A stretch of DNA of 64,000 bases. Source: Kutzneria chonburiensis (GTDB lineage Bacteria > Actinomycetota > Actinomycetes > Mycobacteriales > Pseudonocardiaceae). Positions 1 to 64,000 of the stretch are shown one piece after another. The notes beneath the pieces are model-generated. The model searched no databases and was not told the DNA's origin. It saw nothing but the letters and a program-made list of their open reading frames with translations. The stretch lies in NCBI RefSeq assembly GCF_028622115.1, contig NZ_CP097263.1, positions 10,117,501-10,181,500 of the forward strand, read 5' to 3'. A program made the translations under genes and the position numbers. The first letter of the stretch is position 1; the number at the start of each line of letters is the position of its first letter.

Positions 1-767
1 ATCTTGTTGTACGCCGCGGCGGTGGAGATGCCGTAAAGGCTGGAGATCTGGTTGGCGGCGTTGCGCGCGGCCGACAAGGCGTCGTTGATGACGGGCTGGC
101 CGTCGTAGAAGTCCATCACCATCAGGTTGATGACGGAGATCTTGACGCCCTTGGCCTTGGCGTCGTTGAGCACGGTGAACTGGTCGCTCTCGAGGCCGTC
201 GGTGCCGACCGCGAGCGTGTAGTCGACCTGCACGGCCGGGTTCTGCGCCTGCAAGGCGGCCAGTGCCTGGTTGCGGCGGGAGATCGAAGCGGTGTCCTTG
301 ATGACACTGCCCTCGATGTCGAAGTCGAGCCGGGGAGTGCCGTACTGGTTGACCACGTTGGCGTACGCGGCGGTGAGGCTCGAGACGTTGGTGCACGTCT
401 GGGCCAGCTCGCCGCCCTCAGCCCCGCCGAAGGACGGGATCACGTTGCCGCCGGCGTTCTGCAACGCGGTGATCTGCGACTTGAACGAGCCGACGCCGGT
501 GCCGTTGGCCTCCCACACGGGCGTGCAGCCGGACTGCGGAGTGAGGAACGCCAGCGTGTAGAACTTGTCGCCGGTCGAGTTCATGTCCGACGCCATCTGG
601 CCGGCGTCGGCATCGGTGATCTGTAGATAAGGCGCCGAGTAGTGGGCCGGGAAAGCGCCGCCCGCGGCCGGGGCCGCCGTCGCGGCGGGCTGGACAACCA
701 GCATGGCCGCGGTTGCCGCCACCGGCAGCGCGGCCGCCAACACCGCTCTTGTCGTGGTGATGCGCAT
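1..767 (-). CDS. secreted GH18 chitinase-like protein (3' end outside window)
   Basis: The reading frame starts at ATG 767 behind a GGAGAT-type ribosome site and is still open at the window edge, so about 255 residues are seen. The N-terminus is a signal peptide (Arg-containing start, hydrophobic run, Ala-rich end), so the product is exported. The mature part reads as a GH18 TIM barrel: the motif LDFDIEG fits the family DxxDxDxE strand, with Glu as the expected acid/base. GH18 enzymes hydrolyse beta-1,4-linked GlcNAc polymers such as chitin. A DasR-like operator lies about 95 bp upstream, supporting a chitin role. Any C-terminal binding domain lies beyond the window. An endo-beta-N-acetylglucosaminidase of the same fold is the alternative. 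Confidence 0.85.
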   Translation of the reverse strand, partial: MRITTTRAVLAAALPVAATAAMLVVQPAATAAPAAGGAFPAHYSAPYLQITDADAGQMASDMNSTGDKFYTLAFLTPQSGCTPVWEANGTGVGSFKSQITALQNAGGNVIPSFGGAEGGELAQTCTNVSSLTAAYANVVNQYGTPRLDFDIEGSVIKDTASISRRNQALAALQAQNPAVQVDYTLAVGTDGLESDQFTVLNDAKAKGVKISVINLMVMDFYDGQPVINDALSAARNAANQISSLYGISTAAAYNK

Positions 768-860
768 GGTCGATCTCCTACGGGTATCGCACGGCCGGAA
801 TCGTGCAGGCAGGGGTGAAGATCCGGCATTTCACGAAATCGACCCTCCGCAGCGGCGGGG

Positions 861-876
861 AGCGGTCTGGACCAAT
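861..876. promoter_or_regulatory. DasR-like operator (dre) upstream of the GH18 gene
   Basis: AGCGGTCTGGACCAAT matches about 13 of 16 positions of the DasR-responsive element consensus A(G/C)TGGTCTAGACCA(G/C)T. It lies about 95 bp upstream of the chitinase start. In Streptomyces, DasR represses chitinolytic genes and is released by phosphorylated aminosugars. A second, better site lies in front of the GH3 gene at 32499-32514. Confidence 0.6.
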
Positions 877-970
877 TTCGTGAGGTATTCATACCCTCCG
901 AACGGGCACCGATCAATAGTGCATTCGGAGGTAAAACCGCAGCTCAGGGCCGGTTTTGGGAATGCTGGAA

Positions 971-1015
971 CCGGCCCGGCCCGTCGCGGGCGGAACGCGC
1001 GACGGGTCGGGCCGG
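971..1015. terminator. GC-rich hairpin after the GH30 gene
   Basis: Arms of about 18 bp (CCGGCCCG followed by CCCGTCGCG, and the complement) enclose a short loop 22 bp past the GH30 stop. It lacks a T tract, as is usual for actinobacterial terminators, and lies between two minus-strand genes. Confidence 0.6.
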
Positions 1016-1036
1016 AGAATTCGGACGATCAGGGCG

Positions 1037-2875
1037 TCAGTTCAACGTCCATTGCTGGTTGGCCCCGCCGGCGCAGGTCCAGATCTGCAATGGAGTGCCG
1101 TCGGCCGAACTCTGGTTGGTGGCGTCGAGGCATTTGCCGGACCCGGTGTTCACGAGTTCGTGCTGTCCGTTCTGGGTCCATTGCTGAGCCCCGGACCCAT
1201 TGCAGTCGTACAACTGGACCTTGGCCCCGTTGGTCGTGCTGGCGCCGGAGACGTCGAGGCACTTGCCGAGGGCCTGGAAGGTGTTGCCGGAGTGGTTCCA
1301 GGTCTGCGCGGCGGTGCCGTTGCAGGTGTAGATCTGGACCTGGGTGCCGTTGGCGGAGTTGGCGCCGGCGACGTCGACGCACTTGCCGCCGATGCCGGTG
1401 ATGGTGCCACCGGTCGGCGGCGGGGTGGTGCCGCCGCCCTGCGTCCCGGTCCAGGTGAAGGTGGCGCTGGTGGCCGCCGGCACCGAGTACGTGAAGGACT
1501 CGTTGCCCCAGTTGACCCGCACGCTCTGCGCGCTGCCACTCGGGTTGTAGGCCACCAAAGCCTTGGAGCCGTCCGGGTTGATCCACGCGACGTTGCGCAC
1601 GGCGCCGTCGTTGGAGGCGATGCGGGTCGCACCCGGCTTGACGAACTTGGTCAGCTGGCCCATGTCGTAGTACTCGATGTTGTAGTCGACCTGGCCGCGC
1701 CGGCTGTCGTTCTGGTGCACCGTGATCAGGCCGGTGCAGGTGTTGCAGCCGCCGTTGTTCGGGCCCTGCGTCTCGTTGACCGCGAGGCTCCACTTCACCA
1801 CGCTACGGTCCCAGTTGCGGGTGTAGTCGATGATGTTGTTCATGTCCTCGTTCTGCTGATTGCCGATCCAGTTGCCGCCGGAGTGCTCGGTCTCGTACAT
1901 GTTCATCGACGGGTACTGGTTGTGCACCGTGCTCTGCTCGGCCACGTTGCCGCCGTAACCGTGCCAGGCCACGCCGCCGAAGTTGGCGTCGTTGCGGATC
2001 GACGCGTCGTTGACCGTCTGCGCGGCGTAGTTGTCGTAGGTGTCCCAGTTCCAGTCCAGGGCGAGCACCTTGGTCGACAGTCCGGCGTTGTGCAGCGCCG
2101 GCAGCAGGTTGCTCTTGGCGAACGTGGCCAGCCCGGAGGCGTTCCAGTTCATGCCGGGGTAGTTGCCGCCGACGGTCGGCTCGTTCTGCTCGCTGACGTA
2201 GTCGACCGGGATGCCCTGGGCCGCGTAGCCCTGGATGTACTTGACGAAGTAGTTGGCGTAGGCCTGGTAGTACTGCGCCTGGAGCCAGCCCTGGATGTAG
2301 GAGTTGTTGTCCTTCATCCACGGCGGCGCGGTCCACGGCGAGCCCATCACCTTGAGCTGCGGGTTGAGCTGCTTGGCCTGCTTGGTCAACGGGATGACGT
2401 CGACCATGTCGTGCGACAGGGTGAAGTTGTTCAGGTTCGGGTCGGCCCCGCCGTCGTCGTAGGTGTAGCTGTAGCGGGCCAGGTCGGACGCGCCCATGGG
2501 GTTGCGCAGGAAGTCCAGCCCGATGCCGTTGACCGGATCGAACAGCTTCTGCATGGTGGCGGTGCGGGTGGCCGCGGACAGCGCGCCGCTGGAGTTCATC
2601 AGGTACGCGGCGGTGTCGGTGAACGACGCGCCCGCGCCCTCGAACTGCTGGTACCGGGTGTTCTCGTCGACCGTGATGGTCTGCTGGCCGGTCCCGGTGC
2701 CGGCGGTGAAGTTGATCGGCGTCTGCTGTTGCAGGCCACGGGTGACGTTGCGGCCGGCGGAGTCATTGGTGGAGGTCAGCCAGATGTTCACGGACTCGTT
2801 GGCCGCGTTCGCGGCCGGGGCCGCCAGCATTCCGGCCACGAGCAACAAGGGCACGACGAGCAGCGTTGGTCGCAC
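1037..2875 (-). CDS. secreted GH30 family glycoside hydrolase with C-terminal ricin-type (CBM13) lectin domain
   Basis: The 612-residue secreted enzyme begins with a signal peptide (Leu/Val-rich, ending near AANA). Its GH30 catalytic barrel has the acid/base Glu in VSEQNEP and a nucleophile Glu in NMYETEHSGG. A beta-sandwich follows, then a Gly/Thr/Pro linker and a beta-trefoil of about 130 residues with repeated GKCLD...QxW units. GH30 covers beta-1,6-glucanases, beta-1,6-galactanases and glucosylceramidases. The NWNWDTYDNY region and secretion suggest a polysaccharide endo-enzyme, but specificity cannot be read. The frame is open to 2950; I chose GTG 2875 because GAGGTG sits at a good distance and the signal peptide starts directly there. 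Confidence 0.88.
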   Translation of the reverse strand: MRPTLLVVPLLLVAGMLAAPAANAANESVNIWLTSTNDSAGRNVTRGLQQQTPINFTAGTGTGQQTITVDENTRYQQFEGAGASFTDTAAYLMNSSGALSAATRTATMQKLFDPVNGIGLDFLRNPMGASDLARYSYTYDDGGADPNLNNFTLSHDMVDVIPLTKQAKQLNPQLKVMGSPWTAPPWMKDNNSYIQGWLQAQYYQAYANYFVKYIQGYAAQGIPVDYVSEQNEPTVGGNYPGMNWNASGLATFAKSNLLPALHNAGLSTKVLALDWNWDTYDNYAAQTVNDASIRNDANFGGVAWHGYGGNVAEQSTVHNQYPSMNMYETEHSGGNWIGNQQNEDMNNIIDYTRNWDRSVVKWSLAVNETQGPNNGGCNTCTGLITVHQNDSRRGQVDYNIEYYDMGQLTKFVKPGATRIASNDGAVRNVAWINPDGSKALVAYNPSGSAQSVRVNWGNESFTYSVPAATSATFTWTGTQGGGTTPPPTGGTITGIGGKCVDVAGANSANGTQVQIYTCNGTAAQTWNHSGNTFQALGKCLDVSGASTTNGAKVQLYDCNGSGAQQWTQNGQHELVNTGSGKCLDATNQSSADGTPLQIWTCAGGANQQWTLN

Positions 2876-3232
2876 GGCAGCAGCACCTCGGTTCGACAGG
2901 TTCGCAGGGGTCCGTCGGTGTGTGAGGCTCGATGGCGGTGCGCGCGTCACACCTTATTTCGGGTCATGATTTAAGTAGCGAACTCTTGATGCGTCAAGGG
3001 CCAGAAGTGCCAGCGCTCACACCTGTCCGGGTGGCGGGCTTCCACCTCGCGTACTCGGTGTGGTTGACTGTGCGCGGTCGCATTCTGTGTTCGTGTCATA
3101 TCCACGCTCGCGGAAGAAGTCGCGGGCGGTGGTCCTCCTCGCAGGGAACCGGGTGAAGTCCCCCGTCCGCGATCAGACCCGTAGCGTCGTGGTTGCGGCG
3201 ACACGTAGTACCTGTTTGAGGAGATAGATCAA
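2876..3232. other. intergenic region and 5' leader of the cold-shock gene
   Basis: No gene is visible here. It holds the GH30 upstream region and a leader to the cold-shock gene ending in GAGGAGATAG. The stretch around 3142-3180 contains a GGGAACCGGGTGAAGTCC segment loosely like part of a cobalamin riboswitch core. The rest of that fold is not recognisable. Confidence 0.5.
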
Positions 3233-3436
3233 GTGGCTGAGGGCACCGTCAAGTGGTTCAACTCGGAGAAGGGCTTCGGCTTCATCGCCCCTTCCGATGG
3301 TGGCGCTGACGTTTTCGTGCACTACTCGGAGATCCAGGGCAACGGCTTCCGTACCCTGGAGGAGAACCAGAAGGTCTCGTTCGAGGTCGGGCAGGGTCAG
3401 AAGGGCCCGCAGGCCATGGGCGTGCGCGCGATCTGA
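3233..3436 (+). CDS. cspA: cold-shock domain protein (CspA family)
   Basis: The 67-residue protein is a single cold-shock OB fold with both nucleic-acid binding motifs, KGFGFI (RNP1) and VFVHYS (RNP2). Such proteins bind single-stranded RNA or DNA and melt mRNA structure. Its length is the family norm. The GTG start follows GAGGAGATAGATCAA at proper spacing. The gene is single and ends in a clear hairpin terminator. Its long leader could carry post-transcriptional control, as in enterobacterial cspA, but that is not shown. Confidence 0.97.
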
Positions 3437-3478
3437 GATCGGCTGACCGTGATCGGCTGACTGAGTTCGGCTGAGCGA

Positions 3479-3511
3479 GGCCCGTCACCCTGGGTGGCGG
3501 GCCTTTCGTTT
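3479..3511 (+). terminator. rho-independent terminator of the cold-shock gene
   Basis: GGCCCGTCACC pairs with GGTGGCGGGCC around a 3-base loop, followed by TTTCGTTTCG. It ends the cold-shock transcript and separates it from the convergent pca operon. Confidence 0.9.
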
Positions 3512-3581
3512 CGTTTCGGTTGTTTCATAACCGGGCGCGTCATTGTGCGACAAATGGACGCGCCCGTTCGACCGAATCCCT

Positions 3582-4412
3582 TCAACGCCTGCTACCGCGC
3601 AGATCGTGTTCGATCGCCGCGGCGGCCGTGCGCAGATGCGGCAGCAGTTCGTCGCGGATGCTTTCCGAACTGCCCCGACTGGCGTGGGCCGACACGTTCA
3701 CCGCGGCCACCACCTTGCCGTCCGGGTCGTGGATGGGCACCGCGATCGACCGCAGCCCCTCCTCCAGCTCCTGGTCGACCAGGGCCCAGCCGTGCTCGCG
3801 GGCCTGCTCGAGCAGCACACGCAGCAGACGCCGCTCCACCGTGGTGTACCGGGTCAGCGCCCGCAGGTCGGCCCGCTCGAAGTAGTTGTCCAACCACTCG
3901 TCGGACTGTGCGGCCAACAGAACCCGGCCCATCGAGGTGGCATAGGCCGGGAACCGGGTGCCGACCGCGATGGTCACGGTCATGATCCGCTTCGTCGGCA
4001 CGCGGGCCACGTACACCACGTCCTCGCCGTCCAGCACCGACACCGAACTGGACTCGTGCACCTGCGACACCAGGGTTTCCAGGTGCGGCTGGGCCACCTC
4101 GGGCAACCCCATGCTGGACAGGTAGGCGTAGCCCAGCTCCAGGATCCGCGGCCGCAGCGCGAACAGACGGCCGTCGGTGCGCATGTAGCCCAGCTCGACC
4201 AGGGTGTGCAGGAACCGGCGGGCGGCGGCCCGGGTGAGGCCGGTGGCTCGGGCCACGTCGCTCAACGTCAGCTCGGCGTGCTCGGCGTCGAAGGCACGGA
4301 TCACCGCCAGACCCCGCTCAAGGGACTGGACGAAGGCGGTGCCGCGCGCCACCTCGGTGACCTCGACGGCCACGGGCGGCGCCTGGACGTCGGGCGCGGG
4401 TATCTCGTTCAT
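3582..4412 (-). CDS. pcaR: IclR-family regulator of the pca operon (PcaR/PcaU type)
   Basis: The 276-residue protein has an N-terminal winged helix (residues about 25-85, with ERGLAVIRAFD and TGLTRAAARRFLHTL typical of the PcaR/PcaU branch). A C-terminal IclR effector domain follows (YVARVP, YATSMGRVLLA). PcaR/PcaU proteins respond to beta-ketoadipate or protocatechuate and control the pca genes. It is the last gene of the operon; its ATG overlaps the pcaL stop as ATGA. Boxes at 9676-9711 upstream of pcaI are candidate targets. Whether it activates or represses cannot be told from sequence. Confidence 0.9.
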   Translation of the reverse strand: MNEIPAPDVQAPPVAVEVTEVARGTAFVQSLERGLAVIRAFDAEHAELTLSDVARATGLTRAAARRFLHTLVELGYMRTDGRLFALRPRILELGYAYLSSMGLPEVAQPHLETLVSQVHESSSVSVLDGEDVVYVARVPTKRIMTVTIAVGTRFPAYATSMGRVLLAAQSDEWLDNYFERADLRALTRYTTVERRLLRVLLEQAREHGWALVDQELEEGLRSIAVPIHDPDGKVVAAVNVSAHASRGSSESIRDELLPHLRTAAAAIEHDLRGSRR

Positions 4413-5491
4413 GGTGTGTCCAGCGTAGACAGCACCCGGTCGGCGATCCGGAAGGCCCGGTTGGCCGTCGGCACGCCGGCGTACACCGCGACCTGGAGCA
4501 GCACCTCCTTGATCTCCTCGACGGTCATCCCGTTGCGCAGCGCGGCCCGCACGTGCATGGCCAGCTCGTCCTCGTGCTGCAATGTGGCCAGCATGGCCAG
4601 GGTGATCGCGCTGCGGGTGCGGCGATCCAGGCCGGGACGGGTCCAGACGTCGCCCCACGCGTAGCGGCTGATGAAGTCCTGGAAGTCGGCGGTGAACGGC
4701 GTGGTGGCGGCCTGCGCGCGGTCCACGTGTGCGTCGCCGAGGACCTGGCGGCGCACCGAGGTGAAGTGCTCCACCAGCAACGAAGTCACCGCATCGGGTG
4801 ATTCCAGCGGCGCGATGTGTGCGCCCGGCACCACCTTCAGCCGTGCGCCGGGGACGGCGTCGGCGATGGCCTGGCTGTGCTCAACCGGCGTGGCCCGGTC
4901 CTCGTCGCCGGCCAGCACCAGCGTCGGGGCGGTAATGGACGGCAGCTGGGCGCGCAGGTCCAGCGTGGCCAGTGCCTCGCAGCACTCCGCGTAGCCCTCG
5001 TCGTCGACCGACGACATCATGTCCACCAGCCATGCACGGTCGGTGTAGTCGGCGGTCACCCAGCGATCGGTCACCTGCGGGGCAATCGACCCCGTTCCGT
5101 TGGCCCGTACGGCTTCCGCCCGCTGTCGCCACGCGTCCGGCGTGCCGAAGTACGCCGTCGTGCAGCACACCGCCAGCCGGTCGACACGGTCGGGGGCGTT
5201 GGCGGCCAACCACAAGCCGACCATGCCGCCCAGCGACAGCCCGAGATAGTGGGCCCGTTCGACGCCGGCCTCGTCCAGCAGTCGCAGCACCCGCTCGCCG
5301 AGCCCGTCGACCGTGTCCAGCCCCGGCTCCGCCGCTGCGTCACCGTGCCCGGGATGGTCGATCAGCAGCAGGCGCAGGGACTTGCCCAGCGCGGGCAGCT
5401 GCTCACGCCACATCCGTGCGTCAGTGCCGAGCGAGTTGCCCACGACCAGCACCGGCCCCTCGGGCGCGCCGGCCCAGCGGTAGTCCGTCAC
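4409..5491 (-). CDS. pcaL: fused 3-oxoadipate enol-lactonase / 4-carboxymuconolactone decarboxylase
   Basis: Two activities are fused in 360 residues. Residues about 1-240 are an alpha/beta hydrolase (GLSLGGMVG nucleophile elbow with Ser, late His in PGAHIAPLE) for beta-ketoadipate enol-lactone hydrolysis (PcaD). Residues about 255-360 are a carboxymuconolactone decarboxylase domain (EDELAMHVRAALRNGMT, VEEIKEVLLQ) equivalent to PcaC. The fusion is known as PcaL in actinomycetes. GTG 5491 follows GAGGGACGC seven bases past the pcaG stop. It overlaps pcaR by 4 bp. The usual neighbour pcaB is missing between pcaG and this gene. Confidence 0.93.
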   Translation of the reverse strand: MTDYRWAGAPEGPVLVVGNSLGTDARMWREQLPALGKSLRLLLIDHPGHGDAAAEPGLDTVDGLGERVLRLLDEAGVERAHYLGLSLGGMVGLWLAANAPDRVDRLAVCCTTAYFGTPDAWRQRAEAVRANGTGSIAPQVTDRWVTADYTDRAWLVDMMSSVDDEGYAECCEALATLDLRAQLPSITAPTLVLAGDEDRATPVEHSQAIADAVPGARLKVVPGAHIAPLESPDAVTSLLVEHFTSVRRQVLGDAHVDRAQAATTPFTADFQDFISRYAWGDVWTRPGLDRRTRSAITLAMLATLQHEDELAMHVRAALRNGMTVEEIKEVLLQVAVYAGVPTANRAFRIADRVLSTLDTP

Positions 5492-5498
5492 GCGTCCC

Positions 5499-6053
5499 TC
5501 ACAGCTCGAAGAAGACGGTTTCCCCATCGCCCTGCAACCGGAGGTCGAACCGCAGCTCGTCGCCGTCCGGCCGGGCGATCAGAGTGTGCCGCAGCTCGGC
5601 CGGCACGGCTTGCAGGACCGGGTCGGCGGCGTTGGCCTGCTCCTCGTCCGGCCAGTAGATGCGGGTCACCAGCCGTTGCAGCAGGCCGCGGGCCAGTACG
5701 GTGACGTCGATGTGCGGGGCCTCGGTGCCACCGTCCGGGGTGGGCAGCGGGCCGGGTTTGACCGTGCGCAGCCAGAACTCGCCCTGCGCGGACGTGGCCG
5801 ACCGGCCGAAGCCGCGGAAGCCCTCGTCCACCGCGCCGCGCGGGTCGTCGGGGTGGTCGAAGCGGCCGGTGGCGCTGGCCTGCCAGGTCTCGATCATGGC
5901 GTCGGGCACCGGATCGCCGGCCCCGTCGTAGACCGTGCCGCGGATGACCACCGCGCCGGGCGTGCCCTCGGCCACCACCTCGGGACCGTCGGGCCAGGGC
6001 AGTCCGTCGGGCAGCGCGAAGAACGGGCCGACCGTCTGCGAGGGTGTGGTCAC
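5499..6053 (-). CDS. pcaG: protocatechuate 3,4-dioxygenase alpha subunit
   Basis: The 184-residue protein is an intradiol dioxygenase-fold subunit starting with the family signature TPSQTVGPFF. It pairs with PcaH to cleave protocatechuate to 3-carboxy-cis,cis-muconate. In the region where PcaH has its iron-binding HxH, this chain reads APHIDV, consistent with the non-catalytic alpha role. Start GTG 6053 gives the canonical N-terminus. It is separated from pcaH by a 73-bp spacer carrying a repeat also found between pcaI and pcaJ. Confidence 0.95.
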   Translation of the reverse strand: MTTPSQTVGPFFALPDGLPWPDGPEVVAEGTPGAVVIRGTVYDGAGDPVPDAMIETWQASATGRFDHPDDPRGAVDEGFRGFGRSATSAQGEFWLRTVKPGPLPTPDGGTEAPHIDVTVLARGLLQRLVTRIYWPDEEQANAADPVLQAVPAELRHTLIARPDGDELRFDLRLQGDGETVFFEL

Positions 6054-6056
6054 AGG

Positions 6057-6128
6057 CCCACCTCGCTGGCGCTCGGCGGGTCTGCGACCCAGGTCGCTGT
6101 GCTGAATGGTGCCCTCGCAAGCTCGGTC
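6057..6128 (-). repeat. spacer repeat copy 1 (pcaH-pcaG)
   Basis: On the minus strand the bases running from the pcaH stop read TGACCGAGCTTGCGAGGG followed by CACCATTCAGCACAGCG. This matches the spacer after pcaI (8779-8844) at about 28 of the first 34 positions. It interrupts an otherwise tightly packed operon. The frame through it stays open, giving the in-frame string VTELARAPF. Confidence 0.6.
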
Positions 6129-6840
6129 ACTGATCGTCCTCCTCGTCCTCGAACACGCTGGCGTCGCTGCCGCGCAGCACGATGTCGAACTTGTACGACA
6201 GGGCCCACTCCGGCTGCGTGGTCTCCAGGTCGAAGCGGGAGATCATGCGCTGCCGGGCCTTCTCGTCCCGCACCGAGTTGTAGATCGGGTCGAACGGGAA
6301 CAGCGGATCGCCCGGGAAGTACATCTGGGTGATCAGCCGCTGGGTGAAGGCCCGGCCGAACAGCGAGAAGTGGATGTGGGCCGGCCGCCAGGCGTTGTCG
6401 TGGTTGCGCCACGGATAGGCCCCGGGCTTGATCGTCACGAACCGGTAGTTGCCCTGCGCGTCGGTGACGGTGCGCCCGACGCCGCTGAAGTTGGGGTCCA
6501 GCGGGGCGTCGTGGCGGTCCCGGTCGTGCGCGTACCGGCCGGCCGAATTGGCCTGCCACACCTCGACCAACGTGTTGGGCAGCGGCCGGTTGTTGGCGTC
6601 CAGCACCTGCCCGCTGACGATGATCCGCTCGCCCAGCGGGGCCGCGAGGTGCTGGCGGGTCAGGTCGTGGTCGAGTTCGCCGACCCGGTCCGGGCCCAGC
6701 AGCGGGCCGGTGACCTCGGTCAGGTGCTGCGGGATCAGCTGCAACGGTCGGTGCGGGGCGCGCAGCACGCTGGACCGGTAGGGCTCGCTGGAGTTGGGCG
6801 GGTGCGACTCGCCGTCCGGCGTGTAGTGCGGAAGTTTCAC
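6127..6840 (-). CDS. pcaH: protocatechuate 3,4-dioxygenase beta subunit
   Basis: The 237-residue catalytic subunit carries the non-haem Fe(III) ligands expected for this family: Tyr in GRYAH, Tyr in GAYPWRN and the two His of PAHIHFS. It opens the ring of protocatechuate together with PcaG. GTG 6840 is chosen because AGGAG of the preceding pcaF end sits 6 bp upstream. The start lies 11 bp after the pcaF stop, so the two are probably translated from one message. Confidence 0.96.
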   Translation of the reverse strand: MKLPHYTPDGESHPPNSSEPYRSSVLRAPHRPLQLIPQHLTEVTGPLLGPDRVGELDHDLTRQHLAAPLGERIIVSGQVLDANNRPLPNTLVEVWQANSAGRYAHDRDRHDAPLDPNFSGVGRTVTDAQGNYRFVTIKPGAYPWRNHDNAWRPAHIHFSLFGRAFTQRLITQMYFPGDPLFPFDPIYNSVRDEKARQRMISRFDLETTQPEWALSYKFDIVLRGSDASVFEDEEDDQ

Positions 6841-6851
6841 CGGCTTCTCCT

Positions 6852-8033
6852 TCACGCTTCCAGGACGACGGCCAGGCCCTGGCCGACGCCGATGCAGATG
6901 GCGGCCAGCCCCCAGCCGCCACCGCGGCGGTGCAGCTCCCAGGCCAGCGAGCCCAGGATGCGCGCGCCGGAGCAGCCGAGCGGGTGCCCGATGGCGATGG
7001 CGCCGCCGTTGACGTTGACGATGGCCGGGTCGAGTTCGGGCCACAGCGACAGGCAGGCCAGCGACTGCGCGGCGAACGCCTCGTTGAGCTCGACCACGCT
7101 CAGGTCGGACCAGCCGATGCCGGCCCGGGCCAGCGCCCGGTTGGCCGCCTCGACCGGGCCGATGCCGAAGAACTGCGGCTCGACGCCGTGCGCGGCGCGG
7201 GCGGCGATGCGGGCCAGCGGCCGGCCGCCGAACGAGTCGATGCCGGCCTGGTCGGCGATGACCAGCGCGGCCGCGCCGTCGTTGAGCGGGGAGGCGTTGC
7301 CGCCGGTGATGGTGCCGTCCGGGCGGAACGCCGGCCGGAGCTTGGCCAGCTTCTCCACCGAGGTGTCCGGCCGGATGTTCTCGTCCCGCTCGAGCTCGGC
7401 CCCCGGCACCTGGACGATCTCGTCGGCGAAGACGCCCTTTTCCCAGGCGGCCGCGGCTTTGTGGTGGCTGGCCGCGGCGAACACGTCCTGCTCCTCGCGG
7501 CCGATGCCGTACTTCTCGGCCAGCTGCTCGGTGGCCTCGCCCAGGCTGACCGTCCACTGCTCGGGCATGGCAGGGTTGACCATGCGCCAGCCCAGCGTGG
7601 TCGAGTGCAGCGTCTCGTGGGCGCGGTCGAAGGCGTGATCGGGCTTGGGCAGCACCCACGGCGCCCTGGTCATCGACTCCACGCCGCCGGCGACCACGAT
7701 GGACGCGTCGCCGACCGCGACGGCCCGGGACGCCCCGATCACGGCCTCCATGCCGGAGCCGCACAGCCGGTTCACGGTGCTGCCGGGCACCAACACCGGC
7801 AGCCCGGCCAGCAGCGTCGCCATCCGGGCCACGTCGCGGTTGTCCTCGCCGGCCCCGTTGGCGTCGCCGAGCACCACGTCGTCGATGCGGGCCGGGTCGA
7901 GGCCGGGGGTGCGGGCCAGCAGGGACTTCAGCGTGCCGGCGGCCAGGTCGTCCGGGCGGACCTTGGCCAGCCCGCCGGCGTACTTGCCGATGGGGGTGCG
8001 GACCGCGTCCGCGATGAACACGTCGGTGATCAT
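6852..8033 (-). CDS. pcaF: beta-ketoadipyl-CoA thiolase (acetyl-CoA acetyltransferase family)
   Basis: The 393-residue thiolase has the acylated Cys in NRLCGSGMEA, His in AIGHPLG and the second Cys in CIGVGQG. In this operon it should cleave beta-ketoadipyl-CoA to succinyl-CoA and acetyl-CoA, the last step of the pathway. ATG 8033 overlaps the pcaJ stop. It could also accept other 3-oxoacyl-CoA esters; the pathway assignment rests on its position among pcaIJ and pcaHG. Confidence 0.94.
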   Translation of the reverse strand: MITDVFIADAVRTPIGKYAGGLAKVRPDDLAAGTLKSLLARTPGLDPARIDDVVLGDANGAGEDNRDVARMATLLAGLPVLVPGSTVNRLCGSGMEAVIGASRAVAVGDASIVVAGGVESMTRAPWVLPKPDHAFDRAHETLHSTTLGWRMVNPAMPEQWTVSLGEATEQLAEKYGIGREEQDVFAAASHHKAAAAWEKGVFADEIVQVPGAELERDENIRPDTSVEKLAKLRPAFRPDGTITGGNASPLNDGAAALVIADQAGIDSFGGRPLARIAARAAHGVEPQFFGIGPVEAANRALARAGIGWSDLSVVELNEAFAAQSLACLSLWPELDPAIVNVNGGAIAIGHPLGCSGARILGSLAWELHRRGGGWGLAAICIGVGQGLAVVLEA

Positions 8034-8779
8034 GATGCCGCCTTCAAGGCCCGCAGCACGGACAGCTCCTCCTCGGTCGGCGTCGCCGACCGGCTCAGGT
8101 CGGGGGAGACGCCGAGGTCCCACCCGGTCGCGGCCTTCACGTCGGCCAGCTCGACGCCCGGGTGCAGGTGCGTGAGCACGAACTCGCACGTGTCCGGATC
8201 CGGTTGCAGCACACCGAGATCGGTGATGATCCGGCGTGGGCCGCCGCCGCGCAGGCCGAGCGCCTCACGCTCGCCGGGGCCCCGGCCGAAGCCGAAGGAG
8301 GTGACGAAGTCGACCCGGTCCACGAAGGCCCGCGGGCTCTGCCGCACCACCACGATGACCTCCTTGCAGGAGGCCGCGATCTCCGGCGCGCCACCGGCGC
8401 CGGGCAGCCGCACCTTGGGGTTGTGGTAGTCGCCGCCGATGACGGTGGTGTTGATGTTGCCGTACTTGTCGATCTGGGCCGCGCCCAGGAAGCCGACGTC
8501 GATCCGGCCCGGCTGGAGCCAGTAGTTGAACACCTCGGGCACGCCGATCACCGCGTCCGCGGTCTCGGCCAGGATGCCGTCGCCGATGGACAGCGGCAGC
8601 CGGTCCGGTTTGGCCCCCAGCGTGCCGGATTCGTACACCAGCACCAGGTTGGGGGCGTTGGTGCGGCGGGCCAGGTTGGCGGCGGTGCTCGGCAGGCCGA
8701 TGCCCACGAAGCAGACGACGCCGTCATTGAGCGCCCGCGCCGCGGCGACGGTCATCATCTCGTCGGCGGTGTAGTTCAC
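8030..8779 (-). CDS. pcaJ: 3-oxoadipate CoA-transferase subunit B
   Basis: The 249-residue protein is the beta half of a class I CoA-transferase. The catalytic Glu lies in YESGTLG, within the SENG-like motif of the family. With PcaI it moves CoA from succinyl-CoA to beta-ketoadipate. GTG 8779 follows GAAGGAGGC at ideal spacing. Its stop overlaps the pcaF start (ATGA). Confidence 0.93.
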   Translation of the reverse strand: MNYTADEMMTVAAARALNDGVVCFVGIGLPSTAANLARRTNAPNLVLVYESGTLGAKPDRLPLSIGDGILAETADAVIGVPEVFNYWLQPGRIDVGFLGAAQIDKYGNINTTVIGGDYHNPKVRLPGAGGAPEIAASCKEVIVVVRQSPRAFVDRVDFVTSFGFGRGPGEREALGLRGGGPRRIITDLGVLQPDPDTCEFVLTHLHPGVELADVKAATGWDLGVSPDLSRSATPTEEELSVLRALKAAS

Positions 8780-8844
8780 GCCGCCTCCTTCGTCGGCGGC
8801 GAGAACAGTTCCTGTGTTGGATGGTTCGCTCGCAAGCTCGCTCA
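8780..8844 (-). repeat. spacer repeat copy 2 (pcaI-pcaJ)
   Basis: Starting at the pcaI stop the minus strand reads TGAGCGAGCTTGCGAGCG followed by AACCATCCAACACAGG. This is the near copy of the pcaH-pcaG spacer. Here too the frame is open (VSELASEPSNTGT). Two copies in one operon, each starting exactly at a stop codon, suggest a small dispersed intergenic element. Confidence 0.6.
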
Positions 8845-9639
8845 CTTCAGGTCCTCCAGCCAGCGCGTGAACTCGTCCCGGTCCCGGCTGATCGCGTCCC
8901 ATTCCTGGTAGAAGTCGTTGTCCCGCACCGAATAGCCGGCGGCGTAGGACGGGTGCGCGCCGCCCGGCACCGCGGCCACATGGCCGACGGCCCAGGACGG
9001 CAGCACGACCGCGCCGGGCACCGGCTCCAGCTCGTCGACGATCTCCTCCACCGTGACCAGCGAGCGCTCGGCGGCCAGCACCGCCTCCTTCTGCACGCCG
9101 GTGATGCCCCACAGCTGCACGTTGCCCTGGCGGTCGGCGCGCTGCGCGTGGATGACCGCCGAGTCCAGTTTCAGCGCAGGCACCGCGGTCAGCACCTCGC
9201 CGGTGAACGGGCAGGTGATCGGCTTGATGTTCTCGGTCTGGGCCGGCAGATCGGTGCCGGTGTAGCCGCGCAGCACCGCGAACGGCAGGCCCGAGGCCCC
9301 GGCGACGTAGCGGTTGGCCATGCCGGCGTGACTGTGCTCCTCCAGCTCCAGCGGGGCCGGCCACTCGTGCTGCACGGCGTCGCGGAAGCGGTGCAGCGAG
9401 CCGACGCCCGGGTTGCCGCCCCAGGAGAACACCAGCTTGCGGGCGCAGCCGGCCCCGATGAGCTGGTCGTAGATGACGTCCGGGGTCATTCTGACCAGCG
9501 TGAGGCCGCGGATCCGCTGCCGGATCACCTCGTGCCCGGCGGCGAACGGGATGAGGTGCGTGAAGCCCTCGAACGCCACCGTGTCGCCGTCGTGGACGAC
9601 CGCCGCCACCCCCTCCGCGAGGGTCCCGATCCGAGCCAT
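8842..9639 (-). CDS. pcaI: 3-oxoadipate CoA-transferase subunit A
   Basis: The 265-residue alpha half of the CoA-transferase has the glycine-rich CoA loop (FSWGGNPGVGS) near residue 75. It is the first gene of the seven-gene pca operon (I-J-F-H-G-L-R). Upstream lies a region with three GTTCG-type boxes, a plausible PcaR target. Start ATG 9639 lies behind GGAGGAC. Confidence 0.93.
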   Translation of the reverse strand: MARIGTLAEGVAAVVHDGDTVAFEGFTHLIPFAAGHEVIRQRIRGLTLVRMTPDVIYDQLIGAGCARKLVFSWGGNPGVGSLHRFRDAVQHEWPAPLELEEHSHAGMANRYVAGASGLPFAVLRGYTGTDLPAQTENIKPITCPFTGEVLTAVPALKLDSAVIHAQRADRQGNVQLWGITGVQKEAVLAAERSLVTVEEIVDELEPVPGAVVLPSWAVGHVAAVPGGAHPSYAAGYSVRDNDFYQEWDAISRDRDEFTRWLEDLK

Positions 9640-9675
9640 CTGCCGTCCTCCGGTGATCCGGTCAACCGTGCCTGG

Positions 9676-9711
9676 TGTTCGTATTGCGCACGCTCGTTCT
9701 CTGACCGAACA
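9676..9711. promoter_or_regulatory. candidate PcaR operator
   Basis: Three related boxes occur in 36 bp: TGTTCG (9676-9681), CGTTCT (9695-9700) and CGAACA (9706-9711). The first and last are perfect inverted copies. The cluster lies 37-72 bp upstream of pcaI. IclR regulators of this pathway are known to use three-part operators; assignment to the local PcaR is inference. Confidence 0.4.
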
Positions 9712-9786
9712 TACTGCGGCTCGGTGGGCCCGTCAATGTGAGGTGTCGGTTCCACCTGTTCGGGGGCCGGCGGTGCGATAGGTTCA

Positions 9787-10578
9787 GTGGCGATGTCACC
9801 GATCGTCACTGTCTCGCTGGCCGCGTTCGACATGCTCTGGGAAGAGCTCCGGCTGGGCGCGCTGCCCTATCCGTTCCAGGTCCCCAGCTACGGGGAGACG
9901 TACGAGGAGCGGTCGCGCATCCGGGCCGCCGTGCACGCCGACATGGAACAACGCGGCGTGACCGAGCGTGGGCGGGTGGCGCAGCCGATCGCGGCGGCGC
10001 TGGCGCTGGTGGCGCGGCCGCACATCCAACTGGACACCATCTCCACTGTGGACGTGCAGACGACGCAGGCGTCGATGCTGCGCGCGGCCGCGGCGGCGCG
10101 GGGGCGTGACGCGGTGCTGATGGTCCAGGAAGGACAGATGGTCCGGCTGGAGTGGACCCGGGACACGGCGCTGGCGGCGAGCATCGTGGGTCTGCTGCCG
10201 CCGACGAAAGCCGGGCCGGGGCAGGAGATCTCGCTGCCGGCGAGCCTGGTCGGCAGTGCCGGCGACGGCCGGCCGGCGATGCCGTCGATGGCCGTGACGC
10301 GGCGGACCGCGGAGTCGGCGTCCAAGGATCAGCAGAAGGCGCTGGCCACCATGTTGGAGCCGGAAGTGCTGCGGCTCGGGCAGATCGGCGTCGGTCTGTA
10401 CGACGAGCGCGGGCGGGTCCGTCGCCTGCCCGGCATGAGCTGGTTCGACAACGCCGCCGGGCGGTATTACAGCGTCGTCGCGCGCGGCCGGGACGGCCAG
10501 GACTGGGCGACCGTGTCCCCGGGCGATGCCTCGCGCATGGTCTACCGCCTCGGCGAGATGATCCGCACCGCCCGCTGA
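9787..10578 (+). CDS. ESX secretion-associated protein EspG family
   Basis: The 263-residue cytoplasmic protein reads as EspG: an N-terminal alpha/beta half starting SLAAFDMLWEELRLG, and a C-terminal half with WFDNAAGRYY and late basic residues. EspG proteins are chaperones for PE/PPE-type substrates of type VII secretion. No ESX components or substrates lie nearby, so it is an orphan copy, as is common in Pseudonocardiaceae. GTG 9787 or ATG 9793 could be the start; both give the same core. Confidence 0.85.
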   Translation: MAMSPIVTVSLAAFDMLWEELRLGALPYPFQVPSYGETYEERSRIRAAVHADMEQRGVTERGRVAQPIAAALALVARPHIQLDTISTVDVQTTQASMLRAAAAARGRDAVLMVQEGQMVRLEWTRDTALAASIVGLLPPTKAGPGQEISLPASLVGSAGDGRPAMPSMAVTRRTAESASKDQQKALATMLEPEVLRLGQIGVGLYDERGRVRRLPGMSWFDNAAGRYYSVVARGRDGQDWATVSPGDASRMVYRLGEMIRTAR

Positions 10579-10588
10579 TTTTCTTGCT

Positions 10589-10697
10589 ACGTGAGTGGCT
10601 CATTTGCGTTCGTGCGCCAACTGAGCCACTCACGTGCGGACTTTTCGGTCACGTGAGTGGCTCAATTGGGCGTGGGGGCCAAGTGAGCCACTCAGGT
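10589..10697. repeat. two tandem palindromes of the ACGTGAGTGGCTCA type
   Basis: ACGTGAGTGGCTCA (10589-10602) pairs with TGAGCCACTCACGT (10622-10635). The same 14-mer recurs at 10651-10664 and pairs with TGAGCCACTCAGGT (10684-10697), one mismatch. The stretch 10579-10863 between EspG and the GH27 gene holds nothing else recognisable apart from the GH27 promoter region. It may terminate the EspG transcript or be a mobile palindromic repeat. Confidence 0.8.
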
Positions 10698-10863
10698 GGA
10701 GGAAACGACGGGTGGGCGGGTGGCTGGCGGGGGTTGCCCGCTTCCACACGCACCCTTGACACCTGTCAGCCGGTTTGGTGAGCTCTGGCGAGTCGTGTTC
10801 GATTCCGTTCGGTCATGAGCGGAGTCGTGCCGCTTTCACACCGGGGTGGAAGGAAGCCGACGT

Positions 10864-13109
10864 ATGAGGAATCGCGCCCTGACCACGGCGTTAGCCGCCC
10901 TGCTGGCGATCGGCGGCCTGACCGCCGTCGCGCCGCAGGCGGTCGCCGACGCGCCGACCGCCAAGCCGCCGCTGGGCTGGAGCAGCTGGAGCTTCGTCCG
11001 CAAGAACCCGACGGCCGCGATCATCGAGGCGCAGGCCAAGGCCATGAAGGACAGCGGACTGGCCAAGCTCGGCTATCAGTACGTCAACATCGACGACTTC
11101 TGGTACCAGTGCCCGGGCGCGCAGGGTCCGAACGTCGACCAGTACGGCCGCTGGGTGATCGACGGGACCAAGTTCCCGGCGCAGGGGGCGAAGAGCGGCA
11201 TCCAGGTCACCGCCGACTACGTGCACTCGCTCGGCCTGAAGTTCGGCCTCTACATGACGCCCGGCATCTCGAAGCAGGCCGTCGAGCAGAACAGCGCGAT
11301 CGAGGGCACGCCGTATCACGCACGGGACATCGCGACCTCCTTCAACGAAGCCAACTACAACTGCGGCGGCATGGTCGGCATCGACTTCACCAAGCCCGGC
11401 GCGCAGGCGTTCATCGACGGCTGGGCCAAGCAGTTCACGTCCTGGGGCATCGACTACCTGAAGCTGGACGGGGTCGGCTCGCAGGACCCGCAGGACGTTG
11501 AGGCGTGGTCGAAGGCGTTGGCCAGCAGCGGTCGCAAGGTGCACCTGGAGCTGTCCAACAGCCTGGACATCAACAGCGCCAAGACGTGGCAGGACTACGC
11601 CGACGGCTGGCGGACCGGCGGCGACGTGGAGTGCTACTGCGGGCCCAACGACTCGAGCTATCCGCTGACCACGTGGGCCTCGGTGGCCTCCCGTTTCGAC
11701 CAGGTCGCGGCGTGGGCCGGGATCGGCGGACCCAAGGGCTTCAACGACTACGACTCGCTGGAGATCGGCAACGGCGCCAACGACGGCCTCACCCTGGACG
11801 AGCGCAAGACGCAGGCGAGTCTGTGGTCGCTGGCGTCCTCGCCGCTGTTCCTCGGCACGGATCTCACGCATCTCGACACGACGGATCTTTCCTTGCTGCG
11901 CAACGCCGATGTGCTGGCGGTGGACCAGGATGCCATTGACGCCAAGCGCATCTCCGGCGATGCCGACACGCAGGTGTTCGCCAAGACGGAGCGCAACGGC
12001 GACGTGATCGTCGGCCTGTTCAACACGGCCAATGCGCCGCGGGCCGTGTCGACGACCGCGGCGGCGCTGGGCCTGCCCAAGGCGGTCGACTACTCGTTGC
12101 AGGATCTGTGGAGCCACGACAAGACCGAGTCGACCGGCACGATCTCGACCGACGTGCCGGCGCATGGCGTTGCCCTGTACCGGGTTCGGGCCCTGCACCA
12201 CGCCGATCTGCTGGCCAGGCCGAACACCTCGGTGTCGCTGACGTGGGACGCGGCCGGGGCCGATCCCCTCAAGCGGACCGGTGTTCTCGAGTTCGTTGAC
12301 AACGGCTCGACCCCGGTGACCACCGTTTCCCTTGCCCTGAAGGCATCTTCCGGCGCCACCGTGACGCCGGCGACGCCGGCGTCACGGTCGGTGGTGTGGC
12401 CGGGGAGAAGGTGCGGATCCCGTTCACGGTGACGATCGCCGCCTCGGACAAGCTGTTCACCACGTCCACGGTCAACGCCACCGCCGATTTCCGTTACGTG
12501 CTGGGCGGTTCCGCCACGCTGGCCGCGGCCGACTCGACGACCGTCAACCATCCGGTCACCGGTCCGTACAAGACGTTCGCCTCCACGACCGCCCAGTTCA
12601 GCCAGGACGGCGACCGGCTCGGCATCCAGGCCCAGGGCGCGGACCTGTGGGGCAGCGTCAACGAGTACGGCGCGATGTACCTGCCGGGCAAGGAACATGA
12701 CGGTTCCACGACCATCGTGCGAATCGACTCCCAGGACGACAGCAACGTCTGGGCCAAGGCCGGCATCATGGTGCGCAACGACATCGGCAACGCCAATGCC
12801 GGCGCCGGACACGTGATCCTGGCCGAGACGCCCGGTAACGGCTTCCTGCTCGACTGGGACAGCGACGGCGACGGGCTGCTCGACCAGCAGGCTTCCGTGG
12901 CCAGCGCGGTCTACCCGGCGTGGCTGAAGCTGACCCGCACCGGCACGACGTTCTCCGGCTACTACTCGACCGACGGCAGCAACTGGATCCTGGTCGGCGC
13001 CGGGAATGTGCCGTCGGCCACCGCGACCCAGGACGTCGGCATCTACGCCATCTCGCACGCGCCGCGGACCACGGCCGAGGTGGACTTCAGCGGTTTCAGC
13101 ACCACCTAG
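10864..13109 (+). pseudogene. secreted GH27 alpha-galactosidase, frameshifted
   Basis: A signal peptide precedes a GH27 barrel with PLGWSSWSF, the nucleophile Asp in DYLKLDGVG, and the acid/base region DGWRTGGD. A beta-sandwich follows. After about residue 505 the frame breaks at 12370-12395: the first frame ends at 12432, while the next (entered at VTVGGVAGEK) continues to 13109. The second part holds the rest of a NEW3-type domain and a concanavalin-like domain of about 185 residues. Restoring one base gives about 748 residues without interruption. It releases terminal alpha-galactose from polysaccharides if intact. A repeat of GCCGGCGACGCCGGCG at the break makes a sequencing or replication slip plausible. 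Confidence 0.85.
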
Positions 13110-13115
13110 CGCCGT

Positions 13116-13170
13116 TGCCACATGCGCTTCTCACTTGCGCCCAGCTGCCAAGTGGGAAGCGCATGTGGCA
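13116..13170. repeat. 22-bp-armed palindrome after the GH27 gene
   Basis: The arms 13116-13137 (starting TGCCACATGCGCTTC) and 13148-13170 are complementary with one mismatch around an 11-base loop. It begins 7 bp after the GH27 stop and is followed by TTTCT, so it may serve as terminator. Its layout resembles the palindromes at 10589 and 54080, though the sequence differs. Confidence 0.75.
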
Positions 13171-13212
13171 TTTCTGGTGACGTTCGGCGGCGGGGTCTGA
13201 CATGCTCCGGGC

Positions 13213-13710
13213 ATGTCCACACTCCCGGCGGCGTCCAGCATGGACGTCTTCCACGACCCGATCCGCGCTCAGTTCGACGTGTTCCTCGACGAGCACCGCC
13301 GCGATCTCACCGCCTGCCTCGACGGGCTGACCGAGGAGCAGGCCCGCCGCTGCATGGTGTCGTCCAGGACGACGTTGCTCGGCCTGGTCAAGCACGCGAC
13401 CTTCGTCGAGAAGGTCTGGTTCGACGAGGGCATCAGCGGCCGGTCCCGGGCCGAGATCGGGATTCCGGCGACGCCGGACGAGTCCTTCGCGCTCAACGAC
13501 TCCGACACCATCGCCGGCGTCCAGCAGGCGCACCGTGAGGCCTGCGAGGCGTCGCGTATCGCGACCGCGCCCCTGGGCCTGGACGACCTGTTGCACGGCA
13601 ACCGCCGCGGCCCGCTGCCGCTGCGCTGGGTCTACCTGCACATGCTGCGCGAACTGGCCCAGCACTGCGGCCACGCCGACATCCTGCGCGAGCAGATCCT
13701 GGCCGACTAG
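13213..13710 (+). CDS. DinB/DUF664 family protein (mycothiol-dependent enzyme fold)
   Basis: The 165-residue four-helix-bundle protein has TLLGLVKHATFVEKVWF at residues about 54-70 and HMLRELAQHCGHADILREQ near the end. These His residues form the metal site of the DinB/YfiT superfamily. Members act as thiol-dependent S-transferases or have no known role; substrate unknown. A CATGCT box six bases before the ATG suggests leaderless transcription. Its stop overlaps the convergent padR stop. Confidence 0.85.
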   Translation: MSTLPAASSMDVFHDPIRAQFDVFLDEHRRDLTACLDGLTEEQARRCMVSSRTTLLGLVKHATFVEKVWFDEGISGRSRAEIGIPATPDESFALNDSDTIAGVQQAHREACEASRIATAPLGLDDLLHGNRRGPLPLRWVYLHMLRELAQHCGHADILREQILAD

Positions 13711-14231
13711 TCGGGGATGCGGGCCGCGCCCCATTCCGACCACTCGCGGGTCATCTCCATCATCCGGCGGCCCCACTCCATCACGATGACGCCGTAGCGG
13801 GCCAGGTCGGTGTCACCGTGCCCGTCCCAGTCGATGCTGGCGGTCAGGGCGTCGAGACGGGCCAGATCGGCCAGCGTCCGCTCCCGGACCGCCAGCATGA
13901 ACTCCTTGGCCTGCGCGCGATCCACCGCGCCGAGCAGGAACACCCGCAGCAGGGTCTCGCTGCGCTGGTGCTCCTCCGGCGTGACCTCGACCAGCCAGTG
14001 CCGCAGCTCGGCCAGGCCGGCCTCGGTCGGCGCGTACTCCCGCCGGCCGCGCGGGCCCTCCGCCGTCACGGCGATCAGCCCGGCCTCGGCCAGCTTGGCC
14101 AGCTCGGCGTAGACCTGGCTCTTGGTCGCCGGCCAGACCTGGTGCAGGGACTTCTCGAAGATCTGCATCAGGTCGTAGCCGCTGGCCGGCCGCTCGCGCA
14201 GTAGGCCGATCAGGGCATGCCGCAGGCTCAT
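13707..14231 (-). CDS. PadR-family transcriptional regulator
   Basis: The 174-residue protein has the PadR winged helix (HALIGLLRERPASGYDLMQIFE, then QVYAELAKLAEAGLI) and the C-terminal helical dimer domain. PadR proteins repress small adjacent genes in response to stress or phenolics. It is divergent from the secreted protein at 14379, and three operator-like repeats fill the gap. TAGGCT lies exactly six bases before the ATG, so the message is probably leaderless. Confidence 0.92.
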   Translation of the reverse strand: MSLRHALIGLLRERPASGYDLMQIFEKSLHQVWPATKSQVYAELAKLAEAGLIAVTAEGPRGRREYAPTEAGLAELRHWLVEVTPEEHQRSETLLRVFLLGAVDRAQAKEFMLAVRERTLADLARLDALTASIDWDGHGDTDLARYGVIVMEWGRRMMEMTREWSEWGAARIPD

Positions 14232-14286
14232 TGCCGCAGCCTATTCCACGACTGACCGGTTAGGGGAGCAGTGTCGGCGGCCGACC

Positions 14287-14348
14287 GTCCTAACTTGGAC
14301 CGTAGGTTCTAGACAGTCCGAAGTTGGACGGTCTAACTTCGGACTGTC
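14287..14348. promoter_or_regulatory. triple GTCC-N6-GGAC operator array between padR and the secreted protein
   Basis: Three 14-bp sites share GTC(C/T)-N6-GGAC: 14287-14300, 14316-14329 and 14331-14344. The last two also form a perfect 14-bp-armed inverted repeat (14312-14325 with 14335-14348). They lie in the divergent promoter region of PadR and the exported protein, so PadR is the likely ligand. Confidence 0.6.
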
Positions 14349-14378
14349 AGCGAAACCGGAACACGAAGGAGTGCCATC

Positions 14379-14912
14379 ATGGGTAGGACCACCTGGGGGC
14401 TGCTGTCCGCCGCCGTCGTCGCGGCCGGGCTCGTCGCCACGCCCGCGGTCGCGTCGGCCGCGCCGGCGGGCGGCGGGGTGATGATCCAGAACGGCGCGTT
14501 CAACGATCAGGTGCTGTGCGCCAGCCCCACCAACCAGTCGACCTGGCTGCAGAGCAAGGGCGCCGCGGCCGGCAACTCGTACTGCCAGTGGATGCAGATC
14601 GGCGGCGACGACCGGTTCGGTCTGATCAACCTGGGCAAGTTGCAGGTGATGGCCTGTAGCGGCGGCGACGTGCAGCCGATCGTGATGGAGCCGTCGAACT
14701 CGTCGCCGCTGGGCGGCAACGCAGAGCTGTTCTCCTGGGGCGGCTGGGAGGACTGGGGCTACCGGGCGCTGCAGTGCTTCTACGACAGCGGGCAGAATGT
14801 GGATGCCAAGTCGCCCAACGGTGACACGCCGCGGACCGACCCGGTCCGGGCCCGCGGCTGGCGGCACGGCTACCAGCGTGAGCTGACCTGGAACGAGGTG
14901 CCCGCGAACTAG
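14379..14912 (+). CDS. small secreted protein, function unknown
   Basis: The 177-residue product has a signal peptide (GLLSAAVVAAGLVATPAVASAA) and a compact mature domain with four Cys (in QVLCAS, SYCQW, VMACSGG and ALQCFYD), so probably two disulfides. It is rich in Gly, Trp and Asn, with no enzyme motif I recognise. It starts behind GAAGGAG. Its position opposite PadR with shared operators implies regulated secretion. I cannot assign a family. Confidence 0.8.
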   Translation: MGRTTWGLLSAAVVAAGLVATPAVASAAPAGGGVMIQNGAFNDQVLCASPTNQSTWLQSKGAAAGNSYCQWMQIGGDDRFGLINLGKLQVMACSGGDVQPIVMEPSNSSPLGGNAELFSWGGWEDWGYRALQCFYDSGQNVDAKSPNGDTPRTDPVRARGWRHGYQRELTWNEVPAN

Positions 14913-15049
14913 CGGAAACCCGGCCCGTACCTGCACGGCTTAATGCATCACGTGAAAGATGTCGTCGGCCGTTCGGTCTAAACCGGTCGGTGAGAGCGCT
15001 TCCAAGTGGAGCATTGCCGGAGGGTGCCAGGACGGACACACTCTGTGGA

Positions 15050-15092
15050 GTGGCTGGTCGTGGTCACGTGGCGGCGGGCCACGACCAGCCAC
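15050..15092 (-). terminator. hairpin terminator of the MerR-type gene
   Basis: GTGGCTGGTCGTGG (15050-15063) pairs perfectly with CCACGACCAGCCAC (15079-15092), four bases past the MerR gene stop at 15097. Confidence 0.75.
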
Positions 15093-15096
15093 CCCT

Positions 15097-15918
15097 TCAG
15101 TCCCGGGCCACCGGGATCTGGAGCTCGGTGACCCACCCCTGCTGGTCGACGCCCGGCGGGCAGTGCAGGTACACCTCACGGGCGTACTGCCCACCCCGAT
15201 ACCCGTTGTCGGACAACCACTGGGCCAGCTCGTTCATCGTGGTCCCGCACTCCGACATCGGACCGTGGTGCACGGCGGTCGCGGCCTCCGGAAGGCCGGG
15301 CAGGGACGTCACCTCGAGTTCCGAGTCGCCCTCGATCTCGCCGGAGACCTGCACGGCGGCGTGCACCAGCACACCGTCCGGAACGTCCTCGTAGTACGCG
15401 ATACCGGGACCCCAGGTCCCCAACCCCGACCGGGCCAGTGCGGCCTCCACACGGGCGTACAGCGGCTGGATCACCGGCCCGATGTCCTCCGGCTCGTAGC
15501 TGGCGGCGAGCGCGGTCAGCTCGGCCACCCGGACCGGCGGCACCTTCTTGAGCACGACGTCGACCGACGGCATCTTGCCCTCCCTTTCGATGCTGCGGAG
15601 ACGTGCCTGCACCTGGGCCAGCCGGGCGTTGTCGGCGGCCACCTGGGCGGCCAGCTCGGCCCGCCGCAGCCGCAGCATGCCGTGCAGCTGCTCGGCGGTG
15701 ACGGCCTCGTCGAGCATCTCGGCCACCTGGTGCAGCGTGAAGCCGAGCTTGCGCAGCGCGACGATCCGGTTGAGCCGGGGCAGCTGGTCGGCGGCGTACC
15801 ACCGGTAGCCGGTGGCGTGGTCGACCCGGGCCGGCGGCAGCAGACCGATGCCGTCGTAGTGCCGCAACATGCGGACCGACACGAGCCCGAGGCGGGCGAA
15901 GTCTCCGATGCTGAACAT
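15097..15918 (-). CDS. MerR-family regulator with GyrI-like effector domain
   Basis: The 273-residue protein has an N-terminal MerR winged helix (SIGDFARLGLVSVRMLRHYDGIGLLPPA) and a coiled-coil dimer helix at about residues 75-115. The C-terminal GyrI-like/AraC-binding domain of about 155 residues fits small hydrophobic ligands, as in BmrR. It is probably a drug- or metabolite-responsive activator, but no efflux gene is adjacent. Target unknown. Confidence 0.9.
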   Translation of the reverse strand: MFSIGDFARLGLVSVRMLRHYDGIGLLPPARVDHATGYRWYAADQLPRLNRIVALRKLGFTLHQVAEMLDEAVTAEQLHGMLRLRRAELAAQVAADNARLAQVQARLRSIEREGKMPSVDVVLKKVPPVRVAELTALAASYEPEDIGPVIQPLYARVEAALARSGLGTWGPGIAYYEDVPDGVLVHAAVQVSGEIEGDSELEVTSLPGLPEAATAVHHGPMSECGTTMNELAQWLSDNGYRGGQYAREVYLHCPPGVDQQGWVTELQIPVARD

Positions 15919-15939
15919 GATGCGGTCCGGTCTACGGGC

Positions 15940-16737
15940 TCACACGGTGTCAGGGTCAAGCGCATCGAACCGCGGCGGCCGCTTCTCCAGGTGGCTCAGC
16001 ACACCTTCACGGAAATCGGCCGTGCCGAAGGAAGCCAGCATCAGCTCGACGGCCTCCCGGCGGGAACTGTCCAAATCGGACTCCTGGGCGGCCAGCACCT
16101 GCCCCTTGATGATCGCCATGGACTGCGGCGAGCAGTTCTCGGCCAGGTCCCTGGCGTAGGCCAGCGCGGCGGGTAGGACCTCGTTCACCGGCAGCACGTG
16201 GTCGACGAGACCGATCCGGCCGGCCTCGTCGCCGAGCAGGATTCGGCTGGACAGCAACAGGTCCATGGCCCGGCTGGCCCCGACCAGCCGCGGCAGCTGC
16301 CAGGCGATGCCGTGCTCGGCGATCAGCCCGCGGCGCGAGAAGGCGGTGGTGAACTTGGCGTCGTCGGCGGCGAACCGGACGTCGCAATACAGGGCGATGA
16401 CCAAACCGATGCCGGCCGCCGGGCCGTTGATCGCGGCGATCACCGGCTTGCGCACCGACAGCGCGTAGCTGATCGGCTTGCCGCTGGGATGGATGTCGGC
16501 CTCGGTGATCTTCGAGGGATCGACCGCGCCCAGCGCGGTCAGGTCGGCCCCGGCGCAGAAGCCGCGGCCGGCGCCGGTGACGACGATCGCCCGGACGGTC
16601 GGATCCTCGTCGGCGGCGGCCAGCGCGCCGAAGAACTGCTCCTCCATCGCCGGGGTCCACGCGTTCAGCTTCTCCGGCCGGTTCAGCGTGAGCAGCCGCA
16701 CCCCGTCGGAGTCCTCCACCAGCACGACATCGGTCAT
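15940..16737 (-). CDS. enoyl-CoA hydratase/isomerase (crotonase) family protein
   Basis: The 265-residue crotonase fold shows the oxyanion region GAGRGFCAGADL near residue 60 and NGPAAGIGLVIALYCDVRFA near 105. The position of a catalytic Glu is filled by the AEHG segment. It hydrates or isomerises enoyl-CoA, substrate unknown. TAGGAT lies six bases before the ATG (leaderless), and the start codon sits inside an 11-bp-armed inverted repeat (16735-16767). It is separate from the acyl-CoA operon at 17.3-20.8 kb but probably functionally related. Confidence 0.88.
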   Translation of the reverse strand: MTDVVLVEDSDGVRLLTLNRPEKLNAWTPAMEEQFFGALAAADEDPTVRAIVVTGAGRGFCAGADLTALGAVDPSKITEADIHPSGKPISYALSVRKPVIAAINGPAAGIGLVIALYCDVRFAADDAKFTTAFSRRGLIAEHGIAWQLPRLVGASRAMDLLLSSRILLGDEAGRIGLVDHVLPVNEVLPAALAYARDLAENCSPQSMAIIKGQVLAAQESDLDSSRREAVELMLASFGTADFREGVLSHLEKRPPRFDALDPDTV

Positions 16738-16767
16738 CGCCCGATCCTACAAAGGAATCGGGCGATG
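16735..16767. repeat. inverted repeat over the crotonase start codon
   Basis: CATCGCCCGAT (16735-16745) pairs with ATCGGGCGATG (16757-16767). The left arm contains the crotonase start codon and most of its presumed -10 box. The structure also lies directly downstream of the DUF5684-type gene and may terminate it. Confidence 0.6.
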
Positions 16768-16778
16768 ACCGAGGAAAC

Positions 16779-17156
16779 TCAGTACTGCTGCTGCGGGCGC
16801 TGGCCGACGTACTGCGCGCTGCCGAAGCCCAGGATCGGGATGCCGATCGGGGCCAGCAGGAAGACCATGAAGAAGCCGAACGCGCCGCCCTTGCCGAAGT
16901 TACGGGCAACGTCCAGCGAGACGATGATGTGGATGATGATGTTGACCAGCGGGATGATGTACAGGATCAGCCACCAGCCGGGACGGCCGGCCACCTTCAG
17001 CACCAGGTACAGGTTGTAGATCGGGATGATCGCGCCCCAGCCGGGACGGCCGGCCTTCTCGAAGACCTTCCAGTACGCCGCGATCTCGAAGATGACGACG
17101 GCGAGGTAGACGAGGCCGAGGACGATGGAGACGGCCGGGCTCATGCTGGTGTTCAC
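16779..17156 (-). CDS. small DUF5684-type membrane protein
   Basis: The 125-residue protein has three or four membrane helices (residues about 8-28, 42-62, 62-80, 92-112) and the repeated element KAGRPGWGAIIPIYNLYLVLKV / AGRPGWW typical of DUF5684. The role of this family is unknown. The gene is single, with the hairpin 16735-16767 behind it. Confidence 0.8.
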   Translation of the reverse strand: MNTSMSPAVSIVLGLVYLAVVIFEIAAYWKVFEKAGRPGWGAIIPIYNLYLVLKVAGRPGWWLILYIIPLVNIIIHIIVSLDVARNFGKGGAFGFFMVFLLAPIGIPILGFGSAQYVGQRPQQQY

Positions 17157-17270
17157 TGTTGCTCCGGGAATGGAAGGCTCCGACAGCGGGCGATTCCCGC
17201 CGTCGGAGCACTGTCCCAGCCGGACGTGACCGCTGTCGCCGGAGTTTCCGATCCGTGACCTGATGGGTAA

Positions 17271-17729
17271 TTAGCCGGCCGGCACCAGCAGGGCCAGCGA
17301 CTCGGCCACGCAGCCCGGCTTCGCCTCGCCCTCGATCTCCACCGTGATGAGCACCGTCACCTGTAGGCCCATCTTGTTCTCGGCGATGTCGGCCAGCTGG
17401 CCGTGGGCCCGGATCCGCTTGCCCACCCGAACTGGTTGTGGGAAGCGAACTTTGTTGAGCCCGTAGTTGACGGCCATGGACAGCCCGCCGACCTTCCACA
17501 GCTGCCCGGAGAACTTGGCCAGCATGCTCAGCGTCAGGTAGCCGTGCGCCACCGGGCCGCCGAACGGGCCCTTGGCCGCCCTGTCCAGATCCACGTGGAT
17601 CCACTGGTGGTCCTCGGTGGCGTCGGCGAACAGGTTGACCTGTTCCTGCGTCACCAGGTGCCATTCGGTGACGCCGAGCTGCTCACCCTTGGCCGCCTTG
17701 ACCTCGTCGAGGTTCGCGAACGTGCGCAT
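17271..17729 (-). CDS. MaoC-like (R)-enoyl-CoA hydratase
   Basis: The 152-residue single hot-dog domain carries the hydratase motif: Asp in FADATEDHQWIHVD and His in PFGGPVAHGYLTLSM. It hydrates 2-enoyl-CoA. It is the last gene of the operon FabG-ACAD-ACAD-MaoC, giving dehydrogenation, hydration and 3-hydroxy oxidation. A thiolase is absent from the operon. Start ATG 17729 lies 14 bp after the acyl-CoA dehydrogenase stop behind GAGGAGAAG. Confidence 0.92.
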   Translation of the reverse strand: MRTFANLDEVKAAKGEQLGVTEWHLVTQEQVNLFADATEDHQWIHVDLDRAAKGPFGGPVAHGYLTLSMLAKFSGQLWKVGGLSMAVNYGLNKVRFPQPVRVGKRIRAHGQLADIAENKMGLQVTVLITVEIEGEAKPGCVAESLALLVPAG

Positions 17730-17743
17730 ACCTTGGCTTCTCC

Positions 17744-18835
17744 TCAGGCCGGCAGGTCGACGAAGGACGCCAAGGCGTCGCGGTGCCGCTCGGGAGTGCC
17801 CAGCGCGAGCTCGGAGCTCTTGGCGCGGCCCAGGTACAGGTGCACCGGGTGCTCCCACGTCATGCCGATGCCGCCGTGCAGCTGAAGAGCTTCCTCCGCC
17901 GCGTGCACGGCCAGCTCCGAGCAGTACGACGCCGCCACCGCGACGGCGATGTCCACATCGGACCCGGTGGCCAGCGCGTCGGCTGCGGCGCGGGAGACGG
18001 CGACCGCCCCGGACACCGACGCCCACAGGTCGGCCAGCCGGTGCCGCAGCGCCTGGAACGAGCCGATCGGCCGCCCGAACTGGTGCCGCGTGGCGACGTA
18101 CTCGGTGGTCGCGTCCAGGCACCACTGGGCAACGCCCAGCTGCTCGGCCGCCAGCAGACCCGCGCCGGTGGTCAATGCCGTGCGCAAAGCCGCGGCCGCG
18201 TCGCCGGAAAGCTTGCGCGACTCGACGTCGGCGAGCTCCAGCGTGGCGATGCGGCGGGTCAGGTCCAGCGGCGTGATCGGCGTGACGGTGACGCCGGCCG
18301 ACGCCGTCTGGACGACGTGCAGCTCCGGCCCGTCGGCGCCGATCGCCGGCACCACAACGACATCGGCGACCTCGAGGTCGGCGACGCTGCCGACCCGGCC
18401 GGTCAGCTTGCCGTCGACGACCTTGACGGCCGACGGGAACGCGGCGTTCGGGGCGGTGGTCAGCGACACCGCCAGCGCGCCGATCCGTTGCCCCGCGGCC
18501 AGTTCCGCCACCGTCTCGGTGTCGCCCGCGGCCAGCAGCGCGGTCGTGGCCAGCACGGCGCTGCCCAGGAACGGGGTCGGCGTCACCGCGCGGCCCAGCT
18601 CCTCCAGCACCACGGCGACCTCACGGGCCGACGCGCCGGCGCCGCCCAGGTCCTCCGGCACGAGCAGGCCGGCCAGGCCCATCTCGGCCGCCAGGGTCCG
18701 CCACAGCTCCAGGTCGTAGGGCTTGTCGGTCTCCACGCGGGCCAGCACCGAGGTCCACGGCGAGCGGTCGGTCAGCAGGTCCCGGACCGACGCCCGCAGG
18801 TCGTTCTCGACCTCGCCATAGAGAAGGTCACTCAT
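17744..18835 (-). CDS. acyl-CoA dehydrogenase subunit (short, FadE type)
   Basis: At 363 residues it is somewhat short for the family. It has the N-terminal helical domain, a weak middle beta domain and the C-terminal helices (HQFGRPIGSFQALRHRLAD, LQLHGGIGMTWEHPVHLYLGRAK). Its ATG overlaps the stop of the next dehydrogenase. In actinobacterial sterol catabolism such adjacent pairs form alpha2beta2 enzymes in which only one chain has the base; I infer the same here. Substrate unknown. Confidence 0.9.
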   Translation of the reverse strand: MSDLLYGEVENDLRASVRDLLTDRSPWTSVLARVETDKPYDLELWRTLAAEMGLAGLLVPEDLGGAGASAREVAVVLEELGRAVTPTPFLGSAVLATTALLAAGDTETVAELAAGQRIGALAVSLTTAPNAAFPSAVKVVDGKLTGRVGSVADLEVADVVVVPAIGADGPELHVVQTASAGVTVTPITPLDLTRRIATLELADVESRKLSGDAAAALRTALTTGAGLLAAEQLGVAQWCLDATTEYVATRHQFGRPIGSFQALRHRLADLWASVSGAVAVSRAAADALATGSDVDIAVAVAASYCSELAVHAAEEALQLHGGIGMTWEHPVHLYLGRAKSSELALGTPERHRDALASFVDLPA

Positions 18836-20004
18836 CGGGGCAGGTCCTTCCACGGGATGTCGACGTCGCCGCGCGGCTCCTTGGGCAGCTGGAGAATGCG
18901 GTCGGCGATGATGTTGCGCAGGATCTCCGAGGTGCCGCCCTCGATCGAGTTGCCCTTCATCCGCAGGTAGCGGAAGCCGGCGTCGCGGCTGGCCCAGTCG
19001 GCGTCCGTGGGACGGCGCATCGTCCAGTCCTTGTAGGACAGGCCTTCCTCGCCGTGCAGCTCGACGTCGAGGCCGGTGATGGCCTGGTTGAGCGTGGCGA
19101 AGGTGAGCTTGGCGGCCGAGCCCTCCGGGCCGGGCTGGCCGGCGGCCAGGCCCTGGCGCAGGCGCTCCGCGGTCAGCCGCAGCGCCTCGGCGTCCACCCA
19201 CAGCCGCAGCAGCCGGTCGTGCAGGCCGGGGGTGCGCAGCTCGGGCCGTTCGCGCCAGGTCTTGGTGACCGCGCCGATCAGCCCGTCCTCACGCTCGGCG
19301 GCGTGCGCGCCGATGGTGACGCGCTCGTTCATCAGCGTGGTGGTGGCGACCTTCCAGCCCTCGCCGACCGCACCCAGCCGGTACGCGTCCGGGACGCGAA
19401 CCCCGGACAGGAACACCTCGTTGAACTCGGCCTCGCCGGTGATCTGGCGCAGCGGCCGGACCTCGACCCCGGGGTCGGTCATGTCGCACAGGAAGTAGCT
19501 CAGGCCCTGGTGCTTGGGCAGCGACGGGTCGGTGCGGGCGACCAGGATGCCCCAGCGGGCCACGTGGCCCATGGTCGTCCACACCTTCTGGCCGTCGACG
19601 ATCCACTCGTCGCCGTCACGCACGGCGCGGGTGGCCAGCGTGGCGAGGTCCGAGCCCGCGCCCGGCTCGCTGAACAGCTGGCACCACACCTCTTCGCCGG
19701 TGTACAGCGGGCGCAGGAAGCGCTGCCGCTGCTCGTCGGTGCCGAACTTGAGGATGGTCGGCGCGGCCATGCCGTAGCCGATCACCGGCGCGGCCGGGTT
19801 GGGCTGCGGGGCGTTCGCGGCCAGGAAGGCCTCGTCCACCGCCTGCTGGGCCGACCGGGACGCGCCGAGGCCGCCGAGGCCGACCGGGAAGTGCACCCAG
19901 GCCAGGCCGGCGTCGAAGCGCGCGCCCAGCCACTCGACGGCGTCCGCGCCCTCGGTGGGGTGGTCGGCCAGGAACTGCTCGACCTGGGCCTTGAGATCAG
20001 TCAC
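18832..20004 (-). CDS. acyl-CoA dehydrogenase (FadE type)
   Basis: The 390-residue protein has the full dehydrogenase layout: QLFSEPGAGSDLA (FAD/substrate loop near residue 110), VWTTMGHVARWGILVART, and C-terminal MKGNSIEGGTSEILRNIIADRIL with a Glu that can act as the catalytic base. It overlaps both neighbours (20004 with the FabG-type gene, 18832 with the partner subunit), pointing to a heteromeric complex. It resembles enzymes of sterol or branched acyl-CoA breakdown. Confidence 0.92.
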   Translation of the reverse strand: MTDLKAQVEQFLADHPTEGADAVEWLGARFDAGLAWVHFPVGLGGLGASRSAQQAVDEAFLAANAPQPNPAAPVIGYGMAAPTILKFGTDEQRQRFLRPLYTGEEVWCQLFSEPGAGSDLATLATRAVRDGDEWIVDGQKVWTTMGHVARWGILVARTDPSLPKHQGLSYFLCDMTDPGVEVRPLRQITGEAEFNEVFLSGVRVPDAYRLGAVGEGWKVATTTLMNERVTIGAHAAEREDGLIGAVTKTWRERPELRTPGLHDRLLRLWVDAEALRLTAERLRQGLAAGQPGPEGSAAKLTFATLNQAITGLDVELHGEEGLSYKDWTMRRPTDADWASRDAGFRYLRMKGNSIEGGTSEILRNIIADRILQLPKEPRGDVDIPWKDLPR

Positions 20005-20758
20005 GGGGGCCTCCGGCCACGTAGATGACCTGGCCCGACACGAAGCCCGCGCCGTCGCTGACCAGGAAGGAGACGGTGTGCGCGATGTCCTCGGGCACGC
20101 CGACCCGGTTCACCGGGATCTGCTGCGCGGCCATCGTCTTGAAGTCCTCGAAGCCGACGCCGAGGCGCTCCGCGGTGGCCGCCGTCATGTCGGTGGCGAT
20201 GAAGCCCGGCGCGATGGCGTTGGCCGTCACGTTGAACTTGCCCAGCTCGATGGCCAGCGTCTTGGTGAAGCCCTGCAGGCCGGCCTTGGCCGCCGAGTAG
20301 TTCACCTGGCCGCGGTTGCCCAGCGCCGAGGTGCTGGACAGGTTGACGATGCGGCCCCACCTGGCCTCGGTCATGTGCTTCTGCACGGCCTTGGTCATCA
20401 GGAACGAGCCGCGCAGGTGCACGTTGATGACCGTGTCCCAGTCGCCCTCGGACATCTTGAAGATCAGGTTGTCCTTGGTCACGCCGGCGTTGTTCACCAG
20501 GACCGTCGGCGCGCCCAGCTCGGCGGCCACCCGGTCCACCGCCGCCTGCACCTGGTCGGCGTCGCTGACGTCCGCGCCAACCCCGATCGCCCGGCCGCCG
20601 GCCTCGACGATGGCGTCCACGGTCTGCTTGGTCGCGGCTTCGTCCAGGTCGAGCACCGCGACCGCGAAGCCGTCGGCGGCCAGCCGCACCGCCGTGGCGG
20701 CGCCGATTCCCCGGGCTGCTCCGGTCACGATCGCGACCCGTTGGCTCGTCTCCGGCAC
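19997..20758 (-). CDS. FabG-type 3-oxoacyl reductase / 3-hydroxyacyl-CoA dehydrogenase
   Basis: The 253-residue classical SDR has TGAARGIG for cofactor, NNAG, catalytic Ser in NLSSTSA and Tyr/Lys in YSAAKAG. In this operon it most likely oxidises 3-hydroxyacyl-CoA rather than serving fatty-acid synthesis. GTG 20758 is chosen because AAGGAGGA lies 5-12 bp upstream; a longer frame to 20839 has no such signal. It is the first gene of the operon behind a TetR-type operator. Confidence 0.92.
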   Translation of the reverse strand: MPETSQRVAIVTGAARGIGAATAVRLAADGFAVAVLDLDEAATKQTVDAIVEAGGRAIGVGADVSDADQVQAAVDRVAAELGAPTVLVNNAGVTKDNLIFKMSEGDWDTVINVHLRGSFLMTKAVQKHMTEARWGRIVNLSSTSALGNRGQVNYSAAKAGLQGFTKTLAIELGKFNVTANAIAPGFIATDMTAATAERLGVGFEDFKTMAAQQIPVNRVGVPEDIAHTVSFLVSDGAGFVSGQVIYVAGGPRD

Positions 20759-20797
20759 GTGCTCCTCCTTGAGCTGGACGGCGCTGTTTGCCGCGAG

Positions 20798-20817
20798 CAT
20801 ACCGACCAGGCGGTATG
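20798..20817. promoter_or_regulatory. TetR-type inverted repeat upstream of the acyl-CoA operon
   Basis: CATACCG (20798-20804) and CGGTATG (20811-20817) are perfect complements around a 6-bp spacer, 40 bp before the operon start. The layout is typical of TetR repressors of lipid catabolism. No TetR gene lies nearby. Confidence 0.55.
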
Positions 20818-20881
20818 TCGACCAGTAGAGGCAGGTCACGCTGCCCTGGCGACCGTGTAAGACGTCTGACGCTGATGGGTC

Positions 20882-22687
20882 TTACACGGCCAGAGCAGCC
20901 AGCAGGGCGCGGGCGGTGGCGTCGTTCTGCCGGAAGGCGGGGGCGTTGGTGCGGGGACGGGCGAAAGCCGCGACGGCGCGCTCGGTGGAGTAGTGGCCGA
21001 GGCCGTAGCGGCGGGGATGGGGCCGGCCGGCGGGGGTGATCATGCGGCCGTCGGGGGCGATGCGGAGCAGGCCCGTCGGGAACGAGTCGGTACCGTCGAC
21101 CAGGATCTCCTCGACGCCGTCCAGGGCGCGGAGCAGGGCGGAACCGCTGGTCCGAACGGACGTGGCCGGCTGGTAGGCCTCGACGAGGGCGGTGGCGGCG
21201 ACGGAGCCCGAACCCCCGGCGGCGCGGAAGACGCCGTCGGCGGCCTCGACGCGCAGGTCGGCGCCGAGGAAGCGCACGATGCCGGCGTCGTGCAGGGCGA
21301 GCAGCTGGCGGAGGCGGTCGTCGGGCGGACCGGAAGCCATGAAGCTGAAGAAGCCGCGCCACCAGCCGTCGAGGTCGCGGACCTGGGAGGCGGGGCGCAG
21401 CGACTTCAGCCGCTGGAGCTGGCCGTAGCAGCTGAGCAGCCCGAAGAACGCGCCGAGGTCGGCGCTGAACCGGTCGTCGGTGCGCCGGGCGATGTCGGCG
21501 GCGATGTGCTCGCGCAGCTGGCCTTCGGTGACCGTCCGCCCAAGCAGGGGACGGTCGAGGGCCTCGAAGTCGATACGGTCGTCGGCCGACGGCACGGCCC
21601 GCCGGATCAGCGAGTCGAGGGTGGGACTGCCCCACGGCAGCGGGGCGTACCAGCGGTCGAAGTCGGTCCAGTCCATGCGGACGCGCGTGGGATGGCCGTT
21701 GAACAGCTCGTGGTAGTACGCCCAGGCGATCTCCTTGGCCAGCAGCGGCCACACGTCGGCGCGGAAGTCGCTGCCGGCCGGGAAGGCGTCGACGACCTCG
21801 GGCGTGAAGAAGCGGGGGAGCGGCGGCCGGTCGGCGAGCAGCCGGTAGTTGGTCTTGGAGTGGTACGGCACGCCACGCCGGGAACCCACGTGCAGCACGG
21901 GTTCCCGGCCGGACGGCTCATAGTGCAGCACGCCGGGGGACTGCTCGGTGAACCGGCCGCCGCGGCCCTCGGTCAGCAGCACCATCAGGTCGATGAACGA
22001 CAGCCCGAATCCGCGCATGACAACGTGTTCACCGGGGCGCAGCCCGGAAACATCGGTGTCCGCGGCATATTGCGGCGGAAGGTAGCGCAAGTCGTTGTCG
22101 GCGGCGTACTTCGCCAACTCCTGGTGCGCCGGCAGCGGATCGGAGTCCAGGTGCCCGAGCGTGATCACGACCAGGTCGGCGACCAGCGTCTCGCCGTCGG
22201 CCAGCGGCACGAGCTGCCGGCCGTCGGGGCCGTCGGAGACGGTGAGCGCGGTCGTCGGGTGCACGGTGACCGTGACGGTGTCGGGCAGTTGCTTGACGAC
22301 GGTGTCGAAAACCCATTCCAGGTAACGACTCTGAAGCTGCCGGGTGGGAAAGCTGTTGCCCCGCAGGGCTCGGACCTGTTCCGTCAGCACGGAATCGTCC
22401 AGGCCGCCGGCCCGCACCTGCTCGGCCCATTCGTACAGCGAGGGGCCCGGGCGGATCGGGCCCTCGCAGACCACGCTGTCGTCGGTGAACATCGTGACGT
22501 CCTCGGCCATGGAGTTCATGCGCAGCAGCGGCGACTGCGCATGACGCCATACCCGGCCGGCCCCCGGCGGATGCGGGTCGACCAGGTGGATGTCCAGCGC
22601 CTGCGGGAACTCCGGCAGGTTGGCGGCTATCCGTTCGAGCAGACCCGTGGCCCGCGGCCCGGCCCCGACGAACACCAGCGTGGTCAC
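20882..22687 (-). CDS. FAD/NAD(P)-binding protein, paralogue of the CreE-type oxygenase
   Basis: The 601-residue flavoprotein opens with the dinucleotide loop FVGAGPRATG. It shares with the cluster gene at 45429 the blocks LIDPHPPGAGRVW-like, MN(S/T)xAxxVxxxTDDSV, GPSLYEWA, FSFIDL/LNFFDYL-type and GSRRGVPYH(S/H). So it belongs to the same NAD_binding_9 family as CreE (aspartate N-oxygenase). There is no lyase partner here; neighbours are the catabolic operon and a GNAT protein. TACCCT lies seven bases before GTG 22687, a leaderless start. Whether it N-oxygenates an amine is unknown. Confidence 0.85.
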   Translation of the reverse strand: MTTLVFVGAGPRATGLLERIAANLPEFPQALDIHLVDPHPPGAGRVWRHAQSPLLRMNSMAEDVTMFTDDSVVCEGPIRPGPSLYEWAEQVRAGGLDDSVLTEQVRALRGNSFPTRQLQSRYLEWVFDTVVKQLPDTVTVTVHPTTALTVSDGPDGRQLVPLADGETLVADLVVITLGHLDSDPLPAHQELAKYAADNDLRYLPPQYAADTDVSGLRPGEHVVMRGFGLSFIDLMVLLTEGRGGRFTEQSPGVLHYEPSGREPVLHVGSRRGVPYHSKTNYRLLADRPPLPRFFTPEVVDAFPAGSDFRADVWPLLAKEIAWAYYHELFNGHPTRVRMDWTDFDRWYAPLPWGSPTLDSLIRRAVPSADDRIDFEALDRPLLGRTVTEGQLREHIAADIARRTDDRFSADLGAFFGLLSCYGQLQRLKSLRPASQVRDLDGWWRGFFSFMASGPPDDRLRQLLALHDAGIVRFLGADLRVEAADGVFRAAGGSGSVAATALVEAYQPATSVRTSGSALLRALDGVEEILVDGTDSFPTGLLRIAPDGRMITPAGRPHPRRYGLGHYSTERAVAAFARPRTNAPAFRQNDATARALLAALAV

Positions 22688-22772
22688 GAAATCCAGGGTA
22701 GCCACCGCCGCGGACCCGTCCCAGCTGCTGGGAAGTCCGCCGCCGTACGGGGAATTCCGCTGCACTGAGTCG

Positions 22773-23231
22773 GTGAAGTTCGTCTACACCAAGCCGTCCG
22801 ACCCGGCGGCGGAGCCGTTGTTCCGCGAGCTGGAGTACGAGTACACGACGAGATACGGCCGTAACGTGGAGCTGTCCAGTTATCCGAACGAGGAGTTCGA
22901 GGAGGCCGACGGCGGCGCGTTCCTGCTGCTGTACGACGGCGATGACGCTATCGCCGGTGGCGCGTTTCGCCGCTACGACGGCAACACCGCCGAACTCAAG
23001 CGGATCTGGACGCACTCCGAGCACCGCAGGCGCGGCCTCGGCCGGCTGGTCGTCGACGAGCTGGAGCGGGAGGCCGCCCGGCGCGGCTACACGCGGGTCT
23101 ATCTGACCACCGGACCGCGCCAGCCCGAGGCGCGCGGGTTGTACCTGCGCGCCGGCTACCGGCCGCTGTTCGATGTCGACGCCGACCCGGCGACGCTGGG
23201 CGGTCCGCTCCCGTTCGAGAAGAGTTTGTGA
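22773..23231 (+). CDS. GNAT-family N-acetyltransferase
   Basis: The 152-residue single GNAT domain has the acetyl-CoA loop EHRRRGLGRLVVDELE and the C-terminal LYLRAGYRP. It transfers acetyl to an amine of unknown identity. GTG 22773 removes a long N-terminal run that is only an antisense shadow of the divergent flavoprotein. It diverges from that gene with 85 bp between the starts. Confidence 0.88.
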   Translation: MKFVYTKPSDPAAEPLFRELEYEYTTRYGRNVELSSYPNEEFEEADGGAFLLLYDGDDAIAGGAFRRYDGNTAELKRIWTHSEHRRRGLGRLVVDELEREAARRGYTRVYLTTGPRQPEARGLYLRAGYRPLFDVDADPATLGGPLPFEKSL

Positions 23232-23238
23232 GGAATCC

Positions 23239-23598
23239 TCACCCCGTCGGCACGGTGGCGCTCTCCACCGACACGGGGTCGCGGCGCGCCGGGATGACCA
23301 GCGGGCGACGCTTGGCCGTGGCCCGCAGCACGTGCTGACCGGCCACCAGCAGCATGCGCGCCTCGGCGAACTCCAGGTGCCAGGCGTGGTCGACGGCGGC
23401 GCGCAGCAGGCTCGGCGCGTCGCCGAGGTCGGTGGTCTCGCCGTAGGCGCAGGCGGCCAGGGCCGAGGACAGGCCGGGACACACCCGGTCCGGCTCCGGC
23501 TGCGCGCTGAGCAGTTCGGTCAGGGTGGCGTCCACCGCGCTACGCAGGCCCGCGACCGGATCGAGGGATCGAGCTGGGAATGCCGTCACGGCAACCAA
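23239..23598 (-). CDS. hypothetical protein downstream of slipin
   Basis: The 119-residue soluble protein has no motif I recognise. It is rich in Ala and Leu, mostly helical, with a basic patch KRRPLVIPARR near the C-terminus. A TTG start at 23598 is preceded by GGCGGG seven bases upstream, and the site begins right at the slipin stop 15 bp away. The two are therefore probably co-transcribed, hinting at a membrane-stress role. Confidence 0.6.
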   Translation of the reverse strand: MVAVTAFPARSLDPVAGLRSAVDATLTELLSAQPEPDRVCPGLSSALAACAYGETTDLGDAPSLLRAAVDHAWHLEFAEARMLLVAGQHVLRATAKRRPLVIPARRDPVSVESATVPTG

Positions 23599-23613
23599 TG
23601 GTAGTCCCGCCTT

Positions 23614-24396
23614 TCAAGTGCTGCCGTTGGTCGAGCGGTACTCCGTGGCCCGGTCGAGAAAACGCAACAGTTCGACCGGGAACGGCAGCACCAGCGTCGA
23701 GTTCTTCTCGGCGGCCACCTCGACCACCGTCTCCAGCAGGCGCAGCTGGAGTGCGGCCGGGGTGTCGGCCATGGTCGAGGCGGCCTGGGCCAGCTTGTGC
23801 GACGCCTGGAGCTCGCCGTCGGCGGAGATGACGCGGGCCCGCCGCTCCCGCTCGGCCTCGGCCTGCCGGGACATCGACCGCTTCATGGCCTCCGGCAGGG
23901 CGACGTCCTTGATCTCCACCCGGTCGATGTGCACGCCCCAGCCCAGCGCGGGGCTGTCGATCATCAGCTCCAGCCCCTGGTTGAGCTGCTCGCGGTTGGA
24001 CAGCAGGTCGTCCAGCTCGCTCTTGCCGATGATCGAGCGCAGCGAGGTCTGCGCCACCTGCGACACCGCGAACTGGTAGTCCTGCACCTCGACGACGGCC
24101 TTGACCGGGTCGACGACGGCGAAGTAGACGACGGCGTCCACCCGGACGGTGACGTTGTCCCGGGTGATGCCGTCCTGCGCCGGCACCGGCATGCAGATGA
24201 TCTGCACGCTGACCTTGTTCATCCGGTCCACGACCGGCACCAGCATGGTCAGGCCCGGGCCGCGCGGGGCGTCGCGCACCCGGCCCAGCCGGAACACCAC
24301 GCCCCGCTCGTACTGCTTCACGACCCGCGCGCTGCCGGCCAGCCCGACGATGCCGATGCCGAGCAGGCTGAGCAGCACATCAAGGACGACGCCCAT
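23614..24396 (-). CDS. SPFH/band 7 family protein (slipin)
   Basis: The 260-residue protein has one N-terminal membrane helix (residues 4-24), then the SPFH domain starting QYERGVVFRLGRV and including DGITRDNVTVRVDAVVYF. A long charged helix of the stomatin type follows (EAMKRSMSRQAEAERERRARV). Slipins form membrane scaffolds and influence nearby proteases or channels. No NfeD-type partner is adjacent; the gene pairs with a short hypothetical. Confidence 0.92.
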   Translation of the reverse strand: MGVVLDVLLSLLGIGIVGLAGSARVVKQYERGVVFRLGRVRDAPRGPGLTMLVPVVDRMNKVSVQIICMPVPAQDGITRDNVTVRVDAVVYFAVVDPVKAVVEVQDYQFAVSQVAQTSLRSIIGKSELDDLLSNREQLNQGLELMIDSPALGWGVHIDRVEIKDVALPEAMKRSMSRQAEAERERRARVISADGELQASHKLAQAASTMADTPAALQLRLLETVVEVAAEKNSTLVLPFPVELLRFLDRATEYRSTNGST

Positions 24397-24426
24397 CAGA
24401 TTTTCAGGCTACGCCCGGACATCGAT

Positions 24427-25374
24427 TCAGAGTCCCTTGACGAATTCCACCAGCGCCGCGTTGACCTCATCCGGACGCTCCTGTTGCGTCCAGTGGCCGC
24501 AGCCCTCCAGGTCCAGGATGCCGCGCAGGTTGGGGGCGATCGACGGCAGCTGCTCGAGGAAGCCGGGGGCGCCGAAGGTGCGGACGATGTCCTTGGTGCC
24601 GGTGATGTAGAAGGACGGCGGCGTGATCTTGGCGTCGGCCCAGGCCGCGGTCAGCTCCCAGTTGCGGTCGATGTTGCGGTACCAGTTCAGGCCGCCGGTG
24701 AAGCCGTTGCGCTCGTACTGCTCGGCGAACGCGTCGATGTCGGCCTCGGTCAGCCAGGACGGCAGCGCCTCGGGCGTCGGCATCGCGTCGAGGAAGCCCT
24801 TCGCGCCCTCCGGCACGACCGGCGCGGCACCCGCGCCGTCGCCGGAGGCGGCGACCAGGAAGCGGCGGAAGGTGTCCTTGAGGTCGGCGCCCAGCTCGGC
24901 GTCGGCGACGCCCGGCTCCTGAAAATAGATTTGATAAAAGCCTTGCCCGAAGCGCTGTTCCAGCAGGCCCAGCGGCTTGGCCGGGGCCCGGCGGGGCGGC
25001 GGCACGCTCAGGCCGGCGACGCCGCGGATGATGTCCGGCCGCAGCAGGGCCGTGTGCCAGGCGACCGGCGCGCCCCAGTCGTGCCCGATGACCACGGCCT
25101 CCTGCTCGCCGAGCGCGTGGATCAGACCGATGACGTCGCCGACCAGGTGCAGGATCGAGTAGTCGTCGACCGATTCGGGGCGGTCGGTGCCGGCGTAGCC
25201 GCGCTGGTCCGGGGCGACGACGTGGAAGCCGGCGTCGGCCAGCGGCTGGAACTGGTGCCGCCAGGAGTACCAGCTCTCCGGGAAGCCGTGCAGCAGCAGG
25301 ACCAGCGGGCCCTGTCCCTGCTCGGCGATGTGCATCTGGATGCCGTTGACGGTGAGTTCGCGATGGTTGACCAC
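24427..25374 (-). CDS. alpha/beta hydrolase, epoxide hydrolase type
   Basis: The 315-residue enzyme has HGFPESWYSW (oxyanion HGxP), the nucleophile Asp in GHDWGAPVAW, cap-domain Tyr residues and the late His in GCGHWTQQERP. It opens epoxides with water or, as an alternative, cleaves other substrates with this fold. The frame is open to 25440. I chose GTG 25374 because CATACT lies exactly six bases upstream and the usual family N-terminus starts here; ATG 25422 would lie inside an inverted repeat. It diverges from a crotonase. Confidence 0.86.
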   Translation of the reverse strand: MVNHRELTVNGIQMHIAEQGQGPLVLLLHGFPESWYSWRHQFQPLADAGFHVVAPDQRGYAGTDRPESVDDYSILHLVGDVIGLIHALGEQEAVVIGHDWGAPVAWHTALLRPDIIRGVAGLSVPPPRRAPAKPLGLLEQRFGQGFYQIYFQEPGVADAELGADLKDTFRRFLVAASGDGAGAAPVVPEGAKGFLDAMPTPEALPSWLTEADIDAFAEQYERNGFTGGLNWYRNIDRNWELTAAWADAKITPPSFYITGTKDIVRTFGAPGFLEQLPSIAPNLRGILDLEGCGHWTQQERPDEVNAALVEFVKGL

Positions 25375-25413
25375 CCGGCCAGTATGCCGGGGGTTGCGGA
25401 ACTGGGGCGTCTC

Positions 25414-25443
25414 GGGTTGCATATGAGTTCTATTACGCAACCC
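25414..25443. promoter_or_regulatory. inverted repeat between divergent epoxide hydrolase and crotonase genes
   Basis: GGGTTGC (25414-25420) pairs with GCAACCC (25437-25443), and the inner bases continue the symmetry (TTGCATA / TTACGCAA). It lies between the two divergent genes and could control both. No regulator is adjacent. Confidence 0.45.
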
Positions 25444-25461
25444 AGCCTCGGAGGGTCACCG

Positions 25462-26232
25462 ATGTCGGTCACCGTGGAACGTCGTGAGCACCTGATGCTG
25501 ATCGGGCTGGACCGGGCGGCCAAACGCAACTCGTTCACCACCGACATGCTGGCCGAGCTGGCCGCGGCCTACGGAGAGCTGGAGCGCGACCCGGACGCGT
25601 GGGTCGGCGTGCTGTTCGCGCACGGCGACCACTTCACCGCCGGCCTCGACCTCGCCCAGGTCGCGCCCACCCTGACCGGCGGCGGGCTGCCGCTGGCCGA
25701 GGGCTCCGTCGACCCGTGGGGCGTGTCCGGTCCCGTGCGCACCAAGCCCGTCGTCGCCGCCGCGCAGGGCTGGTGCCTGACCCTGGGCATCGAGCTGCTG
25801 CTCGCCTCCGACGTACGGGTGGCCGCCGAAGGCACGCGGTTCGCGCAGATCGAGATCCAGCGCGGCATCTACCCGTTCGGCGGGGCGACCGTGCGGATGC
25901 CGCAGGTCGCCGGCTGGGGCAACGCCATGCGGTGGCTGCTCACCGGGGACGAGTTCGACGCCGCCGAGGCGTACCGGATCGGCCTCGTGCAGGAGGTTGT
26001 GCCGCTCGGCCAGCAGGTCGACCGGGCCATCGAGCTCGCCGGCCGGATCGCCGCCCAGGCCCCGCTCGGCGTCCGGGCGACCTTGGCCTCCGCCCGTGCT
26101 TCCCTCGACGACCCGTCCGGCGCTTTGTCCCGGCTCGCCGACGACCTTCAGCCGCTGTTGGCCAGCGCCGACGCCGCCGAGGGCGTGCGGTCCTTCGTCG
26201 AGCGACGCTCGGCTGTTTTCACAGGGAAGTAG
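25462..26232 (+). CDS. crotonase/enoyl-CoA hydratase family protein
   Basis: The 256-residue protein begins at ATG 25462 behind GGAGGG. It has the oxyanion segments HGDHFTAGLDL and GWCLTLGIELLLASDVRVA and the helix FAQIEIQRGIYPFGGA. It is distinct from the crotonase at 15940. Its position opposite an epoxide hydrolase suggests degradation of an unsaturated or oxygenated acid; the substrate is unknown. Its end overlaps the convergent rhomboid gene by 14 bp. Confidence 0.88.
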   Translation: MSVTVERREHLMLIGLDRAAKRNSFTTDMLAELAAAYGELERDPDAWVGVLFAHGDHFTAGLDLAQVAPTLTGGGLPLAEGSVDPWGVSGPVRTKPVVAAAQGWCLTLGIELLLASDVRVAAEGTRFAQIEIQRGIYPFGGATVRMPQVAGWGNAMRWLLTGDEFDAAEAYRIGLVQEVVPLGQQVDRAIELAGRIAAQAPLGVRATLASARASLDDPSGALSRLADDLQPLLASADAAEGVRSFVERRSAVFTGK

Positions 26233-26848
26233 CGTCCAGGCTCGGCGTGGCCGGATCCACCTGCTTCGGCCGGCGCTCGCGGAACACCCAGCCGCCCAGG
26301 ATGCCCGCGAGGAAGCCGAACAGGTGGCCCTGCCAGCTCACGCCCGGCGTGCCCGGCACGATCACCGAGAACTGGTAGGCGAAGGACAGCGCCATCACCA
26401 GGCCGATCACGATGTCGATGCCGTGCCGGTCGAACAGGCCGCGGACCATGATGTAGCCGAAGTAGCCGAACACCACGCCGCTCGCGCCCGCCGTCACCGT
26501 GCCCGGCGCCGAGGTCAGCCAGGCGCCGAGGCCGCTCACCACGATGATCACGAGCGTCACGCTGATGAACTTGCGCACCCCGCGGAACGCCGCCAGGAAG
26601 CCGAAGATGAACAGCGGGCCCGAGTTGCCCTCGATGTGGTCCCAGCCGTAGTGCAGGAACGGGGCCGTGAACACCTCCGGCAGCGACAGCGGATTCCAGG
26701 CCTGCACGCCGAACGAGTAGCTCAGCTGGTAGCCCAGCAGCGCGTTGACCACCTGGATCCCCCAGATCGCCGCCAGCGCCGTCACCATCACCCAGAACGC
26801 CCGCCGCGCCTCGGCCAGTACCGCCTCGGCGCTCATCTGCTCGGCCAC
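26219..26848 (-). CDS. rhomboid-family intramembrane serine protease
   Basis: The 209-residue protein has six membrane helices. It carries the catalytic Ser in GASGVVFGYFG and the catalytic His in QGHLFGFLAGILGG; HYGWDHIEGN supplies the loop of this clade. It cleaves membrane protein helices within the bilayer. GTG 26848 is chosen because TATTCT lies six bases upstream; the frame runs on to 26911. Confidence 0.92.
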   Translation of the reverse strand: MAEQMSAEAVLAEARRAFWVMVTALAAIWGIQVVNALLGYQLSYSFGVQAWNPLSLPEVFTAPFLHYGWDHIEGNSGPLFIFGFLAAFRGVRKFISVTLVIIVVSGLGAWLTSAPGTVTAGASGVVFGYFGYIMVRGLFDRHGIDIVIGLVMALSFAYQFSVIVPGTPGVSWQGHLFGFLAGILGGWVFRERRPKQVDPATPSLDATSL

Positions 26849-27149
26849 GGCCGGAGAATAGCCCGGTTCCTGCCGGTTCGTGGGGCGGTTTCGTGGTTCG
26901 GCACGAGCCACGGCTCCGCGCTTGCCGGTCGCGTCGGCCGGGGATCGGCTCGAGTTTTAGGCCGGACATCGCAATTGTGTTCCTCTTCTCGTCACCTGCG
27001 TAAACGGGTGGTATTCCCAGCTCATGACGACCGGTGAAACCGTCGAACTTCGTTGCCGGCCGGTTGACGCGCTGCTAGCCTCCGATTGCGGTTCACGAAA
27101 TGCGATCATGCTGGCCCGCGCCGGGGGAACGGGCGACGCGTGTTTCCGT

Positions 27150-28534
27150 GTGGAATTCGGCCATGGCCTCGAGGCGCCCGCCGCGGTGTTGACCGCCGGC
27201 GCTGGATTACTGCTCGGTGGGGTGGCGCCGGCCGCCCGGTCGGCGAATCAGTGCACATTCACCGACGGTGAATGGACCCGCTGCATTCAGGTCACGGTGA
27301 GTATGCCGGCGGCGCCGGCCGTGGGCGCGACGGCGCCGATCACCGTAGCGATCAACAGCCAGGTGGACCTGGCGGCGGCTGCCACCTCAGGGGCAACGAC
27401 CCGAACTTCCGGTCGGTCGTGGTGCACGAGCTCGGGCACGCGGTGATGGACGAGGCGTACAAGGACAATTTCCCCGCCGCGCCGAACTGCTTCCCGACGC
27501 ACTTCATCCAGGCCGTCTCCTCCGCCGGCTGCGCCTGGACCGAGGGATTCGCCGACTGGTACCAGGCCGCGGTGTACGCCGATCCCGAATACGCCGGCGA
27601 CGGATTCACCGTCGGCCTGGAAGGGCCGACCTGGGGCACGCCGGACTGGGATAATGGCGACGCCGTCGAGGGCCGGGTGGCCGGCGCGATGAACGACATC
27701 GCCGATTCCGCGGCCGAACCGTATTGGGACAATTACGGTGAGGGTGCGCCGGGGCATCTGTGGGACACGTTCCTCAACCATCGGTCCGCCACCTTCCACG
27801 ATTTCTGGAACCAGCGGGGAACCGACAATTTCGACGTGTCCGACGGGCCGCTGGGCAGCCTGTTTCAGAACACCATCGACTACGGCTTCCGCAATCCGCT
27901 CGCCGACAACCAGTCGCTGACCCGGCCGGATCCGCTGACCCCGCACAACTACCATTTCACGACCACGACCGTGTTCTGGCCGGTGGTGGCGCTGCGGCCA
28001 CCGGCCGGGGCCGACTACGACCTGTTCCTGTACGGCGATCGCCCGCAGACCCAGCTGCTGGCGGCGAGCCAGCTCGGCGCCGGCACGACCGACTTCGTCG
28101 CCGTCGACTCCAACCGCCGGCCGTTGGGCGACTACTACCCGCAGGTGCGAGCGATCAGCGGGCACGGGCCGTACCAGATCGAGCTCGCTCAGGGCGCCAG
28201 TCAGCTGCCGGCCGCGTCGAGCGCCACGATTCCCATGGGCGCCAACGATGTCGTGGCCGTGCGGGACGTCTGCGGTGTGACGGCGGGCTCGACCGTGACG
28301 CTGACCGTGACCCCGTCGGATCCCGGCCAGGACGCCGAGCTGTTCCTGATGGGCTCCGATCCGGCCCAGCCCAGCACGTTCGTGCAGCCGCGGTCGGCCA
28401 GCGTCGCGCAGGCCGCCGGCGCGGGGCCGGGCCAGCCGGAGTCGTTGACCTACACCGCGACCTCGGCCGGTTGCTTCGGTGCCGTGGTCGTGAACAAGGG
28501 CGGGGTCGGCACATACACCCTGACCCGATCCTGA
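27150..28534 (+). pseudogene. secreted zinc metallopeptidase-like protein, frameshifted
   Basis: The first frame carries a secretion signal (AAVLTAGAGLLLGGVAPAARSA) and about 60 residues of mature protein, then runs to a stop at 27446. The active-site part lies in another frame, from about 27385 to 28534: VVVHELGHAVMDEAY is a zincin HExxH site, followed by Trp- and Gly-rich catalytic sequence and two beta-rich C-terminal domains. Adding one G in the run TCAGGGGCAAC near 27390 joins the frames without loss. If intact, a 460-residue exported metalloprotease would result. The exact start is uncertain (an ATG at 27108 is possible). Confidence 0.7.
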
Positions 28535-28539
28535 CCGAT

Positions 28540-28567
28540 GTCCGGGGCCGCTTCGGCGGCCCCGGAC
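28540..28567 (+). terminator. TTCG-loop hairpin terminator
   Basis: GTCCGGGGCCGC pairs perfectly with GCGGCCCCGGAC around TTCG, six bases past the metallopeptidase stop. There is no T tract. Confidence 0.8.
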
Positions 28568-28587
28568 CCTTGGGGTGCAACCGAGCC

Positions 28588-29352
28588 ATGAGTTCACACC
28601 GTCCCCGCCCTGTGCGCAGACGTGTTGTCCCGGTGCTGGTCGCGGCGGTGCTGGCCGCCGGCTGCCAGGGGCCGTCGGCTGATCCGCCGTCCGGCGGGCT
28701 CGCGTTGCGGGTGGAGCAACTTCCCGGCGGGCCCCTGCCGGCCGGGGAGATCTCCCTGCCTCGATATGTCTTGTACGCCGACGGCACGCTGATCGCGGCC
28801 GACGGCACGGAGGGCGGGCTCCCGGTCGCGAAGACGTACCACCTCACCGCGGCGGCGTTCCGACGCATGTACGACCGGGCGGCGTCGGCCGGATTGGCCG
28901 AGGCGCATGACTACGACCGGCAAGCTCCGGACGCGCCGACGCTGGTCATCACGTTGGTCACCAGCACCGGTCGATCCCGAACCCGCGTCACCGCGCCGGA
29001 TCCGGAGGCTTCGGGGGCGGCCGGTGACGCCGTCCGGGCAGTGGCCTTCAGCCCCACCAACCTCACAGCCTCGGACCTGACCGGCACGCCCAGCCGCTAC
29101 GCCCCCACCCAGGTCGCGGTGAACTCCGCTTACGCCACAGCCGGCACCACCGCCCCGGCGTGGCCGCTCGACGCCCTCGGCATCGGCGCGTCCGTTAACG
29201 GGGGCCACTGCGTCGACTACCCGGTCTCCAAGGTCGACGACCTCGCCCGCCACCGCCCGGCCGACGGCCGGTGGAGCAACGGTGGCGCCACCTACCAGGT
29301 GTTCTTCCGACCGCTGCTGCCCGACGAGGGCGACTGCGCAACCCTCAACTGA
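28588..29352 (+). CDS. putative lipoprotein
   Basis: The 254-residue protein has an Arg-rich start, a hydrophobic core and the lipobox VLAAGC, so it is probably anchored outside the membrane at Cys 26. The remainder is a soluble domain with two Cys near the end (GGHCVDYP, EGDCATLN) that may pair. I do not recognise a family. It ends 8 bp into the convergent gene at 29345. Confidence 0.78.
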   Translation: MSSHRPRPVRRRVVPVLVAAVLAAGCQGPSADPPSGGLALRVEQLPGGPLPAGEISLPRYVLYADGTLIAADGTEGGLPVAKTYHLTAAAFRRMYDRAASAGLAEAHDYDRQAPDAPTLVITLVTSTGRSRTRVTAPDPEASGAAGDAVRAVAFSPTNLTASDLTGTPSRYAPTQVAVNSAYATAGTTAPAWPLDALGIGASVNGGHCVDYPVSKVDDLARHRPADGRWSNGGATYQVFFRPLLPDEGDCATLN

Positions 29353-30010
29353 TCCAAGGACTTCCGACGGCGGCTCGCTCCGCGCTGCCACCGGGCGGCA
29401 GGCGGAGGACGTCGATCAGGGTCGGGTCCTCGTCGACGGAGTGGTGCAGGTGCCCGATCTTGCCGGTGGCGGGGTCGGCGGCGGAGGCGCCGATGAGCTG
29501 CCACAGGCCGTCATCCGCCTCATGGCTGACGTACAGCACGGGCTCGCGGTGTTCGAAGACCTCGCCGGTCTGGATGCAGTTGGTGCGTAGCAGCCAGTGC
29601 CGCATCCACCACGCCCGGCGATCACGCTCCATGACGTGATCGGCGACCCACCACATGAACGGCAGATCTTCATGGGCGCGGGCCTCGGTTGCGGTCAGGT
29701 CGGGACCGCCCTGCGGGACGTCCTCGAACGGCTCGTCGATCAGCGAGAAGGCATGGCCGCCCTCATGCTCGAAGACGACGGCGTGGATGGTGCCGCCGCC
29801 GGGGTTGCCGGCGCCGATACCCACGGACAGCCGGCCGACATGCGGATCCGATCCGGTCGTCCAACCGATCGCGTACGAAGCCAGTTCTCCGCCCGGCCCG
29901 ACGAATTCGCCGAAGGCCCGCCGGTCCATGCCGGTCGCGGTGCTCGTGGGCACCTCGACCAGCTTCCCCTCCACCACCTGGATGTCCACGCGCGCAGGGT
30001 AGTCGGTCAC
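29345..30010 (-). CDS. hypothetical cytoplasmic protein
   Basis: The 221-residue protein has no signal peptide or membrane segment. It is rich in Trp and His (MWWVADHVMERDRRAWWMRHWLLR) and acidic overall. GTG 30010 overlaps the stop of the PPOX-type gene as GTGA, so it is co-transcribed with a flavin/F420 enzyme. I see no catalytic motif and assign no function. Confidence 0.7.
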   Translation of the reverse strand: MTDYPARVDIQVVEGKLVEVPTSTATGMDRRAFGEFVGPGGELASYAIGWTTGSDPHVGRLSVGIGAGNPGGGTIHAVVFEHEGGHAFSLIDEPFEDVPQGGPDLTATEARAHEDLPFMWWVADHVMERDRRAWWMRHWLLRTNCIQTGEVFEHREPVLYVSHEADDGLWQLIGASAADPATGKIGHLHHSVDEDPTLIDVLRLPPGGSAERAAVGSPWIS

Positions 30011-30432
30011 GCGCGCAGCTTGGTCGGTTTCACGACAACGGCGGCGGCGAACAGGGCGGCGAACTTCTCGGGGGTGTCGAACAACGCGCCGATGCGCTCG
30101 GTGTACTTGGCCAGGTACGCCGGATGTCGGTCGGCGGTCGGCTGGTCGTGGACCTGGACGGCGGTGCCCTCGATGCTGACGACGTTGCGCCCGATGTCGG
30201 TGACGTCGAGGGCGAGACTGACCCGGGCGTTGGCGGCGATGTTGCGCAACTTCGCGGTGCCGGGCCGGCTGTAGAGCAGGAAGGTGCCGTCCTCGCGGAG
30301 CAGGTACCACACCGGCACGCTGGTCGGCTGCCCGTCCGGACGGACGGTGGTCAGCCAGGCGATCAGGTTGTGCCGCAGCCGGGCGTCGACCCGCTCCCGG
30401 TCGACGGGGGCCAGGTGTGCCGTGAGTTCCAT
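30007..30432 (-). CDS. PPOX-class (pyridoxamine oxidase-like) F420/FMN-dependent protein
   Basis: The 141-residue split-barrel protein has AWLTTVRPDGQPTSVPVWY and FLLYSRPGTAKLRNIAANARVSL, the usual PPOX blocks; actinobacterial forms mostly use F420. It would reduce or oxidise a small molecule, unknown which. TAGTGT lies seven bases before the ATG. It overlaps the hypothetical gene downstream by 4 bp. Confidence 0.86.
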   Translation of the reverse strand: MELTAHLAPVDRERVDARLRHNLIAWLTTVRPDGQPTSVPVWYLLREDGTFLLYSRPGTAKLRNIAANARVSLALDVTDIGRNVVSIEGTAVQVHDQPTADRHPAYLAKYTERIGALFDTPEKFAALFAAAVVVKPTKLRA

Positions 30433-30486
30433 GGCACCGACACTATGCGCGGGGTCTGACAATTCCCGGCGGCAACAGGAGGACCG

Positions 30487-30996
30487 GTGGACCGTGTGGC
30501 TGAGCTCGTCGCCCAGTTCGAGGCGACGCCGGACGGCGAGGACGACGGGCACACCAAGGTCGAGATCATCCTTGAGCTCGAGGACCTCCTGGACGACCCA
30601 CGCGCGCTGACCCTGTTCGCGACGGTGATCGCCGATCCGGCCGAGTACGACCTGGCCCGCATCGAGTGCATCAAGATCCTTCAGCTGCAACCGCCGACCG
30701 GATCCGACGACCGGCGTCGCATCGGCCGGATCATCGCCGCGGTCCTCGATCCCGAAGACGACTACCTGGTACGCCAGTACGCCGCCATGTCGCTCGGCCC
30801 CTACGCACAAGACCCGGCCGTGTTCGACGCGATCTCCGTCGCCGTCAACGACGACGACATCGACGTCCGGCACAACGCGCTGGAATCGGTGAGCGAAGCC
30901 GGGCCGGACGACCGCACGAGGGCGCTGCTCCAGCAGTTGACCGACGACCAGGAGCTGGGCAGCGCCGCGAAACGAGTCCTGGAGGAGTGGCGCTGA
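30487..30996 (+). CDS. HEAT-repeat protein
   Basis: The 169-residue acidic protein is built of about four paired helices with HEAT spacing (LVRQYAAMSLGPYA, DVRHNALESVSEAG, GSAAKRVLEEW). Such solenoids serve as binding scaffolds; small acidic ones are often immunity proteins, but no toxin is adjacent. GTG 30487 follows AGGAGGACC. Confidence 0.8.
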   Translation: MDRVAELVAQFEATPDGEDDGHTKVEIILELEDLLDDPRALTLFATVIADPAEYDLARIECIKILQLQPPTGSDDRRRIGRIIAAVLDPEDDYLVRQYAAMSLGPYAQDPAVFDAISVAVNDDDIDVRHNALESVSEAGPDDRTRALLQQLTDDQELGSAAKRVLEEWR

Positions 30997-32481
30997 TCAG
31001 CCGGCCAGGACCTCCGCGGCGGCCTGGCCGGTGACGCGGGTGGCCCCGTGCGTGGCGAGGTGGAACGCACCGCGGACGGGCCCGTCGGGCAGGCCCATCT
31101 CGACCACCCCGGCATCGGGCCGAGCGGCGAGGATACGGTCGAGGGCGGAGGTCATCCACGGGTGCCGATGAGCGTCCCGAACGACCAGCACGAGCGGACG
31201 ACCGGCGGCGGGGTCGAGGGCGATCTCGGCCAGCCGGGAGGAATCGGCCGGCGTGAAGGTCGCCACGGACGTTGCCGGCATCAGGACGGACAACGGCGCG
31301 CCGAGACCCCACGGCGTGGAGCGGTCGACGGCCTGGTTCATCTCGGGCCGGAACTCGACCACGTGCGGCGCGGACCCCAACGGCAGGGAACGCTCACCCG
31401 GGGCAACGGTGACGCGAATGGCCCGCCGAGCGGCCTCCAGACCAAGAACGGGATCGCTGGCGGAATCGTCGGACACGGTCCCGGTCCAGGAAGCGAGAGA
31501 CGCGACGCGACCGGCAGCCTCGCGAAGGCGGGACTCGGCCAGCGACCCGGACACGACGGCGTCGACCAGGGCATCCCGCAGGGCAGCCGCGGTCTCCTCG
31601 TCACACAGCCCGCCGCCCACGCACAACGCGTCGGCCCCGGCAGCGATGGCCAGCACAGCAGCGCCGGTGAGGCCCCAACGGTCGGAGACGGCCTTCATCT
31701 CCAACGCGTCGGTGACCAGAAGTCCGTCGAACCCCAGCTCGGTACGCAGCAGGTCGACGAGAATTCGCCGCGACAGCGTCGCCGGGAACTCCGTGTCGTA
31801 GGCCGGCACCATGAGATGCCCGCACATCACGGACTTCACGCCGGCCTCGAAAGCGGCCCGGAACGGCGGCAGCGCGACCTCGGCCATCTCCGCGGCCGAA
31901 GCGGGGATCTCGGGCAGCGCGAGGTGGGAGTCCACGCTGGTGTCGCCGTGCCCCGGGAAGTGCTTGACGCACGCGGCGACGCCGGCCGCCTGCAAGCCCC
32001 GGATCCACGCGGCGGTCTGCCGGGCGACCAGCGCGGGGTCGGCCCCGAAGGACCGCACGCCGATGACCGGGTTGTCGGGATTGGAGTTGACGTCCCCGCT
32101 GGGCGCGTAGTTCAGGTTGACGCCGACCGCCGCCAGGTCCCGCCCGAGGCCACGGGCCAGTTCGGCGGTGAGCTTCTCGTCGTCGATGACGCCGAGCGCG
32201 AGGTTGCCGGGGCGGGTGCTGCCGGTGGCGGCCTCCAGCCGCGTGACGTCGCCGGCCTCCTCGTCGATGGCGACGAGCACCTCGGGCCGGTGTTCGCGCA
32301 GCGACGCGGTCAACGCGGCGACCTGCTCGGCCGAGGTGATGTTGCGGGAGAACAGGACGACCCCGCCCAGGCCCTCGTCCAGCCGGCGGCGCAGCCAGTC
32401 CGGCGGCGTCGTGCCCTCGAAACCGGGCTGGAGCACGGCATCGGCCAGGCCGAGCAGTTCCGGGCTGCGCGCGATGGTCAC
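30997..32481 (-). CDS. GH3 beta-N-acetylglucosaminidase (NagZ-like)
   Basis: The 494-residue protein has the GH3 barrel with KHFPGHGDTSVDSH (the loop carrying the His/Asp acid-base pair of NagZ-type enzymes) and a nucleophile Asp in VTDALEMKAV. An alpha/beta C-terminal domain completes it. There is no signal peptide, so it is cytoplasmic and would release GlcNAc from imported chitin or wall fragments. GTG 32481 follows GAAGGTGGC. A DasR-like operator lies 18-33 bp upstream. Confidence 0.9.
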   Translation of the reverse strand: MTIARSPELLGLADAVLQPGFEGTTPPDWLRRRLDEGLGGVVLFSRNITSAEQVAALTASLREHRPEVLVAIDEEAGDVTRLEAATGSTRPGNLALGVIDDEKLTAELARGLGRDLAAVGVNLNYAPSGDVNSNPDNPVIGVRSFGADPALVARQTAAWIRGLQAAGVAACVKHFPGHGDTSVDSHLALPEIPASAAEMAEVALPPFRAAFEAGVKSVMCGHLMVPAYDTEFPATLSRRILVDLLRTELGFDGLLVTDALEMKAVSDRWGLTGAAVLAIAAGADALCVGGGLCDEETAAALRDALVDAVVSGSLAESRLREAAGRVASLASWTGTVSDDSASDPVLGLEAARRAIRVTVAPGERSLPLGSAPHVVEFRPEMNQAVDRSTPWGLGAPLSVLMPATSVATFTPADSSRLAEIALDPAAGRPLVLVVRDAHRHPWMTSALDRILAARPDAGVVEMGLPDGPVRGAFHLATHGATRVTGQAAAEVLAG

Positions 32482-32498
32482 CGGTCGCCACCTTCTCC

Positions 32499-32514
32499 AT
32501 TGGACTAGACCAAT
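32499..32514. promoter_or_regulatory. DasR-like operator (dre) in front of the GH3 gene
   Basis: ATTGGACTAGACCAAT is a nearly perfect palindrome matching the core of the DasR element (TGGTCTAGACCA) with one change. It lies 18-33 bp before the GH3 start, a position that would block initiation. Confidence 0.75.
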
Positions 32515-32585
32515 AATCGGCCAGACTTCCATAGTGAGACTGGCCCGTCAACAACACGACTGCCCACGCCCCGTAGCCTGGGCCG

Positions 32586-33524
32586 GTGATCAGAACGGCC
32601 CTGCGCGGGTGCGCACTGCTGCTAGCTGCCCTCGTCATCGCCGGGTGCGGCGAAGCCGGCGTGCCGGAATCGGCGCTGCCACCGATCACCGCGAGCATGC
32701 AGGACATGAAGAGCACGAGCCCGTCGGCCACCACGACGACCACGACCACGACCACCGCCGCCACGCCGACCTGCCCCGCGCCGGGCACGGACTTCGACTG
32801 CGACCTGCGCCAGCGCATCCAGAAGGCGCAGCAGTACGTCACCACCCGCCCCGGCACGACCGGCATCGTGCTGCGCGACCGGCAGACCGGGCAGGTGTGG
32901 CGCAACGACAAGGCCGGCGACCTGGTCTGGACCGCGTCGACGATCAAGCTGGCCATGACGGTCAACCTGTTCCTACGGGACAAAGCCGGCCAGATCACGC
33001 TGACCACGGACGACCGCAACCTGATCCAGCGGATGCTCAACAGCTCCGACGACAAGGCCGCCGACTCGCTGTGGTTCAAGTACGCCGGCGCCGACCACAT
33101 GGCCTTCAACAACGCCTTTCCCGACTACGGCATGAAGACGATCCAGCCGCAGAAGGGCTTCAGCAACTTCTACCCCTACTGGGGCTTCCAGAAGTGCGCG
33201 CCGGACGACCTCGACGCACTGATCAACTACGTGCTGACCAAGGCGCCGGCCGACACCCGCGACTACATCGTCAACCAGCTGCGCGCGGTCGCCCCCAACC
33301 AGCAGTGGGGCGTGTGGGCGGCCGGACCGGCGGCGCAGCCCGGCAACAAGGACGGCTGGTCGGAGGAGCAGGGCGGCTGGGTGATGAACTCGGTCGGCTT
33401 CGTCGGCCCCGGCGCCAGGTACACGCTGGCCATCATGAACAGCCTGAACGGCCAGGGCGGCTACGACCAGGGCCAGGAGACCGACAGCCAGGTTGCCAAG
33501 ATCCTGTTCGGCGGCCGCTTCTGA
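32586..33524 (+). CDS. lipoprotein serine hydrolase, class A beta-lactamase-like fold
   Basis: The 312-residue protein has a lipobox (LVIAGC), then a low-complexity linker of nine Thr in a row. The penicillin-recognising fold follows: STIKLAM (SxxK) at about residue 119 and SSDDKAAD in the SDN place. The KTG motif is not clear (NKDGW is nearby). Such proteins are beta-lactamases, wall peptidases or non-catalytic relatives. TAGCCT six bases before the GTG indicates a leaderless transcript. It diverges from the GH3 gene. Confidence 0.85.
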   Translation: MIRTALRGCALLLAALVIAGCGEAGVPESALPPITASMQDMKSTSPSATTTTTTTTTAATPTCPAPGTDFDCDLRQRIQKAQQYVTTRPGTTGIVLRDRQTGQVWRNDKAGDLVWTASTIKLAMTVNLFLRDKAGQITLTTDDRNLIQRMLNSSDDKAADSLWFKYAGADHMAFNNAFPDYGMKTIQPQKGFSNFYPYWGFQKCAPDDLDALINYVLTKAPADTRDYIVNQLRAVAPNQQWGVWAAGPAAQPGNKDGWSEEQGGWVMNSVGFVGPGARYTLAIMNSLNGQGGYDQGQETDSQVAKILFGGRF

Positions 33525-33533
33525 CGGTCCGTG

Positions 33534-34484
33534 CTAACTATGGCTCGACTCCCACCACGCGGCGTACACGGGGTGGTCGTGCACCAGGGTCTGGTAGCGC
33601 TTGACCACCTTGGCGTGCACCAGATCGGCCAGCCCGGCCACCGCGGAGGTCGGCCGCCACACCAGCTGCATGGTGCGCTGCAACGGGTTTCCCACCAGCG
33701 GCCGCAACACCATGCCCGGCACCGTCACGGCCGACGGGTAGAACGCGGCGATGGCGTGTCCACATCGGACCATCATGGCCGCGGTGGCCATGTCCGCGCC
33801 GCGGTGGCGGCAGCGCGGCGTGAAACCGGCTTCCTCGCAGGCCAGCCGTAACGACGTGGTCAGCCCGGACAGCTTCTCGTTGGGCAGCACCCAGTCCTCG
33901 TCGGCTAGGTCGGACAGCCGCAGCGCCATCCGGTCGGCCAGCCGGTGCGAGGCCGACAGACCGATGTAGGCGGTCTCGTTGACCAGGTTGCGGGTGCGCA
34001 GCCCGTCCGGCGGCTGGATCGGCACGGACGGCTGCTGCGCGTACACCGCGATGTCGAAGTCGGACGCCTGCAACACCTCGTTCAACGTCTCCGGCGTGTG
34101 CGCGAGCTGCGTCACCTGCTCCCGGTCGGGCAGCAACTCGCGGACGGCGCCGGCCAGCATCGGGGTGATCGGACCGAGCGGCCCGCACACCCGGATGGCG
34201 GCCGGCGGCTCGTCGCGCACCGCGAGCACCCGTGTGCTCTCCACCAGGTCGTCGAACTGGGCCAGCACGTCACGGGCCCGGGCCACCACGTGCTGGCCCA
34301 GGTCGGTGAGCGCGACCCCGCTGGGCGTGCGCCGGAACAGCGCCCCGCCGAGCTCCTGCTCGATCCGCTGCACCTGCGCGGTCAGGCCGGACTGGGCGAT
34401 CCGCAGCTGCGCCGCGGCCCGGCTGATGCTGCCGGCGTCGGCCACCGACTGGATCACCTGGAGATGTCGCAACTCGACCTGCAT
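33534..34484 (-). CDS. LysR-family transcriptional regulator (candidate pathway regulator)
   Basis: The 316-residue protein has the N-terminal LysR helix-turn-helix (LRHLQVIQSVADAGSISRAAAQL) and a full effector domain. It is the last gene of the flavodoxin-MFS-LysR operon that diverges from the biosynthetic operon at 36925. ATG 34484 follows GAGGAG, 10 bp after the MFS stop. An ATAAC-N6-GTTAT box at 36825-36840 in the shared promoter region is a candidate binding site. I infer control of the cluster. Confidence 0.9.
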   Translation of the reverse strand: MQVELRHLQVIQSVADAGSISRAAAQLRIAQSGLTAQVQRIEQELGGALFRRTPSGVALTDLGQHVVARARDVLAQFDDLVESTRVLAVRDEPPAAIRVCGPLGPITPMLAGAVRELLPDREQVTQLAHTPETLNEVLQASDFDIAVYAQQPSVPIQPPDGLRTRNLVNETAYIGLSASHRLADRMALRLSDLADEDWVLPNEKLSGLTTSLRLACEEAGFTPRCRHRGADMATAAMMVRCGHAIAAFYPSAVTVPGMVLRPLVGNPLQRTMQLVWRPTSAVAGLADLVHAKVVKRYQTLVHDHPVYAAWWESSHS

Positions 34485-34494
34485 CGTCTGCTCC

Positions 34495-36012
34495 TCAGTC
34501 GGAAGGGCCACCCAGACACACGGCGATCAGGACCAGCCCGCTCAGGCACAGCACCACGCTGGTGCCGGCGGTGATCCGCATCGCGTGCAGATACGCGGAG
34601 GTGGCGGCCTCCGTCAGTTCAGGCCGGCCGGCGGCGCGGGCGACCGACAGCGCCGCCTGCGCCGAGCCGAGAGCCTGGCGCGCCAGGTCGTCCGGCAGCC
34701 CGACCAGTGCCGGCCGCAGCTCCGACCGGTACCACGCGCTCAGGATCGTGCTGCCGACGGCGATGCCGAGCGTGCCGCCGAGCTGGCGCAGCCCGGACGT
34801 GACGGCCGAGCCGGCGCCGCTGCGTTCGGCCGGCAGGTTGTCCATGGCCGCGCTGGTCGCGGGAACCACGACCAGGCCCATGGCCAGACCCTGCACCAGC
34901 ATCATGAAACCGAACAGGACAACCGGTGTGGACGCGTCGAACACGAGATAGCACGCGAGCGTCGCAACGGCGACGATCATCCCGATCGACGCCACCCGGC
35001 GCACCGAGAAGCGCCGCACCAGGGCCGGCGCCCACAGGTTGCCGGTGAGGATGCCGACCGCGGTGGGCGCGATCGCCAGCCCCGCGCCGAGCGGGCTCAG
35101 TCCCAGGATGTCCTGGAGATAGAACGAGGCGTAGAACAGCTGCCCGGTGATGCCGAAGAACGCCACCGTCAACACCAGGCCGCCGCCGGCGAACCGCCGC
35201 CGCAGGAACAGCCGGACGTCGAAACTCGGTGCGCTGGAACGACTTTGCTGCACGGCGAACACCGCCAGCAGGGCCAGCCCGGCCATCAGCGGCACCAGCA
35301 CCGACGGCGAGTCCCAGCCGACGTCCCCGCCGATCTGGATCACGCCGTACACCACGCCCAGCAGGCCGCCGAACGACAGCGCCAACCCCGGCCGGTCCAG
35401 CGGCCGCCGCTGCGCCACGTGCAACCGCGGCACCCACAAACCGATACCCACCAGACAAATCGCCGTCACCGGCACGTTGAGCAGGAACACCGAGCCCCAC
35501 CAGAATCGGCTCAGCAGCAGTCCGCCGACGATCGGTCCGATGGCCAGGCCGACCGCGGCCGCCGAAGCCCAGATCGCCACGGCCTTAGGACGCTGCGCCG
35601 GCTCCGAGATCCGCAGCGCCACCGACAGCGTGGCCGGTGTGATCAAGGCCGCACCGACGCCCATCGCGCCCCGGGCGAGCACGAGTTCCAGCGGTGTGGC
35701 GGAAAACGCCGCGATCGATGACGTGACCATGAACACCACGAGCCCGGTGGACAGCGCCCGGCGCGGCCCGAACCGGTCGGCCAGCGCGCCGCCGGCGAAC
35801 ATCGCCGCCGCGTACACCACGGTGTACGCGCTGATCGCCCAGGCCAGCTCGCCGGTGCCGGCCCCGAGGCCGAGTACCGGGTCGGCCAGGGTCTTCACGG
35901 CCAGGTTGAGCACCGAGCTGTCCATCGCCGACACCGTCTGCGCGAGCACGGCGACGCCCAGCACGGCCGCCCAGATCCTGGGCCGCACAACGGGATCGTC
36001 GGCGACGGTCAC
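34495..36012 (-). CDS. MFS drug/proton antiporter (DHA2-type, 14 helices)
   Basis: The 505-residue transporter has about 14 membrane helices, the loop ADRFGPRRALSTGL (motif A) and LARGAMGVGAALITPATLSV in helix 5. It is of the EmrB/QacA type that exports aromatic or cationic compounds. It overlaps the flavodoxin gene upstream (GTGA) and precedes LysR. Export of the product of the adjacent cluster is the natural inference. Confidence 0.9.
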   Translation of the reverse strand: MTVADDPVVRPRIWAAVLGVAVLAQTVSAMDSSVLNLAVKTLADPVLGLGAGTGELAWAISAYTVVYAAAMFAGGALADRFGPRRALSTGLVVFMVTSSIAAFSATPLELVLARGAMGVGAALITPATLSVALRISEPAQRPKAVAIWASAAAVGLAIGPIVGGLLLSRFWWGSVFLLNVPVTAICLVGIGLWVPRLHVAQRRPLDRPGLALSFGGLLGVVYGVIQIGGDVGWDSPSVLVPLMAGLALLAVFAVQQSRSSAPSFDVRLFLRRRFAGGGLVLTVAFFGITGQLFYASFYLQDILGLSPLGAGLAIAPTAVGILTGNLWAPALVRRFSVRRVASIGMIVAVATLACYLVFDASTPVVLFGFMMLVQGLAMGLVVVPATSAAMDNLPAERSGAGSAVTSGLRQLGGTLGIAVGSTILSAWYRSELRPALVGLPDDLARQALGSAQAALSVARAAGRPELTEAATSAYLHAMRITAGTSVVLCLSGLVLIAVCLGGPSD

Positions 36013-36611
36013 GACACCGGGGCCAGCGCCGCGCGCCCGGCGACGAACACCGTGGCCTGCTCGGCCACCCGGCGACCCAGGTGCTCGGCGGTGGCCAGAT
36101 CGGACGCGTGCACGTCCTCCGGCCGCGTGCCCAGCAGCGACTGGGCCGCCGCGCCGCTGTGGAAGCCGAGGCGGTTCTGGTCGTGCTCGCTGCCCCGCAC
36201 GGTGTTCCACCCGGACTTCAGGCCGAGGTTCACCCAGGTCATCCCGTGCTGCGCGGCCAGCGTCTGGAAGTAGCCCAGCGTCGAGGCCTTGTCGCCGTAC
36301 TTGTCGCCGGAGTTGGTGAAGCCGCCGGCCAGCTTGTCCAGCCAGGTCTGCCGCAGGAAGCGCCGGGACGTGGCCTCGGCGAAGGCGTGGAACGCGGCCG
36401 ACGCGGTGCCCATGTAGGTCGGCGCGCCGAACACGATGGCGTGCGCGGCGTCCAGCGCCGCCCAGCCCGCTTCGTCGATCGTGTCCACGCTGACCAGCGT
36501 CGATTCGCAGCCGCTCACGGAAGCGGCCCCGGCGTGCACGGCGCCCGCAAATCTCGCGGTATGTCCCGTGCCGCCGTGGTAGGCCACCGCAACGTGTACG
36601 GAAATTGCCAC
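36009..36611 (-). CDS. flavodoxin-like NAD(P)H:FMN oxidoreductase (WrbA-like)
   Basis: The 200-residue flavodoxin fold has the phosphate loop AYHGGTGHTARFAG, FGAPTYMGTASAAFHAF near residue 60 and a GG-TNSG segment binding FMN. It reduces quinones or supplies reduced flavin. It is the first gene of the operon with MFS and LysR. A role in the nearby pathway, or in protection against quinone or diazo compounds, is speculative. Confidence 0.88.
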   Translation of the reverse strand: MAISVHVAVAYHGGTGHTARFAGAVHAGAASVSGCESTLVSVDTIDEAGWAALDAAHAIVFGAPTYMGTASAAFHAFAEATSRRFLRQTWLDKLAGGFTNSGDKYGDKASTLGYFQTLAAQHGMTWVNLGLKSGWNTVRGSEHDQNRLGFHSGAAAQSLLGTRPEDVHASDLATAEHLGRRVAEQATVFVAGRAALAPVS

Positions 36612-36924
36612 GATCGACTCCGATCATGTGAAGAATATGCGCCGGCATGGCGTGCGGACTGCCATGTTAGCGAGGCTCCGCAAGGTCAACCATAGGCCGT
36701 CTGCCTGCGTGAAACGTTCATCCCTTGACACTTGACGAACGGGCCCGCCCGCTCATAGCAGAGCATCTTCAAAGTCTCATCAGAGTTCAGCTAAGCGGTC
36801 ATCGGAACAATCTCTGGCGGCGGCATAACTGCGAAGTTATCGCGATCTGTTAGTTGTCCCGGCTTCGATTGCGCCCCAATCATTCACACCATCGCCGAAG
36901 AAGTTTGAACAGGAGGTGCGCACC
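36612..36924. promoter_or_regulatory. divergent promoter region of the biosynthetic cluster
   Basis: This 313-bp stretch between two divergent operons holds no gene. It is more AT-rich than its surroundings and contains ATAACTGCGAAGTTAT (36825-36840), an ATAAC-N6-GTTAT inverted repeat of the LysR-box type about 85-100 bp before the first biosynthetic gene. Confidence 0.55.
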
Positions 36925-37662
36925 GTGGCCGATCCCGGGAAGGCGTTCCGCACCCGGCGCCTGTCGCGCGCCGGGGACGGCCGGTACCTGTTCGTGCCGC
37001 TGGACCACAGCGTGTCGGACGGACCTGTGGTGCCCAACGAGGACTGGGACGAGCTGATCCACTCCGTGGTGCTCGGCGGGGCCGACGCCATCATCGTCCA
37101 CAAGGGACGGTTGCGGGCCATCGACCCGACGCTGCTCGACGACTGCGCGCTGGTCGTGCACCTGTCCGCCGGCACGTCGCACGCCGCCGACCAGCACGCC
37201 AAGGTGCTCGTCGGGGACGTCGAGGACGCGCTGCGGCTGGGGGCCGACGCGGTCAGCGTGCACGTCAACGTCGGCTCCGACACCGAGGCCCGGCAGCTGG
37301 CCGACCTGGGCGCGGTGGCCAGCCAGTGCCAGGAGTGGAACGTGCCGCTGATCGCGATGGCCTACGCCCGCGGCACGCGCATGGCCAACTCGTTCGATCC
37401 CACCGTGCTCTCGCACGTCGTCAACATCGCCGCCGACCTCGGCGCCGACATCGTCAAGACGTCGATGGCCCTGCCGGTCGAGCGGATGGCCGAGGTCACC
37501 GCCAGCTGCCCGATCCCGGTACTGGTGGCCGGCGGCCCGGCCGCCGACGCCGACCCCGACGGCGCCGGCCTCGTCGACTACGCCCGGTCCGCGCTGGCCG
37601 CCGGCTGCGCCGGCCTCGCCGTCGGCCGCCGCGTCTTCACCTCCCCGACCCCCGCTCCCTGA
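36925..37662 (+). CDS. creI: DhnA/FbaB-type aldolase, 3,4-AHBA pathway enzyme (GriI/CreI family)
   Basis: The 245-residue class I aldolase has PLDHSVSDGPV near the N-terminus (Asp/His of the ADH-synthase family), the Schiff-base Lys in DIVKTSMALP, and the phosphate loop VAGGPAAD. Homologues GriI and CreI condense aspartate semialdehyde with dihydroxyacetone phosphate, the first step to 3-amino-4-hydroxybenzoate. It is the first gene of the cluster. GTG 36925 is chosen because AGGAGG (36911-36916) sits 8 bp upstream. Without its partner next door, the archaeal dehydroquinate pathway would be the alternative. Confidence 0.9.
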   Translation: MADPGKAFRTRRLSRAGDGRYLFVPLDHSVSDGPVVPNEDWDELIHSVVLGGADAIIVHKGRLRAIDPTLLDDCALVVHLSAGTSHAADQHAKVLVGDVEDALRLGADAVSVHVNVGSDTEARQLADLGAVASQCQEWNVPLIAMAYARGTRMANSFDPTVLSHVVNIAADLGADIVKTSMALPVERMAEVTASCPIPVLVAGGPAADADPDGAGLVDYARSALAAGCAGLAVGRRVFTSPTPAP

Positions 37663-37727
37663 TGAACAAGCTCGCCGCCGTGCTGCACCCCGCCCAGGCC
37701 GCCGCCCGACTCTTGGAGACCGCGTGA
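37662..37727 (+). CDS. 21-codon ORF bridging creI and creH
   Basis: The ATG overlaps the creI stop (TGATG) and the TGA overlaps the creH GTG start (GTGA). The 21-residue peptide (MNKLAAVLHPAQAAARLLET plus A) is helical and Ala-rich. It has no ribosome site of its own. It may be only a coupling device carrying ribosomes from one gene to the next, or a remnant. I do not claim a function. Confidence 0.4.
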   Translation: MNKLAAVLHPAQAAARLLETA

Positions 37728-38803
37728 AATTCGCTTGGATCGACCTGCGCACCGTTCCGCAGCCGCAGCTGGAGGCCGTGGTCGCGGCCGCGGTGCACAC
37801 CCGGATCGCCGGCGTGGTCTCGGACGACCCGGCGCTGCTGGCCACGCTGCCGCCGACGCTGCAGAAAGTGGTGCTGGGCCCGGAAAGCGGTGGTGACCTG
37901 GTCACCACGATCGTCGACGACGGCGACCAGCTCGACCGGCTGATCGCCGCCGGCCACACCGGCGTGGTCTTCGTCCAGGTCAGTGACGACCGCACGCTCA
38001 ACCTGGCCTGCACGGCGGCGGCCCGGCTGCCGTGGACGATCGTCAGCTTCACCGACCCGACGAAGATCCCGCTGGAGATCGTGATCGCCGCGGCCGACCG
38101 GTCCGACGGCAAGCTGGTCTGCGTGGTCGGCGACATCGAGGAAGCCACCATCGTGCTGGACGTCCTCGAACACGGCTCGGACGGCCTGCTGCTCGCGCCG
38201 CGTGACGCCAACGAGGTGTTCCAGCTGGCCCGCCTGCTGGAAGCGGGCAGCAACGACCTGGCGCTGTCCACCCTGACCGTGGACCGGATCGACCACGTCG
38301 GCCTCGGCGACCGCGTGTGCGTCGACACCTGCTCGCACTTCGAGCAGGACGAGGGCATCCTGGTCGGCTCCTACTCGTCCGGCTTCATCCTCTGCGTCAG
38401 CGAGACGCATCCCTTGCCGTACATGCCGACCCGGCCGTTCCGGGTCAACGCCGGCGCGCTGCACTCGTACGTGCTCGGCCCGGACAACCGCACCAACTAC
38501 CTGTCCGAGCTGCACTCCGGCAGCACCGTGCTGGCGGTCAACACCGAGGGCCGCACCCGCCGGGTCGTGGTCGGCCGCGCGAAGCTGGAATCCCGGCCGC
38601 TGCTCCAGATCACGGCGCACTCGGGCGACGGCGTCGAGGTGAGCCTGACCGTGCAGGACGACTGGCACGTGCGGGTGCTCGGCCCGGGCCCGAAGGTCCG
38701 CAACGTCACCGAGTTGCAGCAGGGCGACGAGCTGCTGGGCTACATCGCCACCGACAAGCGCCACGTCGGCATCCCGATCGGCGAGTTCTGCAAGGAGAGC
38801 TGA
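37724..38803 (+). CDS. creH: 3-dehydroquinate synthase II-type enzyme for 3,4-AHBA (GriH/CreH family)
   Basis: The 359-residue protein belongs to the AroB'-type family. It starts KFAWIDLRTVP, has GLLLAPRDANEV and VDTCSHFEQDEGILVGSYSSGFILCVSETH, and ends with YIATDKRHVGIPIGEFCKE. GriH/CreH converts the C7 aldol product to 3-amino-4-hydroxybenzoate. Together with the aldolase in front it defines the 3,4-AHBA route. GTG 37724 follows TTGGAGACC; its stop overlaps the ligase start (TGATG). Confidence 0.9.
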   Translation: MKFAWIDLRTVPQPQLEAVVAAAVHTRIAGVVSDDPALLATLPPTLQKVVLGPESGGDLVTTIVDDGDQLDRLIAAGHTGVVFVQVSDDRTLNLACTAAARLPWTIVSFTDPTKIPLEIVIAAADRSDGKLVCVVGDIEEATIVLDVLEHGSDGLLLAPRDANEVFQLARLLEAGSNDLALSTLTVDRIDHVGLGDRVCVDTCSHFEQDEGILVGSYSSGFILCVSETHPLPYMPTRPFRVNAGALHSYVLGPDNRTNYLSELHSGSTVLAVNTEGRTRRVVVGRAKLESRPLLQITAHSGDGVEVSLTVQDDWHVRVLGPGPKVRNVTELQQGDELLGYIATDKRHVGIPIGEFCKES

Positions 38804-40194
38804 TGGAGCTCGTCGCAGATCTGCTGTCCCAACATCCCGACGACCTGCCCTACCTCATCGCCGATCACGTTGTCACGCACGGAGAACTGCGTGAAGCGGT
38901 ACGGCAGGAGGCGGCACTGTTCTCCTCGGCCGGGGTGCGCGAGGGCAGCACCGTGGCGTTGCAGATCCCACCCAGCTTCACCCAGATCGAAGTGCTGCTG
39001 GCGTTGTGGCAGCTCGGCGCGCAGGTGATGCTGGTCGACCATCGGCTCAAGCCGGCCGAGGTCGAGCAGCTGCGGGCGCTGTGCCGGCCGCAGCACGTGG
39101 TCCGGGCCGGCGCGGCCGGCTGGTCCCGGCTCAGCTTCCGGTCGCGCCACGAGCTCGTGACGGAGAAGCGCGCCGACGGCCTGCCGGCGAGCACCGACCA
39201 CCGGCTGATCCAGTTCAGCTCCGGCTCCACCGGGCGGCCCAAGGTGGTCGGCCGCACCGAGGCGTCGATCACCGCCGAGATCCGCCGGTTCAACCAGCTC
39301 ACCGGCATGCCGGCGCTGGGGGAGCGGGTGCTGCTGCTCAGTTCCACGGCGCACAGCTTCGGCCTGATCGCCGGGCTGCTGCACTCGCTGTACGCCGGTG
39401 TCGGCGTGGTGTTCGCGGCCAAGGTCGCCGCCAACGACATCCTTCGGGCCGCGGACGAGCACGAGGTCAGTGCGATCTTCGGGGTGCCGTTCCACTACGA
39501 ACTCCTTGCCACCGCGGAGAATCCGCCGCTGCTGCCGTCGCTGCGGTGCGCGGTCTCCGGCGGCGAGCTGATGCCGCCGGCGGTGGCCGAGCGATTCCAC
39601 GACGTGTACGGGGTTCGCGTCGGGGAGTCCTACGGCACCACCGAAACCGGTGTGATCGCCATGGACATCAGCGGGCGGCTGCGCCCGACGGTCGGCCCGG
39701 CCACCCCGGGCATCCTGCTGCGCATCCGTGACGGTGAGGTCGATGTGCAGCTGCCGACCACGCCGTACCTCACCGCGGACGGCCAGGACCGCTACGTCGA
39801 CGGCTGGCTGCGCACCCGGGACCGGGGCGAGCTGACCGTGGACGGCACGGTCCGGCTGCTCGGCCGCGGTGACTCGCTGGTGGTCATCGGCGGTCTCAAG
39901 GTCGACCTGACCGAGATCGAGGACGTGCTGACCAAGCACGGCTCGGTGGCCGAAGCCGTGCTGGTGCACGGCGAAGTCATCGAGGCTTACGTGTCCACGG
40001 TGGACGTTTCGCTGGCGGCCGAGGATCTCGTCCGCTGGTGTGCCGACCACCTGGCCGACTACAAGGTGCCGAAGCTGGTGCGGGTGCTGCCCCGGCTGCC
40101 GAGGACCCCCAACGGCAAGCTCATTCGCGACCGCGGCTCGCTGCGGGCGGCGGCGCTGGTCGCCGGCCTGCCCGATCCGGCCCGATCTGCCTGA
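38803..40194 (+). CDS. ANL-superfamily acyl-ACP ligase, probable 3,4-AHBA loading enzyme
   Basis: The 463-residue adenylate-forming enzyme has the P-loop FSSGSTGRPKVV (about residue 138), YGTTETG (A5), RTRDRGEL (A7), GRGDSLVVIGGLKVDLTEIE (A8) and PNGKLIRD with the A10 Lys. It is short for the superfamily, as loading ligases of aryl type II PKS systems are. Its place directly before the carrier proteins and behind creI/creH suggests it activates 3,4-AHBA and loads it on the carrier. Substrate choice is inference. Confidence 0.82.
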   Translation: MELVADLLSQHPDDLPYLIADHVVTHGELREAVRQEAALFSSAGVREGSTVALQIPPSFTQIEVLLALWQLGAQVMLVDHRLKPAEVEQLRALCRPQHVVRAGAAGWSRLSFRSRHELVTEKRADGLPASTDHRLIQFSSGSTGRPKVVGRTEASITAEIRRFNQLTGMPALGERVLLLSSTAHSFGLIAGLLHSLYAGVGVVFAAKVAANDILRAADEHEVSAIFGVPFHYELLATAENPPLLPSLRCAVSGGELMPPAVAERFHDVYGVRVGESYGTTETGVIAMDISGRLRPTVGPATPGILLRIRDGEVDVQLPTTPYLTADGQDRYVDGWLRTRDRGELTVDGTVRLLGRGDSLVVIGGLKVDLTEIEDVLTKHGSVAEAVLVHGEVIEAYVSTVDVSLAAEDLVRWCADHLADYKVPKLVRVLPRLPRTPNGKLIRDRGSLRAAALVAGLPDPARSA

Positions 40195-40208
40195 GAGGAA
40201 AGACAACC

Positions 40209-40487
40209 ATGACCGCGTCCACAGTGGACGACGCACGCGTGCGGGAGTTCGTGCTGAGCACGCTGGCCGGCGAGATGAACGTGCCGATCGACCGGGACAG
40301 GATCACCGACGACAGCCCGATCGGCACCAGCGGCATCGACCTGGAGTCGCTCAGCCTGGTCGAGCTGACGCTGCGGCTGGAGCGCGAGTTCGAGGTGAAG
40401 ATCCCGGACACCGACATCGAGGCCATCGGCGCCATGACGCTGGGGCAGCTGGCCGCCGACATCGTGCGGCGCAAGGCCGTCCAATGA
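40209..40487 (+). CDS. acyl carrier protein 1
   Basis: The 92-residue acidic four-helix protein carries the phosphopantetheine Ser in GIDLESLSLVEL. ATG 40209 follows GAGAGGAAAG. It would hold the aryl starter or the growing chain for the ketosynthase. It overlaps the second carrier gene by 4 bp. Confidence 0.9.
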   Translation: MTASTVDDARVREFVLSTLAGEMNVPIDRDRITDDSPIGTSGIDLESLSLVELTLRLEREFEVKIPDTDIEAIGAMTLGQLAADIVRRKAVQ

Positions 40488-40729
40488 CCGAGCAGGACGT
40501 CCGCGAGCTGCTGGCCGACCCGCGGATCTTCCCGGACCTGCCGGCCGACCTGCCGGCCGACGCCGAGCTGGTGATCGACTCGATGGCCCTGGTGTGGCTG
40601 CTGCACCAGGTGAAGGCCCGCTTCGGGGTGGACGCCGATCCGGACGACGACGAGCTGGACGAGTTCACCTCGGTCGCCCGCATCACGGCATACCTGAACC
40701 GGGCCCCGAGGAAGGTCGAGACGGCATGA
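40484..40729 (+). CDS. acyl carrier protein 2 (divergent)
   Basis: The 81-residue acidic protein has the carrier motif ELVIDSMALVWLLHQV with the attachment Ser followed by Met instead of Leu. It overlaps both neighbours as ATGA. Two carriers in one small system suggest that one takes the starter and the other malonate, or that each serves a different partner. Identity as a carrier protein is fairly safe; the division of labour is inference. Confidence 0.8.
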   Translation: MTEQDVRELLADPRIFPDLPADLPADAELVIDSMALVWLLHQVKARFGVDADPDDDELDEFTSVARITAYLNRAPRKVETA

Positions 40730-41844
40730 CGGGCGGGGTCGTCGTCACCGGGTACGGTGTGTTCACGGCGTTCGGCTGGGGCGAGAAGGCGTTGCGGGAC
40801 GGGGTGTTCACCGGCGCGCAGGTGTTCGCGCCGGCGCGCCGGTTCGACCCGACGCCGTTCCGGACGCCGATGACCGCCGCCGCGGCCGGCGACCCCGACC
40901 TGGTCGAGGTGCTCGGCGGCTGCGCCGACGACGCCGTGGACATGGCCGGCCTGCCGCCCGGCACCACGGTGGCGACACTGCTCGGCTCGGCCGGCGACTG
41001 GAAGTCGGTGACCCGGTTCTCGCGGGGCCTCGAGTTCTCGCCGGGGGCCGGCGTTCCCGGTGTGCTGGCCGGGATGGTGGCCGACCGGATCGGTTTCGAC
41101 GGGCCACGGCTGGCGTTCACCAACGCCTGCGTGGCCTCGGCCTCCGCCCTGATCCACGGCTGGCGGTTGATCACCGCCGGCCGGCAGGAGGTGGCGCTGT
41201 GCGCCGGGGCGTACCTGGTCGAGGAGGAGAACATGGCCAAGTTCGACTCCGGCCGGGCGTTGTCCAAGGACGGCGCGATCCGACCGTTCTCCTTGGACCG
41301 CAGCGGTTTGCTGCTGGGTGACGGCGCGGCCGCGATCGTGCTGGAGTCCGAGGAGCACGCTCGGGGCCGCGGTGCTCAGGTGCTGGCCCGGATGACCGGC
41401 GTCGGCGTCGCCTCGGACGCCTTCCACATCGCCAAACCTCATCCCGAGGGCCGTGGCATCAACTCTGCCATCTCCCAGGCGTTTCGCCGCGCCGGAGTGT
41501 CCGGTGTGGACTATGTCAACGCCCACGGCACGGGCACCCCGGCTAATGACGGCGCGGAGACCAACGGTCTGCGCGCGGGGGTCGGCACAGACACCCCGAT
41601 CAGCTCGACGAAGAGCACCACCGGGCACATGCTGGAGGCAGCCGGCGCGGTGGAGTTCGTGGTGTCGCTGCTGGCCTTGCTCGACGGCGTGATCCCGCCA
41701 ACCGCCGGATATCGGGTTCCGGACCCGGCCTGCGACCTCGACTACGTGACCGAGGGCCCGCGCCGGGTTCCGCTGCAACGGGTTTTGTCCCTGAACGCCG
41801 CGTTCGGCGGCATGAACACCGCGATCCTGTTGGAGCAGCCGTGA
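40726..41844 (+). CDS. type II polyketide ketosynthase
   Basis: The 372-residue condensing enzyme has the full triad: Cys 135 in TNACVASAS, His in NAHGTGTP and His in KSTTGHMLEAAG, with the Lys of that motif. It carries out decarboxylative Claisen condensation of the ACP-bound aryl starter with malonyl-ACP. It is shorter than the usual 410-420 residues, mainly in the N-terminal half. It is followed at once by a chain-length-factor-like partner. Confidence 0.9.
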   Translation: MTGGVVVTGYGVFTAFGWGEKALRDGVFTGAQVFAPARRFDPTPFRTPMTAAAAGDPDLVEVLGGCADDAVDMAGLPPGTTVATLLGSAGDWKSVTRFSRGLEFSPGAGVPGVLAGMVADRIGFDGPRLAFTNACVASASALIHGWRLITAGRQEVALCAGAYLVEEENMAKFDSGRALSKDGAIRPFSLDRSGLLLGDGAAAIVLESEEHARGRGAQVLARMTGVGVASDAFHIAKPHPEGRGINSAISQAFRRAGVSGVDYVNAHGTGTPANDGAETNGLRAGVGTDTPISSTKSTTGHMLEAAGAVEFVVSLLALLDGVIPPTAGYRVPDPACDLDYVTEGPRRVPLQRVLSLNAAFGGMNTAILLEQP

Positions 41845-42341
41845 TCGCCGTCGCCAGTGCGGAACTGTCCGGGGCGCTGGAGCCGGTGCCCGGCTTCATC
41901 GAGTCCAACTTCAGTCCGCTCGTGTACCACGCGGCGGCGCAATGCCTGCACGGCCGGGAGTTCGACGGCTCCCGGCTGGCGGTCGTGGTGTGCAGCCTCA
42001 TCGGCGATGCCTCCACGACCGGTCTGGCCAGCAAGCTGCTGGTCGAAGGCCAGGTGCACAACGCCATTCTGTTCATGCAGGCCACCGCCAACGCCGTGCT
42101 GGGCTACCTCAGCCGCGAGTTCGACCTGACCGGCCCGCTCCTCAGCATGTCCACAGTGGACGACGATCCGCTGGACACCGCCGAGCTGCTGCTGGCTGAT
42201 CCTGAGCTGGACGCCGTGCTGCTGCTCACCGTCGAGCTGGCCGCCGACGAGCGCGCCGCGGCCGTGTACCGGCTGCTCGGCCGTACCCCACCGACCACCG
42301 ACGGGGCGTCCGCGCTCCTGCTGGAAAGGGAACCGCAGTGA
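41841..42341 (+). CDS. truncated ketosynthase-like partner (chain-length-factor type)
   Basis: The 166-residue protein matches only the N-terminal half of the KS fold (ketoacyl-synt_2 type). The active-site stretch reads FMQATANAVLGYL: Gln stands where the Cys should be, as in chain-length factors and KSQ domains. It lacks the His-containing C-terminal half altogether. GTG overlaps the KS stop, and its own stop overlaps the diazotase start. It probably forms a heterodimer with the KS, as in aryl-polyene and other highly reducing type II systems. Confidence 0.75.
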   Translation: MIAVASAELSGALEPVPGFIESNFSPLVYHAAAQCLHGREFDGSRLAVVVCSLIGDASTTGLASKLLVEGQVHNAILFMQATANAVLGYLSREFDLTGPLLSMSTVDDDPLDTAELLLADPELDAVLLLTVELAADERAAAVYRLLGRTPPTTDGASALLLEREPQ

Positions 42342-44002
42342 TTTCCAAGGAAGAACGCGCCCGGATCGCGGCGGACACCGAGCTCGGCGCGGGCAACGTG
42401 CTGCACCGGATCAAGGAGTACGGCCGGCCGCTGGACGAGCCGGTGCTGTGGACCGACGGCACCTGGCAGGCCCCCGACGGGAGCCGCCCGACCGTGCTCA
42501 CCCTCGGCCGGCTGTACGAGATCGTGGAGACCTACGCCGGTTTCTACGCCAGCAAGGGCATCAAGCCGCGGGACGTGGTCGGCGTGCTCACCGCGTCCAG
42601 CACCGAGTTCGCGATCAACTTCATGGCGGTCAACTCGCTGGGCGCGATCCCGTCCTTCACCAATGCCAAGCTGCGCCCGGAAATCGCCCGTGAGTACATC
42701 CGGCGACAGGGTGCCTCCGGCGCGGTCACCGACGCCGAGCGGCACGAAACCCTGGCGGGCGGTGAGCTGGGCTTCGTGATCACGTCGTCGGATGTCCGGC
42801 CGGAGCACCGGGATCACCTGCCGGCCACCGGTTGGCCGTACCGGCACGACAAGACCGACCCGATCATCATCTCGCACTCCTCCGGCACCACCGGCATGCC
42901 CAAGGCCGTGCCGCACACCCACGAAACCCTGCTCTACGCCCAGTTGCACCGGCTCAAGCTGTCGGTCGGCGGCTCGATGGGCCGGCTGCTGGTCGCGTTG
43001 CCGGGCAACCACAACGCCGCCATGTCGGTGATGATGTTCGGGCTGCTGCTGGGCTCGCCGGTGATGCTGCTGTCCAGCCAGCGCGGCGACGACGTTCTCG
43101 ATGCCGTGCAGGAGTTCAAGCCCACCACGGTGTTCGGCTTCTCCGGCACGTACGCGCAGATGGCAACGGCCGATCTGTCCAAATGGGACACTTCAAGCAT
43201 CGAGGCCTACTACAACACCGGCGACGCCGCCCACGAGGCGCACATCCGGGTGCTGGTCGGCCTGGGCAGCCACGAGGAGATCGGCCGCGACCTCAAGCCG
43301 CACCGGGTCCCCGGCTCGGTGTTCACCGACGGCCTCGGCTCGTCCGAGACCGGCTATTCCATCTTCCACAATGGACACCGGCCGGGCAGCACGTCCTTCG
43401 GCCGCTGCATCGGCAAGCCGATGAGCTTCGCCAAGGCCGCCGTGCTGTCCGAGGACGGCCGCCCGCTGCCGCCCGGCGAGGTCGGCCGGCTCGGCGTCAA
43501 GTCGCCGACGCTGACTCCCGGCTACTGGAACGACTCCATCACCTGGCACCGGCTGCGGCTGGGCGGCTACTGGCTCACCGGCGACCTGTCGTACCAGGAC
43601 GCGGAGGGCAACTTCTACCACCTGGACCGGGCGCCCGACGCCATCCGCACCCGTGACGGCATCGTGTTCAGCACCCGTACCGAGGAACTGCTGCTGGCCA
43701 ACCGGCCGGAGCTGGTCGACTGCACGGTCACCGCGATCGTCGAGGACGGCGTGCAGGCCGACTGGGACGGCGACGGCATCGGCGACGCGTACGTGTTGTT
43801 GCAGTTCGCGGGGGCCGAGGACCCGGCCGAGGACCTGACCACGTGGGTCAACGATGTGCTGGCGCAGCACGGGTTTCCCCCTGTCACCCGGGCGCTGCGG
43901 ATGGACTACACGGACGTCTCGGTCGGCGTGACCGGTAAGGTGCTCAAGCGCGTGATGCGTGAACGGGCCAAGGAGCTCGTCGCGCGCGCCGAGGGGAAGT
44001 GA
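42338..44002 (+). CDS. creM: adenylate-forming enzyme, candidate ATP-dependent diazotase (CreM/AvaA6/CmaA6 type)
   Basis: The 554-residue ANL protein has SHSSGTTGMPKAVPHTH (A3), DGLGSSETGYSIF (A5), YWLTGDLSYQDAEG (A7) and GVTGKVLKRV with the A10 Lys. It looks like an acyl-CoA synthetase, but a carboxylate ligase already exists in the operon. Together with the creE/creD nitrite genes this recalls CreM and the Ava/Cma diazotases. Those use ATP and nitrite to turn an aryl amine into a diazo group. I infer the same for this protein on a 3-amino-4-hydroxyaryl acid. A CoA ligase is the alternative. Confidence 0.75.
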   Translation: MISKEERARIAADTELGAGNVLHRIKEYGRPLDEPVLWTDGTWQAPDGSRPTVLTLGRLYEIVETYAGFYASKGIKPRDVVGVLTASSTEFAINFMAVNSLGAIPSFTNAKLRPEIAREYIRRQGASGAVTDAERHETLAGGELGFVITSSDVRPEHRDHLPATGWPYRHDKTDPIIISHSSGTTGMPKAVPHTHETLLYAQLHRLKLSVGGSMGRLLVALPGNHNAAMSVMMFGLLLGSPVMLLSSQRGDDVLDAVQEFKPTTVFGFSGTYAQMATADLSKWDTSSIEAYYNTGDAAHEAHIRVLVGLGSHEEIGRDLKPHRVPGSVFTDGLGSSETGYSIFHNGHRPGSTSFGRCIGKPMSFAKAAVLSEDGRPLPPGEVGRLGVKSPTLTPGYWNDSITWHRLRLGGYWLTGDLSYQDAEGNFYHLDRAPDAIRTRDGIVFSTRTEELLLANRPELVDCTVTAIVEDGVQADWDGDGIGDAYVLLQFAGAEDPAEDLTTWVNDVLAQHGFPPVTRALRMDYTDVSVGVTGKVLKRVMRERAKELVARAEGK

Positions 44003-44003
44003 C

Positions 44004-44978
44004 GTGACGGCGCCGATGGAGGTGTACCGGCTGTGGTGGCTGCACGACGCCCGCTGGTACCAGGGCGTGGCCAGCCGCTACGGCCAGGAAGCCGCCAACG
44101 AGATCAACGCCGAGGCCATGCGTTTCGTGGCCACCCGCGTGGGAAAGCAGGTCGCGCGGGCGCACGGTGAGCCGATCGCCGACGCGGATTCGGCGACCTT
44201 GGCCAAGCTGTACGAGCGCTGCGCCGACATCATGTTCCCGAACGAGCTGCGGGACGGCGGCGTGACGGCGCTCGACGACGAGCTGCTGGAGCTGACCATG
44301 CGGCAGAACTTCGCCGTGGTCATGGTCCGGATGGCCGGCTCGCTGGACGGATACCGGTGCCCGTGCACCGAGATCCACGCCGGCTGGTCGGACGGGCTCG
44401 GCGTGACGCTGACCGAGAACAGGGCGACGGGCTGCCTGCGGCACGGGGATCCCGCGTGCCGCCTGCTGATGCGCGTCGGAGGAGAAGCTGATCATGCGGG
44501 TGTTGCTGGCCGGTGCGACCGGGGTGATCGGGCGGGAGCTGCTTCCTTTGTTACGCAAGGCCGGTCACCACGTGACCGCCCTTGCGCGCGGTGCGTCCCA
44601 CGACGTGGACGCGGATGCCGTGGTCGCCGCGGACCTGTTGGACGGGCCCGGCTTGACGGCTGCCGTCGTCGAGGCGCGACCGGAAGTCGTTGTGCACCAG
44701 GTCACTGCATTGCGGCCGGTCAGCGGCGACACCCGCTGGGAAGTCTTCGGACGGACCGCGCACGTGCGCCGCGTCGGCACGGCCAACCTGGTCGACGCGG
44801 CCCGTGCCGCCGGCGCACGGCGGATCGTGGCGCAGAGCATCGCTTTCGCCACCGCGCCGGTCGGCGATCCCGTGTTGGACGAGAATGCGCCACTGTACGT
44901 CAATGCACCCGATGCCACCTGGGCGCTGACCGTGCAAGCCGTTGCGGCGCTGGAAGACACGGTGCTCGGGGCTGGTGA
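44004..44978 (+). CDS. DUF6125-like protein with reading frame that does not close before the next gene
   Basis: GTG 44004 lies one base after the diazotase stop. About 160 residues form a recognisable small domain: LWWLHDARWYQGVASRYG, then paired helices and a Cys-bearing end (GYRCPCTEIHAGWSDGLG, GCLRHGDPACRLL). This fits the DUF6125/thiazoline-hydrolase-like family, whose role is unknown. After MRVGGEA at 44489 the frame has no stop until 44978, running 485 bp into the SDR gene as Arg/Gly-rich antisense-like sequence. A TGA in the neighbouring frame at 44489-44491, just before the SDR start, suggests one base is missing here. Confidence 0.6.
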   Translation: MTAPMEVYRLWWLHDARWYQGVASRYGQEAANEINAEAMRFVATRVGKQVARAHGEPIADADSATLAKLYERCADIMFPNELRDGGVTALDDELLELTMRQNFAVVMVRMAGSLDGYRCPCTEIHAGWSDGLGVTLTENRATGCLRHGDPACRLLMRVGGEADHAGVAGRCDRGDRAGAASFVTQGRSPRDRPCARCVPRRGRGCRGRRGPVGRARLDGCRRRGATGSRCAPGHCIAAGQRRHPLGSLRTDRARAPRRHGQPGRRGPCRRRTADRGAEHRFRHRAGRRSRVGRECATVRQCTRCHLGADRASRCGAGRHGARGW

Positions 44979-45432
44979 CCTGTCGCCGATCGTGTTGCGG
45001 TACGGCAGTTTGTACGGGCAGTACACCCTGTACGACGCGAGCGGAGCCATCGGGCAGGCCGTGCACCTCGGTCGGCTGCCGCTGGTCGGCGACGGGGCCG
45101 GGCTGACGTCGTTCGTGACCGTACGAGACGCGGCCCTGGCCACCGTGCTGGCCGTCGACCACCCCACCACCGGCGTGTTCAACATCGTCGACGACCGGCC
45201 GGCGGCGGCGCGCGACTGGCTGCCCGGCTACGCCGACCTGCTCGGCGCGCCGGAACCCAAGCGGATCCCGGTCGACCTGGGGGAGCGGCTGCTCGGCTGG
45301 TACGGGGCGTACCAGCAGACCCGCCAGCGCGGCGCGTCCAACGCCAAAGCCCGCCTCGAGCTTGCCTGGAGGCCCACCGTGCCAACCTGGGCCGACGGTC
45401 TCTGCCAAGCCCTGCCGGAGGTTGCACGGTGA
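44494..45432 (+). CDS. extended SDR lacking the YxxxK motif (candidate diazo-removing reductase or ketoreductase)
   Basis: The 312-residue protein has the cofactor loop LLAGATGVIGREL and an extended SDR layout (VVHQVTALRP, AQSIAFATAP, VLRYGSLYGQYT). Where extended SDRs have Tyr-x3-Lys it reads DATWALTVQAVAALE, so neither catalytic residue is present. In the Ava/Cma pathways the diazo group is replaced by hydride; this gene is the best candidate here. Ketoreduction is the alternative but poorly supported by the active site. ATG 44494 follows GGAGGAGAAG. Confidence 0.75.
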   Translation: MRVLLAGATGVIGRELLPLLRKAGHHVTALARGASHDVDADAVVAADLLDGPGLTAAVVEARPEVVVHQVTALRPVSGDTRWEVFGRTAHVRRVGTANLVDAARAAGARRIVAQSIAFATAPVGDPVLDENAPLYVNAPDATWALTVQAVAALEDTVLGAGDLSPIVLRYGSLYGQYTLYDASGAIGQAVHLGRLPLVGDGAGLTSFVTVRDAALATVLAVDHPTTGVFNIVDDRPAAARDWLPGYADLLGAPEPKRIPVDLGERLLGWYGAYQQTRQRGASNAKARLELAWRPTVPTWADGLCQALPEVAR

Positions 45433-47297
45433 GGATCTGCATCATCGGCGCCGGTCCGCGCGGCACATCTGTGCTGGAACGGATCATCGCCAACCGCGAC
45501 GCGCCCGTCGAGGTGCATCTGATCGACCCCTTCCCGCCGGGGGCGGGCAGTGTGTGGCGGATCAGCCAGTCCGACACGCTGCTGATGAACACGGTCGCGT
45601 CCCAGGTCAGCCTGTACACGGACGACAGCGTGGAGCTGGCCGGCCCGATCGTGCCGGGGCCGTCGCTGTACGAGTGGGCCCGTTCGGTCACCGGTGACCA
45701 GCCGGCGCACGTCCGCGACGAGATCGCCGCGCTGGGGCCGGACACGTACCCGAGCCGGGCGTTGTACGGCTACTACCTGGAGTGGGTGTTCACCCAGTTG
45801 CTCGCGGCGGCCGGCGACGTGTCCGTGACGGTGCACCGCGGCACCGCCGTCGCCGTCGACGACCAGCCCGACGGCCGGCAGACCGTTCGGCTCAAGAACG
45901 GGTCCACAGTGGACGACGCCGACGCCGTGGTGCTGGCGCTGGGGCACGGTCCGGTGGTGCTCACCGACGAGGAGACCCGGCTGCGGGACTTCGCCGCCGA
46001 GCGCGGGCTGACCTACATCGCACCGAGCAACCCGGCCGACCTGGACCTGTCCCGGATCGAGCCGGGGGAGAAGGTTGCGCTGCGCGGGCTGGGCCTGAAC
46101 TTCTTCGACTACCTGGCCCTGTTCACCGAGGGCCGCGGCGGCCGCTACGAGCGCACCGACGACGGGCTGGTCTACCGCCCGTCCGGCCTGGAGCCGGCCA
46201 TGTACGCCGGCTCGCGGCGCGGCGTCCCGCACCACGCCCGCGGTGAGAACCAGAAGGGCCCGGTCGGCCGGCACACGCCGGTTTTCCTGACGCCGCAGGT
46301 CATCGAGCGGTTGCGGCGGTCCGGTCGGGTCCGGTTCATGCGCGACGTGTGGCCGTTGATCGACAAGGAGGCCCGTGCCGTCTACTACGCGACGCTGCTG
46401 GCCGACCGGCTCGGTCCCGACCAGGTCGCGGAGTTCGCCAAGCTGTACCAGGAAGTCCTGGTTGCCGACGGCGATGACGGCGAGCTGCTGGCCCGGTTCG
46501 GCGTGGCCGAGACGGAACGGTGGAGCTGGGAGCGGATCGCCAAGCCGTACGGCGAGAAGGCGTTCGCCGACCAGGCCGACTACCAGCGCTGGCTGCTCGG
46601 CTACCTGCGCTCCGACGCGCGCGAGGCCAAGCGCGGCAACGTGTCCAGCCCGTTGAAAGCCGCACTCGACACGCTGCGCGATCTGCGCAACGAGATTCGC
46701 ATGGTCGTCGACCACGGCGGCATCACCGGCGGCTCCTATCGGGACGAGCTGGCCCGCTGGTACACCCCGTTCAACGCCTTCCTGTCCATCGGCCCGCCGC
46801 TGCGCCGCATCGAGGAGATGACCGCGCTGCTGGAGGCCGACGTGCTGCGCGTGCTCGGGCCCGGCGTCCGGGTGTCGCTCGGCGAGACCTTCCTGGTCGA
46901 CGCCACGTCCGTGCCGGCCCCGCCGATCGCCGTCACCACGCTCATCGAGGCCCGCATCCCCGACGTGGATCTCAACCGCAGCGCCAATCCGCTGCTGCGG
47001 TACCTCAAGGCCACCGGCCAGTGCCGGCCGTTCCACATTCCGGACGAGGGCGCGGAGTCGTTCGAGAGCGGCGGTGTCGCCGTCACCGCGCGGCCGTACC
47101 ACGTGATCGACGCCGCCGACCGGCCGCATCCCGCCCGGTTCGCCTACGGCGTGCCCACCGAGTACGTTCACTGGGTGACCGCCGCCGGCATCCGCCCGGG
47201 CGTCGGCTCGGTGACGCTGGAGGACTCCGACGCCATCGCGCGGGCCGCGCTGGCCGTGCGGACCGTGCCGCTGGCGGACGTTGGGAGGCTGGCGTGA
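45429..47297 (+). CDS. creE: flavin-dependent L-aspartate N-oxygenase (CreE family)
   Basis: The 622-residue protein starts CIIGAGPRGTSVLERI (FAD loop) and has the family blocks PFPPGAGSVW, MNTVASQVSLYTDDSV, GPSLYEWARS and ALRGLGLNFFDYL (second nucleotide loop). CreE oxidises aspartate to nitrosuccinate. It is followed by a 4-bp overlap with the CreD-type lyase, the diagnostic pair for nitrous acid formation. A paralogue lies at 20882. GTG start overlaps the SDR stop. Confidence 0.88.
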   Translation: MRICIIGAGPRGTSVLERIIANRDAPVEVHLIDPFPPGAGSVWRISQSDTLLMNTVASQVSLYTDDSVELAGPIVPGPSLYEWARSVTGDQPAHVRDEIAALGPDTYPSRALYGYYLEWVFTQLLAAAGDVSVTVHRGTAVAVDDQPDGRQTVRLKNGSTVDDADAVVLALGHGPVVLTDEETRLRDFAAERGLTYIAPSNPADLDLSRIEPGEKVALRGLGLNFFDYLALFTEGRGGRYERTDDGLVYRPSGLEPAMYAGSRRGVPHHARGENQKGPVGRHTPVFLTPQVIERLRRSGRVRFMRDVWPLIDKEARAVYYATLLADRLGPDQVAEFAKLYQEVLVADGDDGELLARFGVAETERWSWERIAKPYGEKAFADQADYQRWLLGYLRSDAREAKRGNVSSPLKAALDTLRDLRNEIRMVVDHGGITGGSYRDELARWYTPFNAFLSIGPPLRRIEEMTALLEADVLRVLGPGVRVSLGETFLVDATSVPAPPIAVTTLIEARIPDVDLNRSANPLLRYLKATGQCRPFHIPDEGAESFESGGVAVTARPYHVIDAADRPHPARFAYGVPTEYVHWVTAAGIRPGVGSVTLEDSDAIARAALAVRTVPLADVGRLA

Positions 47298-48634
47298 CCG
47301 GTGCCGACTCCGGGCTGCTGGCCCCGACCTGGGCCGGCACGCCGGTGGCCGGGGAGACCGACGACGAGGCGTGGCTGCGGGCCATGGTCGACGTCGAGGC
47401 GGCGCTGGCCCGGGCCCAGGCCCGACTCGGCATCGTGCCCGACAGCGCGGCCAAGGCCATCTCCGCGGTGTCGTCGTCGCAGCTCGACGTCGTCCAGCTG
47501 GCCGCCGACTCCCGTGGGGCCGCCAACCCCGTCGTCGCCTTCGTGCCGGCGCTGATGAAGCTGGTGCCGCCGGAGGTCGCCGAGTACGTGCACCGGGGCT
47601 CCACCAGCCAGGACATTCTGGACAGCGCGGCCATGCTGGTCGTGCAGCGGGTTCGGTCGCTGGTGCTGGCCGACCTCCGGCGCTGTGCCGACGCGCTGGC
47701 CCGGCTGGCCGTCGACCACCGCTCGACCTTGATCGCTGGGCGGACCCTGACGCAGCACGCGGTGCCCACGACGTTCGGGCTGAAGGCCGCCGGCTGGTTG
47801 ACGCTCGTGCTGGACGCGATCGAGCGGCTCGAGGCGTTGGTGTTGCCGGCCGAGCTGGCCGGCGCGGCCGGCACCCTTGCCGCGTATGTCGAGTACGGTC
47901 GGCTGGCCGGTGTCGGCGGCGGTGTCGAGCTGATCGGCCCGTTCGCCGAGGAGCTGGGGCTGGCCGAGCCGGTCGGCCCGTGGCACACCGCCCGGACCCC
48001 GATTCTCGATGTGGGCCACGCCCTTCAGTTCGTCGCCGGCGCGCTCGGCAAGATCGCCGTTGACGTGCAGGTGTTGTCCCGTACGGAGATCGGCGAGGTC
48101 GCCGAGCCCGCCGCCGATGGACGAGGCGCTTCGTCGGCCATGCCGCAGAAGCGAAATCCGGTGCTGGCCACGTTGATCGTCACTGCCGCGCGGCAGGTGC
48201 CCGCGCAGGTGTCGGTGCTGGCCGCCAGCATGGTTGCCGAGGACGAGCGTCCCGGCGGGGCCTGGCATGCCGAGTGGCAGACCCTTCGCGAGGCGCTCCG
48301 CCTGGTCGGCGGCGCGGCGTTCACCGCAGCGGAGTTGTTGGCGGGCTTGGAGGTCTTCCCCGAGCGCATGGCGGCCAACCTGGCATTGACCGGCGGCGCG
48401 ATCGTCAGCGAGCGGCTCAATGTCGCCCTGGCGCCGGTGTTGGGCAAGGCGGCGGCCAAGAAGGTGCTTGCCGAGGCGGCTCGTGAGGCCGCGGCCAACG
48501 GAACGTCCCTGCGCGCGGCCCTGGCCGGCCGCATCGAGGTCGAACTGCCCCTGGACGAGCTGTTGGATCCCGCGCGCTACCTCGGCGACGCCGCGGCGCT
48601 CGTGGACCGGGTGTTGGCGCGGTACCACAACTAG
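47294..48634 (+). CDS. creD: nitrosuccinate lyase (CreD, fumarase/aspartase superfamily)
   Basis: The 446-residue lyase has the three superfamily regions: HRGSTSQDILDSA, the histidine helix near TLTQHAVPTTFG and the signature SSAMPQKRNPV. By sequence it is PcaB-like (carboxymuconate cycloisomerase). Next to creE its likely reaction is the release of nitrous acid from nitrosuccinate, giving fumarate. It ends the biosynthetic operon. An alternative as the missing pcaB of the pca operon 40 kb away is less likely. Confidence 0.87.
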   Translation: MTGADSGLLAPTWAGTPVAGETDDEAWLRAMVDVEAALARAQARLGIVPDSAAKAISAVSSSQLDVVQLAADSRGAANPVVAFVPALMKLVPPEVAEYVHRGSTSQDILDSAAMLVVQRVRSLVLADLRRCADALARLAVDHRSTLIAGRTLTQHAVPTTFGLKAAGWLTLVLDAIERLEALVLPAELAGAAGTLAAYVEYGRLAGVGGGVELIGPFAEELGLAEPVGPWHTARTPILDVGHALQFVAGALGKIAVDVQVLSRTEIGEVAEPAADGRGASSAMPQKRNPVLATLIVTAARQVPAQVSVLAASMVAEDERPGGAWHAEWQTLREALRLVGGAAFTAAELLAGLEVFPERMAANLALTGGAIVSERLNVALAPVLGKAAAKKVLAEAAREAAANGTSLRAALAGRIEVELPLDELLDPARYLGDAAALVDRVLARYHN

Positions 48635-48765
48635 GCTGTTCGGCCCCTTTTTCTGTCAAGCATCAAAATCTTGCGGGAAGCCGTCCGTATCTTGTCCGGT
48701 TTTACGCCCCGGCAGGGTGCGAAGATCCAGATCGTTGGCCGCCACGCCAGCGAAAGGACACACAG

Positions 48766-51700
48766 TTGCCCGCACTACGAACAGTGCTCGCGGTGGTGGC
48801 GACGGCCGTTGCCGCTGCGCTGACTCCGGTCGCGGCAGTGGCCGCAGCGCCCGCGCCGCCGACACCGCAGGCCGCCGAGCACGTCTGTCCGCAGAAGCCG
48901 AGACCGGGCGAGTTCACCTGCTTCGCCCTCCAGCGTACGGATGTCAAGGGCGCGGCCGGGGTGCACGCCAACGCGGCGCCGTCCGGGTTCGGCCCGAGCG
49001 ACCTGGGAAGCGCTTACAACCTGCCGTCACAGACGGCCGGCGACGGCCAGACCGTGGCCATCGTCGACGCCTACGACTACCCGGACGCCGAGCAGGAGCT
49101 GGCGATCTACCGCCAGCAGTACGGACTGCCGGCCTGCACCACGGCCAACGGCTGCTTCCGCAAGGTGGACCAGCGCGGCGGCACCGCCTACCCGGCGCCG
49201 AACTCGAGCTGGCAGCACGAGGAAGCCCTGGACCTGGACATGGTGTCCGCGGTCTGCCCTCGCTGCCACATCCTGCTCGTCGAGTCGGACGACGCGCTGG
49301 CCACCAACATGGGCGCGGCGGTCAACCAGGCCGTCGCCATGGGCGCGAAGTTCGTCTCCAACAGCTACGGCGGCGATGAGGACCCGGCCGACCCGCAGTT
49401 CGACAGCGCCTACTACGACCACCCCGGCGTGGTCATGACCGTCAGCTCCGGCGACTACGGCTACGGCGTGGAATTCCCGGCCTCGTCGCCGCACGTCACG
49501 GCGGTCGGCGGCACCACGTTGCAGCGTGACGGCAGCACCCGTGGCTGGACCGAGTCGGCGTGGAACCACGCCGGCAGCGGCTGCTCGGCGTACGAGGCGA
49601 AGCCGGCATTCCAGCACGATTCGGGCTGCGCCAGGCGAACCGTCGCCGACGTGTCGGCGGTCGCCGACCTGAACACGCCGGTCGCGGTGTACGTGCAGGG
49701 CAACTGGGTGGTGATGGGCGGCACCAGCGTGTCCGCGCCGATCATCGCCGGTGTCTACGCCCTCGCCGGCGCGCCGTCGGCCGGCTCCTACCCGAACACG
49801 TTTCCGTACAAGGACTCTCGGGCCCTGTATGACGTGTCGGGCGGGGCCAACGGCCAGTGCACGCCGGCCTACCTGTGCCAGGGCGGCGCGGGCTACGACG
49901 GCCCGACCGGCCTCGGCTCGCCCAACGGCATCGCCGCGTTCACCGCCGGCCCGACCGGTTCGGTGACCGGCACGGTCACCGACAACACCGGGAAAGCGCT
50001 GTCCGGGGCCCAGGTCAAGGTCGGTGATCTGTCGGCCAACACCGACGCCGCCGGGCACTTCACGCTGGACGTGCCGGCCGGTACCTACAACGCCACGGCC
50101 AGCAAGTTCGGCTACCAGGACGCGTCGGCAAGCGGGGTGGCGGTCGGCGACGGCCAGACCGTGACGGCGAACTTCACCCTCGCGGTCATCCCGACGACCA
50201 CGATTTCCGGTGTGGTGCGGGACGGTTCCGGTCACGGCTGGCCACTTGCGGCGCAGGTGCAGGTCGCCGGGCAGCCGACGACGGTGACGCACACCGACCC
50301 GGTCAGCGGCCGCTACGTGCTGACCGTGCCGCAGGGGGCGGCCTACACCGTGCAGGTCGATCCGTCCTATCCCGGCTATCTCCAGGACGCCCAACAGGTC
50401 CAGGTCGGCAAGGGCGCCGCCGGGCACGACGTGGCGATCAAGGTCGACCCGGTGACCTGCGGAGCGCCGGGGTACGGCAACAAGTTCAGCGGAGCCACCC
50501 AGTCGTTCGACGGATCGTCCACACCGGACGGATGGACCGTCGGCAATGCTGTGCCCGGCGCTCGGCCGTGGGAGTTCGACAACCCCGGCCATCGCGACAA
50601 CGCCACCGGCGGCAGCGGCAACTTCGCCATCACCGAGAGCAACCTCGATGGCAGCGACCAGGACACCATGCTGACCAGCCCGGTGTACGACCTCAGCACG
50701 GCCACCAACCCGACGCTGACCTTCGACACCGACTTCGAGGCCTACGGCGACCTGATGACCGCCACCGCTGAGTACACAGTGGACGGTGGCGCGACCTGGA
50801 CGCCGGTGTGGCAGCAGAAGACCCAGAACGTCACCGGCAAGCAGGTGCTGCCGCTGCCGGGGGCGGTCGGCAAGTCGGCCGTGCAGGTGCGCTTCCATTA
50901 CGTGGAGCGGTCTTTCGGGTTCTGGTGGGAGGTCGACGACGTGGTCGTCGGCGACCACTCCTGCACGTTGACGCCCGGCGGCATCGTCACCGGCCACGTC
51001 ACCGACAAGGTCGCGTCGGTGCCCCTGGCCGGCGCTTCGGTGACCAGTGTCGACCAGCCCACGGACAAGACCGTGACCGGGGCAGATGGCAGCTACTGGT
51101 TCTTCTCTACGCAGACCGGCACGCATCCGATCAGCGGTGCTGCGACGAACTATGTGACGGCCACCAAGTCCACGGTTGTCACGCCGGACAGTGTGACACC
51201 ACAGGACTTTGCGCTGGACTCCGCGCGGCTGACCGTGAACACCACGGCGATCAGCAAGAGTGTTGCCTGGCAAGGAAACACGACCGCCACGGTCAAGGTG
51301 ACCAACACCGGCACCGCGCCGGCCGACGTCCGCCTCGACCCGCGGCCGGGCGGCTACACCCCGGCCGCGCAGGTTTCCGCGCCGCTACAGAAGGTCAAGG
51401 GAAACTTCAGCACCGGTCCGTTGCTGGGCAAGGCATTGACCGCCGCGCCCAAGGACGTCTCGCCGTCCGCGGCGTCGTGGTCGACCGTCGCCGACTACCC
51501 GACGAAGATCATGGACAACGCGGCCGTCGCGGTGAACGGCAAGATCTACTCGTTCACCGGGCTCAACGGCACCGAGCTGACCACCAAGAACTACGTCTAC
51601 GACCAGGGCACCCAGGCCTGGTCGCCGATCGCCGACATTCCGGAGGCCCGTGAGAACCCGTTCGCGGTGGCCATCGGGACCAAGGTCTACGTCGGCGGCG

Positions 51701-52806
51701 GTTGGGGCGTCACCGGTCCGCCCAACGGCGACCTGGACATCTACGACACCGCCAGCAACACGTGGAGCACCGGCGCTCCGATGCCCACGGCCTACTCGGC
51801 CATGGGCAGCGCGGTCGTCGGCGGCAAGGTCTACGTGGTCGGTGGCTGTCTGCAAAGTTCTTGCGGGGTCACCGATGTGCAGGTGTACGACCCGGTCATG
51901 AACACCTGGTCGGCCGGGCCGTCGCTGCCGATGCCGTTGAGCTGGACCAACTGCGGCATCATCGCCGGCACGCTGTACTGCGCCGGCGGGGCCAGCGGCC
52001 TCGACCAGGTCAGCGCCGGCTTCGGGCTCAACGTCAAGACCGGCGTATGGTCACCCATCGCCAGTCTTCCGGTGTCGGTGTTCGCGGCGTCCAGTACCGT
52101 CGCGAATGGACAGTTGTTGGTGTCGGGCGGCATTCAGGACGGCAGCCTGACCAACGCCGGCTACGCCTACGATCCGTCCACCAACACGTGGAACCCGTTG
52201 CCCAACGCCAATACCGCGTTGTTCCGTGGTGGCAGCGCCTGCGGGTTCTACCGGATCGGCGGCTCGATCGGCGGCTTCAGCCCGAGCACGCAGGACCAGC
52301 TGTTGCCCGGTTACGACCAGTGCGGCGAGTACGTGTCGATCCCGTGGATGTCCGTCACGCCAACCGATCCCGTGACGATCGCACCCGGCAAGTCGGCCAG
52401 CTTCACCGTGAAGCTGGACGCCGCGTCGCTGGCACAACCCGGCGTGTACACGGCTTCGCTGGAGGTCGCCGCTGTTGTGCCGCACCCGCTCGCGGCGATT
52501 CCCGTCACCTTCACGGTGAAGCCGCCCGCGACCTGGGGCAAGATCACCGGCACGGTGACCAGCGTCGCCTGCAAGGGCGGCACGCCGCCGATTCCGGGCG
52601 CGACCGTGCAGATCGACACGTGGGCGGCGTCGTACACGCTCAAGACCGACGCCGGCGGCAACTACGTGCTGTGGCTGGACAACCGGAACAACCCGCTGAC
52701 GCTGATCGTCGCGCGGGACGGCTGGCAGCCGCAGACCCGGCAGGTGAAGATCGCCAAGGGCAAGTCGGTGACCGCCGATTTCGCCCTGAAACCGGTGTCC
52801 TGCTAG
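48766..52806 (+). CDS. secreted S53 (sedolisin-like) peptidase with carboxypeptidase-regulatory-like repeats and kelch repeats
   Basis: The 1346-residue protein has a signal peptide (to about residue 28). The S53 catalytic domain (about 75-395) has Glu and Asp in WQHEEALDLD (about 152-156), Asp in SSGDYGYG and Ser 321 in GGTSVSAP. Three carboxypeptidase-regulatory-like domains follow, with a MAM/jelly-roll-type region (about 570-740), kelch repeats (about 900-1180) and another regulatory-like domain. No long prodomain is visible. TTG 48766 follows GAAAGGAC. It degrades protein outside the cell; the kelch part probably binds sugar or protein. Confidence 0.88.
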   Translation: MPALRTVLAVVATAVAAALTPVAAVAAAPAPPTPQAAEHVCPQKPRPGEFTCFALQRTDVKGAAGVHANAAPSGFGPSDLGSAYNLPSQTAGDGQTVAIVDAYDYPDAEQELAIYRQQYGLPACTTANGCFRKVDQRGGTAYPAPNSSWQHEEALDLDMVSAVCPRCHILLVESDDALATNMGAAVNQAVAMGAKFVSNSYGGDEDPADPQFDSAYYDHPGVVMTVSSGDYGYGVEFPASSPHVTAVGGTTLQRDGSTRGWTESAWNHAGSGCSAYEAKPAFQHDSGCARRTVADVSAVADLNTPVAVYVQGNWVVMGGTSVSAPIIAGVYALAGAPSAGSYPNTFPYKDSRALYDVSGGANGQCTPAYLCQGGAGYDGPTGLGSPNGIAAFTAGPTGSVTGTVTDNTGKALSGAQVKVGDLSANTDAAGHFTLDVPAGTYNATASKFGYQDASASGVAVGDGQTVTANFTLAVIPTTTISGVVRDGSGHGWPLAAQVQVAGQPTTVTHTDPVSGRYVLTVPQGAAYTVQVDPSYPGYLQDAQQVQVGKGAAGHDVAIKVDPVTCGAPGYGNKFSGATQSFDGSSTPDGWTVGNAVPGARPWEFDNPGHRDNATGGSGNFAITESNLDGSDQDTMLTSPVYDLSTATNPTLTFDTDFEAYGDLMTATAEYTVDGGATWTPVWQQKTQNVTGKQVLPLPGAVGKSAVQVRFHYVERSFGFWWEVDDVVVGDHSCTLTPGGIVTGHVTDKVASVPLAGASVTSVDQPTDKTVTGADGSYWFFSTQTGTHPISGAATNYVTATKSTVVTPDSVTPQDFALDSARLTVNTTAISKSVAWQGNTTATVKVTNTGTAPADVRLDPRPGGYTPAAQVSAPLQKVKGNFSTGPLLGKALTAAPKDVSPSAASWSTVADYPTKIMDNAAVAVNGKIYSFTGLNGTELTTKNYVYDQGTQAWSPIADIPEARENPFAVAIGTKVYVGGGWGVTGPPNGDLDIYDTASNTWSTGAPMPTAYSAMGSAVVGGKVYVVGGCLQSSCGVTDVQVYDPVMNTWSAGPSLPMPLSWTNCGIIAGTLYCAGGASGLDQVSAGFGLNVKTGVWSPIASLPVSVFAASSTVANGQLLVSGGIQDGSLTNAGYAYDPSTNTWNPLPNANTALFRGGSACGFYRIGGSIGGFSPSTQDQLLPGYDQCGEYVSIPWMSVTPTDPVTIAPGKSASFTVKLDAASLAQPGVYTASLEVAAVVPHPLAAIPVTFTVKPPATWGKITGTVTSVACKGGTPPIPGATVQIDTWAASYTLKTDAGGNYVLWLDNRNNPLTLIVARDGWQPQTRQVKIAKGKSVTADFALKPVSC

Positions 52807-52817
52807 GCTTTCGCTGA

Positions 52818-52848
52818 GGAAGGCCCCCGCTGCCGGCGGGGGCCTTCC
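52818..52848. terminator. bidirectional terminator
   Basis: GGAAGGCCCCCGC pairs with GCGGGGGCCTTCC around a 5-base loop between the convergent S53 and GH25 genes. Confidence 0.9.
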
Positions 52849-52854
52849 CTTGCC

Positions 52855-53655
52855 TCAGGCCGTGTTGTTGGCCAGTGCCAGCAGGCGCGTCGCCGAGCCG
52901 TTGAACTGGTCCTGATCGCCCGGGAAGGTGCCGCTGTCGGCGAACTGCCAGAACGTCCAGGTCGCCCAGCCCGCCGGCAGAGTGCCCGGGCTGGAGCTGT
53001 AGCGGGCGATGAACAGCGGGTTGGTGGAGCTCAGGCCGCTCCAGTTGCCCGTGCACTTCGTCCACCAGTCCGTGGTGGTGTAGACCGTGGCCCAGCGGGT
53101 CGTCCTGGCGTGCAGTTCGTTGTTGAAGGCCGTGATCCAGCTGCGCATCGAGGCCTGGGTCAGGCCGTAGCACTGGTCGCCGCTGGGGGCGTATTCGATG
53201 TCCAGCATGGGCGGCAGGGTCTTGCCGTCCTTGGACCAGCCGCCGCCGTGCGCGACGAAGTAGTCCGCCTGGGCCGCGCCGCCGGACAGGTTCGGGCGGG
53301 CGAAGTGGTAGGCGCCGCGGATCAGGCCCGCGTTGTAGGAGCCGTTGTACTGGTGGGCGAAGGTCGGGTCGGTGTACGTCGTGCCTTCGGTTGCCTTGAC
53401 GTAGGCGAACTTCGCGCCCTTCGAGGCCACCGAGGCCCAGTCCACGTTGCCTTGGTAGTGGCTGACGTCCAGGCCCGGCAGGCCGGCCAGCGGTGCGAAC
53501 CCGCTGCGGCCCCCTCCCTCGTGCTTGGCCACCTCCGAGCCCGCCCAGTGCAGGGCCGGGTCGTCCGGGTTCGTTGCCGCGTTCGCGGTGGCAGTGGTGG
53601 CTGTCGTGATGAGTAGCAGGCCGGCCAGCACGCCGGCGATTCGACTGGTGCGCAT
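52855..53655 (-). CDS. secreted GH25 lysozyme (N,O-diacetylmuramidase)
   Basis: The 266-residue protein has a signal peptide (AGVLAGLLLITTATTATANA). The GH25 barrel starts GLDVSHYQGNVDW (Asp) and has MLDIEYAP (Asp-x-Glu pair), with YTTTDWW and ending TFWQFADSG. It cleaves MurNAc-GlcNAc bonds of cell walls. ATG 53655 follows GGGGAG. It ends at a shared terminator. Confidence 0.95.
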   Translation of the reverse strand: MRTSRIAGVLAGLLLITTATTATANAATNPDDPALHWAGSEVAKHEGGGRSGFAPLAGLPGLDVSHYQGNVDWASVASKGAKFAYVKATEGTTYTDPTFAHQYNGSYNAGLIRGAYHFARPNLSGGAAQADYFVAHGGGWSKDGKTLPPMLDIEYAPSGDQCYGLTQASMRSWITAFNNELHARTTRWATVYTTTDWWTKCTGNWSGLSSTNPLFIARYSSSPGTLPAGWATWTFWQFADSGTFPGDQDQFNGSATRLLALANNTA

Positions 53656-53824
53656 CTGCGACTCCCCAGGTCCGGCGCGGCCGGCAGGGGTGTGCGGCCG
53701 CGTTGATCGCATCGTGGCCGATCAGCAACGGCATGGCCAGAGTTTCGGTGAATTAGTCACCTTTCGAGGAAGGTGATATCTACATGCTAGAGTGGCAGTA
53801 TCACTCGCGAGCAGGGGAGGTGCC

Positions 53825-54145
53825 GTGGCCGAGCGCAAGGGCGTGCTGCTCAGGTTGGACCCCGCCGTCCACGACGCCCTGGCCCGTTGGGCCGCGGACG
53901 AGCTGCGCAGCACCAACGCCCAGATCGAGTTCCTGCTCCGCAAGGCCCTCGTCGATGCCGGCCGCATGCCCTCGGGCGTCGGCGGCATCCCCGAAGGGGC
54001 CGTCCGCCCAAAGACCAGACCTGAACCCCCGCGAGTCCCGGTCAGCGTCAGGGTGAGTTGCGCGTTTGGGGTGAACCCCCGCGAGTCACGCTCTCGGGCG
54101 CCGAGGCGAGTTCCGCCCTCGGGCATTACCCGGCGTGGTGCGTAG
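53825..54145 (+). CDS. ribbon-helix-helix (Arc-like) small protein with repeat-derived C-terminus
   Basis: The first about 50 residues (KGVLLRLDPAVHDALARW, then STNAQIEFLLRKAL) form a ribbon-helix-helix DNA-binding unit. GTG 53825 follows GGGGAGG. From about residue 66 the sequence is Arg/Pro-rich and encoded by the palindromic repeat 54023-54194, so the natural C-terminus has been replaced. GTGATA and TATCAC half-sites flank a 21-bp region upstream and may be its own operator. Role unknown; no toxin partner. Confidence 0.7.
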   Translation: MAERKGVLLRLDPAVHDALARWAADELRSTNAQIEFLLRKALVDAGRMPSGVGGIPEGAVRPKTRPEPPRVPVSVRVSCAFGVNPRESRSRAPRRVPPSGITRRGA

Positions 54146-54194
54146 CTGGGTGGGCCCGAGGGCGGAACTCTCCTGCCCGAGAGCGTGACTCGCG
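54023..54194. repeat. palindromic repeat element with nested hairpins
   Basis: CGCGAGTCACGCTCTCGGGC (54080-54099) pairs perfectly with 54175-54194. Inside it GAGTTCCGCCCTCGGGC (54108-54124) pairs perfectly with 54154-54170. A direct copy of TGAACCCCCGCGAGTC occurs at 54023 and 54072. The nested design looks like a mobile palindromic repeat and lies over the end of the small gene at 53825. Confidence 0.8.
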
Positions 54195-54203
54195 TGGGCG
54201 GTG

Positions 54204-57200
54204 CTAGTTGCGGTTGACGGTGAACGTGCTGGTCGTGTTCCTGATGTCGATGAAGTTGTTGGACAGCTTCAGATTGGTGAACGTGGCCGAGCCGACGGCC
54301 GGGCCCTGGCCGGCTTCGGGGAGCTCGTTGGCCCAGATGCCGAAGCCGGACTTGGCGTTGTAGGCGTCGCCGGACTGCTGCGCGCCGCTGATGGACACGT
54401 TGGTCAGGACGGTGTCGGTGATGGGCTGCAACGGCGCCCCGCCGACGTAGTCGGTCTGGAACATGATGCCGCTGTAGGTCGGATTGACGATGTCGACATC
54501 GCTGACGCGAATGCCCTGGAACTTCTGGTTGGCGGAGAACATCCAGATGCCGGGGAAGGTCTGCGCGCCCCAGAAGTGGCCGCCGGCCCGGACGATGGAG
54601 ACGTTCTGGATGGTGGTGGGATCGGGACCGAAGTCCTTCATGGGGTAGCCGAAGTTCAAGCTGCTCACGGTGATGCCGGCGTAGGTGAGCATGTCGGCCA
54701 CGTACAGGTTGCGGAACGTGTTGTCCTCGCCGCCGTAGACGGCGAAGCCGGCGGCCCGCCAGGTGAGCACGGCGGTGAGGTTCTCGAACACGTTGCCGGT
54801 CTCGTTGCCGCCGCCGGCATCGGTGGCGGCGAACATCGCGAAGCTGTCGTCACCGGTCGACCGGGCCTCGTCGTTGACGATGTGGTTGTTGGAACTGCCG
54901 TTGGTCATGTTCACGCCATCGGCGAAGGTGTCCCGGATCCGCGAGTTGGAAATGGTGATGTTCTGGACGTTCTGGCCCCAGAACAGGCACATCTGGTGCT
55001 CGATCCAGATGTTGTCCAACGTGATGTTGGAGACGTTGGTCATGTTGAAGACCTTGCCCGGGCCGTCCTGCCGGCTGTTCCAGTTGCCGAAGAACGCCAT
55101 GCCGGACACCTTGGAACCGTTGGCGCTGCTCTGGATGTCGATGCCGACGTCGGTGTTGGTCTGGCCGCTCGGCGACAGGAACCGGGTGTACCACGGCCCG
55201 GCGCCGACGACGGTGATCGCCTTGCCGTAGATGGTCATCTTGGAGCTGATCGAGTAGTCGCCGGTCGGCAGGTACACGCCGGTGAGCGTGGTGTCCTGGC
55301 GCACCTTGTCGAACGCGGCCTGCACGTCCTGCTGGGTGAAACCGGCGGGCACGGCGTAGTGCGCGGGATCCGGGTTCGCCTGTGCGGTGGCCAGTTCCAG
55401 GTTGATGAAGTCGATCGCGAAGTTGCCGGCGTTCGACGCGTCCTTCTGGAGCTTGATCTTGTGACCGGCCGGCACGGTGGTGCCGAGCAGCACGTTGGCC
55501 TCGTCGTAGATGTGCCGCGGCGCACCGGCACCGGGGTCGTTGCCGGGTGACGCCTCGGCGCCGTACAGCCACGCGTACTGCGAGGTCAGGCTGATCGGCT
55601 TGAGCAGAGTGCCGTCCACGTAGATGTCCAAAGTGGACGAAGTGCCGTCGGGGATGGAGAACCGGGTGACGAGGGTGTTGGTGGCCTCACGGGTGGTGAA
55701 CTCGACCGAGGAGCCGGTGGAGTTCAGCGTGACGGCCTGCCGGCCGGACGCCTCGCCGGCGAGGTCGCCGATCGTCCGATTAGGACTGAGCACGGCCGCG
55801 CCGCCGCCGAGCACACCGGATTCCGCCTCGTACGAGTCGTACGGCATGTTGGCGCCGCGTCCCACGAACAGGCTGGACGTGCTGGTGTTGTTGCCCTGCT
55901 TGACCGGCAACTCGTTGGCGTCGTTGGCCACCGTCGTGGTGACGGTGTAGTTGCCGTTGGCCGCGGTCCAACTCCCGACATTCACCGGGCTGGCCGTCGC
56001 GCCGGCGTTGATCACACCGCTGACCGAGCCGGTCAGCGTCGCCACCGTGGAACCGTTGGAGGAGACCGTGACGGTGATGCCGTGCGCCCCACCAGCCGAC
56101 GCGATGGTGCCCTGGTTCTTCACCGTCACCGAGAACTGCACCGGGTTGCCCGCCGACGGGTTGCTCGGCGTCCAGTTCGTGGTGGCCACCAGGTCGCTGC
56201 TCTGCACCGGTGTGACCACGAGCGCGGTCGGGTTGGTGTAGGAGTTGTTGGCCTCGTTCTGCTCGATGACCTTGTTGGACTCGTCCACCTTGGCGGTCAG
56301 CTGGTACGAGCCGGCGTCGCGGGTGCCGATGGACGCGGACACGGTGCTGGACGCGCCCGCGGCCAATGCGCCGACCGATGCGGTGCCGACCTTGGTGGTG
56401 CCGAGGTAGAAGTTGACGTCGGTCGCGCCGGCCGGCAGCGTACCGGCGTTCTTGACGGTGGCGCTGGCCGTGATCGAGTCGGTCTCGACCGGCGACGCCG
56501 GCGTCCACGACGACCCGGTGACGGTCAGGTCCGGGTTGGGCGCGGGCACGCCGAACACCTGGAACTCGGCCGCCTGACCGCCGCCCGCGCCGGAGTTCGC
56601 GGTGAACTTCAGCTGCACGTCGGCGACGCGCGCGGACACCGGGATGGTGACCGTGTTGCCGGAGGCCGGATCGAACGCGTACGACTTCGCGGCGACCAGG
56701 CTGGTGAAGCCGGTGGCGCTCTGCTCGCGGCCCAGCACCTCGATGGTCTGCGTGCGCGGACCCCAGATGCTGGCCGGGTTCAGCTTCACCACAACGGAAC
56801 TGGTGTCCGCGTTGGACCCCAGCTGGGTGGTCAGCGTCTGCGGGTACGTGCCGCCGGCGCCCTCCCAGTAGGTGGTGACGTCGTTGTCGTTGGCGTTGGT
56901 GGCGACGAAGTTCAGCGTCGTCGAAGAGGCAGTGATCGGCTTGCCCACGGCCAGGTTCGTGCCGGGGTCGCCGGTGCCGCTGCCGGTCCGCGTAACGCTG
57001 TTGCTGTTACCCGACTGGTTGCCGGCGGCGTCGTGCGCCCGCACGAAGTACGTGACGGTCGCGGTGTCGGGCTGGCTGTCGGTGTAGGTCAGCGTGGTGC
57101 CGGAAACGCTGGTGCGCAACGAGTTGTTGGCGTAGACGTCGTAACCGGTGACGCCGACGTTGTCGGTCGAGGCGTTCCAGGTCAGCTTGATCTGCCCGGA

Positions 57201-58196
57201 AGCCGGCTGCGTGTAGGCCAGTGCGGAAGGCGCGGTCGGCGGCTGCGTGTCGCCGCTGCTCGGGCCGTACACCTCGAACTCCGAGACCTGACCGGCCGGC
57301 CATCCCGTGTTGCCGGTGATGTTCAGCCGCAGGTACCGGGTGGTGACCGGGGTGTAGTTGATCGTCACGGTGTTGTTGGACGCCGGGTCGAAGGTGTAGC
57401 CGGCGGACGCGACGAGCTGCGAGAAGGTGCTGCCGTCGGTGCTGCCCTGCACGGACAGCGTCTGGGTGCGCGCGCCCCAGTTCGCGGTCGGCAGCTTGAG
57501 CACGATCTGCGTGCTGCTCACCGACGCCCCGAGGTCGACCTGCAACCACTGCGGGAAGGCATTGTTGGTGCTCTCCCAGTAGGTGCCCTGGTTGCCGTCG
57601 TTGGCGTTGCCGGGCGCGTAGTTCTGCACGTAGCCGCTGGAGCTCATGGCCTTGCCGGCGGCCAGGTTGGTGGCGTCGACGGCGGCCGGCACGGCCTCGA
57701 GGTCGGACAGCTGGGCCTGCGAGCCGGCCGAGTTGTCGGTGATCTCGACGCGGAGGTAGCGCGTGAGCTGGGTGCCGAAGTCGACCCGGACCGTGTTGTC
57801 GGACTTGGGATCGAAGGTGTACTTCTTCGAGCCGGCCAGGGTGCTGTAGCCCTTGCCGTCATCGCTGCCTTGGACGGACAGCGTCTCGGTGCGGCTGGCC
57901 CAGCCGGCCGGCACCTTCATCACCACGCCGCCGATGCGGCTGATCTTGCCCAGGTCGACCTGCGCCCACTGCGGGAACGCGGAGCCGGAGCTCTGCCAGT
58001 ACGAGTTCTGGTCGGCGTCGGCGATCTTGCTGGCCGGCTGACCGGTGGTGGCGCTGCTGGCCGTGACGGTCGGGGACGTCCCGGCGGGTAAGGCGGTGGT
58101 CGGCGCGCTCGCGGCGAGCGCGGGCCCGCCCATCGCGAGCAGGGCGAGACCGAGCAGCGCGGCTGCCAGTCTCGGCGCAGGTCGGGGTGCGCTCAT
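54204..58196 (-). CDS. secreted GH87-like alpha-1,3-glucanase with three discoidin domains
   Basis: The 1330-residue protein has a signal peptide (to about residue 29), then F5/8-type (CBM32) domains at about 40-170, 175-310 and 415-550. A fibronectin III domain lies at about 318-405, CARDB-type domains at 555-650 and 660-770, and a CBM35/6-like domain at 780-925. A right-handed beta-helix fills 935-1330. Helix motifs FADGVNMT and STGDDSFAM place three Asp with spacing 23 and 1, which agrees, as I recall, with the catalytic Asp set of GH87 mycodextranases. It would cut alpha-1,3-glucan of fungal walls or biofilm. Specificity needs testing. Confidence 0.8.
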   Translation of the reverse strand: MSAPRPAPRLAAALLGLALLAMGGPALAASAPTTALPAGTSPTVTASSATTGQPASKIADADQNSYWQSSGSAFPQWAQVDLGKISRIGGVVMKVPAGWASRTETLSVQGSDDGKGYSTLAGSKKYTFDPKSDNTVRVDFGTQLTRYLRVEITDNSAGSQAQLSDLEAVPAAVDATNLAAGKAMSSSGYVQNYAPGNANDGNQGTYWESTNNAFPQWLQVDLGASVSSTQIVLKLPTANWGARTQTLSVQGSTDGSTFSQLVASAGYTFDPASNNTVTINYTPVTTRYLRLNITGNTGWPAGQVSEFEVYGPSSGDTQPPTAPSALAYTQPASGQIKLTWNASTDNVGVTGYDVYANNSLRTSVSGTTLTYTDSQPDTATVTYFVRAHDAAGNQSGNSNSVTRTGSGTGDPGTNLAVGKPITASSTTLNFVATNANDNDVTTYWEGAGGTYPQTLTTQLGSNADTSSVVVKLNPASIWGPRTQTIEVLGREQSATGFTSLVAAKSYAFDPASGNTVTIPVSARVADVQLKFTANSGAGGGQAAEFQVFGVPAPNPDLTVTGSSWTPASPVETDSITASATVKNAGTLPAGATDVNFYLGTTKVGTASVGALAAGASSTVSASIGTRDAGSYQLTAKVDESNKVIEQNEANNSYTNPTALVVTPVQSSDLVATTNWTPSNPSAGNPVQFSVTVKNQGTIASAGGAHGITVTVSSNGSTVATLTGSVSGVINAGATASPVNVGSWTAANGNYTVTTTVANDANELPVKQGNNTSTSSLFVGRGANMPYDSYEAESGVLGGGAAVLSPNRTIGDLAGEASGRQAVTLNSTGSSVEFTTREATNTLVTRFSIPDGTSSTLDIYVDGTLLKPISLTSQYAWLYGAEASPGNDPGAGAPRHIYDEANVLLGTTVPAGHKIKLQKDASNAGNFAIDFINLELATAQANPDPAHYAVPAGFTQQDVQAAFDKVRQDTTLTGVYLPTGDYSISSKMTIYGKAITVVGAGPWYTRFLSPSGQTNTDVGIDIQSSANGSKVSGMAFFGNWNSRQDGPGKVFNMTNVSNITLDNIWIEHQMCLFWGQNVQNITISNSRIRDTFADGVNMTNGSSNNHIVNDEARSTGDDSFAMFAATDAGGGNETGNVFENLTAVLTWRAAGFAVYGGEDNTFRNLYVADMLTYAGITVSSLNFGYPMKDFGPDPTTIQNVSIVRAGGHFWGAQTFPGIWMFSANQKFQGIRVSDVDIVNPTYSGIMFQTDYVGGAPLQPITDTVLTNVSISGAQQSGDAYNAKSGFGIWANELPEAGQGPAVGSATFTNLKLSNNFIDIRNTTSTFTVNRN

Positions 58197-58404
58197 CGAG
58201 TGGTCTACCTCTCGTCCGGCGGCAGGGGTGATGGCGAGAAGGCCGGTTCTTCCGGCTTGATGCCAGAAATTAACGGCACACTATTCAGTTTTTGCGTGAC
58301 AGGACTCACAGCGTTACAGAAACGTGTCGACCTCGTCAACGGCCAGTTGAGGCCACGCGGGGCCGCTCCCGGCGGCCGGACGGGTGAGCTGGCACGATGC
58401 GGCG

Positions 58405-59301
58405 GTGGATCGGATCCTGTTGCCCGCCCCGGTCGGCTTCGTGCTCGGCGGCGGTGGCAGCCTCGGCGCGATCCAGGTCGGCATGCTGCGGGCGCTCGCC
58501 GAGCGCGGCATCGCCCCCGACCTGGTCACCGGCACGTCCGTGGGCTCGGTGAACGGCTCGCTGGTCGCACTCGACCCCGAGCACGCCGCCGACCGGCTCA
58601 CCGAGATGTGGGCCGGGATGACGCGGGCGCGCGTGTTTCCCGGCGGGCCGTTGGCCCAGCTGCGCACGCTGCGCCGCGAGCGCACGTACCTGTTTCCCAA
58701 CACCGGACTGGTCGACGTGCTGACCGAGGGTCTTGGCGGCGCAACGGACTTCGCCGAGCTGGCACTGCCGTTCGGGGCCGTCGCGGTCGACGCCGTGACC
58801 GGGCTGCCGGTGCTGATGACGTCCGGCGAGCTCGTGCCGGCCATCGTCGCGTCGGCGGCGATCCCGGGCATCTACCCGCCGGTGCGCCGGGAGGACCGGG
58901 TGCTCTACGACGGCGGCGTGCTGGCCAACGTGCCGATCCGGCAGGCGCTGGCCATGGGCGCGAAGTCGTTGGTGGTGCTGGATTGCACGTTCCCCGGGCA
59001 CCTGCCCGAGGTGCCCGGCACGCTGGCCGAGACGCTGTTGTTCTGGGCCACGCTGGGCATGCGCAACCAGGCCGTGCTGGAGGCTGATCTTGCCGCCGGG
59101 GCCGTGCCCGTGGTGTATCTGCCGGGCGCACCCGTGCAGGCCGTCACGCCACTCGACTTCGGCCACACCGCCGACCTGATCGAGTCGTCCTACCTGGCGT
59201 CCAAGGACTTCCTTGCCGGCGTGGAGATCACCGGTCCCGGACTGTACGGCGGCCCGGCCGGCGCACCCGACGGGGTGGCCGAACCGGGCCGGCAGAGCTG
59301 A
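58405..59301 (+). CDS. patatin-like phospholipase
   Basis: The 298-residue protein has the oxyanion loop GFVLGGGGSLGAIQVG, the nucleophile Ser in GTSVGSVNG and the dyad Asp in LYDGGVLANVP. It hydrolyses acyl lipids in the cytoplasm or at the membrane. The frame is open from 58384. I prefer GTG 58405 because CACGAT lies six bases upstream and the domain begins at once. Confidence 0.9.
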   Translation: MDRILLPAPVGFVLGGGGSLGAIQVGMLRALAERGIAPDLVTGTSVGSVNGSLVALDPEHAADRLTEMWAGMTRARVFPGGPLAQLRTLRRERTYLFPNTGLVDVLTEGLGGATDFAELALPFGAVAVDAVTGLPVLMTSGELVPAIVASAAIPGIYPPVRREDRVLYDGGVLANVPIRQALAMGAKSLVVLDCTFPGHLPEVPGTLAETLLFWATLGMRNQAVLEADLAAGAVPVVYLPGAPVQAVTPLDFGHTADLIESSYLASKDFLAGVEITGPGLYGGPAGAPDGVAEPGRQS

Positions 59302-59305
59302 GCGG

Positions 59306-60139
59306 TCAGCCCCAGATGTCGGTGATCGGCGTGGCGTTGGCCGCCGCGCCGGCGTGGGGGAGGCCGTAGGCGTCCTCGATGGTGCGCAGGACGCTGTAGT
59401 GGTTGATCTTCTCGGTGTAGGTGCCGGTCTTCACGCCGGCGCCGGTGATGATGGTGGGGATGATGTTGGCGGTGGTGTTGTCGTCCTCGTCGAAGGTGAG
59501 CACGAAGACGGAGTTGTGCGTCTTGGCCCACTGGATGTAGGCGTCGAGGTGGGACTTGAGCCAGGTGTCGCCCTGCTTGACGGTGCCGTCGTGCATGTCG
59601 TCCTGGAGGTTGGGCACGACGAACGACACGGCGGGCAGCTTGGTGAAGTCGGTGGGGAACTTGGTGAAGCGCAGGTTGGCCGAAGCGGGCACGTCGGCGA
59701 AGTCGGACCACGGGTTGTGCTTGCGGGCGTAGGTGCCGGAGGTGCAACCGGTGTAGCCGTCGCTGGGCATGCTCTCCGAATAGCCGGCGAAACCGATACC
59801 GGCCGCCAACGCCTGGCCGCCGAGGTCGGCGGTGGTGAAGGCCTTCTTGGGACACGTGTCGTTGGTGACGCCCTGGGTGCTGCCGGAGAACAGCGCCAGG
59901 TAGTTGGGCTGGCTGGGGTGGGTCTCGGCGTGCGAGTTGGTGAAGTTGGCCCCGGACTTGGACAAACCGGTGATGTACGGCGCGTTGGCGTTGCCGACGA
60001 TCTCACCCTGGGCGTGGTTCTCCTCGATCACGACGAGAATGTGGTCCGGGTGGGGGACGGCGGCCGCGGAAGCGGTACCGGGCAACAGGAAGGCCGCGGA
60101 GAGGGTGGCGGCGGAAACGAGCGGGATGAATCGGCGCAT
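59306..60139 (-). CDS. secreted phosphoesterase (acid phosphatase/phospholipase C-like)
   Basis: The 277-residue protein has a signal peptide (SAATLSAAFLLPGTASAA). The phosphoesterase fold has HILVVIEENHAQGEI (metal Glu/Asn), AETHPSQPNYLALFSGST and FVLTFDEDDNTTANIIPTII. Such enzymes release phosphate from esters outside the cell. ATG 60139 follows GAGGAGCG. It is convergent with the patatin gene, 4 bp apart. Confidence 0.9.
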   Translation of the reverse strand: MRRFIPLVSAATLSAAFLLPGTASAAAVPHPDHILVVIEENHAQGEIVGNANAPYITGLSKSGANFTNSHAETHPSQPNYLALFSGSTQGVTNDTCPKKAFTTADLGGQALAAGIGFAGYSESMPSDGYTGCTSGTYARKHNPWSDFADVPASANLRFTKFPTDFTKLPAVSFVVPNLQDDMHDGTVKQGDTWLKSHLDAYIQWAKTHNSVFVLTFDEDDNTTANIIPTIITGAGVKTGTYTEKINHYSVLRTIEDAYGLPHAGAAANATPITDIWG

Positions 60140-60210
60140 CGAACGCTCCTCGTAGTCGGCTTGCCGCGTACGGTAAGCGCGTTCCGCGCCGGCTGGGAAC
60201 CGCCCGCTTT

Positions 60211-63058
60211 TCACAGACGGTCCCCAGCCCGTGAACGTGGGAGTCCACTGTGGACGAAGTGCGCCGGGTCCATGGCCGGCCGAGGAGTGCTCACGGCCAA
60301 GGCGACGGCTTGCCCCAAGGTCATGGCCCGCCCCTCGCCGAACAGCCGGTCGAACGTGTCCCGACCGAGCTCGGCGCCTGCTGTCCCGGCGGCCGGCCGG
60401 CGCGACCGCCGGACGTTGTCCGCGATCGTCGACGGCCCGCCGTGCTCCATGAGCCGGGCGGCCGCGCCGGCCAGCCGAGCGGACCGCTCCGGTTGGCCGG
60501 TGTTGGCCGCGGTGATGCTCAGTTGGTGCAACGCCCATGTCATGCCGGAACCGGAACCGGAGCCGAGCCGGCTCATGATCCGGACCGCCTCGCGGACCAG
60601 CCGCTCGGACCGTTGCCACTCACCGAGTTGGATCAACACGGAGCCGCGGTGGACCAGTGTGCTGGCCAGCCCCCAGGTCGCGCCGGCCTTGCGGACCTCG
60701 ACCTCCAGCTCGGCCAGCGCCTGGTCGGCTTCCCTACGCTGGTCCAACACCATGGTCACCTGGGCCTGCACGGCCCGGGTGACCGCCGGCCGGCCGACCT
60801 GGCGCAGTGCTGCCTCCGCCTCGTCGAACAGCGCCTCGGCCAGTTCGTTGTCCGCCGCCGATCTCGCCACGTGGCCACGAAACAGCAGCGCCATCGCGAG
60901 CGTCGGGGGATCGGCGTCCAGTCGTGCGAGTCCGACGGCCTGGTCGGCAACGCGGATCGCGTGCTCGCTGTCGCCTCCGTGCGACGCGTAGCCGTAGACC
61001 GCGAGCACGCCGGCCCGCGCTCGGGGGCTGAGCGAGTCGTCGTTGCCGGCCAACACCTCATCGGCCCACTGCCGGTACTCCGCGACGTGGCCCACCATGA
61101 TCCAGTACGTCGGAAGGTCCAGAATGGCCGCGCACCGGTCCAGTTCGCCCTGCTCGAGCCGCCAGCGCAGCGCTGCTCGCAGGTTGTCCCGCTCCCACCG
61201 CAGCCGGTCGAACCACTCATCGTGGTCCGGACCGCCTACGCCCTGGCGGGCTGCCGCGACGAAGGACTCGATGTGGACCGCGTGCCGCTCCTTGGCCTCG
61301 GTCAGGACGCCGGACGCCGCCGCTCGGGCGACGGCGAAGACCCGGACCGTTTCCAGCAGGGCGAAACGGGTGTCCGTGGTGCGGACGATCATGCTGGCAT
61401 CCAGCAGCCCGCCGAGCAGCCGCCACGCGGTCGTCAGGTCGAGGCGGGCGACGGCGGCCGCCGCCGGCGCGGTCCAGCCGCCGGCGAACACCGATACGGC
61501 ACACAGCATCGACTGCTCGTCGGCAGTCAGTAGGTCGTAGCTCCAGGCGATCGCCGCCCGCAGCGACCGGTGTCGGCCCGGTGCGTCGCGGGCCCCCGCC
61601 GCCCAGCAGGTCGTGCGACCGCTCCAGCTGGTGGAGCAACGCGGCCGGCGGCAGCAACCGGGTGCGGGCAGCGGCGAGTTCGATCCCCAGCGGGAGTCGG
61701 TCGACACAGCGGCAGATCGCGTCGACCACGGCCGGATCGTGGCCGACGCGGGCAGAGCCGGCCTGCCTCGCCCGTTCGTCGAACAGCTCGGCCGCGGAGC
61801 GGGAGTCCAGGGGCGTCACCGACCACACGTGCTCGCCGGTCAGCCGCAGTGGCGCACGGCTGGTGGCCAGCACCGTGAGCCCGGGCGCGACGTCCAGCAG
61901 CCACGCGATGTCCGGCCCGGCGTCCACCAGGTGTTCGACGTTGTCGATCAGCAGCAGCAGCAGTTTCCGGTCCCGCAGGCGCGCCCGTAGGGCGGTGCGA
62001 AGCTGAGCACCGTCGGTCTCCCTGATCGCCAGGCTGCTGGCGATGGTCGGCAGCACCAGGTTCGGGTCGTCCACCGGTGCCAGCGACACGACCACGACGC
62101 CGTCGGCGACGTGCTGCGCACACTGCCGGGCGGCCTCGGTGGCCAGCCGCGTCTTGCCGACGCCACCGGGTCCGGTCAATGTCAGCAGCCGCGCGTCGCC
62201 CGTCGTCAGCCGGTCGACGATTTCGGCCACGTCGTGGTCACGGCCGACCAGCCGGGTGCGCTGCGCCGGCACCGGTGTGCCGGGATCCGCACGGCGCGGT
62301 GCGACCGGGTCGAGGGCGCGGTCGTCGCGCAGGATGGCCAGCTCGAGTCGCCGGAGCTCGGCCCCGGGATCGATACCCAGTTCCTCGGCCAACAGGGCAC
62401 GAGTGCGCTGTGCGGCGTCCAACGCTCGGCTGGTCTGACCGCTGCGGTGCAGCGCGAGCATCAGCTGGCCGATCAGCCGCTCCCTGGTCGGGTGGGCGTC
62501 GGCCACCGAGGTGAGCTCACCGAGGACCTGCTGATGGCCGCCCAGCCGGAGAATCCCGTCGAACCGGTCCTCCATGGCGGTCAGCCGGGTCTGCTCAAGG
62601 CCACCGCACAAGCGCTCGCGGACCTCCGAGGACGCGGTGTCGGCCAGCGCCGGTCCCGTCCACAGCAGCAATGCCTGGTCCAGCCGGGTCACCCGGGTCT
62701 GATCGTCGGTCGCCGCCCGGGCCTTGGCGACGCCGTCGACGAACCGGTGCACGTCGATCTGCCGCGGATCGGCTCGCAGCGCGTAGCCCACGCCGTCGGT
62801 GGAGATCGTCATGTCCGGGTCGCCGGCCAGTATCGAGCGGAGATTGGACACCAGCACGTGCACCGCGTGTGTGGCGCGGCGCGGCGGATCCGCCGGCCAC
62901 AACCATTCGACCAGCCGCTGCAACGGCACCACCCGGTTCACGTCCCATGCCAGCACGGCGAGGACGAGACGCTGTTGGCGCGGCCCGAGGTTCACCACCG
63001 TGTCCCCGACCCGAGCCCGCACCGGTCCCAGCAACAGCAACTCCACGCACACCCCCAT
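60211..63058 (-). pseudogene. AfsR/SARP-type regulator with ATPase and TPR regions, frameshifted
   Basis: The frame from ATG 63058 holds an OmpR-type DNA-binding domain (NLGPRQQRLVLAVLAW), a bacterial transcriptional activation domain (HRFVDGVAKARA) and an NB-ARC ATPase (LTGPGGVGKTRLATEAA, LLLLIDNVEHL). At about 61595-61610 the frame changes in a run of five G: four G would give GGGARDAP and continue in the downstream frame to 60211, with the winged domain (SLRAAIAWSYDLL) and TPR-like helices. The whole would be about 950 residues. AfsR-type proteins activate secondary metabolism. It may be intact in life if the G run is a sequencing error. Confidence 0.85.
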
Positions 63059-63197
63059 GTGAGCACTGGTCACTGACAGCAGCATGCCGGCCGCGGCTGA
63101 TCGCTCAAACCGCGTTCCGACCGCGGGCTGACTTGGCTCTGAGTGCCAGCCGCGATGGTGACCAGGCAGGAACCGGACGATCGCTTGAGGAGTGGAC

Positions 63198-63761
63198 GTG
63201 AAAATCAGGACCGTGTTTGCCCGAACGGGCCGCGCGATCGGGGTGGTTGCCGCGATGTTGGCCATCGTGGCCGGCGCCGCGGTGCCGGCGCAGGCCGCCA
63301 CCCAGCAGTTCAGCGACGGCTTCGAGGGCGTTCCGTCGAGCCACTGGCAGGGCATCACCGAAGGGGACGGTGTCGCCGGTTTTGACATCAACCAGGGCCT
63401 TGCCCGGTCCGGGGCCAACGACGGCTGGCTCTACACGGGGACGGGCTACGCGGCCGAGCGGATCGCCGTGCCGGTCGGGGGCTGGCCCGACAAGCGTAAC
63501 TGCAGCGCGCGGATCTACGCCGAGACGCTCAGCTACGCCGCCCAGGTCGGGTTGGAGATCTGGAGCCCCAACAACGGCTGGGTCAGGCTGACCGGCCTCA
63601 CCGGCTGGATCACCCCCGGCAGCTACCAGGCGATCACCACCTTCCCGGTCGACCTCACCGGCCAGGACACCGTCTACATCCAGGCGATCTACGGCAACAA
63701 CGGTGTCGTTCCGCAGTTCGTGCGGCTGGACGACGCGACCCTGACCTGCCTCTCCGCCTGA
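63198..63761 (+). CDS. small secreted protein, probable beta-sandwich
   Basis: The 187-residue product has a signal peptide (AMLAIVAGAAVPAQAA) and a beta-rich mature domain starting FSDGFEGVPSSHWQGI, with Trp and Gly repeats and two Cys (KRNCSARIY, ATLTCLSA). It resembles carbohydrate-binding or jelly-roll domains, but I cannot name a family. GTG 63198 follows GAGGAG five bases upstream. It diverges from the AfsR-type gene. Confidence 0.75.
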   Translation: MKIRTVFARTGRAIGVVAAMLAIVAGAAVPAQAATQQFSDGFEGVPSSHWQGITEGDGVAGFDINQGLARSGANDGWLYTGTGYAAERIAVPVGGWPDKRNCSARIYAETLSYAAQVGLEIWSPNNGWVRLTGLTGWITPGSYQAITTFPVDLTGQDTVYIQAIYGNNGVVPQFVRLDDATLTCLSA

Positions 63762-63769
63762 TCCGTCGA

Positions 63770-63806
63770 CCGGCCGGGGGTGTGCGGCCCGCACACCCCC
63801 GGCCGG
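63770..63806. terminator. bidirectional terminator
   Basis: CCGGCCGGGGGTGTGCG pairs perfectly with CGCACACCCCCGGCCGG around GCC, between two convergent genes. Confidence 0.9.
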
Positions 63807-63807
63807 T

Positions 63808-64000
63808 TCAGGACCGCAGGTCGTAGACGGTCGTGCCGCCGACGGTCTTGGCCTGGTAGTGGGCGGCGACCCAGGTGGCGATGTCGGAGGAGCCGCCGCC
63901 GAAGCCGCCACGACCGCCGCCGGCGACGTAGTAGCTGATCTTGCCTTCGGCCACGTACTGCTGGAACTGGGCCAAAGTGGGCGCCGGATCGCCGCCGTTG
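63808..64000 (-). CDS. C-terminal end of a probable GT39-type glycosyltransferase
   Basis: Only the last 64 codons are in the window. They read NGGDPAPTLAQFQQYVAEGK, then ISYYV, a Gly-rich loop (GGGRGGFGGGSS), DIATWVAAHY, and VGGTTVYDLRS. This end is typical of actinobacterial dolichyl-phosphate-mannose-like (ArnT/PMT-type) membrane glycosyltransferases, whose soluble C-terminal domain lies outside the cell. The rest of the gene is beyond the window. Confidence 0.6.
   Translation of the reverse strand, partial: NGGDPAPTLAQFQQYVAEGKISYYVAGGGRGGFGGGSSDIATWVAAHYQAKTVGGTTVYDLRS

Follow-up and report, generated by a model that had tools for sequence, protein, structure and literature searches.

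The window, a stretch of 64,000 nucleotides covering positions 10117501-10181500 of the 10.41 Mb single-contig genome of Kutzneria chonburiensis, carries twelve genes on the forward strand between window positions 36916 and 48634, in the order I-H-A1-A2-A3-A4-A5-A6-B-A7-E-D (Table 1); the same order is given for the published operon (PMC10777205). Pfam and NCBIfam searches bore out eleven genes that a first-pass annotation had listed, each at its place and on the + strand. The interval proposed there (36925..48634) did hold these eleven, but the small gene B was not listed and three divergent genes resembling cmaG, cmaF and cmaR (33534-36611) were left outside, while the description of the junctions as mostly 4-bp overlaps applies to six of the eleven. 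A promoter and terminator scan returned nothing exceeding chance. Directly 3' of the operon, 48766-52806 (+) encodes a 1346-aa protein with carboxypeptidase-regulatory and Kelch repeats, which is probably unrelated.

Table 1. Features of the cma-type locus in window coordinates; functions are predicted from homology, and identities are to the reference cluster L039.
Feature	Position	Strand	Evidence
cmaR-like LysR regulator	33534..34511	-	Pfam LysR_substrate and HTH_1; 64% local identity
cmaF-like MFS exporter	34495..35970 (start approximate)	-	MFS_1; EmrB-type below cut-off; 60% local identity
cmaG-like flavodoxin/FMN oxidoreductase, proposed ketoreductase	36009..36611	-	FMN_red PF03358, 30.5 bits (cut-off 24); WrbA-type below cut-off; 75% local identity
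cmaI, DhnA-type aldolase (DeoC/DhnA), putative 3,4-AHBA synthesis	36916..37662 (alternative start 36925)	+	NF005556, 282.4 bits (cut-off 241); 83.9% identity
cmaH, DHQ-synthase-II-like putative 3,4-AHBA synthase	37724..38803	+	NF002625, 530.2 bits (cut-off 375); 80.4% identity
cmaA1, acyl-ACP ligase, predicted 3,4-AHBA loading	38803..40194	+	AMP-binding and AMP-binding_C; 73.7% identity
cmaA2, ACP, predicted malonyl carrier	40209..40487 (ATG 40209 start inferred)	+	PP-binding, E 3.6e-8, over cut-off
cmaA3, ACP, predicted 3,4-AHBA carrier	40484..40729	+	PP-binding, 19.9 bits (cut-off 20.8); Trp38 and His41
cmaA4, ketosynthase	40726..41844	+	Pfam ketoacyl-synthase; ACVAS, NAHGT, SSTK and TGH motifs
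cmaA5, putative half-size chain length factor, 166 aa	41841..42341	+	AlphaFold2 model with Foldseek KS/CLF matches; 62.3% identity
cmaA6, putative ATP-dependent diazotase	42338..44002	+	NF058622, 1072.9 bits; 8ztz_B, 1067 bits
cmaB homologue	44004..44978 (conserved part to ~44490)	+	Homology to relatives; usual stop lost
cmaA7, putative NADPH-dependent diazo-removing reductase, extended SDR without YxxxK	44494..45432	+	NF058621, 466.6 bits; NAD-dependent epimerase-type
cmaE, CreE-type putative aspartate monooxygenase	45429..47297	+	NAD_binding_9 (FAD-NAD(P)-binding); 70.7% identity
cmaD, CreD-type putative nitrosuccinate lyase	47294..48634	+	Lyase/ADSL_C; CreD 5xny, 432.5 bits; NF052556, 588.2 bits (below cut-off 650)

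In profile searches, A6 homologues exceeded the cut-off in 22 of 390 genomes of the window's family, among them all seven searched genomes of the genus Kutzneria, and in 25 of 392 genomes drawn from Streptomyces, and in a 394-genome draw from the window's class the window's own genome alone exceeded it. Stretches of up to 19.9 kb were fetched around 46 relatives (21 from the window's family and 25 from Streptomyces). The order from I to A6 was kept in 46 of 46, and the full twelve-gene order from I to D in 27; since this order recurs across relatives, a chance origin of the gene set is excluded. Most relatives without the full order lacked E and D in the sequence retrieved, and tblastn over the 46 stretches returned no match for B in 1, A7 in 4, E in 16, D in 17, G in 20 and R in 20. 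All twelve operon genes had dN/dS values of 0.12-0.25 against cluster L040; the highest values in other comparisons were 0.54 (A2 versus L043) and 0.63 (A3 versus L039), A1 of L043 being omitted for a stop within the compared segment.

One A6-like locus, L052 (genome G187), fell below the A6 cut-off and was excluded from the 46: its diverged diazotase (57% identical to A6) adjoins a CreE homologue, and AHBA genes are absent from the stretch. A scan of named genomes, queried with generic AMP-binding peptides, gave at least five ava/cma-type clusters among the 80 loci listed; the matches listed included K. buriramensis, a Kutzneria MAG, Lentzea nigeriaca, Goodfellowiella coeruleoviolacea and Streptomyces geranii. 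Two Kitasatospora loci (L058 and L059) were likewise among the matches listed; they pair a more distant A6 (41-42%) with relatives of A1, A2, A4 and A5, and the AHBA, E/D and A7 genes are absent from their stretches.

As a reference for the cma pathway we chose cluster L039 (genome G226), whose A6 shows no difference from the solved chain 8ztz_B across 551 residues; we take 8ztz to be CmaA6. The UniProt entry of CmaA6 is W5W4E6 (PMC11705231). L039 was benchmarked against 19 Streptomyces clusters (L159-L177), 18 of them with FabG found; of the 19, 18 had A7, 14 had E and 13 had D. The mean global identities of L039 to these clusters (A5 33.8%, A6 65.1%, A7 57.4% and A1 61.4%) approach the published values between cma and ava (35.4, 65.3, 58.0 and 61.4% respectively; PMC10777205), with larger deviations for B (58.0 vs 50.8%), A3 (56.9 vs 51.9%) and E (51.5 vs 57.6%). 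L039 thus serves as a fair proxy for cma. The twelve operon proteins of the window are 60.5-84.5% identical to those of L039 globally.

Relative to the cma cluster, gene B of the window has an extended frame. B terminates a few bases short of A7 in all seven relatives compared (six from Kutzneria, plus L046), whereas in the window the usual stop is gone through the loss of one base from a run of G, so that the frame continues to 44978 (325 codons), 485 bp into A7 and out of frame with it. The start and ribosome site of A7 are retained despite this read-through. The solved-structure search returned nothing for B, and its Pfam matches were sub-threshold only; among B homologues, DUF6125 appeared below threshold in six of six and ATC_hydrolase in four of six. 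The loss of the stop might impair B, and the deletion is either genuine or a product of the assembly. We consider it unlikely that the cluster is decaying in the window strain and yields little or no product. Such decay would agree with a B devoid of the stop found in all seven relatives, and with the sister Kutzneria cluster L045 (G223), which looks damaged (A1 is split over two frames and ~1.4 kb extra lies between I and H); but every other frame is open and under purifying selection, and the change in B, a single base missing from a run of G, may stem from the assembly.

Kawai et al. (PMC10777205) described an ava cluster leading to avenalumic acid and a cma cluster of Kutzneria albida leading to p-coumaric acid, and found 134 related clusters in a database search that used three criteria: H and I, a KS-CLF pair and an A6 homologue. 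All three are present in the window: H with I, KS with CLF, and an AvaA6-type diazotase over the cut-off. In the cma subtype, cmaG and cmaR replace avaA8 (FabG) and avaC (PMC10777205). The window carries cmaG and cmaR, and avaA8 and avaC are absent; among the scanned genes from 30007 to 52806 there was no FabG-like gene and a single MFS gene. Across the 46 relatives, 26 had cmaG only, 18 had FabG only, two had neither (L033 and L176) and none had both, where FabG means a match of >90 bits to a single generic FabG query inside the fetched stretch. A FabG-like gene does occur at 19997-20839 (-), 12.7 kb beyond cmaR and among unrelated genes.

The CLF and the trees place the window with cma as well. 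At the level of global identity the window CLF was 62.3% identical to that of L039, versus a mean of 33.5% to the 19 Streptomyces (ava-type) CLFs; tblastn local identities to most other clusters were ~50-58% and did not separate the types, while global identity did. In a FastTree of A4 plus A6, the window and L039 fell in a clade (support 1.0) of ten cmaG-bearing clusters, and a separate clade (0.945) comprised L176 and all 18 clusters that bear FabG; the cmaG-bearing clusters overall were not a single clade. In the CLF tree, the window grouped with L039 and six other clusters (0.87), and the wider cmaG-type group was supported at 0.28 only. Compared with cma of Kutzneria albida as described in PMC10777205, the locus has in common all 15 genes, the operon order, the flanking R-F-G genes and a cma-type CLF. 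With ava of Streptomyces sp. RI-77 (avenalumic acid; Table 1 of PMC10777205) it shares the core genes from I to D, but ava, as presented there, has a FabG ketoreductase and AvaC and no CmaG or CmaR, and the window CLF is only ~34% identical to those of ava-type relatives. PMC13061610 and PMC11429834, in the portions drawn on here, gave no further information on clusters of this type. The shared core would allow the window cluster to make avenalumic acid, by two extensions, in place of p-coumaric acid; given the CLF type, the presence of cmaG and cmaR with no FabG among the genes scanned from 30007 to 52806, and the position in the trees, we regard this outcome as highly unlikely and reject avenalumic acid as the product.

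The assembly line of the p-coumarate-type pathway would begin from 3-amino-4-hydroxybenzoic acid (3,4-AHBA), and homology supports the earlier suggestion of this starter and of an aminocoumarate-type acid built on it. The two carrier proteins are told apart by a DS..L.W.LH motif (Trp38 and His41), found in 47 of 47 A3 sequences and in 0 of 47 A2 sequences; in CmaA3 these two residues are the pair proposed to contact the ligase (PMC10777205). The ACVAS, NAHGT, SSTK and TGH motifs were invariant in 47 ketosynthases.

A5 is remarkably small. With start codons partly inferred, the CLF lengths were 166 aa in the window, 175 in L039, 165-264 in 27 cmaG-bearing clusters (the window included) and 209-277 in the 19 Streptomyces clusters. 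A5 had no Pfam match at E 0.01 and a sub-threshold one to PF00109 (E 0.15), a family matched by four of six A5 homologues (best 4.2e-6). No significant relation between CLF and KS emerged from profile comparison, whether 6 or 47 sequences were used, and a search of solved-structure sequences with A5 gave nothing useful. An AlphaFold2 model from six sequences (mean pLDDT 83.4, pTM 0.81) had Foldseek matches to 7f28, FabF, ApeC (6qsp_B, E 1.7e-6) and the ishigamide KS/CLF chain 6kxe_B. Since the model resembles ketosynthases and chain length factors, A5 is best read as a CLF with a half-thiolase fold, a label taken from the predicted fold, the position of the gene and weak Pfam matches; the earlier wording of a CLF-like protein agrees with this prediction. 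In comparison with the aryl polyene pair ApeO/ApeC, the A5 model matches ApeC, but the ApeC chain has 238 residues and A5 166.

The first-pass annotation had left room for a product that keeps its diazo group. The SDR it listed (here 44494-45432) is however itself the predicted diazo-removing enzyme: A7 matched NF058621 (3-diazoavenalumate denitrifying reductase) with 466.6 bits over an equivalog cut-off of 400, and is thus classed with AvaA7-type reductases. The YxxxK motif was found in 0 of 43 A7 sequences, as delimited by tblastn; its absence would be consistent with hydride being passed to a diazonium without the need for an acid catalyst. Retention of the diazo group in the window, giving 3-diazocoumaric acid or an adduct, has several points in its favor: i) A6 precedes A7; ii) the B frame overlies A7 and could disturb its translation; and iii) A7 is the most divergent operon enzyme relative to L039 (61.1% identity). 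Against these, A7 is intact, exceeds the equivalog cut-off, has its own start codon with GGAGGAG upstream, and shows dN/dS of 0.18-0.21 against four close Kutzneria clusters (L040, L043, L044 and L045) and 0.41 against L039. Because A7 is there, intact and under purifying selection, diazo retention finds no support in the window, and we give it very little chance. In the spinamycin (spi) and cremeomycin (cre) clusters, which share with the window the ANS pathway and a CreM-type diazotase, the N-N bond stays in the products, as a diazo group in cremeomycin and a hydrazine-type bond in spinamycin; spi, like the window, is an aryl polyene cluster, and the account of them in PMC11705231, as far as it is used here, describes no A7-type removal.

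The preceding diazotisation is assigned by homology, in line with what had been proposed for the 42338 protein. A6 matched NF058622 (3-aminoavenalumate diazotase) with 1072.9 bits against an equivalog cut-off of 975, the next best family reaching 141.6, and aligned to 8ztz_B with 1067 bits, a chain that the A6 of L039, 84.5% identical to the window's, matches over 551 of 551 residues. Although the 42338 protein lies within the AMP-binding superfamily, there is virtually no prospect that it is an ordinary CoA or ACP ligase with E and D serving another pathway, because its match to the diazotase family is at equivalog level, far beyond that to the next family, and is seconded by the alignment to 8ztz_B; a plain CoA ligase was rejected on this ground, and an enzyme with CoA ligase activity only is accordingly unlikely.

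The supply of nitrous acid by the creE/creD pair, also part of the earlier proposal, is supported by homology: E matched no NCBIfam model and resembles the solved FAD protein 8cp2, and the best solved match of D was CreD (5xny), with 588.2 bits to the nitrosuccinate lyase model NF052556, less than its curated cut-off of 650. CreE and CreD homologues, the marks of the ANS pathway, thus stand side by side in the operon. Elsewhere in the window, the product of 20882-22765 (-) is another FAD protein of CreE type (37% identical), whose neighbours include a FabG-like SDR, two acyl-CoA dehydrogenases and an enoyl-CoA hydratase but, among those scanned, no CreD-like lyase. Five other Kutzneria genomes have similar CreE-like copies at a distance of ~20-30 kb from their cma cluster, the copy in G223 being broken into pieces.

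Taken together, the locus is very probably a Kutzneria member of the cma-type branch of ava/cma clusters that makes p-coumaric acid, with 3-aminocoumaric and 3-diazocoumaric acid as intermediates. Gene content, gene order, family membership, CLF type and conservation are observations of this analysis, and the reactions are those we infer for the window enzymes from published cma and ava work. I and H would form 3,4-AHBA, which A1 would place onto the ACP A3. The ketosynthase A4 with the half-size CLF A5 would then add one malonyl unit from the ACP A2, with the help of B. E and D would convert aspartate to nitrous acid, which A6 would activate with ATP so that the amine is diazotised to 3-diazocoumaric acid, and A7 would exchange the diazo group for a hydride taken from NADPH, with loss of N2 and formation of p-coumaric acid. 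This chemistry is that of the already published pathway (PMC10777205), and the coupling of a PKS to diazotisation is not new.

A7 lay within the cluster in 42 of the 46 relatives and was missing in L041, L042, L157 and L170. The last is an ava-type Streptomyces cluster (G1077) that was removed from the A7-less list since its genome holds an A7 (L178, 526.8 bits) ~1 Mb from the cluster. The genomes of the other three carry no A7 that reaches the 400-bit cut-off, the best matches being 103 bits in G086 and 220.7 bits in G202, with none at E 1e-15 in G961. The 220.7-bit copy in G202 is probably a paralogue, because A7-like copies of 202-227 bits accompany the true A7 in all seven Kutzneria genomes. 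The clusters L041, L042/L054 and L157 are of cma type and end at B, with no A7, E or D in the stretch. Searches for CreE homologues elsewhere in the A7-less genomes gave none at E 0.001 in G202, one (38%) in G086 and two full-length copies (57%) in G961. That these A7-less clusters with a PKS and A6 (Goodfellowiella coeruleoviolacea L054/G202, G086 and Streptomyces G961) release 3-diazocoumaric acid or a product derived from it is a tentative and rather doubtful suggestion. No mention of A7-less, A6-bearing clusters was found in the sections of PMC10777205 used here or in the literature listings searched.

If the suggestion were true, the same core would give a plain phenolic acid in some clusters and a reactive diazo metabolite in others, and clusters that keep A6 without the diazo-removing enzyme are places to look for diazo metabolites. 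The clusters with a half-size CLF, on the other hand, offer a compact system for studies of chain-length control. Within Kutzneria itself, the presence of A6-bearing clusters of the ava/cma type in all seven genomes searched indicates a stable feature of the genus.
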